Assembly: GCF_001638985.1 (NCBI RefSeq) | Contig: NW_017265134.1 | Span: 2,571,732 to 2,635,731 of the forward strand | DNA from: Phycomyces blakesleeanus NRRL 1555(-) | Taxonomy: Eukaryota > Mucoromycota > Mucoromycetes > Mucorales > Phycomycetaceae | DNA: 64,000 nt | Direction of reading: 5' to 3' | Notes under the pieces: generated by a model | Told to the model about the DNA's origin: nothing | Database searches by the model: none | The model's input: the letters and a program-made list of their open reading frames with translations, nothing else | Shown: in pieces, positions 1 through 64,000 of the stretch | Layout: the number at the start of each line of letters is the position of its first letter | Numbering within the stretch: the first letter of the stretch is position 1 | Position numbers and translations under genes: made by a program

Positions 1-2012
1 TTGCGGATGCTGTAGTCTTCCTCGATCATTGGTTCATTAAACAAACTGGCCACAAGTCCATTGGTGGTTGGTGCACTATATGCATTTCCACGGAATAAGG
101 CGATAAAGTCATTGCACAGGTAATCTTCGTTTCTGTCCATGAGCCCACGAGGATCGTAGGTTGTCTGGGCCCAGAAATGCTGGATTGCGAACAATCGAGC
201 ACCAGTGTCACTCTTCTTAAATGAAAGCAATATCCCATCTGAACTACTGCGATTTGCGTTGGCAAATTGATCCAACAGAACATCGTCTGTCGGTCGGGAA
301 CCCTGTCGATTGGCCTGAGTGTTTAGGATGCTAAACAGACCTTTAGCAGGGTGGACAAGTAAATCGACTGTGGCGGTATTTGTTGGCCAAGCTTCCATGG
401 GCATTGGTACACCTTGTTCAGCATACTCGTGTACATCACGCTCGAACAGACTTGAAAGCATGAACTGGTGGATTGATTCGGTAATGAAGTTAAAGGCCAG
501 TTGATCGAATGATGCATGAGCCGTGGTACGGACGGCTGTCATGCCAGGTGTATCCAACAATCCTATCAAACTGTGGGACCCTTCCTTTGCGGATAATTTG
601 TCGTTGATCTGTTCTGTCAACCAGGTGAAGACGAGTACATAGAGTGTCTGGGCCAGTTCATCTCGCTGAATTGTGGCCTGAGCAGGATCAAGAAAGAGAG
701 TAGTGATATCCCTTTTGATCAGCTTACTTTTATAAGTGAGGGTGCTCATCAAGGCCTTTGGATCGACACCGAGTAGATCCGCAGCTGTGGTAAGTGCATC
801 CATGTTCTTGATAATTGCTGCGTCTTGTGCATTGTTAGGGTCTTCAATGAACACAAGGTTACCAAGGTGAAGGATTGCAGCTAAGACCTGGAAGAGCTGT
901 GTGACAGTATGTTTGTGGAACAGAAGGGTCTTTAGTGCTGCTCTGAGATTGACGTAATTTTGGCTGTCGTCGATTGATGAAGCCCGTGCGGTCGATGTCC
1001 GAGCCAGATAGTGGTAGGCAGTCCAGTCAGACAGGCCTAATCGGGCTTTTTCTTCAGGAGAGGCACCCGAAAGGACAGCATAGAATACATGGAAATTGCG
1101 TTCATCCGGGGCTGCCATAGTGACGCGGTACTTCTCTAGAGCGTAGGGCATGAACTTTGCGCCAGCCATGCGGCCTCTTTCGGTAAAGTGAACTTCTAAG
1201 TACTGTGCCAATCTAGATGCATTATCATGCACAGTTGTCTTTGCATTTCCAAAGAGATCGAGTAAGACTTGACTGCTCTGCAAATGCTGTTGGAGGCGTG
1301 TTTGCTTTTTGTGCGTGCTGAGGGCAATAAGATGTCCGACTGCCTGACGGAATCTTTCAGACTTTCCACTTCCACTCTCACCACTACAAATGAAATTGCC
1401 GTCGTTGTCGTCGTTGATGAGGTTGTTTTTGGTGTTTTTGAAAGGGGGAGTGAAGGGGGTTTTTTTTGTTGGTTTGTTAATAATTATAATTATAATTATT
1501 TGGTAAATTTATATATATTTGAGTAATATTTTGATAATGTCAATGGCAGTGGTATTGATAATAACATGGTCGATCCATGTTTTTTGTTGTTGTTTTTGTT
1601 GATGTTTTTAATAGTAATAATAGTAGTAAAAAGAAACAGGCGCCCATTTAGAAAATAAATAATAGTAAATGATTGTAAATTTGAATAATTACCTAAATAA
1701 GACAGACTGGTTGATACTTGTTCTTCGCATATGAAAATAGGCATGATTTACAAGCTGGAAAAGATGAGGTTCTCGCCATTGATTTGCTTTTGCGCACTGA
1801 GTGTCTTTGTACTCTGCTACATAGTCGGCCGAAGTACTGGCGAGGGGTCCGTCGTGCAGCTTGTAGGGGTTTAGGGCAATGAGAACTGCCCGGTTGATAC
1901 TTGTGTAGAAATGGTCATTAAGATACCGTTGACGAAGAACCTCAGCAATATCATTTGGTGAAGGATCTGGTGAGAGTTGAACGAGATCGGTTATGTGGCT
2001 TGACTGAGTCAT
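1..2012 (-). CDS. Myosin motor domain protein, 5' part (probably a myosin-chitin synthase); join(<1..1383,1693..2012), complement
   Basis: Exon 1 (1693-2012) starts MTQSSHITDLVQLSPDPSPN and gives 106 residues plus two bases. A 309-bp intron (1384-1692) follows, and exon 2 (1-1383) stays open to the window edge. The P-loop GESGSGKS falls at about residues 108-115, built across the splice junction. A switch I-like NASRLAQYLEVHF follows. The switch II position reads LLDTPGM instead of the usual DxxGFE. The motor starts almost at residue 1 with no SH3-like extension, as in fungal class V/VII chitin synthases, which carry an N-terminal myosin-like domain and make cell-wall chitin at growing tips. 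No chitin synthase domain is visible because the gene leaves the window, so a free unconventional myosin is the alternative. Motor homology is certain; the chitin synthase call is inference. Confidence 0.8.
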
Positions 2013-3320
2013 GGTTAAGGTCTAATAATGAGATGTTAAGGTTGGATATTTGGCAGCTCTTTTCTTTTTTGGCTTTTCTTTCTGTGTATGACTTATTGAC
2101 ATACATTATACGAGCACTTGTACTCTATTATGAGTAATTAGGTACTGGTCTTGTGGCGTTGCCTATTGATATACTTGTTTAAAGCCAAGAGATGGGAAGG
2201 GGAAACGGCTTGGGTTATTTTTTTTCTGTTATTAGTGTGCTACTTTTACAAGAATTAGGGGGAATAAAGAAGAAGCAAAGACAAAGACATTGGATTGAAG
2301 AAGCTGGAATAAAAACGCAATCTCCTTAAAAGATACCCCTCCTCCTTTCCTCACCCTCACTGGCAAAGGAAGAAGGTCCCCTTGCACCGCGACAAGCAGC
2401 ATCTTCTCCGTGATTTTCCAACCAGCCCCCCTCGTCTCGTTTCGATCTATGCTCTTGGTTTGAATGTCCGGCAGGCTGTTGCCAAACAGGAAGATCGTCT
2501 AGACCGAATGATAATATACGATGTGTGTACCTTGCCACATCTGCAAATGTGTGTTTGTGTGTGTGTGTATATAGCTATATACTTGTATATTTATAAACAT
2601 ATAAACGCGCGGGCACACAGGATAAAATCATTCATTGCCCACAATTTTTTAGTGGCCTTTGATACTCTAGAAAAATTGCCACAAACTCGGAAAAGGATTG
2701 TCGCACAGATGATCTCCTCCACAAGATAGACAGTCTGTCTAAATAAGACCCTAAAGATCCCTTTCAGACGCCAAAAGGAAACACTTTTTATACACTTGCG
2801 TGATGTGACTCAGCTTCTAAAGGACGCGATACATGCACACCTACTGCAGAAGGCCGCAGCATCTTTGCCCAATTGTTTTACATTTCGATTTTTTGGCAAA
2901 GAACTCTTTCGTTTACCCAAGACAACGTATACCATATCATTTCGCTTTTGTTTTGTTTTGTTTTTTTTTTCTTATTCAGGGTCGATTGTGATCGGACTCT
3001 TTTGTGTAGCTCACGTACACAACGTAAAATGAGAGAAAGCAGCAGAATCTAATGACTGTGGGTTCAGCCCTGGATCAGAAAAGTAATCGTCCCTGATCCA
3101 AGTGAATATGTATAGTTTTGACTCTTCTTATGTGATCAAATAAGAATATGGTTTACTTGAAAAGTGACATTCCAAACGAAGACTATATATATTGTTTAAT
3201 GGATTGATATTTGAATTAAATTACATTACATTACTTTTTTTACAATTGTGTACACTATTAAGCAATAAAGCCTATAACGCACAGCCCTATTATTGTTGCC
3301 TCCCACGGGCAAAAGGAGAT

Positions 3321-3351
<31 letters not shown>

Positions 3352-3903
3352 ATATAAAAATATTACAAGGGGTGTAAGTTGTTTTATAGCATATAGGTGT
3401 AAAATTGCCCTCGATTTCTGATATTTGGCTGCAAGAGTAAATGAGGGCTGGATACATATACATATACATTACATATATATAGTCGTGTATATCTGTCTAG
3501 GCTGACTTTTATGTTCGAAGTGCCCTTGATTATCATCCAAGTATTCCAACAACCAAGAAGAAGACGAGATATATCTCAGTTGAACCTTTTAAGCTTTCAC
3601 TGTTTCTCTTTCTTTGATAATAGAAATAAGATTATTATCAGTATTATTATTGGCTTCTTTGTCTTACTTGAAATTTCAGCTACTTACCTAAACATACACT
3701 TTCCGAGTATTCAGGATTCTTTGGTGCATTGAATTACAATATGGTTCGTTGATTTCAACGAGAAAGTCAATGTCCTGATAGAGTATTCTTAAAAGGTATT
3801 TTTAAAATTATATATGTAGATACATGTCGCTTACTGAAAAATAAAGAAGGTTGCATGCAGAATAAATCTCAGCTACACTCGTTTTTCTTTTTTATATCTA
3901 AAA
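2013..3903. other. Non-coding stretch upstream of the motor gene
   Basis: This is the upstream side of the minus-strand motor gene. It holds short GT and AT runs, including (TA)n at about 3322-3346, and no convincing exon. Open frames at 2382-2729 and 3511-3732 have low-complexity composition and no recognisable domain, so I did not call them. Confidence 0.5.
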
Positions 3904-4170
3904 TTCAAAGTCGCGACCCGCCAATATGTAATCCGCATCCTGACAAAGATGGGAGTAGCTTTTGGCCCAGGAAACTTTGCGCATGATGACAAATCAGAGG
4001 CCGTATATACAGAAAAGACTGTCGCTCAAGGAGACTTGACAATCCCACCCGTATATAAATATTTTGACTTTTAAGATGCTAACCAATTCTCTTTTTTTTT
4101 TAGAGAAAATATTTTATTTTTGCATTTCATTTATACACCTTTTCTTTTCAATATGAATAGCTAGTCTTTA
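3904..4170 (+). pseudogene. Coding-like remnant, unidentified
   Basis: A frame reads KVATRQYVIRILTKMGVAFG and continues to LTIPP at 4050. A textbook short intron then follows: donor GTATAT at 4051, branch-like CTAAC, a pyrimidine run, and TAG near 4103. About 20 more codons continue to a stop. I cannot assign a family, and no clear upstream exon was found. It may be the decayed end of a gene or a chance frame. Confidence 0.25.
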
Positions 4171-4865
4171 TATATTCATAAGAAGAAGATACACAAAGCC
4201 TTGTTGCTGGAGATAATTAGTGGAATTAGACTTTGGAATGGTATCCGTAATACATATATAAAAAAAGTGTGTGCCCTTGGAACTGTCAGTTTATATACCG
4301 ATTAGTTAGGTACTCTTGTTCAAACATAATCATGTGTCTGTTTCAACACACACAAATGTGCCATCCAACACTAATATTCGTTCAAATGCTCCAGTATCTG
4401 AGAAGAATTGCACAACATACATTGGCCAGGACAAGGTTAGGTTTTCTTTTAAGCTGATGATCGAGAAGTTTGTGAGTATATCATCCATTTTGAGCCGGCT
4501 ATGAATACATGTTTGTACAGCATAAAAGGTGAGTACTAAAATGCGACAGTGGCAATTTTTTTAAAATATATATATATATATACAGTTAGTAGCTATGGTT
4601 GTATTCTTGGTAATAAAAATACATTGACAGTCTTATATTACTTGAACTCGACATTTTCTTTAGCGATTTTAAGGTACTTGTATTATCCAAAAAAAAATGT
4701 TAGGCTGGTGTAAAAATGCTATTATGGTAATGTGGACTCTTGAAGAATAAAGAAGAAGAAAAAAATATGCTTTTCTTGATACATGACTTTCGTATTAATA
4801 TGAATAGTAGCATGGTACGGTTAGAAAGAAAGAAAGAAAGAAAGAAAGAGAATTTGCTGCAATAG

Positions 4866-4978
4866 TCACCATATTAAAAGATAAAGCTGTATGGGCTGCC
4901 GTACTAGGTTCAGCTTCTGCATCGGGCATTATTAATGGCATCTTGAAACTTCGCACAAGTACCGGCAAAGAAAAATAA
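4866..4978 (+). pseudogene. Possible terminal exon, unidentified
   Basis: After an AG at 4864-4865 the frame reads ITILK-like residues, then DKAVWAAVLGSASASGIING, and ends KLRTSTGKEK-stop at 4978. It has a hydrophobic glycine/alanine-rich stretch, and AATAAA-like sequence follows directly. A (GAAA)n run at about 4824-4850 lies just before it. No upstream exon could be joined with confidence, so it could be a stranded exon or chance. Confidence 0.22.
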
Positions 4979-5164
4979 ATAAATAAAAATTGTCATTCTC
5001 AAAAACTGCTGCTACTACTACTACTACTCGACCAAATTTTGGGATTTTAAAACGCAAGAAACCTCCTCTTGATGAAAAAGTTAATAATCGCATGAATTTA
5101 TACAAAAGTACATAATACTTGGAATCAAACTAGTTTACTTTGACTTCATTTTACAGATATGTTG

Positions 5165-5167
<3 letters not shown>

Positions 5168-5201
<34 letters not shown>

Positions 5202-5202
5202 C
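5168..5202. repeat. (TA)n microsatellite
   Basis: An uninterrupted alternating TA tract lies in intergenic DNA. Confidence 0.85.
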
Positions 5203-5297
5203 TGTAATTACTCATAAGTAAGTGGACTACACTAAAGCAGCTTTTATTTGTACAGATAAAGATATTAATAAAAGAATACAACTTCTTTAAATGTTCT

Positions 5298-5594
5298 TGT
5301 GGTATACACACCACAATTGAGTGAAGAACAGACTCCACAACCAAACACTGGCTCCTTCTTACTAATGAACCTGGCAAATTAATAATCTCCAGGACTGTTA
5401 CACACCAGGCACACGTACACTACATACTCATACAGTGTAAACCAACCATTACACAACAGGGATTTGAATTACAGGGATTTTAATAGTAACAGATATAAGC
5501 AATATTATTTTTTCTCTTTAATAAATAACACTCTCGCAGTATCTAACTTTCCCAATATTGAGATACTAACCCATAAACAATCCCAAATACCTCA
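5298..5594 (+). mobile_element. Solo LTR, family Z (copy Z0)
   Basis: The element starts TGTGGTATAC and ends ATACCTCA. It is flanked by a perfect 5-bp direct repeat GTTCT (5293-5297 and 5595-5599), the expected signature of an LTR integration. No internal retroelement sequence is present, so it is a solo LTR of 297 bp. A diverged inverted copy lies at 12581-12854 and a heavily mutated fragment at 15969-16067. Boundaries are read from the TSD and orientation is arbitrary. Confidence 0.75.
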
Positions 5595-5599
5595 GTTCT

Positions 5600-6785
5600 G
5601 TCTAACAGATATACACATTTCTCATAAACATTTCCCTTCAAAATTTCAATGGCACATCGCCCAAGATGAGGCCAAGTTGGCGCCAAATATCAACCCGTTT
5701 CTTGGACAACCCTGACCATTCCCAATTTAATCAACTTCCCCTTACTCATTCTATGCAGACACTAAAAGTAAGTGGTACTACTACCATGAGTAGCTTACAT
5801 TGTTTTGGGAATACACCTAAGGTACTTTCTGGGACATGTCTTTTTAGCACATCTTTTATGTTTTTTCTTTTACTGCTGATTGTGTCGTAGCTTCCATTAC
5901 ACTTGAATATCGTATGGCTTGATACAAAATACATTATAGTTAAAAACAATTTAATTTTGCAGCCAATCTGTTCTGAAGTAAAATAATACAAAGAAAAATA
6001 TCATATCTGTGTATTATAGTGATTGCACTAAAAGAAGCAGCTAGAGCTAATATTTCATGTTAAAACTCGGGGCTTCTAAAATAAAGAGATTCTTTATACA
6101 CCAAATTTTAACCGCACTATGGTTGATTGTACAAGTGTTTGTTCACAGATGCTGATATTAGCGATTCTTAAACTTCAGGAGTGATATAAAAGCTTGCTAA
6201 ATGGAACCACGACCCAAATATGAAAGGGTTTTTGAAGGACTTGCTGATATCTTTAATCTTTAATGCAGTATTATTTGAGCTACATGTTTTTGAACAATGA
6301 CAATTCTGGTTTCTGGACTCTCATCTTGTGAGATATTATTTATTAACTCGTGGGCTTAAGTTGAAACCATTTGTGTTGTTGTTAAGAGTTAGTTCTTGGT
6401 TAGCTACAGAATGTTCCGATACAAGCGCTGTGCGAACCAGATAAGTAAATCTGATGGCTTATTTAAGTATAAAGATGTATGTTTCCACCAATAAACAGCA
6501 ATTGATGTTCGGTTGATCCTACTCTTCTATCGTGGTAAGTAATAATCTGCACTACAATATGCTTCTTCGGTATAAAGATTTCTTTAGAGCACAGCAAAAG
6601 AATATAGTGTCTTTTATTTGTAATCTTCTAGAGTTAATCTTTTCATCCTAAATTTTCTATACATATGATATAGAATCAAAATCCTCAAAAGAAAAAGATC
6701 AAACTTTTGTACTGATTACCTATAGTCATTCCATGTATCCCAATATATATATTATCATATCTAGGTCCAGATGTTTTAACTATGG
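5600..6785. other. Non-coding stretch
   Basis: This is AT-rich sequence between the solo LTR and the RhoGEF promoter. I see no exon, RNA gene or clear repeat in it. Confidence 0.5.
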
Positions 6786-6824
6786 CCAATAGGATTGAAG
6801 AATTGGATTAAACCTTCTATAAAT
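6786..6824 (+). promoter_or_regulatory. CCAAT box and TATA box of the RhoGEF gene
   Basis: CCAAT lies at 6786-6790 and TATAAAT at 6818-6824, about 30 bp apart, 218 bp upstream of the start codon at 7042. Spacing and order fit a core promoter. The transcription start was not determined. Confidence 0.45.
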
Positions 6825-7041
6825 GAGAGCTAGAAAAAAAAAGTCAGTTGATATAAGCTTTCTCTAAATGTAGAAATATTTTTTCCAAGTTAAAAGTTTA
6901 AAAATCTTTATTTTATTTATTTTTATAAAATAATCTTGCCTTTGCCTTTTCATCTATCAATTCATTCACTCATACCACAGACCCTATTACATACACATAA
7001 TATTTCTTTCCTTTTTTTTATCAAGACAAACTCCTTTTGCG

Positions 7042-8838
7042 ATGTCCAACAGCCCAAGTGCAACAAGCAGTGGATCATCAGAGTCGTCCTCTAGTTTTGT
7101 TCCTAATTTTTCGTTTATGACTGATGCATCCTATCAGCAGCTGGTAGATGACCTGAGTATCATCGACGATCTTGATGCTGTCTATGGGAATTATATCGAC
7201 AACGAAGCATTTGGTAGGTAACAGCACGCAGTAGGCCGCATACTTTCAACTCCTTATATCGTCTCGCGAAAATCAAATAGATAAACAGGTTGCTGATGTG
7301 GCAAGAAACGTTTCTTTCAAGCATCAAAGTCTTGTATCTTTCTTCCGAGATGAATCACGCTACGCAAAAGAACTCTCTCAATTTCAAGATTACTATGCTA
7401 CACAGATCCAGAAATGGATAGATATTCCAGCCAACAGAGCAAGCCTTGCAAAACGCAAGGTGCCTGAGTACAAGGAGCATCTTCAAATGTTCTTTGATGG
7501 AATGAGCATGATGCACGCAGCACATACAGCGTTTATATCTGATATGGAAGCAAGGTAGATAAATAAATAAGAGAAAAAAATATGGGCCTTTTAGGAGATA
7601 ATCTCTTAATGTTCTATAATTTCCTCTTTGGCAGACTAGGGATGTGGGGACCAACCCAGCTCGTATCAGATATCTTTACCAGCCTTGTACGTTGATTAGT
7701 TTATCTTGTGAGACTCTGTTCTAATCATTATCTCGTATTATCAGTATTTGCGCATATTGGCATACAAATCCTTCTTCGACAATTATTCACAGATTATCGT
7801 AATGCTGGACACCTTGTACAAAGGTCCTTCTTTTAATAAAAGTATTCATGTAAGTATATACAAAATATATACAATATATAAAGAAAATTGATCAATTTGA
7901 TTAGTATTAGTATTGTTTTGGTTTTTAAGATAAAAGAAAAATGTGCTTATTATTACTATTTATATAGGCATGTGCATCCGAAGCTAATCAGTCGATACAC
8001 CCGCTATTATACTATGTTCGACTACCAACAACCCGTTCTGTTACGTACTCTAGGATTATTACTCAGCTATTGGACTATACAGAACCTTCTCACCCAGACT
8101 ATCTGGGCTTAGTGGATATCAGACACAATTTAATATTACTTGAAAAGGAGCTTCATGAAAAGTGAGTAAATAACCATTTGAAAAAAATGAAAGTCAATAT
8201 TAATATTAGATCTTCTTGATCACTCTTATTATCTTCTATGACAATAACAAAACCAAAGGGTCAATGACTGTCAATCACATCTGATGGTGCTTGAATGTTC
8301 ACGAATTATCGAAAACTGCTCTGTTCCTGTTACTATCGATCGTCGCCTGATTCTTCGAGCAACACTTATCAAAGTCAGTTTGGAAAACCCGCTTTTAGTC
8401 AACGACACACGTACATATGTACTCTACAACGATTCCCTTATCTTCTGCAAAAAAGTCAAGAATTTACGAAAAGAGCGTCTACAATGTAAAGGCGTGTTGG
8501 ATTTAGTCGGGGCAACTCTCCGACCGATCCCAAAATCCCTCGTGGCCCAGATGACAGAAGCACGCAAGCCGGTCTTGCCTGCATTTTTCTCAAAGAAGCT
8601 TGAAGAGCCTCAAAGTCCACAAATACCTGTTTATGGATTTGAGCTAGTTGTAAATGACAGGAACTCTGATGGACCCACCAGCCAGAATTTCTCTTTTGCT
8701 GTTGATTCTCTTCCTACTGTGAATGGCACTGGGGTTGTCTATCGACGGAGACATGTGGTGAGAACAAATACACTTAGTGAACAAACACTCTGGATAGATA
8801 AACTAGTCAAGGTTCTCCAGGCTGTAAACTCCAGCTGA
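7042..8838 (+). CDS. DH-PH RhoGEF; join(7042..7213,7281..7554,7635..7686,7745..7849,7968..8161,8259..8838)
   Basis: Six exons give 458 aa with all junctions in frame. After a Ser-rich head (MSNSPSATSSGSSESSSSF), a Dbl-homology domain runs from about residue 65 to 275. Its hallmarks are FFRDESRYAKELSQFQDYY, then the helix with LLYYVRLPTTRSVTYSRIIT and the DYTEPSHPDY region. A pleckstrin-homology domain follows (about 285-458), containing RTYVLYNDSLIFCKK and the final LWIDKLVKVLQ helix. Such proteins load GTP onto Rho/Cdc42-type GTPases, and the PH domain binds lipid or assists exchange, at the membrane in polarity and cytoskeletal control. This one is short: only the catalytic tandem is present, without the CNH, BAR or SH3 modules of many fungal RhoGEFs. 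The target GTPase cannot be told. Confidence 0.85.
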
Positions 8839-9542
8839 AGAGAATACATATAACAAAACAATTCCTTCTCCCTCTCCCTGCTACACACACACACACACCT
8901 CTTGTATTTTATGTATTTCTTCTTCTTATTCTTTTCGTTTTATTAATTCTTTTGTATTTAAAGAATATCGCTAAACAGTGTAATATATTTTCCAAACATG
9001 TCGATTTACTCCTTTTATGACATTTAATTCCACGTCGATAGTCGTAGATGAGATTGGTTATATTTGGGTTATCTTTGAGGCCTTGCAGTAAATAAAATAA
9101 AAAGCCCTCAAAATTGTGTGTCTGGTACATTTTTATCTGCTTATCTTTATTTATTTCAATTATCTACTTTCCTAGAAAGGATTATCAATCTTCGAGCGTT
9201 GCACATGTAGAATATCCTTTTTTTTTGTTTGAAGAAAATAAAGAGACTACCCTATAGAAAAAAAATAGGCGATTTCAGTGAATTGTTGCAAGTTTTACGG
9301 GGTTTAAAGTGTCTTGATGTTGAGTTTTAATTCAGCACCAATTTCTCCACCTAACAAATCTCGAGAGCAGAAGTTTGGGACAAAGTGTTAATTTGCTCAC
9401 CAAATTAATTGTACACTTTTGACCAATTTACACTGTTATCAAGCTACCGGGCTATCGTGATTTAAGAAAACAGTCCCATGTAGGGCAAGCATGTGACTTT
9501 TTACAAATATCACGCTTTCAAGCTCTGCAAAACAAGGGAAAC

Positions 9543-10397
9543 CTTACGGACAGCCTGGCAGGACAGTCTGGACAGCCTGAAAATATGTAACCTCACTCAT
9601 AATTAGCGTTTTATGGTTATACACTATTTTTGGGCTGGGGGTTAGACTTTGCAGCAATCTTGCGGTAACCACGTTTCCTAGTGGGGTACGATATTTCTAT
9701 CTAACCGGACTAATCAATTCTAACTACTTGTCCGGAGACCGGCGTCTTTCTCTAATCCTTCAGGGCAAAATGCTGTGCCCTCAAAGAAGTACAGTATATT
9801 CATTGTACGTATTAGCTTTTCTACTTTGTCCCTACACTTTTTATTCATTAATCTCTCGCCAGGCACCTAACTTTCGTTATTTTAAGAACCACAGCCTGTA
9901 TTTGAGCAACTTAATAATAAGATGCTGTCTCATACGAAAAACAAATTCTGTATATTCAATTAGTAGCCCTGGATTTAGACTTGACAATAATGATATAATA
10001 ATTAATCGCAAATAAACTATACTAAAAGGCAGCTATGCAAAGGATTATAAGGAGTTGTTGTCATTAGATTGTGACGCAATCTTGTTTGATATCTTACTAT
10101 TTATTGACCTTCTTACGCGTATCATGCCTTTGTCTTTATTTCACCTAAATAGTCCCAGAGTCAGACAACACCAACTGGTAAGTAATCCCCGTCCGCTCTT
10201 TTTCTGAAAAGTACAAAAGAATATCTTTATTCAAATATTCTGTATTCTTAGGAGCCATATAGAGTTATTTTATGCCGGAAAAAAAGGCCACGATTTGTGT
10301 TCCGGTAGAATAAAAATGTCGCCCCTCACCAAGAAATACCGTCCCCCTAAACTTAGGGTACACCCTGTCCAGGCTGTTCTGCCAGGCTGTCCGTAAG
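9543..10397. repeat. Inverted repeat pair, 19 bp arms, possible remnant of a DNA transposon
   Basis: CTTACGGACAGCCTGGCAG at 9543-9561 recurs as its reverse complement at 10379-10397, and the match continues imperfectly into G/C-rich flanks. The arms are about 855 bp apart. There is no transposase frame inside and no clear target duplication, so the call as a TIR element is tentative. Confidence 0.4.
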
Positions 10398-10400
10398 TTC

Positions 10401-10442
10401 CCCCCAACGCCAATGGCTGCCACACAGCTATGGTTGGGGGGA
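10401..10442. repeat. GC-rich palindrome
   Basis: CCCCCCAAC is matched about 25 bases later by GTTGGGGGG, so the strand can fold into a strong hairpin. It stands out against AT-rich surroundings and abuts the inverted repeat above. Confidence 0.6.
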
Positions 10443-10914
10443 GGAACGATAGAACTCTCAATTCTAGAGGTGGCTGGTCATTTTGGACTTTTTGACATTG
10501 CTCGAACTTCGCAAGACCATGTCAAAAGGGGATTTGGTATCTTGACGGTACTTCAAGGTATCCCGATCTAAAAATATCGACTTTCTGATATTAATAAAAA
10601 TATGTTTGTATGATTTGAAACCATATTTCATATCTAACAGAATACAAATTTACATATGAAAGACATGTATTTATTCTTTGTGATGGACGCATTCGATTAT
10701 CTTTTATTATGTTAAATACTTTAAGAAATTACATATAATGAGCTAGCCTGAAAATATGGGTGATTGGCTTTTTATTAGTGGACAATCACTGTAAGCTGAT
10801 CAGCACAAAAAAAGCTCAAACATGTGCATTTATTACACGGAGAGTTTATACAAATATACATTTATTAGTTTTGAATTAAAATATTAAGCCAATATAAGTC
10901 TAGGTTATAATATT

Positions 10915-11374
10915 AAAGTTGAACATTAAATTCGACCATGGATGTATTTGTAGCTGCAATGGTCATAGCGGCACCAAAATTGATTAACAGCTCGAGTCAA
11001 TAACATCTTTCTTGCTATAATTGTATGTACTTACAAATACCGTAGCAAACAACAGAACCCATAAAGTAAGACTTTGTATAAAAAGTCAGCCATAAAGAAG
11101 CTGACCTAAATGAAGGAAAGGAAGACCAATGTAATTGGAAGTTAAACGATATTCAGGAAGTCTAACGCCGTTGTTCCTTTTTGTGCGGTGGTTGCTGACC
11201 CTATCAGAAAGTGCACAGTAGAATGCAGTACAAAGAATGCTACCGACACCGCCAGCCAAGAAACGTAGACCAATTTTACTAGAAGAAAAATGGTAGACAC
11301 TGGCAAAGCTGGGAGAAAGTACAGAGACGAGATCATAGAACCAGCCAAAACCAATACTGTACCTAAACGTCAAT
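10915..11374 (-). pseudogene. MFS transporter pseudogene fragment
   Basis: The minus strand from 11373 reads YSIGFGWFYDLVSVLSPSFA, then YHFSSSKIGLRFLAGGVGSI, then SDRV..KRNNGVRLPEYRL and ..LGQLLYG. This is the typical mid-protein region of fungal DHA1-type major-facilitator drug/proton antiporters (helices about 7-9 with the PEYRL loop). After YG the frame meets TGA where this family normally has Trp (TGG). Beyond it the frame continues as LFIQSLTLWVLLFATVF, and a possible further exon contains INFGAAMTIAATNTSMVEFN. The N-terminal half is missing, so this is a truncated, nonsense-mutated remnant. Confidence 0.7.
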
Positions 11375-11439
11375 GATAAGCTTCTGATCTATAATGTGGT
11401 CTTCATGGAGATCGTGGCGTGGTACAGAGCATTTTTTTT

Positions 11440-12580
11440 ACCGTATGTGTTCCTAAACAACTCATTGTTGGACTGCTTTGCTTATCTCTGATTCGTTTCT
11501 TCGCCCACTGTGCTTCCCTCTGTATCTTTATAATGTAACGTGGACTGTCGGCATGGTCACAAACAAACACACGGGTGCTCATGTGTACAATTAATACACC
11601 AGAAAAATAAATATATATTTATAAAAATAAGGTACAGCTTACAAACAAACTAACCTGTGTGTTTTTAGTCTTTTTAGATATATTCAATTTATTAAAGGCA
11701 AATATATAATAAATCATTTATTTATTCAAATATTCATAATTATAAAAAAAAACCAGAAATATGTATATTCAATCTATTTTACCTCAATATATATATATAA
11801 CGCTACTTACAATTTATTGCTCTCCTTGATTCGGAATTGTGTTTTGTAAGATGTGATTATTTTATATTCTTTAAAAGTCTTTTGGTTTGTGTTACTTACC
11901 AAACACATTATTGAGTTAATGTCTTGATATTATATGTATTCTAATATACTCTTCTGTTTTATCTTATTATCAATTTTAGTTTAAGCCAAGTATAAAGTGG
12001 AACTTTATTATCTAGACAGACCTTAACTATTCTTACTAATATTGAATAGATTTTCGGCACATAAAGTGAACAAATTAGTCAAAAATAAATGATTTACACT
12101 TTAGACTTAATATATCCAATTCGCACAATGTATAGATACAGGTGTTTGATTCTCTTCTATTAGAGATGCTGAATGTTATAAAGTAAGTATCTGGGCTTAG
12201 AAGAACTTTATTGAATACTAGAAAAAATACAAAGAAAAAATATTAACCATTTACCTAAGCCAAGAATAATACCTAAATCTTTGGTTATTTATAGTAAGTT
12301 ATTTATATATATATTCTTATTCTAATCAAGACGCCACCTTTTATATTTGTGTGATGCAAAAATCTATATATAGTCAATAAAAAGATAAGTCAATGGGAAG
12401 AATGGGCCATTATTTCATCTGCGTAAGGATATGGGAAAGCAAAGTAGTACATTAGAGTAATATATTATTATAGACAGTATAAATTGATGCTACAAGGAAG
12501 AAAATACGTGCTCAGAGGTGTATTCTTACAAAATTATTCTACTAAAATCACAGGAATTATGCATACTTAATATATTACAG
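11440..12580. other. AT-rich non-coding stretch
   Basis: Very AT-rich sequence with short AT microsatellites. No exon or RNA gene is seen. Confidence 0.5.
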
Positions 12581-12854
12581 TTAAGTTATTTGAGATTGTT
12601 TATGGGTTAGTATCTCAATAATGGGAAAAGTAGATACTGTGAGAGTGTTATTTATTAAAGAGACCCAATAATATTGTTTATATCTACTACTATTAAAATC
12701 CCTGTAATTCAAATTCCTGTTATGTAATGATTGGTTTACACTGTATGAGTGTGCAGTGTACGTGTGTCTGGTATGTAACAGTTCCAGAGATTGTTAACTT
12801 CCCAGGTTCATTAGCAAGAAGGAACCAGTGTTTAATTGTGGTGTGTATACCACA
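12581..12854 (-). mobile_element. Diverged solo LTR, family Z (copy Z1, inverted relative to Z0)
   Basis: The reverse complement aligns along its length with 5298-5594, for example the shared segments around TGTGGTATACACACCACAAT, AACCTGG, ACAGTGTAAACCAA and TTGAATTACAGGGATTTTAA. It lacks about 24 bp present near the start of Z0. Flanking pentamers (TACAG and TCTAT) do not match, so the edges are rearranged or decayed. Confidence 0.65.
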
Positions 12855-13155
12855 TCTATAATAATATAAAAAAAATTACTTCACTCAATAATATTTTTTT
12901 TAACTTTTAACTATATTCCGAGAGCATATTCAGCTAGAACTTTTCAATTGCTATCAAATATAGCAGCTAAATAAAATTTAGAACTCTTTTTTTATAAAAT
13001 AAAATAAAAGAAACTGCTAGAAAAATAACTTTTATCTAAAAGTCCAAATGTAATATAAAACTTGAGATAAAAGCTACTACTAAAGATGTTTTTATATTAT
13101 ATAAATATATATTATATATATTTAATATATAATAACTCCTGTGGTATTTCAGGTA

Positions 13156-14099
13156 TGGTGTGTTCGGAAATAAATATCTAAGTTTTTAGGTGATTTTCAA
13201 AGTTCCATGACTTTTGCTACAGACAAGTTATAGAGAATTGCTTAAACATGTTTTATAGGGAAGACTCTTCCGAATAACTCTTGTTTAAAAGATTCTAAAA
13301 ACAAGGCTTGAATAAAAAGTCATGGACCTTCAAAGCCAAGAGGTATCTGTGGTGATCCAGACACTCGGACGTTGGATTTATCACATATAAGAACATATTC
13401 ATATTGGGATAGCGTAGTAGCTATCATCTTGTCAGTATAAAATATATATAAACGATTAAGTAATCAGCCCAATAATTATTACAGCTAGTACTGTAGATAA
13501 TATCTTAAAGATTTTTAAGATAATTATATCATACTGCCGGGTAAACTGTGTCAGATCGATATGGAGCTAATTTAGTAGGAAGTCCTAAAGCTCTAGTATA
13601 AAAGAGAAAAGAATAGCTAAGAGCCAAAGAAGTACGATTTATGACTTGATGTCATAATTGTAACACTGACACTAGTTAAGCAGTAAATACACTCTAAGAA
13701 ACTAAGACGTAATGACAAGAGCAGATTGTGTTTTCTTATAAAAAGGGACACTTTTTATTTATGAATAAAGGACAACTTATATACAGTCTCAAAGTATTTC
13801 TATACGTCTCTATTATCAAATATTTTATTTTTCTATTGTTTCGTACCTGAAATACCACAGTATCAATAGAAAATAGTGGAGTTTCAGCTTTTTTTTTAAT
13901 ATTGAAATGAAAAAGAGAGTCACTATAGCAACAGGTACATTTCAATGTTCTTAAAAAGGATAGTCGTGTAGCGTAAAATATTATTTTTTCGATTTTCTTT
14001 CTATATATATCGGGAATTTAATATATTTTACTATCGGAGTTTTCTTGAGGTAAAATTTAAAAGATTTCAAAACTTTGATGTTTATGCTCGAACACACCA
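13156..14099. mobile_element. TIR element with TA target duplication (mariner-type MITE), inserted in Y2
   Basis: The left end TGGTGTGTTCGGAAATAAAT and the right end, read in reverse complement (TGGTGTGTTCGAGCATAAAC), share 11 identical terminal bases and an imperfect match over about 35 bp. TA dinucleotides flank it (13154-13155, 14100-14101). Excising it rejoins the Y2 LTR exactly as in Y1. Without the Y1 insertion it is 427 bp long. It has no transposase frame, so it is non-autonomous. TA duplication is the hallmark of Tc1/mariner-type elements. Confidence 0.75.
13348..13859 (+). mobile_element. Solo LTR, family Y (copy Y1), inside the TIR element
   Basis: A 512-bp element starts TGTGGTGATCC and ends GAAATACCACA, with matching ends TGTGGT/ACCACA. 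A perfect 5-bp duplication GTATC flanks it (13343-13347, 13860-13864). It is in the opposite orientation to Y2, which creates the large inverted repeat of this region. It is less mutated than Y2, consistent with being younger. Confidence 0.85.
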
Positions 14100-14326
14100 T
14101 ATGAAACAATAGAAAATAATAAATTTGATAATAGAGACGTATAGAAATACTTTGAGACTGTATATAAGTTTTTTTTATTCATAAATAAAAAGTGTTCCTT
14201 TTTATAAGAAAATACAATCTACTCTTGTCATTACGTCTTAGTTTCTTAAGGCTTTCTTCCTTTACTATATTTGGTTATTAGAGTGTATTTACTGCTTAAC
14301 TAGTGTCAATGTTACAATTATAACAT

Positions 14327-14856
14327 TGTTGTAGTAGTTGAAGTTTTTGAAGTTGTTAGAAAGAATTCAAGATTTGAGATGAGAAACGAAGATTCATGAG
14401 AACTTGTGTAGGTTTTGTTTATTGAGAAAAGATTTGGTATCAAAATTTGATGAGGTTTCTACACTAAACTACCACTGGTATTTATATTGTTTTACATTGG
14501 GAAAATTGTATGACTGGGTTCAGATAATCGATTCTATCTGAGCCTTAATCAGAGCAACGTGATCTTGGGATAATTAATGTATGATTAATTATATAAATGT
14601 ATGTAGTCCCAATGAAATATTAACATCAAAAGTAAATGTGTTTATGAGTTATAATTATTCTTATAATAATCTACTGATATATCTCATATTATGGTGATAT
14701 CATTATATGAAATATAATCACTATCATATATGATAAACATGTGTGTTAAATAATAAAGTAATTGGTAGACACCTTTGACTGAAATAGCTGAGACCTTATA
14801 TTATTTCCTTCAGACTTATTCTCAATTACAGCAGTAGTCAATACTCATTTACAACA
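14327..14856 (+). mobile_element. Solo LTR (third family), inside Y2
   Basis: A 530-bp insertion begins TGTTGTA and ends TACAACA, a perfect 7-bp terminal inversion. It interrupts Y2 at a point that Y1 shows as continuous. The flanking pentamers AACAT and GAAAT match at three of five positions, so the target duplication has decayed. Orientation is arbitrary. Confidence 0.65.
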
Positions 14857-14960
14857 GAAATCAATTCATAAATCGTACTTCTTTAGCTCTTAGCTATTCT
14901 TTTCTTTTTTACACTAGAGCTTTAAGACTTCCTATTAAACTAGCTCTATATTGCTCTGGC

Positions 14961-15351
14961 TGTTATATGTTAAAAAAAGAAAGAAAAATCAAGTGCAGAC
15001 GAGAAGTATGGTGAGACTTTGTTTATTGATGAAAAGAGAGATGCCCTTCTATTGCTATTTGCTATGTGAGTTTATATAGACATTGCGTGTGTATTTAGGA
15101 TAATGATATGAGTATATTATGTGATGTCTGTTTTCTTATATCATAGATAATATATTGTTAAGTTATTACTCATGCTCTTGTTTGAGTGATTAGTGATGTT
15201 GACTAAGGTGTGTGGCCTTGTTATTGGTATATTCTTTATTTAATAATAGTGTGAGAAATAATGTATAATTGATACTGGTCGCTTATTCAATATGTCTTTG
15301 TCTTATTGTCTGTGCACTCTATTTGAATCTACGATTATGTTGGATACAACA
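14961..15351 (+). mobile_element. Solo LTR, family W (copy W1), inside Y2
   Basis: A 391-bp element runs from TGTTATATGT to GGATACAACA and is flanked by a perfect 5-bp duplication CTGGC (14956-14960, 15352-15356). It is homologous in reverse complement to W2 at 15492-15894, for example around GTGCAGAC and GTTGGATACAACA. Confidence 0.85.
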
Positions 15352-15491
15352 CTGGCACAGTTTATCTGGCAGTATAATATAATTATCTTAAAAATCTTTA
15401 AGATATTATCTACAGTACTAACTGTAATAATTATTGGCCTGATTACTTAATCATTTATATATATCTTATATGCTAACAAAATGATAGCTAC

Positions 15492-15894
15492 TGTTGTATC
15501 CAACATAATCGTAGATTTAAATTAAAAGTACAGACACTCAATAAATACGTACATTGAGTTACCGACAACTAGTAATGATACTAAAAGATATACCTTCCCT
15601 TATACAAGGAAATTACGTAAAGAACATACTAAGACAAATACTAAGACTCTAGTCAATAACACTAAAAACATAAGAACTAAATCATAGAAGATAATGGTAG
15701 AGAAACAGACATTACATGATATCATCATATTATCTCCAAGCTAAATACAATGTCTATATAAACGCACAATACAAATAGCAATAGGAAATCATCTCCTTTC
15801 TGATTCTCCCACTTCTTCTAATAAAACAAAGTCTCACCGTACTCTTGTCTGCACTTGTTTTATTTTATATCTTATTTTTATCTCATACATAACA
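15492..15894 (-). mobile_element. Solo LTR, family W (copy W2), inside Y2, inverted
   Basis: A 403-bp element runs from TGTTGTATCC to CATACATAACA and is flanked by a perfect 5-bp duplication GCTAC (15487-15491, 15895-15899). W1 and W2 face each other across 140 bp of Y2, so their outer sequence forms a long imperfect palindrome. Confidence 0.85.
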
Positions 15895-15968
15895 GCTACT
15901 ATGCTATTACAATATGAATATATTCTTATATATAATAAATTCAACATCCAAATGTCTGGATCACTACA

Positions 15969-16067
15969 ACTCCAAATATTGTTAACTCATCAAGTTTATT
16001 AGTAAAAAATCATTAATATTTAGTTATAAAGTCTGTTTTCTACTCAATTGTAGTATACATACCATAT
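15969..16067 (-). repeat. Decayed family Z fragment (copy Z2) interrupted by Y2
   Basis: The sequence ATTGTTAACTCATCAAGTTT and following matches Z1/Z0 (AACCTGG..TTAGTAAGAAGG region and ACTCAATTGTGGTGTGTATACC) after many C-to-T and G-to-A changes. Its other half should lie left of 13135 but is too decayed to trace. Confidence 0.5.
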
Positions 16068-16222
16068 AGAGAATATAATTTTATTTTCTAGTCTTACTTT
16101 TAAATTTAGTAATAATTAATACTTATTTCTAATACTATATTTCTAATTTAATAATAAATTTAAGAGCTAAGTATTTAGATTATTACATCTTTAATAATAG
16201 ATAATATTTTTTATTTTTTATT

Positions 16223-16382
16223 TCTCTTAGCTTAATTTCTCTCTCTAGCTTTTCCCAATTTACTCTCAAGTTTTTTTTTCATATCTTTTATTTTTATTTG
16301 TACTCATAAAGATGGGCAATAGCTCTACAGTGCGTGTGCCTATTGAACTTTTATACTAATGTTTTATTTGTAACAGCAAACC
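16223..16382 (+). mobile_element. Diverged LINE 3' end in plus orientation (copy D)
   Basis: The stretch matches the reverse complement of the 3' UTR of copies A and B, including CTTAGCTTAATTTC.., GTACTC, GGGCAATAGCTCTA and GTGCGTGTGCC. It ends in GTAACAGCAAACC, a mutated inverse of the first tRNA-Val bases. It therefore appears to be an older insertion of the same LINE family at an oppositely oriented tRNA-Val sequence. Confidence 0.65.
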
Positions 16383-16386
16383 ATCT

Positions 16387-16401
16387 GGTTTGCTGGTGTA
16401 G
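16387..16401 (+). repeat. tRNA-Val 5' fragment, target duplication left of copy A
   Basis: GGTTTGCTGGTGTAG equals the first 15 nt of the intact tRNA-Val at 22848 and directly abuts the 3' end of LINE copy A. Confidence 0.9.
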
Positions 16402-17653
16402 GTAAAAGATTTTTATTGAAAGGCTAGTGGGCACACGCACTATAGAGCTATTGCCCGCCTTTAAGAGTACAAAAAAGAATAATAGAAAGGAAAAAGACCC
16501 AAGAGGGGAAATGGGAAAAACTAGAAAGGGAAACTAAGCTAGGGGATACAAAAAAAGGGAGATAAGGATAAAATATGAAGCATGCATGAAATTCATGCAA
16601 TAAATGGAAACTAAGACTAATACAGATCTAAACTAAAAATAAAAGGAGATGACCAGTCTCATTTGGGTAGCCAGTTCAAGAAGAGTTGTCCTCTGTCTGT
16701 TGCAGCATGATCAGCAAGATCAACTCCAGGGAGACAGATCTGTTCTATGTCCAACATGATTCTACAAAGAATTGGCCAAGTAAAGATCCAGAAGGCATTG
16801 TTCTTGTTGTTTTTAAGTTTCTTCAGAGGCAGCATATTGAGTACATAATCAATTGGATTGGGTTGTACTGTAGAATAGAGATGGAGACGAATTGCAGCTC
16901 CAGTGCACTCAATGACATGATGATGGCTGGTGGTATGCAATCCACAGGAACAAGGTTGAGGACGTCCAGGAAGCCACCCCATACGCCAACGTATGAATCT
17001 ACTACGTTCATAGTTAGTCATGGGAAGCCAGAGAATAGGGTCAACACCAAGAGAAGAACGGCAAGCAGAGAGAAGTATTTGTTGAGAGCGTTGCAAGAAG
17101 AGGCCCTGGTTCAAAAATGAACGAATGGCATGCTTGCAAGCTTTAGAATCAGCATTCTGATGATTGGAGAGAGACAACCAAATGGGATTAGCTAAAAGCT
17201 TAAACCATTGGTGTGCTGGGTTTGTAAGAACAGGTCGAAGAAGAGTAAACAGAGCCTCATCAGACAACCAGAAAGCATGATATACAAACTTGAAACCAAG
17301 AGTCAAGATCCTCTCCCTCATGCTAGGAAGATTCTCAAGGTGACGGAAAACAGATGTAGAAGATGTGGAGTGACCTCCAAAAATCATGCGTAAGCATGTG
17401 TTCTGGGCCTTTTCAAGCACAGCAACTTGTTTAATGTTGAAGCAGGATATTGCCAGGCCATACTCAAATTGTGGACGAATAAACTGGCGATACAAACGAA
17501 TTGAGAGTAGACGTGACAACCCAGTGTGATTGACACCAAGTGATTGAAGAGCACGCATGCTGTTGATAGCAGAGACACAATTACGAGAGATGAGAAGAGA
17601 TGGATCAATAGTCCCCTTTGCTAAGAAGGGAACACCAAGGTAAGGAAACGAAT
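16402..17653 (-). mobile_element. LINE copy A, 5'-truncated, tRNA-Val-targeted family
   Basis: This 1.25-kb copy matches 17669-18922 of copy B with scattered substitutions and stops abruptly at its 5' side (17653), next to a tRNA-Val fragment. It keeps the 3' UTR and the last 299 codons of the reverse transcriptase ORF (16659-17558), including the C-terminal Cys/His motif PCSCGLHTTSHHHVIEC. The polymerase core is missing, so it is dead. Several changes (for example Arg to Cys near the 5' end of the frame) separate it from copy B. Confidence 0.9.
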
Positions 17654-17668
17654 GGTTTGCTGGTGTAG
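17654..17668 (+). repeat. tRNA-Val 5' fragment, target duplication between copies A and B
   Basis: The same 15-nt sequence GGTTTGCTGGTGTAG abuts the 3' end of copy B. Confidence 0.9.
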
Positions 17669-17927
17669 GTAAAAGATTTTTATTGAAAGGCTAGTGGGCA
17701 CACGCACTATAGAGCTATTGCCCGCCTTTAAGAGTACAAAAAAGAATAATAGAAAGGAAAAAAACCCAAGGGGGAAAATGGGAAAAACTAGAAAGGGAAA
17801 CTAAGCTAGGGGATACAAAAAAAAAGGGAGATAAGGATAAAATATGAAGCATGCATGAAATTCATGCAATAAATGGAAACTAAGACTAATACAGATCTAA
17901 ACTAAAAATAAAAGGAGATAGCCAGTC

Positions 17928-20555
17928 TCATTTGGGTAGCCAGTTCAAGAAGAGTTGTCCTCTGTCTGTTGCAGCATGATCAGCAAGATCAACCCCAGGG
18001 AGACAGATCTGTTCTATGTCTAACATGATTCTACAAAGAATTGGCCAAGTAAAGATCCAGAAGGCATTGTTTTTGTTGTTTTTAAGTTTCTTCAGAGGCA
18101 GCATATTGAGTACATAATCAATTGGATTGGGTTGTACTGTAGAATAGAGATGGAGACGAATTGCAGCTCCAGTGCACTCAATGACATGATGATGGCTGGT
18201 GGTATGCAATCCACAGGAACAAGGTTGAGGACGTCCAGGAAGCCACCCCATACGCCAACGTATGAATCTACTACGTTCATAGTTAGTCATGGGAAGCCAG
18301 AGAATAGGGTCAACACCAAGAGAAGGATGGCAAGCAGAGAGAAGTATTTGTTGAGAGCGTTGCAAGGAGAGGCCCTGGTTCAAAAATGAACGAATGGCAT
18401 GCTTGCAAGCTTTAGAATCAGCATTCTGACGATTGGAGAGAGACAACCAAATGGGATTAGCTAAAAGCTTAAACCATTGGTGTGCTGGGTTTGTAAGAAC
18501 AGGTCGAAGAAGAGTAAACAGAGCCTCATCAGGCAACCAGAAAGCACGATATACAAACTTGAAAGCAAGAGTCAAGATCCTCTCCCTCATGCTAGGAAGA
18601 TTCCCAAGGTGATGGAAAACAGATGTAGAAGATGTGGAGTGACCTCCAAAAATCATGCGTAAGCATGTGTTCTGGGCCTTTTCAAGCACAGCAACTTGTT
18701 TGATGTTGAAGCAGGATATTGCCAGGCCATACTCAAATTGTGGACGAATAAACTGGCAATACAAACGAATTGAGAGTAGACGTGACAGCCCAGTGTGATT
18801 GACACCAAGTGATTGAAGAGCACGCATGCTGTTGATAGCAGAGACACAATTACGAGAGATGAGAAGAGATGGATCAATAGTCCCCTTTGCTGAGAAGGGA
18901 ACACCAAGGTAAGGAAACGAATGAGCATGAGGAATAGGCACATTGTAGAGAGAGAATGACAAAGGAGAAAGAGAACAAGAATGGTGAAGGATCATGCACT
19001 TGGTGGGACTCCAACGATATCCTAGCTCTTGAGAATGTTGTTCAGCAGAATTCAGAATGACAGGTATAGCTTCTGGTGTAGCAATGATGGCAACATCGTC
19101 AGCAAAAAGTAGTGAATTGACTAATTGATCATTGAGTCTTGTGGCAGCAGTCTGGTTAAATACTGTGTTACAAAGTTCCCCTGCAGCACGAAGAGCAACT
19201 GGTAGAGAATTTATGTACACAGAATAAAGGTGGAGAGAAAGCACAGATCCTTGCATAACGCCAGTCAATGGTTGGAATGATCTGGATGTTGCACCAGAAA
19301 GCAACACCTCAACTTGAACATTGTCAAAAAGACTTTGTAACAAAGCTAACATAGCATCAGAGGCAAGAGGACGTAACGATGTCCATACTACAGAACGATC
19401 AACAGTGTCATATGCAGACTTGATATCAAGAAAAGCCAAGACTGATGGTGCTTTGAATAGAGCTGTGTGACGACGGACCATCTCATGGAGACAAAGAACT
19501 TGATCAAGGGAGCTACGTTGACGTTGAAATCCACCCTGTGCAATGTCAATTGTTGGAGACACATCTGCAAGAGGAAACTGTAGACAATATTCCATGGCTT
19601 TTCTCAGGATAGACGTTAAGCTAATGGGACGATAGTTAGCAGGGTCATGAGTATCACCCTTTTTAAAGATGGGGACAATTTGTGCAGTACGCCATGCAAG
19701 AGGTGCAGAACCCCATTGCCAACAAAGCTGGAACAAAAGACAAAGAACAGGAGAGACTTGCTTAACAATTGGGTGAAGCATTTCAGCACGAAGATGGTCA
19801 ACACCAGGAGCCTTGCGTGTAGGAAGCTTGAGAATTGCACTCTCTACAGAAAGATGAGTAAAAGGACACGATTCATCAATTGCAATTGGTGATGAAATCA
19901 TCACTGTCTGGTCTGGAGGGCGGCGTGCAGGAAGAAATTGACCTGAGAAAATCTGTTGAAGATGATCAGCCATTTTGTTAGCAGCTACTTGAGGTCCACC
20001 CGGATCCACAAAGACAGGACTGGTTTGACGATGGCTTTTAATACGTTTCATTGTTGCTGTGGTCTTTGCAAAGTCTTGTGTTGCCAATTTGTTGCAGAAT
20101 TCTTTCCATGTTTCACGTCGACGACGCTGGACTGATACCCTAACAGCATGACATGCATCCTGATGGCGCATCCAGCATATAGCCTTCTGCAAACCACTAG
20201 AATGACGCCAGCGTTGGTAGCTGCGTTCTCTCAGATCCATTGCTTCTTGAAGGTCCACTGACCAGAACCAGTACTTTTGCATGGTACGTGGTATACGACG
20301 ACCAACAGCAGTGTCCAGAGCATCATAGATAGCTTGAGCAAAAGCAGAGCACAGAGAATCTACAGGAGGAGGAGAAGAAGAGGAAAGGAAAGCACTGAAC
20401 TGCTCTGTCAGATTGTCCAATGACGCAGAAGCTGTATCAATGTAGATCTTGAGAGTGTCAGGCTGAGCAAGCTTGGAAAGATTCCAAAGTAGGCGCGGAT
20501 GATTAGTAGGGGGAGGGGGAGGTGAAACATAGGGAGTGAAAGTGAGGTTGACCAT
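17928..20555 (-). CDS. LINE copy B reverse transcriptase (ORF2, second part)
   Basis: The frame encodes 875 aa. It carries RT landmarks in order: TRKAPGVDHLRAEML, PIFKKGDTHDPANYRPISLT, GGFQRQRSSLDQVL, LAFLDIKSAYDTVD (first catalytic Asp), GVMQGSVLSLHLYSVYI and LLFADDVAII (the catalytic Asp pair). The C-terminus has a Cys/His cluster CSCGLHTTSHHHVIEC, typical of non-LTR ORF2 proteins. It makes cDNA by target-primed reverse transcription. The start ATG directly follows the TAA that ends the endonuclease frame, in the same phase, so the stop splits what is one polypeptide in most LINEs. The usual LSP after QGS reads LSL here, which may hurt activity. Confidence 0.85.
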   Translation of the reverse strand: MVNLTFTPYVSPPPPPTNHPRLLWNLSKLAQPDTLKIYIDTASASLDNLTEQFSAFLSSSSPPPVDSLCSAFAQAIYDALDTAVGRRIPRTMQKYWFWSVDLQEAMDLRERSYQRWRHSSGLQKAICWMRHQDACHAVRVSVQRRRRETWKEFCNKLATQDFAKTTATMKRIKSHRQTSPVFVDPGGPQVAANKMADHLQQIFSGQFLPARRPPDQTVMISSPIAIDESCPFTHLSVESAILKLPTRKAPGVDHLRAEMLHPIVKQVSPVLCLLFQLCWQWGSAPLAWRTAQIVPIFKKGDTHDPANYRPISLTSILRKAMEYCLQFPLADVSPTIDIAQGGFQRQRSSLDQVLCLHEMVRRHTALFKAPSVLAFLDIKSAYDTVDRSVVWTSLRPLASDAMLALLQSLFDNVQVEVLLSGATSRSFQPLTGVMQGSVLSLHLYSVYINSLPVALRAAGELCNTVFNQTAATRLNDQLVNSLLFADDVAIIATPEAIPVILNSAEQHSQELGYRWSPTKCMILHHSCSLSPLSFSLYNVPIPHAHSFPYLGVPFSAKGTIDPSLLISRNCVSAINSMRALQSLGVNHTGLSRLLSIRLYCQFIRPQFEYGLAISCFNIKQVAVLEKAQNTCLRMIFGGHSTSSTSVFHHLGNLPSMRERILTLAFKFVYRAFWLPDEALFTLLRPVLTNPAHQWFKLLANPIWLSLSNRQNADSKACKHAIRSFLNQGLSLQRSQQILLSACHPSLGVDPILWLPMTNYERSRFIRWRMGWLPGRPQPCSCGLHTTSHHHVIECTGAAIRLHLYSTVQPNPIDYVLNMLPLKKLKNNKNNAFWIFTWPILCRIMLDIEQICLPGVDLADHAATDRGQLFLNWLPK

Positions 20556-21224
20556 TTAGTGATCAGAGCCTAAAGAAAGATCAGAACGAATTTGCATAGA
20601 AGGATTGAGAAGGGGGAATGTAGAAAGAAATAAATCAATGACACTGGAGCGTGAGGTACCAGAGCCACCAGAAAGAAAGGTAGGAATACCAAATGCAAGT
20701 AATTCATTCCAACAAGTGAGACCAGTTGCCTGGATCCACTGAAGAAAAGAAGTTCCTCGCGAAGTGATAGCATGGTCACCAAGAAAGGATCCCATACGTG
20801 AATTAAAATCACCACAAAAAATAGTGTTAGAAGAAGGAATAGAAGAAGAAGAGAGGGGGAGGTTATAAAGAATAGAAATTGCATCATCATTAGAAAGAGA
20901 AGGGGGAAGATAAATGCAATGAATAAGAAAATCAAATACAATACAAGAAAGAACATAAGGAGAAGAAGAAGGAACAATAGAAATGGGGTAAGAGAAAGAA
21001 GGATTTACAAGAAGAGAAATACCCATGCAGCCACGGCTAGCATTGGGGACAGACTGACCATAGGTATGGTACTGCTGCCAAGAAGTAAGATAACGATGGG
21101 GGGACAAAAGCCACGTTTCAGTGATAAAAAGAAGGGAAGTAAGTGGAGCATATGAAAGGATCGTAGGTATGGTCTGTTTTGCAAGACCATTTGCATTCCA
21201 TAATGTAATTGTTACTGGATTCAT
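20556..21224 (-). CDS. LINE copy B apurinic-type endonuclease (ORF2, first part)
   Basis: The frame encodes 222 aa of exonuclease-endonuclease-phosphatase fold: TLWNANGLAKQ (Asn), FITETWL (Glu), CGDFNSRMGS (Asp/Asn), SVIDLFLST (Asp) and a final SDH motif with the catalytic His. This enzyme would nick the tRNA-Val target. The frame ends in TAA immediately after SDH and is followed without gap by ATG, a TAAATG junction. Its own ATG overlaps the ORF1 stop as ATGA. The TAA may be a point nonsense mutation or a stop-restart signal. Copy A does not cover the site and cannot decide. Confidence 0.8.
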   Translation of the reverse strand: MNPVTITLWNANGLAKQTIPTILSYAPLTSLLFITETWLLSPHRYLTSWQQYHTYGQSVPNASRGCMGISLLVNPSFSYPISIVPSSSPYVLSCIVFDFLIHCIYLPPSLSNDDAISILYNLPLSSSSIPSSNTIFCGDFNSRMGSFLGDHAITSRGTSFLQWIQATGLTCWNELLAFGIPTFLSGGSGTSRSSVIDLFLSTFPLLNPSMQIRSDLSLGSDH

Positions 21225-22462
21225 AGATCAGAGAATGAAGGGATGGTGATGCTGGCAGTATGTATAGAGATGTCCAAGTCTTTTTTGGTGGGTCGTGGGG
21301 GAACAATCTCAGCTAGTTGGTCATCACTAATCCATCCCTGAGAGCAAAAGGAACGTGCAACAGCAAACTTGACAGGAGCCCTAATGAATTCAATGGCACG
21401 TAGCATACAATCATTGTGAACATGTATAGCTTTTGTTGCCCTATCATCAAGTGAAAGAGAGGCCAGAGCTGGGTCACGGAGGTGAACAGGGTCCAGAGGA
21501 TCAAAGTTATCCAAAGTAGTAACACCATAACTCGCCAAGATAGTCTTGAGCTCAGGAGCATACTCATTATGTACAAGCATTCCCATCACCTTACGATCAG
21601 GATAGTGGAGATCCAGCACACGTGCATTGTCTATCTTTAATTTCCTAAGACGTTGACATTGAGTACTAATGGGGAGACGGATAGCATTAGGTACATAAAC
21701 AATTTGAAACCCCTGATCAGCATTTTCTTTAATTGTCATGCCACAAACAACAGCAGCAATGGCCCTAGCAGTTGGAGCCCTTTTACGTGGTGTTTTAGAA
21801 ACAAAAGTCTTGGTGGGTTCAGTGGAATGATGGGTCTGGGATGCAGGAAGTGATGGAAAATCAGCCTGAGAAACAACTGGAACAGAGGCAGCAATAGTAG
21901 CATATTTGGATGCTGCAGCACCAACAGAAAAATCAACATTCTCCTTTGTCAAACGTGCAATAGTGGCGTTTACAGTAGCAAGAGCCTTACGCAACTCAAT
22001 GTTCTCTTTTTGAACAGCCTCCAATGCAGAAAGATGTTCATCATAAGCCTGGAAACGGTCCCAAATATCCTGAAGAGTAGGCATTACAGTTGGAAGAACA
22101 GGTGCAATGTCAGATTCAATTTCATGGATATCTGCCATGGAAATACTATGACCCAAGATGGAAACAGAAGGGGACACAACAGGCTCACTTGCAGAATGAA
22201 CTTCAGGAATTTTGTATTGGACTGCATTGATCAAAGATTGCATGGATGAAGCAGTAAATGTTGCACCACATTTGCATTTAAACTGTGGGCTACCAGTACG
22301 AGAAGTAGACCCATTAGAAACAATTTTGCCTGTAGTCTGGCAATGTGAACAGGACAAAACATTGTGCAATTTTTTAAAGTCTGCCTTGAGGCCAGACAAA
22401 ATGAGAGCAGTGGGAGTAGGGCGGCCAGTGGAATTAATCACCTGTTTTTGGGAACCAATCAT
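21221..22462 (-). CDS. LINE copy B ORF1 protein
   Basis: The frame encodes 413 aa. Near the N-terminus lies a zinc-ribbon-like arrangement, CSHCQTTGKI then KCKCGATF (about residues 38-68), instead of the CCHC knuckles common in LINE ORF1 or Gag. A coiled-coil-like stretch follows (about 150-190: LSALEAVQKENIELRKALAT and on). The C-terminal part may hold an RNA-binding fold (VLDLHYPDRKVMGMLV). ORF1 proteins bind the LINE RNA. The stop overlaps the next ORF's start as ATGA, suited to termination-reinitiation. Confidence 0.75.
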   Translation of the reverse strand: MIGSQKQVINSTGRPTPTALILSGLKADFKKLHNVLSCSHCQTTGKIVSNGSTSRTGSPQFKCKCGATFTASSMQSLINAVQYKIPEVHSASEPVVSPSVSILGHSISMADIHEIESDIAPVLPTVMPTLQDIWDRFQAYDEHLSALEAVQKENIELRKALATVNATIARLTKENVDFSVGAAASKYATIAASVPVVSQADFPSLPASQTHHSTEPTKTFVSKTPRKRAPTARAIAAVVCGMTIKENADQGFQIVYVPNAIRLPISTQCQRLRKLKIDNARVLDLHYPDRKVMGMLVHNEYAPELKTILASYGVTTLDNFDPLDPVHLRDPALASLSLDDRATKAIHVHNDCMLRAIEFIRAPVKFAVARSFCSQGWISDDQLAEIVPPRPTKKDLDISIHTASITIPSFSDL

Positions 22463-22753
22463 TGTTGGAGGAGCTTGAAAAAAATTTCGTGGGAATCAGG
22501 AGCAGGCAAAGCAGAAAAAGAAAGGTCTGAAACTGGGACAAAAAAGTGCGAAGTTGATGGTAAAACACCAGAACCACCTTCAGAGAAGGAGAAAAGAGCT
22601 GGAGACGATAACAGAGGTACAGGCAATCGAGATGTAGTTGGAGATGCTGACAATCTTGAGTGATTTCGGCGCAGATGTGAAGATGATTGCAATGATGATT
22701 CCAACAATTTGAAAAAAAAGTCAATTAAAAAAATGAAAATTGGTAGATATATC
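22459..22753 (-). other. Open frame upstream of LINE ORF1, no ATG
   Basis: The frame is open from the 5' edge of copy B (22753) to a TGA at 22459-22461 that overlaps the ORF1 ATG as ATGA. It is Ser/Pro/Leu-rich (for example LSASPTTSRLPVPLLSSPAL) and contains no ATG. It could be the end of a leader ORF whose start was lost by 5' truncation, or a chance frame. Confidence 0.35.
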
Positions 22754-22768
22754 GGTTTGCTGGTGTAG
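22754..22768 (+). repeat. tRNA-Val 5' fragment, target duplication between copies B and C
   Basis: The third stranded copy of GGTTTGCTGGTGTAG. Confidence 0.9.
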
Positions 22769-22847
22769 GTAAAAGATTTTTATTGAAAGGCTAGTGGGCA
22801 CACGCACTATAGAGCTATTAGCCGCCTTTAAGAGTACAAAAAAGAAT
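22769..22847 (-). mobile_element. LINE copy C, 79-bp remnant of extreme 5' truncation
   Basis: Only the last 79 bp of the LINE 3' UTR are present, from GTAAAAGATT to AAAAAAGAAT, with one small difference from copy B (ATTAGCC for ATTGCCC). It is bracketed by the 15-nt tRNA repeat and the intact tRNA gene. It is the copy nearest the tRNA, hence by the insertion geometry the most recent. Confidence 0.9.
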
Positions 22848-22921
22848 GGTTTGCTGGTGTAGTTGGTTATCACGTATGCCTCACACGCATAAGGTCGCCG
22901 GTTCGAACCCGGCGCAAATCA
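22848..22921 (+). tRNA. tRNA-Val (anticodon CAC)
   Basis: A 74-nt cloverleaf is readable. The acceptor stem is GGTTTGC/GCAAATC (one G-U pair) with discriminator A, the D arm holds GTGTAGTTGGTTATCAC, the anticodon stem is TATGC/GCATA around loop CTCACAC (CAC), and the T arm is GCCGG TTCGAAC CCGGC. The internal A box (TGGTGTAGTTGG) and B box (GGTTCGAACC) are intact, so Pol III transcription should survive despite the LINE copies at its 5' edge. No intron is present. Confidence 0.95.
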
Positions 22922-22950
22922 TTTATTACTTTCTTTCTCGTTGGGAACTA

Positions 22951-22956
22951 TTTTTT
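22951..22956 (+). terminator. Pol III T-run terminator
   Basis: Six consecutive T residues lie about 30 nt past the tRNA 3' end, the usual Pol III stop signal. Confidence 0.6.
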
Positions 22957-24966
22957 AAAATGTTTTTGCCCTGTTTGTGTAACACAGCTGTCGTTTTCGA
23001 TCTGGGTTGTTCTTCCAATGCTATAACACAGCCAAAATTGGTCAAACCCACTGGGAATCGTAAACGAAGATAAAAGAATAAAAAGAGGATAGAAAGATAG
23101 ATAACTTTTATTGAATGAAATAACGTCCTCTTTTATATCTTTTCTAAACCTACCCAACCATTATAAATGTCTGTTTCGGTTTCTATTCTACTTTTGTTAA
23201 GCTATGTGCTTTCTAATTCTTTTGTGAGCAAAAGGAAATCACTTCGGTCGTCGTTCTCAAAAGAGAATTCTGTGTAATTGTCATCCTGATTGGCTGGCAA
23301 GAATTCGGGCACGACACAGCTAATACGACAGTCATTAGTGTGCCTAGTCTCAACTGAGTGTATTGTTATGGTCTTTTATTGATACAAAATATTTGAAATA
23401 TTTATATATATTTGAAGATGAGAATATATTAGCCAATCTTTTCACTCAAGATACAAATTTTATATTTTGCTTATTTATTAACTACTTTAGTTCAAAATAT
23501 ACCTTTTTAGTATCTCACTATTGGCCCATTATTATTTTTGATATAGTTTGAAGCATATCATTAGTATCTCAATCTTGTCATGATATGGTCCTAGCCCATA
23601 CAGTAAATCCAATATTTTCTTCTGATATCAATAAAGGCATAAACCCCCAAAATTATTTCATAATGTTCTACTAAAATATATTAATTCAGTCAAGCTTTTC
23701 CATGCCAATAATGTTAACCATCCATTAAGTTTGTCTTTAGATAGTGTTATAGAGAATATTTAGAATAGGATATTAGAAATGTCTGTTTAAATTGTTTCTT
23801 TCGACTCTATTACACAGTGATCTTAATCTCTAGAAGCATTGCTATTTAAGCAAACTCCTATTGTCCACAGGTCTAGATTTTCTCTATATTATCGCCAATT
23901 TTTTTTAGTATATGCTGGCACAGAATTCTAATGTAAATCTGCATATAGAATGGAGATCAAGATTGCCAAATAGAAAAGCAGTTAAAGGATCGATTCTCTA
24001 CATAATACAGGAGCTGAGAAACACAAAAGATTATAAGGAGTTAATCATGGGGAGGTTTTTTGGCGCCACAGTTTTTTTTTTAGAAATTAGTATTACTGAA
24101 TAAAATTGTCAAGGTAAGTAGGTAGATACGTAGGATATTTATATAAGTATCTTTGCATATTGTTAAAAAGAACAGAAATTTTGTCGTAAGTGCAATAAAA
24201 TGAAATAAAATATTCTTATATCAGACATATAAAATCATAAAATAAATTTTAAAATTGTTAGCCAATAACGATAGTATATAAGCTGTATTGTTTTATATGA
24301 CAGACAATATTTCTTTGTAATATGTAGTTATACACAAAATAATTATTACCCAATAAATACAATATCTACAGGTCAGTACCAAATGATAGGATAATGCTAT
24401 AAGAAAGTCAGCGCCTTTTGATTGTCCAGGAAACCTCTGTGATATAACTCAGTATTAATGCATAATTATAAACGATAGAGTCGTATATTGTTGCATGGAT
24501 AAAACCTTAACTCTATAAATGAGTGGAGTTGCGCAAGTATTCATAAAAGGTAGGAGGCGAGGAAAGAGAAGATCTTGAATACTCTCCTTGGGAAACTTTT
24601 TTCCAAAGGGTGTATAGTGAAATTTAATACGTCTCTCTGTTTCTTGAATATACAACACAGTACAGAGTTTAATAAATATATATTATAATCTACTTCGATT
24701 TCTTATAAGATTATATGTTATTTAAAATTAACAACGTTGAATGTCTTGATAACATTAGCAGGTTGTTTGTTTAGACTGAAAATATTAAGTTAGATTTGAC
24801 TCTAAATCTTAGTTTTTTCTTTCTCTTGTAAGATGTATCGGGTATGTAGAAATAGGCTTGTAGCCTTAGACAGGAAATACCGTGTGTTACACATACCATA
24901 TGCTGCATCAATGTGCATATTTCTACGGCGGAATATTTATTTGTCCCTAGCCACAAGGAAGGTTCA
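22957..24966. other. Mostly non-coding stretch between the tRNA and the reductase array
   Basis: The sequence is AT-rich. A minus-strand segment at about 23205-23340 is coding-like (NDCRISCVVPEFLPANQDDN, then YTEFSFENDDRSDFLLLTKE and a stop). I could not place it in a family, and it may be a retroelement or gene remnant. Nothing else is supported. Confidence 0.4.
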
Positions 24967-24974
24967 TATAAAAG
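24967..24974 (+). promoter_or_regulatory. TATA-like box upstream of reductase 1
   Basis: TATAAAAG lies 200 bp before the start codon at 25174. The distance implies a fairly long 5' UTR or a different start site, so this is tentative. Confidence 0.3.
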
Positions 24975-25173
24975 TATAAACATTATTGATTCATCTTTAA
25001 TCTCTACCATACTCTTCCCTACACCCGGTAAATATGAAACGCACAGTAAAATATCTGTAATTTATATTGGATGTGAATAAAATCTGATACATATAATGTA
25101 ATATTCCATTTTTAAAGATATCATTGAACCCACAAGGACACCTATAGCAGACTATTCTGAGTTTACCATCAAA

Positions 25174-28100
25174 ATGGAGTACCCTCTTGACTACAAAACA
25201 AACCCGTCTTATATTGAGTTCTGGCAGAAGATAGCGAAGATACACGCCACAAAAGTATTAGTGCGCTACCACTGCACTAATGATAAAGGGAATGATGTTT
25301 ATAAAACATTGACTTATGAGCAAGTTGATCGTATGTCAACGAACCTTGCTCTCGAGTGGAGCAAATCTATATGCGAGGCTGTCACTGTAGGATTTATTAG
25401 CGATCATACTCCATTCTATTTGATTTCAATGCTGGCAATTATGAAACTAGGCGTAATTTTCCTGTCCTTATCCCCTCGCAACTCCCCTGATTCAGACGCA
25501 AGCTTATTAAAGGCCACGGAAACCAAATTCCTTATTGCTTCAACTAAGTACAAAAATACAGCCCAAAGTACTGCGAGCCAGGTTGAGGGTTGTCGTGTAC
25601 TCATTTTTCCAGATTTTGACCTGGAGTATCTATCAAAACAACCCCTGAATTCTCAAACTGACTTTATGTCTATCATTTGTGCGCAAACCCCCGAGTCAAT
25701 TATTTTGATTGGTCACAGGTAAGCTAGGTATTATCTCACTACTAATTTATAAATAATTACCAAAACAAACTAGCTCTGGAACAACAGGATTTCCTAAGCC
25801 TATACGCTTAACAAACCGCTTTATGATCCATGTTATACAATCATTATCTATCGGGATCGAAGACACAAACAAAAATATAGAGTATACATGCTCAGATGTT
25901 ATATTGCCGTGTACACCATTGTATGTCTCTTGTATTTTGTGTTTATTGATACTATCGTATACTTACAATATAACATAGGTTCCATTCATTCGGTCTATTT
26001 GCAATATTCAATGTGCTACTAGTCGGTGCCAGCGTTGTATTTTTGAAACAACTTCTTCCTTCAATACCAGAGCTTATTTTTGCAATTGAAGCCAACAAGT
26101 GTACTTTCATGATGGTACCACCATTAGTTTTAGAGCAGATGTTAGCCCACTGCCAAGAACAAAGTGATTTCTCTCCATTACAACAGCTCAAATTAACAAT
26201 GTAAGTTTAACAACTATAGTACTCTTTGCCCTTTGTCACTCAGCTATTTCCATTTTTGTCAGTTTCGGTGGGGCCCCTCTTAAACAAGAAGTGGGGAGCT
26301 TCTGCGAGTCAAAAAATATTATCATTCGTAACAAGTATGGTGCCTCAGGTATTGTATACAATATATGATGTTGGATATATTTGATTTACTTAATCTTTCT
26401 TTCTTATTCAGAAATTGGCTCATTTATGATAAGTGACCTTGCTCCTAATACCAAGCAATGGAACACTTTAAGACCTTTACCACCTCTGAGAAAATATTGT
26501 ATCTGGGAACCTTACTTTGCTGATTCAGAGTTAGTTCATCTGGTTATAAAGGGTGATTGTCCTTCAATTGCACATGGAGTTGTCAACAGGGAGGATGGAA
26601 ATTATGGGACCAGAGATCTATTTAAAGAGACCTCACCAAACTCCGGGTATTACTCTTATTATGGGCGAATGGACGATACACTAATCATGTAAGTGCAAAT
26701 ACAACCAAAAAAAAAGCTCGAGACCCCCTTTTTTATTTTATTTTATTTTACTTTACTTTACTTTTTAGGAAAAATGGAGAAAAAACCAATCCTTTACCTA
26801 TTGAGGCCACCATTAGACAATGTCCTATTGTCAGTCAGTGTGTTATAATTGGAGAGAGTCGTCAATGTATATCTGTATTGATCGAGCTGTCCGCAGAGAG
26901 CCCCAAAGAATACACCACTGAAGAAATCACAGATATTGGTAAGACCTGTCACCATGAAAAGAAAAGGGATTCAGAGGAGGATTTTGTCAAAAAATGCATA
27001 TGATATTTTTCAAAAGTACCTTCTGAATCACTCTCTATCCCATAGTATATACTTTGCAAATCCCAGACGCTAATAACTATTATTTATTATATAACTAGTA
27101 TACCATTATATTCGAGAAGCGAATAAAAGTGCACCGACACATAGTATGATATTTAAGCAAATGATCTATATATTGCCCTTAGGAGAGACTTTGCCAGCAA
27201 CTGCCAAAGGGACTGTGATACGCAAACACGCCTACAATGAATATAAAGATGTCATAGAAAAGCTCTATGTCAACTTCCTTGAGGGTCCACAAAATTCTGC
27301 AGATGAGAGTATTGCTGCTGCCTTGTTATGGTCTCCCGAGGAAGTTAAACTATTTATAGTCAAATCCGCGGCAGAAGTACTTGGTATACCCCAAGCAGAC
27401 ATTAAAGACAGTAGTAAATCACTTTTTGATTTTGGATTAAATTCTATTACTTCCATTCAGCTGCGTAACAGGTTATCCAAAATCTTTGGAAAACTTTCCC
27501 AGAACTTTCTATTTCAGTATCCAACCATTGATCAAGTAGCCGTGGCTCTATTAAGAGGCCCACAATATCACAATACATGGGTTGATGAGCGTTTGAGCAA
27601 GACGGAAGAGATTCTAGACAGCTATCTGAAACGGGCCAGCCAAGACTTTGAAATCACTAAAAATTCCTACGTCAAAGATCAAGATCAAGTAGTTTTGCTC
27701 ACGGGTGCAACTGGGTCACTGGGATCATTCATGCTGAGGGATCTCCTCAAGTCTCCTCAAGTCTCCAAGGTCTACTGTCTTGTTCGTGGTAAAGAAGCCG
27801 GAGCACTCAACCGAATCTACCATGCTTTTGAGAGTCGAAGCCTCGATGTCTCGCTCTTGAGTTCACCAAAGCTTGTCGCCCTACCAATGAATTTGACGGA
27901 TGAAAAGTTGGGTTTCGCGCATGATTTCTACTCCAAACTCAAATCAGAAGTCACTATTATCCAGCACTGTGCCTGGCTTCTTGATTTCAACCATACGGTC
28001 GAACATTACGACAAAGAGTGTATTAAAGGTCTTTACAATCTGGTCAAATTTTCTTACCGACAGATCAACCCCATCCACCTCCACTTTATTTCGAGTATCA

Positions 28101-28852
28101 GTGCAAGCGCAGGCTGGGGAGCCACTATCCCAGAGTCACCTCTGCCACGTAACACAAAGGTTGCAATGCCAATTGGATACGCACAGTCAAAATACATTGT
28201 TGAGTACCTTTTCAATTATCTCACAAAAGAAAAAAACCTTCCATGCATTATTGCGCGACTCGGTCAGGTCTGTGGGGACTCTATAAATGGCGTGTGGAAT
28301 ACAAGTGAGCAGTACCCACTTATGTTTATTGGTGGTGGAAGCGTTATGAAAAAGGTAGGCCTATTATATATTTATATTTATGTATTTGAGCAGTATATCT
28401 AACTACTACTATTATTTATGATCTAGATGCCTCGTTTGAACACTGCTATTGACTGGATCCCTGTCGATTATGCCGCAGCATGTATTGTTGATATTATGCT
28501 CAAGACCACATCCAAGCCCGTGGATATCAACGAATCAGTCTATCATATCGTCAACCCTTATAGAGTTACATGGGAGGACTTGTTAAAAGCAATGAGGTAT
28601 TCCGGAATGTCATTCGAGACTGTACCGGTAAAAGAGTGGATCAGAGAACTGAAAAAGGACGATAAAAATCCTGCTTTTAGACTTGTGTCCTTTTATGAGA
28701 ATACTCTTGACGAAACCTTCACAATGCCTGTATTAAGCACTGAAAAAACAATTCTATTTAGTCCAATACTTAGAAATTGCTCTGCACTAGATACCCAACT
28801 GCTTAAAAAATTTGTTTTATATTGGAAATCTATTGGATTTTATAAAAATTAG
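25174..28852 (+). CDS. NRPS-like adenylate-forming reductase 1 (A-PCP-R); join(25174..25718,25774..25920,25979..26200,26263..26348,26412..26688,26769..26938,27099..28354,28427..28852)
   Basis: Eight exons give 1042 aa with no frame break. The adenylation domain (about 1-525) has the phosphate-binding SSGTTGFPKP (exon 1/2 junction, about residue 184), YGASEIG, the hinge region GRMDDTLIMKNGEK, and ATAKGTVIRK in place of the usual GK-type A10 motif. A carrier domain follows with phosphopantetheine Ser in FDFGLNSITS (about 598). The C-terminal thioester reductase (Rossmann, NAD_binding_4 type) has TGATGSLG at about 684 and YAQSK at about 843-847. Family knowledge: the acid is adenylated, held as thioester and reduced to aldehyde or alcohol with NAD(P)H. 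Domain order matches Lys2 and fungal aryl-acid reductases, but no condensation domain exists and the substrate is unknown. Intron 6 is 160 bp, far longer than its 59-66 bp counterparts. Confidence 0.88.
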
Positions 28853-30811
28853 ATATCCAATTTACCTTATAGAAATTAGCGATAAACCATATTTTTGTGT
28901 TTTCTTTTTTCATGACATTCTTTTTATCCATTTCTTCTAAAAAAATTATCTTAAATTTAATTACTAGCATTATTAAGAAATAAAGATACCAGATTTTTTC
29001 CCCTAAACGTGGGTTGTTGGATTTCAAGCGTGAAGATATTCTTTTGGCTCGAAAAATGCCAATCATATCCCAACCGAGCTTTTTATCCACACGAATATCT
29101 TTATAACAGCACTTTGGATCATTAGCAAGCATTGATAAGCTAACATAGCAACTAGAGAAAATATCTGACTCGAAAAACCAAATAAATCAATTCTCACTAA
29201 CTTTACGAGACTCTTGTTTGAGCACGAGTAAAAAGCTTTCAAAAGTTATGGATATCTTCAAAAAAAAAACATTAGGTGAAAGCTGTTTTCATCATTTTTA
29301 GACAGAGGAGTATATGTTAACTGTTTTTCCAAGGATCTCAGTATTTGGTATAAAGTATTAAAAAGAGAATATTTAACTATATTTTACATTTGAGTACGAT
29401 GATACTAGTCGGCACACTGGGCATACTCAACTCGGTGGAAACACTATTAAAGAGTACAGCGCTTTGAATGCTGGTCACTGCAAAACCCAGATATGAAGGT
29501 ATAAACTCTTTGTAAACTGAAGGATATTTATCTAGAAGTTGTGTTTACTCTTATGGGAAGTACACCAGATAGAGTCAAAAGGTGTTCAAAGATTGTGGTG
29601 GTCACATTGCACATATACATTTAAATATAAGAATACAGGAAGTCATCTGATTTTGTCATTTACCTGGGAAGTAATAGCATAATGAAGCTGATATATATTT
29701 GACTTGGAATTAGAAGCCAAAGATCTTATTGTTGATTTCTGTTCCGGAAGTGTACTAGGTATGTCCCCCATTATCATCATCATCATTATTATCTTTTGGG
29801 TAATAGAAAAACTGCTAAATATTACAGAATTATACAGATATTATATATATAAACACTGTTTCTGGCTCATGATTTCTCAATATGTCGATGTAGTACTAAA
29901 TGACTACCACAAATATAAACATACAATAACAATAAGCAAATAAAACAGTACAATACATACGTACACATATAATCATGCACACCTTATGTACACCGCCAAA
30001 TATGCTTGAGCTATCTAGAAAGTAAGTGTTAATCCCTGAATATATCCAAAAGATTTAAGCTGTGTGTTCTATATTTTACATTAATTTTGATTTTTCAAAA
30101 TACAAATGGCCAAGTGAACATATGTAATATAAATGGAACAATTCTATATTGTAAGCCGGATAAGTATATCTTGTTTCCAATTGCGCGTTGAGCAATAGAT
30201 ACAAAGCGTTAAGTTTAGAGACGCTATCAAATATATGCTTTAAATTAAAGCAAAAGAAAGTATTTTTAGCTAAAAGATAAGCAAAAAGAATCCATACTCT
30301 AAAACATGCATACGGTCATGAACTGCAGTTCAATACTAACTTGACACAATATTATATGGTTAAGGAAGCATATTGTGGTAGGGATACATGTACTTTGGGC
30401 GTTTTTCTTCTTTGCAATACTCACTGGAAAAAAAGTATGCACTTTGTTTTTAAAGAGGAAAAAAAAAGTTCTATAGTGGCCTGTTGGTTTCCAAATAGTC
30501 AATTTTTTAGACATATTAACGGCAAGTAAAGCTTCATTAGGGTTCAATATATGTTATACAAAGGTGATTTTTTCTTTTAAGAATATGCATATCTTTATTA
30601 TATGTTTTATATAGGAATTTTCAAATTATGAATATACTCTATATTTTTAAGTTCTTAAATATTTTGTCGATACACCTTGGACTACTCAAGGACTTACTTA
30701 TAAGCTATAAAGAAGCTCAGAATACTGAGACAAGTATAATAAGCGTCTTTAATTTGCTATATAGACACAGATAAGGTATAAGGCACACGGGGTTTTATGT
30801 GCAGCTATGCT
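28853..30811. other. Non-coding stretch
   Basis: AT-rich sequence between reductase 1 and the LINE. No gene, RNA or repeat is supported. Small frames at 28830-29132 (minus) and 29704-29943 (plus) have no recognisable domains. Confidence 0.5.
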
Positions 30812-30825
30812 CACGTGTATTTAAT
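30812..30825. repeat. 14-bp target duplication, left of LINE-2
   Basis: CACGTGTATTTAAT is identical to 36145-36158 on the far side of the element. Confidence 0.92.
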
Positions 30826-31001
30826 TTTTTTTTTTTTTTAGTATTTTATTGATCTGCTGTCACGCTCTGCGTGCAGCTTTTAAAATGCCATCAAAGTGGA
30901 CTTAATTGAACAGATAAGAGATAGAGGGACAAGGGGGAGGAAATACGAAAATATAAGAAAAAAACGGAATGAAACAGGAGAGGAAATTAGACAGGAAATA
31001 C

Positions 31002-34000
31002 TTAAGCTAGTGTACCGATGTGTTTTTCTATTACAGTGGACGCTTTTTGTGCCACAACGCCTGACAGAAAGGGTTGGTCATCAAAAACAAATTTCCAATG
31101 AGCACTCCAAATCGCTTTAGCAGTGACAGCGGAAAGGATAATCCAAAGGCCTTGATGGGAGGAACGTGGTGGGAAGCTGCCTCTGGTAAGGAGAAGGCAG
31201 ATTTCAGCAAGGTTCCAGGCCGGGCAAAAGCGAGAGAGAATGACATTCCACACCTGCCGTTTGATAGAACAGCCAAAGAAAAAGTGATACTGATCTTCAG
31301 TAGCATCTTGACAAAAGATGCAAGATGAGCTGGGGAAGCGTCGAGGTATAAATATATTGAGACGTTTTCGGGTTGGCGTTCTATCCCAAAGCATTTTCCA
31401 CCAGACTGTGCGACAGTGGTGGGGTATAGAGACAGACCAGAAGTTACGCCATTGGACAGACGAATTTAGAGATGAGGGCACTTGCGGGCGAAGATGGCGT
31501 CGAAGAGATCCGGTGCTAGCTTTACCCAATCTAGTGTTGTCCAACCGTACCAAAGAAAGAAGTGAGGAAAGATCGGGGGAAGGGGTGTCAGTAGAAGGTC
31601 GATGTTCAAGGCAAGAGATAAACCAAGGACAGAGGACCATCCTGCCAGAATCAATCTGTTGGAAGAAATGACCGATACGATTACGTGCCCGAGAAAACGT
31701 ACCACGAACCTTGCGGACAAGACGGTCATCAGTCTCCAGAGAAAATGCGTCAGAAACCAGAATTGTTTTCAGGTTCAGAGAAGAGTCAACAAAGGGTGGC
31801 ACGTTCATCCATATTGAAGTTAATGGGAAGTGTTGGACCACAGTTGGCGGCAATTGCAAGTTGGATGGGAGAGAAGCTGGAAGAAGTGAGGTACAAGCGC
31901 GATGCAGTGGAAGAAGTGAAGTCGGGCAAGTTGCACTACTACAGGGAAACAAAAGTGCGATACTGGCAGAAGGAGCGCGAAAGTTTAGAGGAAGTATAAA
32001 TTCGAGGTATGGCAGTATAAAGGAAGTAGAAGAAAAAGAGTGAGAATGCAAGATAGGGAGAATCCAGCGCAATTGAAGAGCTCGTTGTTGATGATCAGGA
32101 TCAATCAGGCCCAAACCGCCTGATTTGCGTGGCAGACAGAGAAGCGGCCAGCCAGGGCTACCGAAACCTAGTCGCAGGAACGAGCGAATATGAGTGCGAA
32201 TGGCAGCAAAGAAAGATAGCGGTGCAGGAGTCACGTATAGCATATGCCATACTGAGCTGAGAAGAAGTGAGTTTGCCACAATACTTTTACCACGAACGGA
32301 CAAGCATCTTTGAGAAAGTAGCGTGCAATGGTTCCTAAGCTTGACCAGTAAAGCCGCACGGAAGGTCTCAAGCTGGGACGGATGTGAGCTCAATGGGAAG
32401 CCTAGGTAACGGATGGCAGTGGCGGAGTGACGGTCATGTCGACTGTGAATATCAGCAGCATCCAATACAGGGCCCCAATCCGGATGAAATTGTCCAGACA
32501 TAGCAACAGCAACTGTCTTATGGAGATTGACTTTCGCGTTAGAGGCTAAGCCAAATATACGCAAAAGGTTGAGTAGACCACTCATCTCGGCAGGCAGAGA
32601 AAGAAAGACGAGAAGGTCATCGGCATAAGCAAGAAGTTTGAGTGGAGGTGGTGAGAGCTCAGGAGAGGACGATGAGAGAGATGGCGGAACCAGAAATCGG
32701 AAACCACGGATGGCAGGAGAAGCGAGAATGGATCTAAGCAAAGGTTCGAAGGCCAGGTTAAACAGCAAGGGGGAGAGAGGATCACCTTGACGTAGCCCCC
32801 GGCTTTGTAGAAAAGAAGAAGATATGTGCCCATTCACATTCACGTGGATTTGAGTAGAAAAGAAGAGACCACAGATGGAGTCAACAAAAATTGTGGGGAA
32901 ACCGGCTCTGGCCAGGACAAGACGAAGATACGCAGGGTGGACACGGTCATAGGCCTTCTCCTGATCCAAAAGAAGGGCAACACATGGGTCTTGGGTTATT
33001 TGTGCATGTGACATGGCAAGGCGTGTCAGCAAACCATTGTCAGCAATAAACCGATCTGCCATAAAACCCGTTTGGAATGGTGTTATGAGTGTGTCGATAC
33101 CATATCGTAAACGGGACGTAAGCATTTTGGTGAACAACTTGGCGTCACAGTTTATAAGAGATATGGGTCGCCAGTTGCGGAGAGAGGTAGTGTCACCGGC
33201 TTTTGGTAGGAGAACAAGTACGGTTTCCAGCCAAGATGGAGGAAAAACACCATGCAATGCATTATTATAGACTTGAACTGCAAGATTTTGGACCGTTGGG
33301 TGACAGAAGAGCCGAGCCCATAATGGGTAGGGCAAACCATCCATCCCAGGACTAGAGTTGATGGGGGTGGCTTTAAGGACAGACAGAATGTCATCCAAGG
33401 TGACATCAGCAATGAGGTAGGCAGAGTCAGTGGAAGACAGACGGGCAGAAGGTGGGAATTTGTCGATAAGAGAGTGTGCAGCAGGATAGTCAATGGGTTC
33501 CGGCGAGTAAAGAGATTGGTAGAAAGAGCGAGTATGGCCAAGCAAATCCGCGGGAGAGGTGTAGATCGCGCCAGTGACAGGGTCGACAAGAGAGGAGATA
33601 GTTTTTGCAGCGGCTCGCTGTTTGAGCATACGAAAGAAATATTTCGAAGAAGTCTCGCCAGCTTCACACCATTTAGCACCAGATCTGGCAGCCAAGGTGG
33701 AGGCCCGAGACAATTGTATGGTGGCAAGCTCATGTTCAATGCGGAGAAGTTGAGGAGAACGAGTATGAATTGCAAGTTCATTTCGAGCACGATGAAGATG
33801 GCGTTCCTGATTTCGGAGTTGACGTTGAACTCGTTTAGAGTACGTTAGGGCGAGCTGTTTGATAGCATGCTTAATATGATCCCACCGAGAACCGGGAGAC
33901 ATGTCAGGAGAGAGAAAAGAGTCGGCCTTATCCAGAAAGTCGGTAATGAGAGCATCAAATTCATCATGCAGGAGATATTGCGTATTAAACCTCCAGACTC

Positions 34001-34715
34001 CAGGACCTGGTGGGCGAGAGAAAGGAATGGAGACCGCAAGAAGGCAGTGGTCAGTCCATAAAGGATTGATAAATGTTACCTCAGGGCGTTCGGTAACAAT
34101 GCTGTGTGGACGGAAAATGTAGTCGATGCGTGTGCGGGTGCGAGAGCTGTGGAAAGTGGGTAACGGGGGTGAAGAAGAATTAGTGATGGCATCCACGCAA
34201 TTACCCTGAATGTATCCTTTCCAGTCCGGTGGATGGCTGCGATGATGGCTAAGATCACAGTTAAAGTCCCCCAGAATAAAGGCGGGCAGGGAAGGAATGA
34301 CAGTAGGGAGAGTGCGTGCTAATGAGGAGAAGAAAGTACGCCGGTGGGAAGGAATGTTGGGTGCATAAATAACCACAACTACAAAAGGATTAACACGATG
34401 GTCGGTATGTGTAACCTTGACAACGAGTGCACGGTTGTCAGGAGAAACATGCAGTTGAGATAATTGGAGGAGGGGATCGAAAGAGACGAGGCCGCAATGT
34501 GGGGTCCATAGGCTGGCCTGTGCTTGGAATGTAAGGTGAATAGATGAGTGATGTATAGGGAGTAAATGAGTCTCTTGGAGAGCAAGTAATGAAAGGGAAG
34601 GGGAAAGGGTACGAAGGTGTCGGATGAAAAGAAGTTTTGGGGATTGCGGGTTATTGATGGTAGAGAGGAGACCTCGAACATTCAAGGTTCCTATGCGAAG
34701 ATGTTGTACAGTCAT
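31002..34715 (-). CDS. LINE-2 ORF2: endonuclease and reverse transcriptase
   Basis: The frame encodes 1237 aa. The N-terminal AP-type endonuclease (about 1-230) shows TLNVRGL, LQETHLL, YAPN, GDFNC, RIDYIF and TDHCLL. The RT has SPGMDGLPYPLW, NWRPISLINCDAKLFTKML, LLLDQEKAYDRV, GLRQGDPLSPLLFNLAFEPL and LLAYADDLLVFL with the catalytic Asp pair. The C-terminus has the zf-RVT pattern: TVWWKMLWDRTPTRKRL, then CIFCQDATEDQYHFFFGC. These features resemble the L1/Tx1-like group rather than RNase H-bearing fungal Tad elements. Its ATG directly follows the ORF1 TAA (TAAATG), a stop-restart junction. All catalytic residues look present. Confidence 0.92.
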   Translation of the reverse strand: MTVQHLRIGTLNVRGLLSTINNPQSPKLLFIRHLRTLSPSLSLLALQETHLLPIHHSSIHLTFQAQASLWTPHCGLVSFDPLLQLSQLHVSPDNRALVVKVTHTDHRVNPFVVVVIYAPNIPSHRRTFFSSLARTLPTVIPSLPAFILGDFNCDLSHHRSHPPDWKGYIQGNCVDAITNSSSPPLPTFHSSRTRTRIDYIFRPHSIVTERPEVTFINPLWTDHCLLAVSIPFSRPPGPGVWRFNTQYLLHDEFDALITDFLDKADSFLSPDMSPGSRWDHIKHAIKQLALTYSKRVQRQLRNQERHLHRARNELAIHTRSPQLLRIEHELATIQLSRASTLAARSGAKWCEAGETSSKYFFRMLKQRAAAKTISSLVDPVTGAIYTSPADLLGHTRSFYQSLYSPEPIDYPAAHSLIDKFPPSARLSSTDSAYLIADVTLDDILSVLKATPINSSPGMDGLPYPLWARLFCHPTVQNLAVQVYNNALHGVFPPSWLETVLVLLPKAGDTTSLRNWRPISLINCDAKLFTKMLTSRLRYGIDTLITPFQTGFMADRFIADNGLLTRLAMSHAQITQDPCVALLLDQEKAYDRVHPAYLRLVLARAGFPTIFVDSICGLFFSTQIHVNVNGHISSSFLQSRGLRQGDPLSPLLFNLAFEPLLRSILASPAIRGFRFLVPPSLSSSSPELSPPPLKLLAYADDLLVFLSLPAEMSGLLNLLRIFGLASNAKVNLHKTVAVAMSGQFHPDWGPVLDAADIHSRHDRHSATAIRYLGFPLSSHPSQLETFRAALLVKLRNHCTLLSQRCLSVRGKSIVANSLLLSSVWHMLYVTPAPLSFFAAIRTHIRSFLRLGFGSPGWPLLCLPRKSGGLGLIDPDHQQRALQLRWILPILHSHSFSSTSFILPYLEFILPLNFRAPSASIALLFPCSSATCPTSLLPLHRACTSLLPASLPSNLQLPPTVVQHFPLTSIWMNVPPFVDSSLNLKTILVSDAFSLETDDRLVRKVRGTFSRARNRIGHFFQQIDSGRMVLCPWFISCLEHRPSTDTPSPDLSSLLSLVRLDNTRLGKASTGSLRRHLRPQVPSSLNSSVQWRNFWSVSIPHHCRTVWWKMLWDRTPTRKRLNIFIPRRFPSSSCIFCQDATEDQYHFFFGCSIKRQVWNVILSRFCPAWNLAEICLLLTRGSFPPRSSHQGLWIILSAVTAKAIWSAHWKFVFDDQPFLSGVVAQKASTVIEKHIGTLA

Positions 34716-36062
34716 TTATGAACTTGGCTGACCTGAGCGGTCAGACTTTTCAGTTCCATCAGTCATAGGTGTGTTACCATCCAGATCAGTATACGGGAAT
34801 GCACCTTGGGCGCGAGTCCGGAGAGTGGCCTCAAAAAGAGACTGTCGAAGTTCGTCATCAGTGTAAATTGCTGGGTTAATGCCATCATCGCGACTATGTA
34901 GGCCTCGGGCGCCTGGTGAGTGCTTGCTGGCATTGAGCCCACGGCCAGTCGGGTCATACATAGTTGTATCAAATGGAATTGGGGGATTGTCGTTGTGTGG
35001 GGTCCGGTTTCTGGTCGTCATGGCGCGAGTATTCATCACTGATATGGAACGGCGACGTATTGTGTGTGTAGCAGGTGGGTTGAGAATGGGTGAAGCATGG
35101 GTAGGAGTCAAGGTTGATGAAGTGACTGGTGGTACGGGTGTCTCTATCATAGCGACCGAGTATTGGTGTGCGCGAAGGGACGCAGTATCGGCAAGTGCAA
35201 TCTGCTGCTGCTCTTGGATAGCCCGTTCGGCTTCGATATTGTCTGGATGAGTGGGGCACTCGCGACTGTCTATGGCGTGACCAAGAACACCGCATCGTTG
35301 GCAGCGAGGTGCGCGGGGAGGACGTTTTGTGCAGGAGCGTAGATAATGCCCTTCCTCTCGGCAGTATCCACACACAGGTGTGATATCGGTGGAGCGGAGC
35401 TCAGCAAGGCAGGAAAGAGACCCACCAAGGTGGAGACGGCTTGGGAGACTGCGGACTTCATCTTGTCCAGAGGTGTCTAAATAGATAGTGGCTTCGCCAC
35501 GGAAAGTACCACGGTGTGAGAGATAAGCTCTCAGCTGAACGATTTTGCCAAAAGGCCGGAATGCATTTTCGATGGGCTCGAGTAGATCTGTGCTAGGATC
35601 GCAGGCGTTAATACGGTAAAGATTAACCTTAACAATGTGGCTGTTAGAAGGCAATCTTGGTGTAGCAATGATTCGGGTGTTCTGATAGGTCAACCCGTCG
35701 GACGTTGCTTTGGTGCGGGAGGAAGGGTCAGTAAAGAAGGCTTCTGCCAGAAGGTCTTTTGAGCGAGTATAACGGAGAGTGAGAGAGGTCATCCGGCCTA
35801 CACGGTCAGAGAGAACATCATCCACGTCCCTTGCGGGAACGAGTTTTCCGAGATTAAACAAGACACTCATTGGATGGATGGTACTAGCCCATGCAGCGGA
35901 TGCAAGATCCACAATCATATTCTTGTCAAAGTTGGGAGCAGTGAAGATGTGCAAAGATTTGTTCTTTGGACGTAGTGTTGTAGACTGGGCACGGTTAGGT
36001 GGGTTACCTTGCCGTAACGTGTGTGCCCTGTCCTGTGGGTTCAATCCCTCAGGGGTACTCAT
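34716..36062 (-). CDS. LINE-2 ORF1, CCHC zinc-knuckle RNA-binding protein
   Basis: The frame encodes 448 aa. After a basic N-terminus, an RRM-like region (about 140-230) precedes paired zinc knuckles at about 242-275: CGYCREEGHYLRSC, then CQRCGVLGHAIDSREC. The C-terminal 150 residues are Thr/Pro/Arg-rich and probably disordered. Such proteins coat the element RNA and act as chaperones. The stop TAA abuts the ORF2 ATG. The ATG at 36060-36062 is the first in the frame, 82 bp from the element's 5' end. Confidence 0.85.
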   Translation of the reverse strand: MSTPEGLNPQDRAHTLRQGNPPNRAQSTTLRPKNKSLHIFTAPNFDKNMIVDLASAAWASTIHPMSVLFNLGKLVPARDVDDVLSDRVGRMTSLTLRYTRSKDLLAEAFFTDPSSRTKATSDGLTYQNTRIIATPRLPSNSHIVKVNLYRINACDPSTDLLEPIENAFRPFGKIVQLRAYLSHRGTFRGEATIYLDTSGQDEVRSLPSRLHLGGSLSCLAELRSTDITPVCGYCREEGHYLRSCTKRPPRAPRCQRCGVLGHAIDSRECPTHPDNIEAERAIQEQQQIALADTASLRAHQYSVAMIETPVPPVTSSTLTPTHASPILNPPATHTIRRRSISVMNTRAMTTRNRTPHNDNPPIPFDTTMYDPTGRGLNASKHSPGARGLHSRDDGINPAIYTDDELRQSLFEATLRTRAQGAFPYTDLDGNTPMTDGTEKSDRSGQPSS

Positions 36063-36144
36063 GTCAGAAAACGTTAATTGGTATTAACTTGTGTCGGTTA
36101 TATGAATTTCCGTAAAACTATTCTTTAGCGGAGAAAAAAGCCTA

Positions 36145-36158
36145 CACGTGTATTTAAT
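36145..36158. repeat. 14-bp target duplication, right of LINE-2
   Basis: CACGTGTATTTAAT, the partner of 30812-30825. Confidence 0.92.
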
Positions 36159-37511
36159 AATAAACAGCTACTTTAAAAACCATCGACTTAGCAAGTGGTG
36201 GTGACACATTTACTAAAATCTTATCGTCAGGAGAAATAACAGAAACAAAAAGGCTGGAGCGTTTGAAGCATATCTGTACCACCAAATAATAGAGCCACCT
36301 ATTAACGCATTGAAAAATTACAGACACACACACAAACATAACTATATATTTAAAAGCAAAGCCCGTAATATTAATTACATTGTTAGTATTTCATTGTAAA
36401 GCCCTTTTAAGTACCACACGAGCATCAAAGTCAACAAACTATGTTTAGCATACTTAAATTAACTTTAAATTAAATACAGGAAGAAAATCCCTTTTTCGTT
36501 GCACTATAACATCAATTCATCTATAATTTCTTTTAAATATTAATAAGAAAAAGCACAATTTGGAAAGCGCCTTTGTTGATCATTATACTATCTATGATAT
36601 AAAGAAAAAACAAGTACGGCCATAAAACCAAATAGATTGGGTGAAATGTGTAAAGGTGCTATCATAATACACAGAAGGTAATTGGTTCAAAATATAGAAT
36701 AACAACCTAGAAAATGATATTTGAGGTGTGCCAATTAGAGCGATTGAATTGGTGCACAAATAACCATCTTCTTTAATATCTTTTTAGACAAAGGAAGGGG
36801 TTACTGCCTCAGTTTCTTATATGTCTGTTTATATATTCATCTATAACCTATTCTTATTAAGCTTCAAGAGCTCAAGACATATTTACAATTAGCATGTGTA
36901 TACATGTACGGAAATACAATATAGATCATATGCATATGTTAGCTGTTCAATTCAAAAAGCATCTAGACCTTTATTTATTTTTATTTTTGAAACCGAAAAT
37001 AAAGATTATTGGAATAACTCAAAGTATTGCTAAAGTCACTTTGACTAATACAGTATATGCACGCTTAATATTAATTTACATACATGTTTAAGAATATTTA
37101 TCATACTTGTTTTACATAAACTCAATTCATAACAATCAGTTTTGCAAGTAAACAAAATAATTACATAAAAGGTAAGATATAATATCATTTTAAAAGCGTA
37201 TATTTCAATCGTTTATTGGTTGCCTTTATCAAAGCCAAAACCCAAAGAATAAAGATGTTCAATGGCTAAAGAGTAATAATAAATTACTCTTGATTGGTTA
37301 TATAGATGATAATCAGTTCTCAAAGTCTCTTTTGGGGGGTTTGAAACAATCACCTTATATAGGGTACATAATAATTGCTATGTATATGACAACTTTTGCT
37401 CTTCATACCCCTTTAAACAGCGAAATATATTTCTGCTGCTTTTTTATATCTATACTGTTTGAATGATAGAAAATAAGGGCTATTTTACTGATTTAGTTTT
37501 TTTTTGAAATC
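36159..37511. other. Non-coding stretch upstream of reductase 2
   Basis: AT-rich sequence with no gene or RNA recognised. It was contiguous with the reductase 1 downstream region before LINE-2 inserted. Confidence 0.5.
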
Positions 37512-37520
37512 TATAAAAAA
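37512..37520 (+). promoter_or_regulatory. TATA-like box upstream of reductase 2
   Basis: TATAAAAAA lies 41 bp before the start codon at 37562, followed by a pyrimidine-rich leader. Confidence 0.35.
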
Positions 37521-37561
37521 TTACCTCAATATCTTCTTTCTTTCCTTTAAACTCTAAAACC

Positions 37562-40500
37562 ATGAAGGATCCAATAAACTACAAAGAATCATTTATTGAC
37601 CTTTGGAACCAGCAATCAAAGATCCATGCAAACAACGTATTCTTGCGATACCATACTAGACTTAATGAAATGGAGGTCTATAAAACGCTGTCTTACGAGC
37701 AAGTCGATAACATATCAACCAGCATTGCCTGGGAATGGAGTTCAATTCTCTATGGCGTCAAGTCTGTAGGATTTATCTGCGATCACTCTGCATTCTACCT
37801 GATCGCGCAACTTGCGATAATGAAGCTTAATATATTATTCGTAGCCCTTTCTCCTCGTAACTCAGCCAGCGCTAATGGCAGTCTATTAAAAGCAACGAAC
37901 GCAGAATATATCATTGCCAGCCACAAGTATAGTCGTATGGCGTATGCATCTACCGCCAAGTTGGATAACTGTAAAGTATTCATTCATCAGCCGACAGATC
38001 TAAAGGCCGTGTCCCAAAAAACATACAACAATTCCAAAAAAATTCCAAAATTTTTTTCTCGTGTACTAGGCAGAGAAGCACCGGTCATGGTACTTCATAG
38101 GTATACCATAATACCAAACTTATATACCATAAAACTAATAGAATATATCGCTCTCTATAGTTCAGGGACTACAGGTTTCCCAAAGCCAATAACATTATCC
38201 AACCGATATATATTGACAAATATCCGGCATATTGACAATTGTATCCAAGACACAAATCCAAACATGATTTATAATTCTTCTGATGTGCTTCTTCCGTGCA
38301 TACCACTGTAAGTACTATATAAAATCCACCAGACAAGATAATGTCATGCTAAAAAATATACTCTTTAGTTTTCACGCATATGGTCAAGCAATGGTTTTTA
38401 GTACAATACTTCATGGATCAAGTGTTGCATTCATGAGTCAACTTCCTCCTTCTATGAAGGATATTAAGCTTGCCATTAGGGCAAACAAATGCACATTTAT
38501 GATGGCACCTCCATTGATTATAGAGCAGTTTTCGGCTTATCTTAAAGAAAAAAATGATTTCTCTGCACTTCAACAGCTCAAGCTTACCTTGTAAGTAAAA
38601 CTAAAAAAAAACAAAAACTAATTGCATTAATCTAATAATTAACCTTGATTGCCCTGTCATTTACTTTTTTTTAAAGATGCGGAGGGGCACCAATCAGAGA
38701 AGAATCAGGGGTTTTTTGGGAGTCAAAAAATATAGTTATCCGCAATCACTATGGCAGCACTGGTAAAAGCAAACATATAGAATTGTCATTAATTGCTCTT
38801 ATTAAATGCATTTCTCTTTTTAGAAACTGGCCCATTCATGTCTAGTAGCTTCGCTCCTAATACTATTCACTGGAACAATTTACGCCCTTCTCGACTAATA
38901 ATAGAATATTGTGTCTGGGAACCTTACTTTGCTGATCCAGAGCTAGTTCATCTGGTTATAAAGGGTGATTGTCCTTCAATGGCACATGGAGTTGTCAACA
39001 GGGAGGATGGAAATTATGGGACCAGAGATCTATTTAAAGAGACCTCACCAAACTCCGGGTATTACTCTTATTATGGGCGAATGGACGATACACTAATCAT
39101 GTAAGTGCAAATACAACCAAAAAAAAAAAAGCTCGAGACCCCCTTTTTTATTTTATTTTATTTTACTTTACTTTACTTTTTAGGAAAAATGGAGAAAAAA
39201 CCAATCCTTTACCTATTGAAGCCACCATTAGACAATGTCCTATTGTCAGTCAGTGTGTTATAATTGGAGAGAGTCGTCAATGTATATCTGTATTGATCGA
39301 GCTGTCCGCAGAGAGCCCCAAAGAATACAACACTGAAGACGTTATAAAGATTGGTAAGACCTTCACTTTACAAGTCCCAGACGCTAACCAATATTATTTA
39401 TTATTTAAACAGTATATCCTTATATTTTAGAAGCAAACAACAGTGCACCGACGCATAGTATGCTATTCAAGCAAATGGTCTATATATTGCCACCAGGAAA
39501 GACATTACCAGTAACTGTCAAGGGAACTGTAGTACGAAAACACGCATACAATGAATATAAAGAATCAATAGATACTTTATACAGAGACTTTCATAGTGGT
39601 GTTTCAGAAGAACCACTTCAGAATATTACCGAATACCAATATATAGCTCCAGAGGAAATCAAACTATTTCTTATCGATGCTGCCGCCAAAGTACTCAACA
39701 TTTCTCCCAACGAGCTCAAGGACACCACTAAATCACTTTTTGATCTTGGTCTGAATTCCATCCTCTCAATCCATTTGTGTAACATTATATCCAAGAAACT
39801 TGGATCTGTATCACAAAACTTTATATTTCAACACCCAAACATCGACAACATCCAAAGAGTTTTGTCCTCAAGACATAGTCCTTACGAAGTACCGATCGAA
39901 AAAAGCCTAGACAATACTGAAGAAATCCTGAAAAAGTATTTGAAACAGGCCAGCCAAGACTTTGAAATCACTAAAAATTCCTACGTCAAAGGCCAAGATC
40001 AAGTAGTTTTGCTCACGGGTGCAACTGGGTCGCTGGGATCATTCATGCTGAGGGATCTCCTCAAGTCTCCTCAAGTCTCCAAGGTCTACTGTCTTGTTCG
40101 TGGTAAAGAAGCCGGAGCACTCAACCGAATCTACCATGCTTTTGAGAGCCGAAGCCTCGATGTCTCGCTCTTGAGTTCACCAAAGCTTGTCGCCCTACCA
40201 ATGAATTTGACGGATGAGAAGCTGGGTTTCGCGCATGATTTCTACTCCAAACTCAAATCAGAAGTCACTATTATCCAGCACTGTGCCTGGCTTCTTGATT
40301 TCAACCATACGGTCGAACATTACGACAAAGAGTGTATTAAAGGTCTTTACAATCTGGTCAAATTTGCTTACCGACAGATCAACCCCATCCACCTCCACTT
40401 TATTTCGAGTATCAGTGCAAGCGCAGGCTGGGGAGACACTATCCCAGAGTCACCTTTGCCACGTAACACAAAGGTTGCAATGCCAATGGGATATGCACAG

Positions 40501-41169
40501 TCAAAATACATTGTTGAGCACCTTTTCAATTATCTCACAAAAGAAAAGAACTTTCCATGCATTATTGAGCGACTCGGTCAGGTCTGTGGTGACTCTATAA
40601 ATGGCGTGTGGAATACAAGTGAGCAGTACCCACTTATGTTTATCGGTGGTGGCAATGCTATGAAGAAAGTAAGTGTATTATCAGCCCTGAATGAAAGTTG
40701 ATTTTTTTTCTATTATTATTACTAAAATTTACGTGTCCAGATGCCCTCCATAAATATCAATGTTGATTGGATTCCTGTCGATTATGCATCAGCTTGTATT
40801 GTTAATATTATGCTCAAGACGGCCGGTGATATTTCATCAGCAGAGGATTCTGTGTATAATATTGTCAATCCTCGAAGAGTTGTGTGGAGGGATGTCTTAA
40901 ATGCCATGAGATTGTGTGGCATGGAATTCAAGACTGTTACACTTGAAGAGTGGATTGCACAACTGCAGCAAGATGACAAGAGTCCAGCTTCCAAGTTATT
41001 ACCTTTCTATGAAAATACTCTAAAGGAATTCTCTGAGGCACAAGTATGGAATACTAACAAGGCATGTTATCTTTTCCCATCCCTTGAAGAGACCCCTACT
41101 TTTGACGCTCGTTTGTTAAACAAGTACATCAAGCATTGGAAATCCATAGGGTTTTATAAGGATAAATGA
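37562..41169 (+). CDS. NRPS-like adenylate-forming reductase 2 (A-PCP-R); join(37562..38100,38161..38307,38369..38590,38677..38762,38824..39100,39184..39353,39413..40668,40741..41169)
   Basis: Eight exons give 1041 aa. Exons 2-7 have exactly the same lengths as in the other three paralogues. Motifs seen are SSGTTGFPKP, YGSTETG (Thr where the others have Ile), GRMDDTLIMKNGEK, TVKGTVVRK, carrier FDLGLNSILS, TGATGSLG and YAQSK. The adenylation domain is clearly diverged from paralogue 1 in exons 1-4. The second half of exon 5, intron 5 and exon 6 are almost identical to paralogue 1 including intron bases. Exon 7 reductase sequence is nearly identical to all paralogues, and exon 8 pairs with paralogue 3. 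Intron 1 is exactly 60 bp with no in-frame stop, so retention would insert 20 residues just before the phosphate-binding loop. Substrate unknown. Confidence 0.88.
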
Positions 41170-42416
41170 ACTAAAATAGTATAGACACTCGCAGTACATA
41201 TTTATTTTGGTATCAACCCAATTTTTGTAAAATATAGTAAGAGTTAAACCAATATTCTAAAATAGAAGTATTATTTTGAATTTATACACAATTCAACTGG
41301 TAGCAAAAGCATTATACAATTTAGCGGAAGTAGTCGGAGGTCTTGGGCGTATACTTTGTTGGGTCGATGCATAAATATGAAACAAATTGATATGCTATTT
41401 AACCAACAAAACAAGCGCAGCACTTTACCCAAGCTTGTAGTAAAGGATACACTAGTTCATGTGAGCGGCTTATAGAACAAGTTTTTTATCTCCAAAAACC
41501 CGTATAGAGGCGTCAAGACAGCAAACTTGGTTTGAATAATTACGTTTCTCTTTCATAACTGATCACAACAAATTTCTAAAAGCTCCGTCAATGCATGTTT
41601 ATTTGTTGTCTCTTTTCCTTGTAATTAAGCAGTATAAATTATGTTACATTCAGTAGACGTATGAGTGTGAATTGAAGTACGCTATTACGTAAACAATGAT
41701 CAAACTTATTTCTTTGCCTCAGTGTCTAATAGTAAAGTATATATAAGGAAATCCAAGTCGGTTTATCGCAGCTTGAGAAGTTCACGGTCATCTGGATATT
41801 GTTTTGTACTTTTACAACTACATATATAATATCCAAATACTTATAAAATCAAAATACAAATATACAGTAACTATTGGGAGCAGCAATTGCTATAAACTTA
41901 AAGCATTTTTGATTTGAAGATACGTGGTTTTTATTGTCCCCTTGCTAGTAGATTATCAGCATGCATCAAATAAATGGACTCACAAAGTATAATACACTGC
42001 TGACAGCTTTAACCACTCAGTAATAAAACTAAATACAAACTCGATATCACGAGAACAGACTGATTGGCACTATTAGTATTTCGAACAGTTACGCACTTGA
42101 GTAACTCTTTGACAACAAAACCGATATATAGTGCTCTTTAGGAAACATTGATATCTTTTGAAATCCCAGACTGGCTATAAGTCCGTAAATTTCTTTAAAG
42201 TCATAAATTGGCATATATTATTAAGAGATAAAAAATACTTTCTATAAGCAGTTTGATGTTTTCTGAGACGCTAAGCTTACATAATGCATATGCTGTACAT
42301 GGAACAAGATATATTTATACAAAATATGTTTGCTGCAGATCTTATCCAACTAGTATGTTATGAACTATAATTCGTATCGTAGTTCTTATCCTTCTTGCAT
42401 GTACTATTGGATCAAG
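41170..42416. other. Non-coding stretch between reductases 2 and 3
   Basis: AT-rich sequence with no supported gene, RNA or repeat. Confidence 0.5.
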
Positions 42417-42424
42417 TATTTAAA
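42417..42424 (+). promoter_or_regulatory. TATTTAAA box upstream of reductase 3
   Basis: AAGTATTTAAA ends 68 bp before the ATG at 42492. The same AAGTATTTAAA occurs at nearly the same distance before reductase 4, supporting a shared core promoter. Confidence 0.45.
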
Positions 42425-42491
42425 AGTTTCTCCAGCCTACAGTAATTTAATAACCTTTCATTTGCTTTTTCAGTAGATTTCAATTAGATAT

Positions 42492-45400
42492 ATGTACTAC
42501 AACGGCAAAAAATCATTCATTGGCTATTGGAGTGAACAGTCCATTATTCATGCTGACAAGGTCTTCGTTCGCCATGCTACTGGAGATCAAGATACATATG
42601 GAGCCTACAAGAATCTTTCCTACGAACAAGTTGATAGAATGTCAACAAATCTTGCTTGCGAGTGGAGTGACAGTCTTCAAGGAGTAAAGTCTGTGGGGTT
42701 TCTTGGTGACCATTCTGTATCCTATCTTTTGGCGCTTCTGGCTATTATGAAACTTGACATACTTTTTATTGCCCTCTCCCCACGTAACTCGCCAAGTGGA
42801 ATAGCCAGTATACTCAAAACTATGGAATCGACTTTTATTGTTACCTCCCAAAAGTACAATAAATTGGCCCAAAATTCATCCAAAGAGATGGAAAAATGTG
42901 GAATCTTTACACACGAGCCGCTTGATATAGAGATCATGTCAAACCAACCTCTCAACCCTTTCTCAACCGAGATCATACCTTCCCACCCTAAAGTCAATCC
43001 GGAAAAACCTGTTATGGTTCTCCATAGGTAATTATTACATAAAAAATGGTATTTGTTTTGAGCTTACGCTAATAATACTTGTCTAAAATATAGTTCTGGA
43101 ACAACAGGCTTTCCAAAACCAATTCTACTAAGCAATCGCTACATGATGAATATGCTGTTTTTCTTTAGAGTATGCTTTGATGAGACATACCGAGATATAG
43201 TATATGATTCATCAACAACCTTTCTTCCTTCAGCTCCACTGTAAGTCAAAAAATGTATGCATTAAAACTTATATGTTAACAAAAAAATACTTGTTATTGT
43301 TTTTTTATTGATAGGTATCATCTATTTGGACAAATAGCGTTTTTTAGCAACATCAGCATAGGAGCCAGTGTCGTTATTATGAGACAGCTTCCTCCATCTA
43401 TTAAAGAAGTATTTTTTGCTCTTAAGCATAATAGGTGTACTATTGCAGCACTGCCACCATTGATCCTTGAACAACTATTGTACTACTGTAACGAGGAAAA
43501 TGATTTTTCCGCCTTACAGCAATTAAAAATAACTTTGTAAGTTATTCAAAATACTTATAACTCACTGTATACTACAAGAGCTCTTATCTTGATAAAATCT
43601 TAAATAGCTTTGGAGGCGCACCTCTCAAGCAAGAAATCGGGAACTTTTGCAAAGAAAAAGGAATAAATGCTTGTAGCGTATACGGTAGTACAGGTACGTA
43701 GATGTCTAGATATCTTCTTACAATATATTGACTATTTTCTGATTGTTGGCATGAACAGAGATTGGTCCATTCATGGGAAGCAATTTCTCTCCTTTTAGTA
43801 ACAGTTGGAACAGCCTTAGATTACCCTCGATTGTAAAGAATCACTGTTTTTGGGAGCCATACCTGGGTGATACAGAGCTTAAGCACCTAGTGGTTAAGGC
43901 TGGAAGTCCTTATTCTGCTAACAATATATCTAATCGAGAAGATGGCCATTTTAGCACCAAAGACCTTTTTAAAGAAACTCCACCAAATTCTGGTCGTTAT
44001 ATTCATTATGGAAGAATGGATGATACATTAATTATGTAAGGCAAACTAGGCATTTCATTAAAGGAAAACCATATGTATCTTATCTAACATCTCCGTACGC
44101 AACCATTAGGCAAAATGGAGAAAAGACGAATCCTTTGCCAATGGAAGCCACCATTCGCCAATGCCCCATCATTTTCCAATGTGCTGTATTTGGTCAAGGA
44201 CGCCAGTGTACTGGTGTATTGATCGAACTCTCTTCTGAAGAATGCCAAAAATATGCTCCAGATGAGATGATAGACCTAGGTAAACCAAAGACATATGAAT
44301 GCCTGAATGTTTCTATAAGCTCCTAACAACACCAACATTTACTAGTCTATTCGGCTGTCCAAAATGCAAACAAAGATGCCCCTTCCCACAGCGTAATCCT
44401 TAAACAGATGATAAAGATTCTTCCTCTGAATAAGAAGCTACCATCAACCGATAAAGGAACTATAGCACGCAAGAGATCATATGAGCAATACAAGGTCATT
44501 ATCGAAAAGCTATATATGGACTTCTTGGAAACTCCAGAAAACACCTCGTCTCGTGCATTGAATAACACCACTGAATGGGCCCCTGAAAAAGTAAAAGCGT
44601 TCCTGATTGAGATTGCTGCCGAAATTCTTGGTGTCACCTATGCAGATCTCAAGGACACACGCCAGTCTCTCTTTGAACTTGGTCTCAACTCCCTCCTTTC
44701 AATCCAATTGCGTAACCAAATCTCTCAAGTCTTTGGCACGATCTCGCAAAACTTTTTGTTCCAAAATCCAACAATTGATCAGATCCAGCAAGCTTTGTCT
44801 TCAGGAAATGTATCAGACACTACATCAATTCAACAGAGCCTAAGCAAGACCGAAGAAATCTTAGACAGCTATCTAAGACGGGCCAGCCAAGACTTTGAAA
44901 TCACTAAAAATTCCTACGTCAAAGGCCAAGATCAAGTAGTTTTGCTCACGGGTGCAACTGGGTCGCTGGGATCATTCATGCTGAGGGATCTCCTCAAGTC
45001 TCCTCAAGTCTCCAAGGTCTACTGTCTTGTTCGTGGTAAAGAATCCGGAGCACTCAACCGAATCTACCATGCTTTTGAGAGCCGAAGCCTCGATGTCTCG
45101 CTCTTGAGTTCACCAAAGCTTGTCGCCCTACCAATGAATTTGACGGATGAGAAGCTGGGTTTCGCGCATGATTTCTACTCCAAACTCAAATCAGAAGTCA
45201 CTATTATCCAGCACTGTGCCTGGCTTCTTGATTTCAACCATACGGTCGAACATTACGACAAAGAGTGTATTAAAGGTCTTTACAATCTGGTCAAATTTGC
45301 TTACCGACAGATCAACCCCATCCACCTCCACTTTATTTCGAGTATCAGTGCAAGCGCAGGCTGGGGAAACACTATCCCAGAGTCACCTTTGCCACGTAAC

Positions 45401-46113
45401 ACAAAGGTTGCAATGCCAATGGGATACGCACAGTCAAAATACATTGTTGAGCACCTTTTCAATTATCTCACAAAAGAAAAGAACTTTCCATGCATTATTG
45501 AGCGACTCGGTCAGGTCTGTGGTGACTCTATAAATGGCGTGTGGAATACAAGTGAGCAGTACCCACTTATGTTTATCGGTGGTGGCAATATTATGAAGAA
45601 AGTGAGTGTATTATCGGCCCTGAACGAAATTATGGTGTTTATTATGCTCATTCTTACTACTAAACTTTATATGCTTAGATGCCCTCCATAAATATCAATG
45701 TTGATTGGATTACTGTCGATTATGCATCAGCTTGCATTGTTGATATCATGCTCAAGACAGCTGGTGCTATTTCTTTAGCAGAAGATTCAGTGTATAATAT
45801 TGTCAATCCTCGAAGAGTTGTGTGGAGGGATGTTTTAAGTGCCATGAGATTGTGTGGCATGGAATTCAAGACTGTTACACTTGAAGAGTGGATTGCACAA
45901 CTGCAGCAAGATGACAAGAGTCCAGCTTCCAAGTTATTACCTTTTTATGAAACTAATTCCAGTGACTATTCTGGAAGGCAAGTATGGAGTACTGACAGGT
46001 CATGTCGTCTTTGCCCATTTCTTAACGAAGCACCTACATTTGATTCTCGGCTGCTCAAAAAATACATATCTTACTGGAAATCCGTAGGATTTTATAAGGA
46101 GAACCTACTATAA
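42492..46113 (+). CDS. NRPS-like adenylate-forming reductase 3 (A-PCP-R); join(42492..43027,43094..43240,43315..43536,43608..43693,43759..44035,44110..44279,44346..45601,45679..46113)
   Basis: Eight exons give 1042 aa. Motifs are SSGTTGFPKP, YGSTEIG, GRMDDTLIMQNGEK, STDKGTIARK, carrier FELGLNSLLS, TGATGSLG and YAQSK. Exon 1 is very close to paralogue 4 (shared stretch GVKSVGFLGDHSVSYLLALL). From mid exon 5 through exon 7, including introns 5 and 6, it is nearly base-identical to paralogue 4. The end of exon 7 and exon 8 instead resemble paralogue 2 (GGGN..MKK, then SININVDWI). The chosen ATG begins MYYNGKKSFIGYW, aligning with the starts of the others. Only the adenylation core would differ in substrate choice, since the reductase half is common to the array. 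Confidence 0.88.
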
Positions 46114-48046
46114 GTCAAGTTGTTTCCTACATTATATCTTTATTTTTAGCATTGCATTGCTTTCTCTCAATATATATATATATATATGCTTAAAATATAA
46201 TGTCAAACTATTATATAGAATGGAAGCAAATTTTCCAAAGACATGTTTTTGATAATGTATAGTATTTTACGTGTGATTCAAGACTATCAAAATATCCTAA
46301 TAGGCTCACAGACATACTTAAAAAGTGTTTATGGGAATTTGTTTTTGTTGTGAGAATTTCCCATCTACTAAATAAGCTTTTTGGCCAAATTTATCTTAAT
46401 CTCTAGTTAAAAGGGCACTTATACTACGGAAAAAATGCATGACAATGGATATTTGTTTTTAATGTTCCTAGAGCTTTAATACTATTTATGTACCTTTGTT
46501 TTCTGACAATCAATATCGTATTAATATATCAACATGCTTCTCTTCTCTTTATACCGAGAAGATGGATTTCACTTTTGAGCAAAAATAAGAAACATTGAAG
46601 TTGATATATATATATAAAGGGGAAAGAAAATATTGCTTAATCCAAATTCAATCTTAAAGCAGCCCTTAAGCCATGAAAAGCCTTGTAGGAATATCTTGCT
46701 AAAGTTACCCTCCCCCTTTTTTTTCTTATCATAGTGTAAAATGTCGTAATGTAAGCCGTCATCTAATCCCAACAATAATGTGGTTTATAAAAGTTTATGC
46801 TAATATTACTGAAGTCAAAGTTATCTTCTATAATCTTTTCATTTGGTTTTACCGGTAGTATATACATATATTCTCAGCTAGTATAATAAAACACACCGAT
46901 TAGTTAGTACAAGGAGAAAAAAATATAGGAAAATTTCTAGAATTGCCCAAGTGTAGTTTGGTCTCATAGTAAGAAAAGGTCTAACGGATACAGCCGGGAT
47001 TTCTGAGTGTATGTTCAGTCAGATATATGCGTAGATTTTGAACGAATTAATATGATATTTGATGAGCCAAAAAAGTAAAAGATCGTACAAAATCTTCTTC
47101 TGTCAAAGCAAAACAAGATAGACATCTTTTACATGTGTATCGATTAATAAACTTGCTTTTATTCAGCTCAATATGTAGAAAGAGTTACTGTAAGAAAATA
47201 TCGTGAAATTGAAAGGAGCTAATGCTTTATTTTATATTGATGTTAGATAGTAGTGCATGCAAAGAAACCCGGGTGAATTGATTAAAGCAACAAAAATTAA
47301 AATCCTCATTTTGGTTATATTATATTATATTATATTATATTATATTATATTATATTATATTATATTATATTATTTCCTTTTGTAGGTATAATAGACATCC
47401 AGATATTGATGACATTACAAAAAAAAAGTATGTTATAGCTGTTGGGATCTACAGCTATGAACTGGAATTGAAACATATGGTATTAATACAGTGACACGGT
47501 CTTCACTGAGGTCTTGTTAGTGGGCTATCAGCATAGATTAAATAAATCATCTTCACAAAAAATTAATCTATCTGCGGTAGAAGCTTTAAACTCTCTATGT
47601 ACTAAAATCAAAGCAAATCTTTATATAAAAACATGTAAATATAGGCGCTTTATTAAAACACCCGTACCTTTATCAAACTTATTTATCACACTGTGCCTCG
47701 AGAGGTAAATGAATCAAGACAATACACTTCGCGTAAGTTTCGCTGACATAATCTGAGATTGAATTAATCTCGCAAAAACTGTTATTCCCTTCAAGCAATG
47801 ATGAGCTGGATCAGGTTATGAAAAGTTTCCCAAAATATATATTTTCTCGGAATAAGCCAACAGTTTCTGATAAAACAAAATTAAGAGCTGTATGCAAATC
47901 GTTTATTCAGACAATGAATTTATCCGCCCTTATTCTCTGCATATTACATTTAAGGGCGTAGCAAACTATAGCACGTATAGCTCATATAGAACGTATGGCA
48001 CATATAATACCTTTAATTATTTTTCCACAGCCGCAATTAAATAAAG
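46114..48046. other. Non-coding stretch between reductases 3 and 4
   Basis: AT-rich sequence with a 5-bp microsatellite (below). Frames at 46569-46775 (minus) and 47514-47708 (plus) show no domain. Confidence 0.5.
47324..47372. repeat. (TATAT)n pentanucleotide microsatellite
   Basis: About nine to ten perfect TATAT/ATATT units in a row. Confidence 0.9.
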
Positions 48047-48054
48047 TATTTAAA
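48047..48054 (+). promoter_or_regulatory. TATTTAAA box upstream of reductase 4
   Basis: AAGTATTTAAA ends 72 bp before the ATG at 48126, the counterpart of the box before reductase 3. Confidence 0.45.
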
Positions 48055-48125
48055 GGCTTTTGGATCCCATACATTTATTCAAAGTATTCAATCATTTCTT
48101 TCCATAATATTTTTCTACGCATAGT

Positions 48126-51100
48126 ATGAATTACAGCCAAGGCAATTCATTTGTTGGATATTGGGCTAAACAGTCAACTACTTACGCAACCAAGGTCTTT
48201 GCTCGATACTCTAATGGTGATCAAGATATTTTTGGGGCCTACAAGAATCTTTCCTACGAGCAAGTTGACCGAATTTCAACAAATCTTGCTTGTGAATGGA
48301 GTGAAAGCCTTCAAGGAGTAAAGTCTGTGGGGTTTCTTGGTGACCATTCTGTATCCTATCTTTTGGCGCTTCTGGCTATTATGAAACTTGACATACTTTT
48401 TATTGCCCTCTCCCCACGTAACTCACCAAGTGGAATTGCCAATATACTCAACAATACCGATTCAAGTCTTATTGTTACCTCCCAAAAGTACAATAAATTG
48501 GCCCAAAATTCATCCAAAGAGATGGAAAAATGTGGAATCTTTACATATGAGCCGCTCGATATAGAGATTATGTCAAACCAACCTCTCAACCCTTTCTCAA
48601 CCGAGATCATACCTTCACAGTCTAAAGCCAGCTCAGAGAAAGCTGTAATGGTCATTCACAGGTAAATATCATAGCAAAAACAAAATTGGTTTGAAATTGT
48701 ACTCAACATTTTTTGTACAAAACATAGTTCTGGAACAACTGGTTTTCCAAAGCCGATATTTTTGAGTAATCGCTACATGATAAATATGACCTTGTTCTTT
48801 AAGGAAAACATAGACGAGACATATAAAGATATGGGTTATGATTCGTCAAACATATTTCTTCCTTCGCTTCCACTGTGAGTAAAAAGAAAGCAAGAAAAAG
48901 AAAAGGGGAAACGTTCTTGGCTTATACACAGCCATCATATATCTACAAAATCCTAAAAATATCATTATGTTTTCTTGATAGCTTCCACCTTTTTGGCCAA
49001 ATATCAATTTTTAGCAATATCGTTGTAGGAGCCAGTGTCGTTTTTATGAGACAGCTTCCCCCATCTATTCAAGAGCTATGTCTTGCCCTCAAATACAACA
49101 AGTGTACTATTGCATCATTTCCACCATTGGTCCTTGAGCAGCTTCTGGATTATTGTAAAGAAGAAGAAGATTTTTCTGCCTTACAGCAATTAAAGCTAGC
49201 TGTGTAAGCTGCTTAAAGCATCCTTAACATAACAGACAATATACTGACATGCTTATAAATAGTTTTGGAGGCGCACCCCTCAAACAAGAAACCGGAGATT
49301 TTTGCAAATCCAACGGGATAAATGCTCGTAATGCGTATGGGAGTACAGGTATATAGTCATTATATTTCATTATATATATATATATGTGTGTGTGTGTTCA
49401 GCCTTCAATTAATATTATATATAGAGATTGGTCCATTCATGGGAAGTAATTTCTCCCCTTCCAGCAACGAATGGAACGTTCTCAGAGTGATTTCATCTGC
49501 AAAGGACTATTGCTTCTGGGAGAATTACAATGATGCTTCAGATCTTAAACACCTAGTTATTAAGGCCGAAAGTCCTTATTCTGCTAACAATATATCTAAT
49601 CGAGAAGATGGCCATTTTAGCACCAAAGACCTTTTTAAAGAAACTCCACCAAATTCTGGTCGTTATATTTATTATGGAAGAATGGATGATACATTAATTA
49701 TGTAAGGCAAACTAGGCATTTCATTAAAGGAAAACCATATGTATCTTATCTAACATCTCCGTACGCAACCATTAGGCAAAATGGAGAAAAGACGAATCCT
49801 TTGCCAATGGAAGCCACCATTCGCCAATGCCCCATCATTTTCCAATGTGCTGTATTTGGTCAAGGACGCCAGTGTACTGGTGTATTGATCGAACTCTCTT
49901 CTGAAGAATGCCAAAAATATGCTCCAGATGAGATGATAGACCTAGGTAAACCAAAGACATATGAATGCCTGAATGTTTCTATAAGCTCCTAACAACACCA
50001 ACATTTACTAGTCTATTCGGCTGTCCAAAATGCAAACAAAGATGCCCCTTCCCACAGCGTAATCCTTAAACAGATGATAAAGATTCTTCCTCTGAATAAG
50101 AAGCTACCATCAACCGATAAAGGAACTATAGCACGCAAGAGATCATATGAGCAATACAAGGTCATTATCGAAAAGCTATATATGGACTTCTTGGAAACTC
50201 CAGAAAACACCTCGTCTCGTGCATTGAATAACACCACTGAATGGGCCCCTGAAAAAGTAAAAGCGTTCCTGATTGAGATTGCTGCCGAAATTCTTGGTGT
50301 CACCTATGCAGATCTCAAGGACACACGCCAGTCTCTCTTTGAACTTGGTCTCAACTCCCTCCTTTCAATCCAATTGCGTAACCAAATCTCTCAAGTCTTT
50401 GGCATGATCTCGCAAAACTTTTTGTTCCAAAATCCAACAATTGATCAGATCCAGCAAGCTTTGTCTTCAGGAAATGTATCAGACACTACATCAATTCAAC
50501 AGAGCCTAAGCAAGACCGAAGAAATCTTAGACAGCTATCTAAGACGGGCCAGCCAAGACTTTGAAATCACTAAAAATTCCTACGTCAAAGGCCAAGATCA
50601 AGTAGTTTTGCTCACGGGTGCAACTGGGTCGCTGGGATCATTCATGCTGAGGGATCTTCTCAAGTCTCCTCAAGTCTCCAAGGTCTACTGTCTTGTTCGT
50701 GGTAAAGAATCCGGAGCACTCAACCGAATCTACCATGCTTTTGAGAGCCGAAGCCTCGATGTCTCGCTCTTGAGTTCACCAAAGCTTGTCGCCCTACCAA
50801 TGAATTTGACGGATGAGAAGTTGGGTTTCGCGTATGATTTCTACTCCAAACTCAAATCAGAAGTCACTATTATCCAGCACTGTGCCTGGCTTCTTGATTT
50901 CAACCATACGGTCGAACATTACGACAAAGAGTGTATTAAAGGTCTTTACAATCTGGTCAAATTTGCTTACCGACAGATCAACCCCATCCACCTCCACTTT
51001 ATTTCGAGTATCAGTGCAAGCGCAGGCTGGGGAGACACTATCCCAGAGTCACCTTTGCCACGTAACACAAAGGTTGCAATGCCAATGGGATATGCACAGT

Positions 51101-51772
51101 CAAAATACATTGTTGAGCACCTTTTCAATTATCTCACAAAAGAAAAGAACTTTCCATGCATTATTGAGCGACTCGGTCAGGTCTGTGGTGACTCTATAAA
51201 TGGCGTGTGGAATACAAGTGAGCAGTACCCACTTATGTTTATCGGTGGTGGAAGCGTTATGAAAAAGGTAGGCCTATTACATACTTATATTTATGTACTT
51301 GAGTCGTATACTTATTTTCTACTATTTTTTTGTGGAGTAGATGCCTGATTTGGACACAGTAATTGATTGGATTCCTGTCGATTATGCTGCAAAATCCATT
51401 GTTGATATTATGCTCAATAGTGTGAGCAAGTCTTCATCTGAAAAGGAATCTGTGTTCCACATCGTTAATCCTCACCGAGTGACATGGAATAATGTCTTGG
51501 AATCAATGAGAGAATCAGGCATGGTTTTTGATATAGTACCGACCAAGAAATGGGTTGAGGAGCTTTCTAATGATGAAAAGAACCCTGCCTTCAAGCTCAT
51601 GTCGTTTTATGAGAACAACTTTAACGAGTCTTTCAAGATGCCTATCTGGGATACCAGAAAGACTATCTCCTCAAGCGCCACCCTCAAAATGTCTCCTATT
51701 TTTGACGTTAGCATCTTTAGCAAATACCTTTCGCATTGGGAGTCAGTTGGATTTTACAATGAGAAAAAATAA
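48126..51772 (+). CDS. NRPS-like adenylate-forming reductase 4 (A-PCP-R); join(48126..48661,48728..48874,48982..49203,49263..49348,49425..49701,49776..49945,50012..51267,51341..51772)
   Basis: Eight exons give 1041 aa, with the same motifs as paralogue 3. Exons 1-4 are close to but distinct from paralogue 3, for example DSSLIVTSQKYNKLAQNSSK against ESTFIVTSQKYNKLAQNSSK. Intron 2 is longer (107 bp), and intron 4 contains TA/TG runs. From mid exon 5 to the end of exon 7 it is almost identical to paralogue 3. It then switches: the exon 7 end (GGGSVMKK), the first bases of intron 7 and exon 8 (VIDWIPVDYAAKSIVDIML) resemble paralogue 1. It is thus the clearest mosaic of the set. Function as for reductase 1; substrate unknown. 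Confidence 0.88.
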
Positions 51773-53700
51773 AAGATAAAATACCTTGTGATAAATGCAG
51801 AACATATGTAAATGCTTTACATTGACACAAATAAAGAAAATATTTAACTGCACATATGCTTACAACGAGTATTCACTTCTTTACCAGTAAAGATAACAGA
51901 CAAGTGATGAAGAATTGAGAGTAGAGTATATTAAGGCTAATAGCTTATTAGATAAGGATGCCTTGGACCAATACTAGCACGTTTTCTCATGCATTATATT
52001 AAGGTTAAGATAATCATTTTCTGTTTTCTTCTCTATCTAATAAAATTAACTCTACTGATAAGTACAGTGTTTAAGATGTGTTTGTATTGGTAAGCATCTT
52101 TCAAGTGTATTCAAAGTAAAGTCTCAGAATTTTATAAGAAAAGAAAGACAGATTATATTGATTATTACATCAATACACATACATACACTTATAGACATAT
52201 GTGTATCTATGCATATTGATATAAAATAACATCAAAGGAACGCACTCGTCACTAATAGGACGAAGCATGTGTCTTGAAACGAAAACGAGCAATAATTTTT
52301 TTTTTACAATTATTAAATTTAGTCTAAGCTTAAAATACTCGATAGCTGCCATGATTTTAGTCGTCAGATTACAACAACATACTTAGCTCTAGGCCAACAA
52401 AAAAAAATGTAAGAGCGTAGTGTTTCCCCCAAGTTTATAATTACTTTTCTAAATTGTACATTTATGAGTGATGGGTTATTAAGACTGATTTATATATCAG
52501 CCTTTACTTGTCGATATGTGCAAAGTATTTATGGGGTTAAAATAGTTAAAACCAATCGATGTTAAATGTCGAGAGTGAAATTTCTTTTGGCCATAAACTG
52601 GATACTTTCACTACCTAAGAACTCCTTCTATATTTCGCTGGCATACACATCACACATAGTGTCATCAACTTTAGGTTTACAATTCTACTGATTATCATTG
52701 TTTCAAAATTATATACTTAAACTATTCTTAGTGTCAGGTTTTTTTTGTTGTTGATTTAGTAGCTCTATGCAACTCATTCCTAGATCTGTTATTACCTTCA
52801 AGCTTCTTAAAGTCATAAAGTACCAGATACTTTGTTCATATCTTTTTTGTATGTGCTATGACAGTCTCTGCATGCCACATAGAGAGAGACAAGAAGGTCT
52901 CTATATTCTCAATTTGTTCAGGTAAGTCAGTAAAGGAATTGGCATCTAAATTAACAGAGTTTAATTAAAGTGCTCATTATATTCAAGAAGAAGAAAAAAA
53001 CAACAGTCCTAATAGTCTTTAGTCTGGTACACTTCCATGGCAGTATCGACAGAATTAGTTTAAACTGGCAAATATATTCATTTATATATGAAAGAATAAC
53101 ACAGAGCTGTTAAAGCAATTTCCATAAAGTATCTGAACAAATTCATGTATTTTGACTTGCTTATTAATGCTTTAATATAAAATATTATTTATCTATTAGT
53201 AAAATATAATATAAATTTAAACTTTAAAGAACTTGAGATGACCTTTACATATAATGACAGCAATTCTTTAAGGTTACTTTTTAAATTATATATAATATAT
53301 ATATATAAAAAAGAATACTGGTGCAGACGACTTTCTGGAACAAGAAGAAGAAGAAAATTGAGTTTGCTTTAGAATTTAAAAATAAACTGCTATGGTTTGC
53401 TCTTAGTATCCTGACTTTTGCACGCGAGTATACTAATCCATGTTTTCAGTGGCACATATCATTCATTACATACCTCACAAGCAGGGATGCTGTAAAGACT
53501 GACCTTTATGATGTCAACATCCGAGATGAATCTAGGGGATTTTGAAATACGGGGTCCATCGACGTTGTGTTTAGTGGTTGCCCGTTTGCACTGTATTTCA
53601 GACCCTTTTGAAGAGAATCTCGATTATGAGATTTTGAGCTTTGCAAACGGACGGGTAATTTAGGATAAAAAGCTGGTCCGAAGATTATTTATTTATTTTT
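51773..53700. other. Non-coding stretch downstream of the array
   Basis: AT-rich sequence. A frame at 53321-53545 has no recognisable domain. No RNA gene or repeat is supported. Confidence 0.45.
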
Positions 53701-53714
53701 TGTTTTGTTTACCA

Positions 53715-54120
53715 GGACTTCACAAAATCCCATTACCAGTAGCTGTTTTGCCAAAGTTGAAAGCAAAAGTCTGGTAGACTTGATATGTGCGTGTCCAGTT
53801 AGCAGCAATGGCATCCTGGCTCAGAAAAACCTTGGTTCTAAGGGGGAATGGTTTCGTTAGGTTGTAATGGACGTCAGAGATAATCGAATGTTGGTGCATG
53901 TCTTGACTTCATGCCATATGTCCGAGCGTTTGTCATAAGTGGACAATAGGCCCAGGGGCTGCCATGTTGAGAAGCTGTATACCTGTAGTATAAGAAGAGT
54001 CAGAGTTCTTACAGCGGAAAGAGAGTCGATTGGATAACAGAATGTGTCTGTGCTTTTTGCTTCGACACGGAGTTTGGAATCATAATAATAAAAATAAAAT
54101 AAAAAAAAAGTCTCGACCAT
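53715..54120 (-). pseudogene. Coding-like remnant on the minus strand, unidentified
   Basis: Two frames are protein-like. One, ending at about 53715, reads SIISDVHYNLTKPFPLRTKV, then FLSQDAIAANWTRTYQVYQT and FAFNFGKTATGNGIL-stop. The other, 5' of it, reads KSTDTFCYPIDSLSA and YSFSTWQPLGLLSTYDKRSD. They are in different phases, joined either by an unrecognised intron or by a frameshift. A 30-bp GTAAGA..CAG segment lies between parts of the second frame. I cannot name a family. It could be a real small gene with more exons or a decayed one. Confidence 0.35.
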
Positions 54121-54250
54121 TCCATTTCTGGTAACATTCGGTTTCGATTTTTCTTTTTAAATCATTAGTGCATCTAGAACAATTTTTCGATGGTTTTTTT
54201 TTAAAGCTGATAATTTTAATTCTAATTTCAAATAAATAAAAAAAAAAATG

Positions 54251-54258
54251 TATAAATA
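54251..54258 (+). promoter_or_regulatory. TATA box of the GNAT gene
   Basis: TATAAATA lies 64 bp before the start codon at 54323, a good core promoter distance. Confidence 0.5.
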
Positions 54259-54322
54259 CTCAAGCTGTCATAGTTCACACCTTATTCACACACACACCAT
54301 TCAAAACAAATAACATACCAAT

Positions 54323-55165
54323 ATGTCTGTTGCTCCAATGCCTATGAACGAGCGACGTCTCTATCGTAAACTGACAGTTAATACAAATCAACAACAAATT
54401 AATATTCGACCTATCATCAAAGGTTGGTAGCCATTATCTTTTGCTTTATACAAAGAAAATTCCAATGCTTTAAAATCTAATATGTATATATATATATTTC
54501 TTTTAGGTGCGATCAAGGAAGGTGCTCAAACGATGAAAGAAGCCTATTCCAAAAATTCTATTCTCGAATGGTGTGGCCACAAAATTGACGAACAAAGACA
54601 GTCAAGGTTTCTCTACACTTTATTCAAGCAAGTTATCAACAAAGCATCCCTCCAGAGCCGTGACTTTGCTGTCCAGGCCGAGGGATGTAAAGGTGTCATG
54701 GTATGGTCAACAAATACCGAGGGCTGTCCAGGGCCATGTCTTCTCGGCATTGCCAAGCTTGCTGGTCTAATCGGTTGGACGGCTGCTCTTAAAACGCTGG
54801 TTAAGCTTCAGCCGGCGATTGACAAAATGCGAAAAAAAGTGATCTTCAAATATGAGAGATGTTTGACTATCGGATACATCGGTGTATTACCACAAGAACA
54901 GCGCAAAGGTCTAGGCTCGGCACTACTCCAATATGTGCTCGAGAGAGCCGATGTGTCACACTACACCGTATTGGCTGAAATCACAGATCAGAAAACGATC
55001 CCGTTTTTTGAGGCCCATGGATTCAAGATCGAACAGAAGACATATATCAACAAATGCCAAGATCTTCCAGTAATATTAATGGTGCGCACTCCAATTGAAA
55101 CCGGCGAACCATTACAACCTCTATATGTTAGACCTGGTCGCCGAGACTCAAACTACATACTATAA
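54323..55165 (+). CDS. GNAT-family N-acetyltransferase; join(54323..54422,54507..55165)
   Basis: Two exons give 252 aa. The acetyl-CoA binding motif A is IGYIGVLPQEQRKGLGSALL at about residues 155-174, with the Q-x-x-G-x-G core Q165-R-K-G168-L-G170. The following helix (QYVLERAD) and the motif B-like TIPFFEAHGFKIEQKTY complete a GCN5-related fold. The first 90 residues cover the N-terminal helix region (GAQTMKEAYSKNSILEWCGH). The enzyme transfers acetyl from acetyl-CoA to an amine; the acceptor is not predictable. A segment PGPCLLGIAKLAGLIGWTAA could be membrane-associated. The ATG is preceded by a clear TATA box, and the first exon is only 33 codons. Confidence 0.85.
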
Positions 55166-58100
55166 TATTCCTCTCTCTTTCTCTATTTTTAAAAGAAACC
55201 ATTTTTACTACTACTACTATTCCATGTATATTATATAACAGCATCACATACGTACATAAATACATACACAATCTCTCACCCATGTAAATATCTCAATTAT
55301 CTGGTCTAATTTAATGATACTACTATTTCAGAACAAAATAAAAATTGCACACTATGATGGCTTATTGACGCCATACTACATTAAAAGAAAAGAAAATAAA
55401 ATAAAATAATTTACCCAAGAAATCATCAAAACAAGAGTAAATTATCGATACTCTAGCATTTATATATATATATTTTGCTTTATTCAAACTTACAAAATAC
55501 TGAAACATTTGGATAATTTACTGATACTACTGCTATCTCTAGTGATTTATTTCCAGATAATAAGAGTATATGAATCTTGGTATACAACTTGAAGATGTAT
55601 GTATATATATATATAAGCTTTTTTTTTATTATTATTATTTCTTGTGTTGTTGTTGTATTACAATAGTAAACTGGGTTTATAGCTTATTGAGAAAATTATC
55701 ATTGGGAAATAAAGATAGAGATATATACTAAAATATGCCAGACTTTGGTAAACCATCATCTCATACATTTACACAAAAATTAAGGAATTTCGCATGGGGG
55801 GTTTTTTTTGTTCTTGTATCTTGTCCAGTAAGGAGGAAGTAGGATTTTAGATATATAGACAGAAGATTTGAAATGCGCGATAGGACATTGGCTATTGATT
55901 TGTTGTTGTTGTTGCCGTTTGCTTGTTTCTTGTAGGTATGCAAGTCCAAAGTAGAAAACCAGGGGATTGACAGAGATATAAAGGAGAGGGATAAAGCGGG
56001 CCTTAATAGTGATCGATAGACATTTTAGCTGTTAGAAGCACCAAGAGTCTTATGTATAATTGTTGTAAAAAATAAATAAAATAAAAAGGGTAAATAACAA
56101 TAATAATTTATATAAATTAATCAAAAATAATAAAAATAAAAATAAAGAAATAATGAGCATGAATTTTTGATTCAAGCTGATCGAAAGAATTGTCAGCCTT
56201 TGTGAATAAGGGTTTCTAAGTGAAAATCATGCATATTTGTATATAAAGGGTGGTGGCATCTTCTTTTATTGATAGATAAAACAAAGCAAACCAAAGATGA
56301 ATTATGAGGTGAGTATTTATACACAACAAGCCTTGGCCAAGACAATGATAATAATAAGCTCTAATTACATACCCCTTTGAATAAATAAGGAAAGACGAAA
56401 GAAGAACAGCAAAAAAAAACTTAATATTGTTTCATTTTGCTATAGATAATCCTAAATAGCAGAAGCTGTTCCAAGTATTATGACGGTCAAGCACCTTATC
56501 CTTTTCCCCCCTTATATAAATTAGCGTGGGCGGTTTAAGCAATATCATGGTAAAGTAAAACCTTGTTTTCCATATATAAATATGTATATAGTTGATTTGC
56601 TGAAAATCCAAAAAATAAATAAAAATACATGCTTATTTAGGATCTCCTTACTCATTTATATCTTATCTCAACCTATACAATAGTCTACTTTAAGAAAACA
56701 TTAGCAATATTTTTGTAGATAGACTTTAACTGATCATCATCACCGTAATAGTGATAGTAATAATGACAAAGCCAACATACACACACAGAGAGAAAGATAT
56801 CTATTTCGCTTTATAGGTGGTCATTTGTTCCTTTTATTTAGGAAAAGCTCAATAAATTAAATTAAAATAAGCTTCCTTCTTTGCTGCTATTGACCTTGTA
56901 TTTCCCCTTTAAACAATCTTTAAACTTTATATTGGAGGAAGGAGAAGACTAAAAGGAGGGAAGAATTGAGGATAGTCAATAAAAATAGAGAATCATCTAA
57001 AAAGAAGCTATATCCACTATGTACATACATTTTGAAATCTAAAGTTTATACACATTTTCAGCTAATTAACATTATTTAAACATTATTGGCACAAATATGT
57101 ATACAATTTTTTTTTGTATTAGGTAATTAAGCTCTACACAAGAATCGCACTCTATAAAATTACCCCTAAAAACTTTCAATTCTTCTTCTTCTATAATGGT
57201 GTTGGTTGCAAAACAGAGAATAAAAAATTAAGCATTATTTTGAAAACCCTATTCTGATTTTGTTTTTTTTTTGAAATACAATAAGGATAATATCATAAAA
57301 TTGTATCTACTCAAGACATGTCTCATTTATAAAGTCCAATTATTATTATTATTTTCTAAAGGTTTACAGCATTTAGAAAATATCACCAAAAAAATGAAAT
57401 AAATAAATAAATAATCTTTGGCGTCAAATATCAGGAGAAGTTTCAAGAGACATAGAGGGGGAACACAAGTTCCAATTTCGAAAGATACTTAATAAAACTT
57501 TGGGCGCATGTAAGATAGAATACTCAATTGCAGCAGTTGTGTTTTTTTTGGCGCTAAAATACATACATATATACATATCTAACTTTAGGTCAAAAGTAAA
57601 CTCACACTAGGATAGGTGACAAAAAGTAAAAGAAAAAAGAAAAAAAAAGCTGGTAATATATATGAATAAAATATAAAAATTAATACCCTCCAGACTGCCT
57701 TCCAACAAAAAAAGATATTTAGAATCAGTAATGACATCTACATGGGTGTATTTACTACTACTACTACTCTCTCTCTCTCTTGAAAGTACTAAGAGTCCAA
57801 GAATATATGTTGAAGCTAGAAAATATTGACCCTCCTCCTCATGCCCTTTTAGTAACTTGTATTACATTGTAGCTCCTCTTACTAAATTGGAAGATATGGC
57901 TTGTCTTTTGATGAGGATGAGTATAACTGTGACGCACTTTCCAACCTGCATGTGTTGAAATAAATGATTGCATCTATATACACACTCAAATGTATCCATA
58001 TACAAGCTAATGATCTAGTTATCTATAGGGTCTATTGTATTCTTTCAAGTGATTGTCGCCTTAAATTCGCGTTATCCTTCTTTTCTACATGGATACCATG

Positions 58101-58766
58101 TTTTGAAAAAAATCAAAGCTCATATCATAATGAATGACTATAAAAGAAGAGTTTGGTATATAGCCAAAGTCCACTCTGGTCTTTCTTATTAAAAAAAAAG
58201 AGCCATAATACCTATAATATAATACTTTTTGAATAAATAAATAAAAACAATTGACTATTAAAAAGTTGAGATTAAAGGGCAAAGTGTCAATGCCATTTAC
58301 CCTTTGAAGTCACAGTCTTATGTAGCAATCGCTTAATAAGAAATAAGCCTGTTTAAAGAAGTTGAGCAGGCATATCATCATCAACTGTCTATCCAACCGT
58401 AGTATATTATCTTTTGTGTATGTCAAGTACTTATCCCAATGAATTAGCTCCTTCTTCTGAGTATTTTGTTGAATTCTTAAGTAAGACCAACACCTTTGGG
58501 GAAGTAAATATTCTATAGAAGAAAACTACCTTGTTTTCCTTTTTTTTCTTTTCTCAAAATTCTTTCACTATATGTATCTATGACCTTTTCTTTGTCTTGA
58601 TCACCAGGGTGATTTTTTTTAACAAGCAAAGAAATGAAAGCTTTTCTTTTGTGAGCCAATCAAAATCCGGTCAAGTTACACAAAGACTACTGGGCATTTC
58701 ATAGAGACCTCTACGACAAGACCGTCCATGTATTGGTACTTCTTTACAAGCACAGATATAATTAAG
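55166..58766. other. Non-coding stretch
   Basis: About 3.6 kb of AT-rich sequence with short microsatellites (CT-rich near 57765-57780). One short frame at 58420-58509 reads MSSTYPNELAPSSEYFVEFL and continues SKTNTFGE before a possible GTAAAT donor. It could be a lone exon but nothing joins to it. No RNA gene is seen. Confidence 0.4.
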
Positions 58767-58773
58767 TATAAAA
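58767..58773 (+). promoter_or_regulatory. TATA box of the zinc-finger gene
   Basis: TATAAAA lies 88 bp before the ATG at 58861. Confidence 0.45.
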
Positions 58774-58860
58774 CAATGGACTTTTCGAGTTATTTTCAAA
58801 TTGTTATCATACTCTTTTCTTTCAAACGAAACTCCCACCTTTTTCTGCTTATTTTTTGAT

Positions 58861-59900
58861 ATGTTCAATAATACCTATCCCCAAACCGAAGATACTGGCT
58901 TTAATGGTGTCCCTGAGTTGTTTAATACACATCTTTATCAGCTCATCCAAGGTCAACCTGAGTTCTCTGATACTGTCATGATAGATGCTTCTCTCATCAG
59001 TGATGCGCTCAATCCTGCTGTCCTAGGGCAAAACTCTATATCACAACCCTTGATTTGGCAAGAACTGAATAGGCTGGCTTTTTTGGACTTGCAACAATCC
59101 GGGGGTTATAGAAGCCCAGACCCACTATACACCGGTGAATTTTTATACAGTCAAAATCTCAGGACGGAAGAAAATTTGCCTTTGAGCCTTGGCACACCCG
59201 ATGTCAACCAGAGTCCAAACGTCAGTAGCTCCTTTTCTCAACCTAGCCTCAGTCCTAGCTCTCACCAAAGTCAATTGTCAGTTTCTGACTCGTGTTATGA
59301 GAGTACTGCTGATGAAATGGTCGAAAGGTTGTTTTATCGTGCTACCGAGAACCTTAATCAAACTGGTGGCGATGCTGGTATTGGCTCTTGTACCCAGTCG
59401 TCGTATCATTGTCAAACTCCGGTTTCTTCTTCGGTTTATTCACCATCCTCTGAGTTTCAGCCAGACTGTCCAAATATTCCCCAAGCTGTGGCAAGAAAGA
59501 GTGGTAATTTTTTATTTAATATTAAATAGATCAAAGGTCTATGGTTGCATGTATTAACCCAAATTTTTGGTTCTGATTAAAAGGCAAACGAAAGAGCAAA
59601 GAACCTATTGGGAAAAGCTTTATTAATTATCCATATAATGGAAAGACAGTGAATACACCTGGTGGCTCAGCAAAACTATACAGATGTAGTCAGTGTGACT
59701 TTTCGAATGCTCGTAAAAGGAATATGACAAGGCACGAAAAGAGCCATGATGAAGATCGCAAAAGGTGGAAATGCAACAACTGTGAAAAAACATACACAAG
59801 TAAATTCAATCTTGAAAGACACACAGACAAATGTTTTTTTTTGAGAAGACAAACTATGCCAACTAATAACAATAACAATAACAATAACAATAATGCTTAA
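58861..59900 (+). CDS. C2H2-type zinc-finger protein; join(58861..59503,59584..59900)
   Basis: Two exons give 319 aa. Residues 1-214 are low-complexity, rich in Ser/Gln/Pro, with no domain, as in activation regions. Exon 2 encodes a basic patch (GKRKSKEPIGK) and two adjacent fingers. Finger 1 is C249/C252/H265/H269 (YRCSQCDFSNARKRNMTRHE). Finger 2 is C278/C281/H294/C298 (WKCNNCEKTYTSKFNLERHT), a C2HC variant. The protein ends in a run of about ten Asn. It is probably a nuclear DNA-binding regulator. The frame is also open upstream without an ATG; the chosen ATG is the first methionine and fits the TATA box. Confidence 0.8.
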
Positions 59901-60747
59901 TACTTCTTCTTATGCAATTATGACATTTTCTATGTAATATTATCATCACTTTATTTCTACCTTTATGACAAGTCCAATGTATATATCATTAAAGGAGAAT
60001 AAACATTTTTTTGTAAAATATCAAATTCTTTTCCTTACATCCTATTCTTAAATCACACTGATCAAGTAGTAGCTAGTTTTGCTTATACTTTCATAAGTTG
60101 TACTTTATGAACCCTTGATTTATTACTGAGGTAAGTTTCATTTGCTGGTCGTTTGATGATATTCTTACTGTATTAATCTAACGCTTTGACCTATTTAGCT
60201 GCCTAGAAATATTAAATACATAGTGTTTCTACACTTTGAGACTTTTACGTATGTATATATACTAGTCTTCTTAATAGCTAAACTTTGATAATGACAATCT
60301 TTTTTTTTATTTTTTTATAATTTTTATCTCATAATATAATTGAATATTTTAGACATTAATTTCTGATTTATATTGTTGCTTTACACTAGTACACAGGTAC
60401 TTATTTATCGTACTTGACTTTCTTTTTTTTTGTTTTATTCCTTCCTTCCCTCTTTTAATAAAAGAACTCTTCTGAAGGATAGTGAGCAACGATAAAGAAA
60501 GAAACAGAAAGAAAAACCTCGATATTATATATATATATATATTTGACAGTTCATACATGCATAGTTAAATATATATATATATAGAGAGAGAGAGGAATAC
60601 AGATAATTAAATCCACATATGAATATAAATAGAGGTATAATTTGTAAGGTACTTGTATATTTACGTATATGTGTGGGAATCTATCTGTCTATTAATCTGC
60701 CTGTGCCTGTGCTCGTGCATGCGTATTTATGCTTATATACTTACAAG

Positions 60748-60781
<34 letters not shown>

Positions 60782-60808
60782 ACATGTTTTTATTTATTTA
60801 TTTGTGCC
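59901..60808. other. Non-coding stretch between convergent genes
   Basis: 3' flanks of two convergent genes, with TA microsatellites at about 60528-60542 and 60750-60780 and a GA run near 60582. No gene is supported. Confidence 0.55.
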
Positions 60809-62516
60809 TTACACATATGTGCTCCAGTCAATGGATGTTTTGTTGGCTAATCCTATACAAAGTTCGACATGAGATGAGAACGGCCTTTTGATTACACTCC
60901 GAATTGCTTGATCCAAAGGGAATGTGCGTTCATTTCTAGCATCCGATACAACGATTCTTTTTCCTGGGGGTGGCGAGCCCGTCATGTCCACCTCGGCCAA
61001 TAGGTCTCTAAAAGTAAAAGTATCTGTGATAACTAGATTCCGAAGATAATAAAGACTCTGTGGATCTGTGGGACTTGGTATGCTCTTGAGTGAAACGGTC
61101 TCGACAATTGTTGGACAAGGGTTAGGAAGGGAAAGTGGGGGAGCCGATGCCGAATTGACCGGTCCATGCTGTCGAGAATAGATACTTGGATAATTATTAT
61201 TATTATTATTATTATTACTACTACTACTACTATTATTATTATTATTGTTGTTGTTGTTGTTGTTACTATTATTGGTGTTATTGGTGTTGCTGCTATTGCT
61301 GTTGGAGAGTTGAAGCTGATGTTGAAGAGATGACGAGAGCGAAGAGACAGATGCAGTACGGGAGTGAAGGGGAGGAAGTTGGGAAGAGAAATTTGGACTG
61401 ATTGTTGTGTGGCGGTGGGCTGAGGATGGGGAAGTAGAAGATGAGGGTGGCTGATGAATTGTCGAGAGAAGTGGGGCTACACCTGTGGCGTAGAGTGGAG
61501 TGGAGGCACTAGAGTAAGGTTTTTGGTCCAATTGCTTTGTGATCCGCTTTCTCTTGATGGATGTCGAGGCTTCCATGGCAGAAAAGTCGGGCGAGCTGGG
61601 TGAAGAGTCATGACTGGATTGGCGGTAGTCTTGAGATATCTCGCGGACCTTTGCAGCCAGACCACCATTGAGACCTGAATAGGGAGCCGAGTAATTCAAG
61701 TGGGAATAATGAGTAGATTTGTAAGGTTCATGGTAGACGTGACTCTGACTCTGACTCTGACTCTGGCTCTGTTTCTGGTTCTGGTTCTGGTTCTGGTTCT
61801 GGCTTTGCCTGTCATCCAAAAGAGTAGCATTTGAATCGGTGGGAGACGGCGGTGTTTGATGTGCCGAGCGCTCGTGTCGTTTTTTGGCGCGGTACAACGT
61901 ACTACTATGTGCCTTGCAAAGTGATACTTCTGGCATCTCGTTCAATCCAGCCACGTGATTTCGCTCATCTTTGTAAACTACATGAGCATTCTCCATCAAC
62001 CAACCCATGGTGAATTCGTAGTCTTCTTTTTCTTGCTGATGTAATTTTTTTGCTCTTGAATCAAGGCATCCTTCCGGTAGATTCTTTCCTCTACGGGGTT
62101 GAGTTTCTTCACAGACACAGTCATGGCCATAATACTAATTACGTAGGACCGAAAGATGAAAAATAAAAAACAAAAAATCGTTTTTTTTTTTTTTGGTTTT
62201 GTTGATTAAGTAAAAATAAAAAAAAAAATAAAGGAACAAAAGAACAAAGAGAGCATTTGATTGATTATTTGAGTGCCGTTTTGTTTTGTTTTGTTTTTGT
62301 TTTTACTTTGGAACAGGTAAAGCACACGCTGCAAACTATGCATGCATTCTGTTGATTACAAGAAAAACCATTAGACCTTTTTTTTATATTAAAAAGAATA
62401 TAAAAAGTATTTACCTTTCGAATGGGGAGATATCCCCGACTCGACATGATATGAGGAGGTTGAGTATGACGTGACTGTAATGGTAGGTGAGGACTGATGA
62501 TGTGTTGATGATCCAT
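60809..62516 (-). CDS. Low-complexity protein with conserved-looking C-terminus, unknown function; join(60809..62134,62415..62516), complement
   Basis: Two exons give 475 aa. Exon 1 encodes MDHQHIISPHLPLQSRHTQP and on to YLPIRK. After a 280-bp intron the frame continues YYGHDCVCEETQPRRGKNLP. A structured-looking region (about 65-115: DYEFTMGWLMENAHVVYKDE, then SSTLYRAKKRHERS) precedes long disordered tracts. These include (QS/QN)n near 138-158 and Asn/Ser runs encoded by trinucleotide repeats. The last 90 residues look globular (TFRDLLAEVDMTGSPPPGKR, then FPLDQAIRSVIKRP and LCIGLANKTSIDW). I do not recognise the family. It could be a regulatory or scaffold protein. Confidence 0.7.
61190..61300. 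repeat. Trinucleotide repeat cluster encoding Asn/Ser runs
   Basis: (TTA)n, (CTA)n and (TTG)n tracts on the plus strand encode Asn and Ser homopolymers in the minus-strand gene. They are likely length-variable. Confidence 0.85.
61738..61806. repeat. Hexanucleotide repeat encoding Gln-Ser/Gln-Asn repeats
   Basis: (GACTCT)n grading into (GGTTCT)n encodes alternating Gln-Ser and Gln-Asn in the same gene. Confidence 0.85.
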
Positions 62517-63131
62517 AAGGAATGCTGTGATTCAGTCAGACTTGATTAGAAACCAAGGCAATAAGGAAAAAAAAAAGCCTCACAAAAAAAAAGTAAGAGG
62601 AGCCAGAAAGAAAGAAAGAAAGAAAGAAGGAAAGAAAAGAAAAGAAAATAAAATAAAATAAAAGGGGAAGGGAGAGTGGAAGGTGGAACTGATTTGAAGC
62701 TTATTTTATTTTGATTTTTGATTTTCTATAAATTATTTTATATATTTATTATGTATCCTCTTTTTCTACCTTGTATGAAAGGATCTTTTGGTGCCTAATG
62801 AAAATTATTCGATACACGACTTTTATATGTGCAAAATGGAATAATGGTATCCAAAAAGGAATTCGTTTTTGAAGTTGGTTGATCAAATGTGCTTCTCCAT
62901 CTCTTGTATGTATCTATTTAATGCCAATTAAGAGGAGAGTGCCTTGCAGGGCAAAAAAGAAAAAAAAAAAAAACACTAAATAAAATAAAGTGCTGCACAA
63001 AATTGAAACGCAATATGTATCAGAAAAAGCTATAGAGATAAGATATACTTCTTTCTCACTCACTTTAAAGCATTTGATTTTAATAACCAAAAAATAAAAA
63101 TAAGAAGAAGAGATATTATTATTTGCTGTTT
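62517..63131. other. Non-coding stretch, promoter side of the 475-aa gene
   Basis: Contains (GAAA)n and (AAAAT)n-like runs at about 62608-62665 and poly(A) tracts. No gene is supported. Confidence 0.55.
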
Positions 63132-64000
63132 TTATGCTTCTTTTGTCTCTATTTCCCAGACAAGAGTTGCTACTGCTACGGTATCAAGTGTACGATCCTT
63201 GACTACAACCTTTGTGGTCAGGGTGTGGGTGCCTTCCATCTCAGCGGGAAGCACACATTCGGAAGAAGCTGTCAATAGCCCGAGTGCTCTTTTATTGTAC
63301 TAAATGTATTATGGATGTAAAGGAAGAGTTAGTAAGCAATGTTTATTATAAACTTATAGACTTACGTCGATTTTTAAAGATGTGAGGGTGGCGCGGTCCT
63401 TGTTGTTAATAAGACTCAGCAAGGCAAGTCCACCGACAGTCTCAGCAAAGGTGGCCAGTGCTGTTGTGTGGATACTAAAAAGAATTGGTCAGTCCAAGGT
63501 TGCACACATTATAGATATCATTGGTTGTCTTTTATCTAATTATATATATTTACCTCTTTAATGTATTACGGTTCTTGTGGCGATCCTGTTTATATAAATA
63601 TACATGTAAGTTATTTTATATTATATTACATTAATCTAATCTTTCCTTGTTTTTGACAGCCAAATATTTATATTTAATAATAAAAAATGCACACAGACAC
63701 AGACTTACACGCATAATACCAGTACAGAATCCACGCGAAAAGGTCGAGATACGCATATCTTGATTATTATTTTTTAAAGAGTATATTAACATTAATTTCA
63801 GTGTATAAATATATATATATATAATTTACCAATAGAACGTGTGTATGGATCTGCGTTGCCAAGTAAAAATGCAAATAATCTAGGTCTGAATAGCTTCACA
63901 AAGGGTTTTGCTAATCTCTCCCACATGACCAATGGTTGTCTGGTGTGGCGAAGGGTGATGATAAGGTAGATAATGTAGGCAGTTGTGGCAAGGATAACAC
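63132..64000 (-). CDS. Hotdog thioesterase-like protein (DUF4442/PaaI type), 3' part; join(63132..63299,63366..63474,63554..63585,63709..63758,63830..>64000), complement
   Basis: Five exons are readable in one frame, ending ..LVWEIETKEA-stop at 63132. The gene enters from beyond the right edge. The order is a hydrophobic segment (ILATTAYIIYLIITL), a linker (RQPLVMWERLAKPFVKLFRP), then the hotdog core: SIHTTALATFAETVGGLALL, the central helix and strand of PaaI/DUF4442 proteins. LKIDYNKRALGLLTASSECV and THTLTTKVVVKDR complete the beta sheet. Such proteins hydrolyse acyl-CoA thioesters. The N-terminal hydrophobic stretch suggests membrane or mitochondrial association. It lies too far from the reductase array to infer a link. 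One exon is only 32 bp. Confidence 0.75.

Follow-up and report, generated by a model that had tools for sequence, protein, structure and literature searches.

The window is the whole 64,000-nucleotide stretch of the Phycomyces blakesleeanus NRRL 1555(-) genome that was analysed; coordinates are window positions and signs give the strand. It includes a complete tRNA-Val(CAC) gene (22848..22921, +; restored, in the reading proposed below), detected by ARAGORN and by Rfam (RF00005, 61.3 bits). Nt 1-15 of this gene (22848-22862) read GGTTTGCTGGTGTAG, and a search of the window found this 15-mer in exact form at 16387, 17654, 22754 and 22848 (chance expectation, up to 2 mismatches allowed: 0.09 per window). 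The first three are copies of the tRNA start (16387..16401, +, the first target duplication; 17654..17668, +; 22754..22768, +). Successive 15-mers are separated by 1,252, 5,085 and 79 bp, occupied by three copies of one LINE: copy A (16402..17653, -; 5'-truncated), copy B (17669..22753, -; slightly 5'-truncated) and copy C (22769..22847, -; 3' end only). The copies have the same orientation, a common 3' end and different 5' ends; they are 98% identical where they overlap, and all three end where a 15-mer begins. Their sense strand is the - strand: they are antisense to the tRNA, and each 3' end faces away from the intact tRNA gene. These coordinates and lengths agree with an earlier note, which described three same-orientation copies (1.25 kb, 5.1 kb and 79 bp) with a common end point; the 15-nt tRNA starts that it placed between the copies and the complete tRNA gene that it placed after the last one correspond to the exact 15-mers and to the ARAGORN and Rfam match. 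The array is preceded by the remnant of a LINE 3' end (16211..16382, +), old, decayed and oriented opposite to copies A-C; aligned with the LINE 3' end and 15 further nt, it is identical in 132 of 173 columns. At 16368-16382 it includes the tRNA-Val start in reverse, likewise decayed.

Copy B carries the proteins of the element. ORF1 (21221..22462, -; 413 aa) is without a confident domain, its best Pfam match lying under the cut-off. ORF2 consists of an endonuclease part (20556..21224, -; Pfam Exo_endo_phos_2, PF14529, E 2.6e-13) and a reverse transcriptase (RT) part (17928..20555, -; 875 aa; Pfam RVT_1, PF00078, E 2.7e-21), separated in copy B by an in-frame stop; ORF2 is a single 1,098-aa frame in two other copies. 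The RT part matches LINE-1 ORF2p (E 6.5e-16). A profile built on 24 relatives, beginning with the Thr-lineage ORF2 and excluding the Val ORF2, matches LINE-1 ORF2p across both the endonuclease and the RT (E 7e-43); it also matches the TRAS1 endonuclease (E 6e-5). The window's endonuclease alone gave no match when searched against solved structures. The features of an APE-type LINE are found: an AP-like endonuclease and a LINE-type RT in one ORF2, a variable 5' truncation with a 3' end that is constant in 25/25 cases, and a target site duplication (14-15 bp of tRNA start on either side).

The Val family, that is the LINE of the window and its relatives at tRNA-Val genes, was surveyed in one assembly of the strain (53.5 Mb, 60 contigs, with gaps; N runs are present in 5 of the 18 stretches fetched). 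The pattern used was 50 bases of the LINE 3' end, free of tRNA letters, with at most 3 mismatches. All of the 3' ends found (25/25) adjoin a tRNA-Val start (22 exact, two with one mismatch, one with two mismatches), a count outside which stand diverged old copies (>3 mismatches), copies whose 3' end is lost or in a gap, and pieces devoid of a 3' end. Exact 15-mers in the genome number 40 (35 AAC-type, 5 CAC-type) and all are accounted for by 18 intact tRNA-Val genes and 22 LINE 3' junctions. The five of CAC type are the two CAC genes and the three junctions of the window; CAC-type junctions are found only at the window's CAC gene. LINE 5' ends upstream of C17:877891, C17:939777 and C1:3247250 reveal three more copies, the 3' ends of which are outside the 25 (missing, or situated in an assembly gap). 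Among the 25, the two 3' ends at C17:848324 and C17:870071 are not traceable to a tRNA; N runs are found nearby. The earlier note had proposed a search of the genome for the LINE 3' end, with copies at unrelated sites, or a 15-mer belonging to the LINE itself, as outcomes that would speak against it; neither was observed, no 3' end having been found at an unrelated site.

The origin of the 15-mer is read from its letters. It could be supposed that the LINE carries these 15 nt as a tRNA-like tag at its 5' or 3' end, as they are present at every listed LINE 3' boundary. The duplicated 15 nt nevertheless read GGTTTCTTGGTGTAG at tRNA-Val(AAC) loci versus GGTTTGCTGGTGTAG at the CAC locus: the letters follow the local isoacceptor and are therefore target sequence, not element sequence. 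Copies truncated to 79, 1,123, 1,252 and 1,872 bp also keep the 15-mer at their 5' side, where a carried 5' tag would vanish. An element-borne 15-mer, which the isoacceptor match refutes, was rejected and has next to no probability.

The lengths of the 24 intervals between successive tRNA starts are 79, 1,123, 1,252, 1,872 and 5,085 bp, 5,214-5,222 bp in eleven cases and longer in eight. Copy B is thus just short of the length shared by eleven of the intervals, and the varied lengths show that the truncation points differ. This bears on a reading in which the arrays arose from tandem duplication or unequal crossing-over of one LINE with its 15 nt. Copies in two C17 arrays are 99.8% identical in the part compared and agree in their broken ORF2 pieces and in the scores of these, which makes some duplication or gene conversion likely. 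The three copies of the window have three different 5' truncations, which counts against this reading, as do the single insertions present at several unlinked loci. Pure tandem duplication was rejected for the window on account of the differing truncation points, and as an account of the arrays it is very unlikely.

The limits of the duplication were read from 24 consecutive junction pairs, one of which spans 29.5 kb and an assembly gap. The number of bases in common upstream of nt 1 is none in 10 pairs, one in 10, two in one and three in one; two pairs are unreadable (both flanks are LINE 5' ends). With no base in common in 10 pairs, at least that many duplications have nt 1 as their exact start. 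The 5' end of the LINE joins nt 1 of a complete tRNA: a 74-base tRNA-Val query found 16 AAC and 2 CAC genes, all 18 matched over 1-74, in agreement with the claim that the duplication restores a full tRNA. The LINEs might instead have entered tandem tRNA genes that already existed, with no duplication, in which case the intact tRNA would merely be the next gene in line; tRNA genes are commonly clustered. LINEs of varied truncation, however, stop at nt 1 in 16/16 AAC genes (with 7 extra bases in one), and the genome search with the 74-base query, even at E up to 1, gave no partial tRNA-Val and no orphan 3' half. This reading was rejected for the window and is extremely improbable.

The other limit is known within one base. 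Intact tRNA-Ala genes, targets of the sister lineage described below, all read GGGGATGTAGCTCAA and have A15 in 15/15 cases, whereas the LINE junctions starting with GGGGATG (n = 30; hand count of the junction list) have G15 in 29 and C15 in one. Nt 15 of the Ala junctions is most simply derived from the element, which would place the first cut after A14. At tRNA-Val genes, cuts after nt 14 and after nt 15 are indistinguishable because the terminal base of the element is, in most copies, G on the tRNA strand. Both positions are inside what we take to be the limits of box A. Of the junction said to lie directly after nt 15, the position inside the tRNA stands, and the exact base is uncertain by one (nt 14 or 15). 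Likewise, of the staggered cut that was put forward, the second cut before nt 1 is upheld and the first may be after nt 14 instead; the products are read, and cleavage and priming are deduced from their sequence.

The main reading, to which a probability of about 0.92 is given, is that these APE-type LINEs cut in box A, use the tRNA-sense strand for priming and generate a 14-15 bp duplication that rebuilds the tRNA. The endonuclease would place a nick in the tRNA-sense strand just after nt 14 or just after nt 15, and the 3'-OH so exposed would prime reverse transcription at the very 3' end of the LINE RNA, leaving no poly(A) in the DNA. A second cut, in the other strand, would fall opposite the start of the mature tRNA (nt 1), and repair would duplicate the 14-15 bp between the cuts. 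The arrangement observed is a LINE antisense to the tRNA, the 3' end of which joins nt 1-14/15 and the 5' end of which, often truncated, joins nt 1 of a complete tRNA. A gene rebuilt at each insertion can therefore be struck again, and arrays grow by insertion beside the tRNA. Selection may have removed insertions by which a tRNA was broken. A polarity of age in the arrays (youngest copy next to the tRNA) was judged from ORF damage, with a mixed result.

A second group of LINEs in the genome, the sister lineage, has an ORF2 that is 43% identical to that of the Val family. Fourteen short stretches beyond the sister ORF2 were analysed: the 3' end is followed by a reversed tRNA start in 13 and is lost from one (L053). 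Neither ARAGORN nor Rfam detected a tRNA in the 14 stretches, as expected of sequences with nothing more than tRNA starts. A pattern made of box A letters and the sister 3' end gave 75 junctions (at most 3 mismatches); it fixed nt 1 and nt 8-15, the independent letters are nt 2-7, and copies outside tRNAs are not listable by it. According to nt 1-7 (hand count), the junctions belong to Ala (31, including one in which a letter differs), Thr (18), Ile-like (8), Tyr (8), Phe or Phe-like (3) and Lys-like starts (3, presumably Lys); 4 are unassigned. The assignment to Tyr is based on letters and an apparent intron, ARAGORN having named none of the 5 Tyr genes (of 10) that were submitted; apart from Lys, the other tRNA names come from ARAGORN for some genes per class and from identical starts for the rest. 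The pattern of the Val family is thus repeated by the sister lineage at tRNA-Ala, -Thr, -Ile, -Phe and -Tyr genes. Arrays of Ala/Thr-type LINEs in one orientation are also present (C24, C1, C44, C35, C10); the copies are spaced at about 4.8 kb, and several are close to contig ends.

What sets the position of insertion can be read in two ways. The LINEs might be tethered to TFIIIB/TFIIIC on active tRNA genes, as proposed for the Dictyostelium TREs, so that the complex and not the DNA sequence determines the site. Two observations favour tethering: LINEs join several tRNA classes, which differ in nt 1-7, at one and the same position, and the second cut is at nt 1 whatever its sequence. The Val family, on the other hand, is found only at TGGTGTAG-type starts, which suggests direct reading of the sequence and is not decisive; the pattern used for the target range of the sister lineage, unlike the one for the Val family, included box A letters. 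Tethering is possible, if rather doubtful. The letters of box A are not enough to explain which targets are chosen, since tRNA-Cys genes also carry TAGCTCAG and none of the five has a LINE. A conserved 3' RNA fold was considered as a recognition signal and rejected: the Val end folds better than shuffles (z -2.4), and the Ala and Thr ends fold no better (z 0.3 and 0.7).

Occupancy was determined for 87 tRNA genes picked by similarity to Val/Ala or by box A letters, a subset of the tRNA genes of the genome. LINE sequence was found upstream of 51 (BLAST, E < 1e-3), including two weak matches (L096 and L123, 70 and 74% identity). It lies at most 2 nt from nt 1 in 50 of the 51, the exception being an AAC gene with its 7 extra bases (L033). 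Occupied genes are 16/16 for Val(AAC) and 1/2 for Val(CAC), the CAC gene on C21 being free of such an insertion; for the targets of the sister lineage they are 13/15 (Ala), 10/12 (Thr(AGT)), 6/14 (Ile), 3/10 (Tyr) and 2/11 (Phe). No LINE was found upstream of the Cys genes (0/5) or of two further Thr-like genes (0/2). Judged from these flanks, all the tRNA-Val(AAC) genes found have been rebuilt. The earlier statement that the host loses nothing is too strong, as a rebuilt gene has a LINE end instead of its own upstream sequence.

What is replaced may include a signal. Gibbs sampling on 35 LINE-free tRNA genes gave an upstream motif of 16 bases, consensus ACAACACACGTAACAA, the place of which varies (-24 to -27 in 15/35, -17 in 8/35). 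The motif was trained and scored on the same 35 genes, so that the fit is partly circular; the threshold (7.05 bits) is their 25th percentile, which 26/35 pass by definition. It is reached by 4.3% of shuffles and by 1 of 52 other genes (the 51 LINE-adjacent ones and the C21 CAC gene). At the outermost flanks of the Val loci, where the motif should remain, 2/15 reach the threshold (hand count). Rebuilt genes are mostly devoid of the motif, its retention at the outer flanks of arrays is weakly backed, and the idea of a native upstream motif as a whole has partial support. Many LINE-free tRNA genes (for example L083, L091 and L093) have sequences close to ACAACACACGTAACAA near -25 or -17, a possible external Pol III element.

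Eleven Val copies compared are 96.9-99.8% identical. Over pairs of these eleven, transitions (2,641) exceed transversions (500), which hints at decay through cytosine methylation or at repeat-induced mutation. The C21 CAC locus (L027, 1414-1496) has an old inverted LINE end like that of the window (61/83 identical). At both CAC loci, an old, inverted and decayed LINE 3' end continues into a tRNA-Val start that is likewise reversed and decayed, and 4 nt (ATCT) separate this start from the tRNA; the association of LINE and tRNA is therefore old. The inverted ends look as if two tRNA genes had formerly stood head to head. A tree of 37 rows out of 120 listed (5 Phycomyces, 15 named Mucoromycota proteins, 17 unnamed) has supported branches that separate the Val and Ala/Thr lineages among LINEs of Rhizopus, Mucor, Lichtheimia, Circinella, Absidia and Umbelopsis. 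This suggests that the targeting of tRNA genes either is older than the genus or arose twice. Only two distant relatives (24% and 31%) were found in a genome contig collection, and none in a viral contig collection.

Several elements with related specificities have been described. LINEs specific for tRNA-Pro, tRNA-Arg and tRNA-Glu genes (NeSL-1_TV, LIN15_SM, LIN25_SM: NeSL-related) resemble the Phycomyces LINEs in being specific for particular tRNA genes; the NeSL clade has a restriction-like endonuclease, whereas in Phycomyces an APE-type domain precedes the RT (Pfam), and restoration of the tRNA, described here for the Phycomyces LINEs, does not appear for the NeSL relatives in the passages of PMC4640811 compared. 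Dictyostelium TRE5/TRE3 and NLTR-A/NLTR-B are, like the Phycomyces elements, APE-type LINEs at tRNA genes (PMC5911963, in the parts compared). They insert at set distances outside the gene (TRE5, 40-54 bp upstream; NLTR-A, 2-6 bp upstream; TRE3, 40-150 bp downstream; PMC5911963), whereas the Phycomyces LINEs join inside it, after nt 14 or nt 15, with duplication of the gene start. After insertion the Phycomyces LINEs lie directly upstream of the tRNA and antisense to it, as TRE5 does (PMC5911963). Utopia, at U2 snRNA genes, likewise has a strict small-RNA-gene target and several copies per array; its endonuclease is of another type than the APE-type of the Phycomyces LINEs, and reptile Utopia makes 20-bp duplications (PMC4640811). 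Phytophthora U2 genes flanked by Utopia miss their first 38 bp and are called disrupted in that source; the Phycomyces target, by contrast, is rebuilt. Dada DNA transposons also have targets within tRNA genes, in the case of several families box A (nt 8-13), and differ by a DDE transposase, duplications of 6-7 bp and a host tRNA gene described as disrupted (PMC3706591, PMC8869645, in the parts compared); the elements described here encode RT and APE proteins and make 14-15 bp duplications. Dewa is a LINE linked to a tRNA gene family too, but it is found in the tRNA-Leu spacer and not in the gene (PMC3706591). A search of the open-licence literature, by titles and the beginnings of abstracts, found no earlier description of LINEs inside tRNA genes of Phycomyces or other Mucoromycota. 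The view that insertion inside a tRNA with exact restoration is unusual is accordingly narrowed: LINEs specific for tRNA genes were already known (PMC4640811), and an APE-type LINE that cuts inside the gene and rebuilds it is absent from the descriptions compared. Within the literature searched, LINEs in tRNA genes are known, and the routine restoration, the breadth and the near-complete occupancy appear to be new.

An insertion that remakes its target would allow a parasite to keep striking a low-copy essential gene without exhausting its targets. The persistence of five Utopia families on about ten intact U2 genes is, according to the part of PMC4640811 compared, hard to explain; this puzzle does not arise in Phycomyces because no target is lost. 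A wider and tentative reading, put at somewhat less than even odds, is that box A cutting and tRNA rebuilding are ancestral to a clade of Mucoromycota LINEs and have come near saturation in Phycomyces. tRNA-Val(AAC), most tRNA-Ala(AGC) and most tRNA-Thr(AGT) would then be read from genes with a LINE 5' end upstream, the LINE would be part of the setting of tRNA genes and the host would depend on rebuilt genes. The 16 rebuilt tRNA-Val(AAC) genes constitute a natural test of tRNA gene function with a transposon 5' end as the upstream flank. The landing site that the LINE makes is natural, renewable and exact in position, and would be useful for studies of target choice and second-strand cutting.

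Other features of the window include a second, unrelated LINE (31002-36062, -) with RT and zf-RVT matches and an ORF1 with weak zinc-knuckle matches; the only tRNA of the window lies away from it. Four similar genes are found in tandem (25174-28402, 37562-40701, 42492-45691 and 48126-51348, all +). The two pieces of them that were checked match AMP-binding, PP-binding and NAD_binding_4, like carboxylic acid or aminoadipate reductases.
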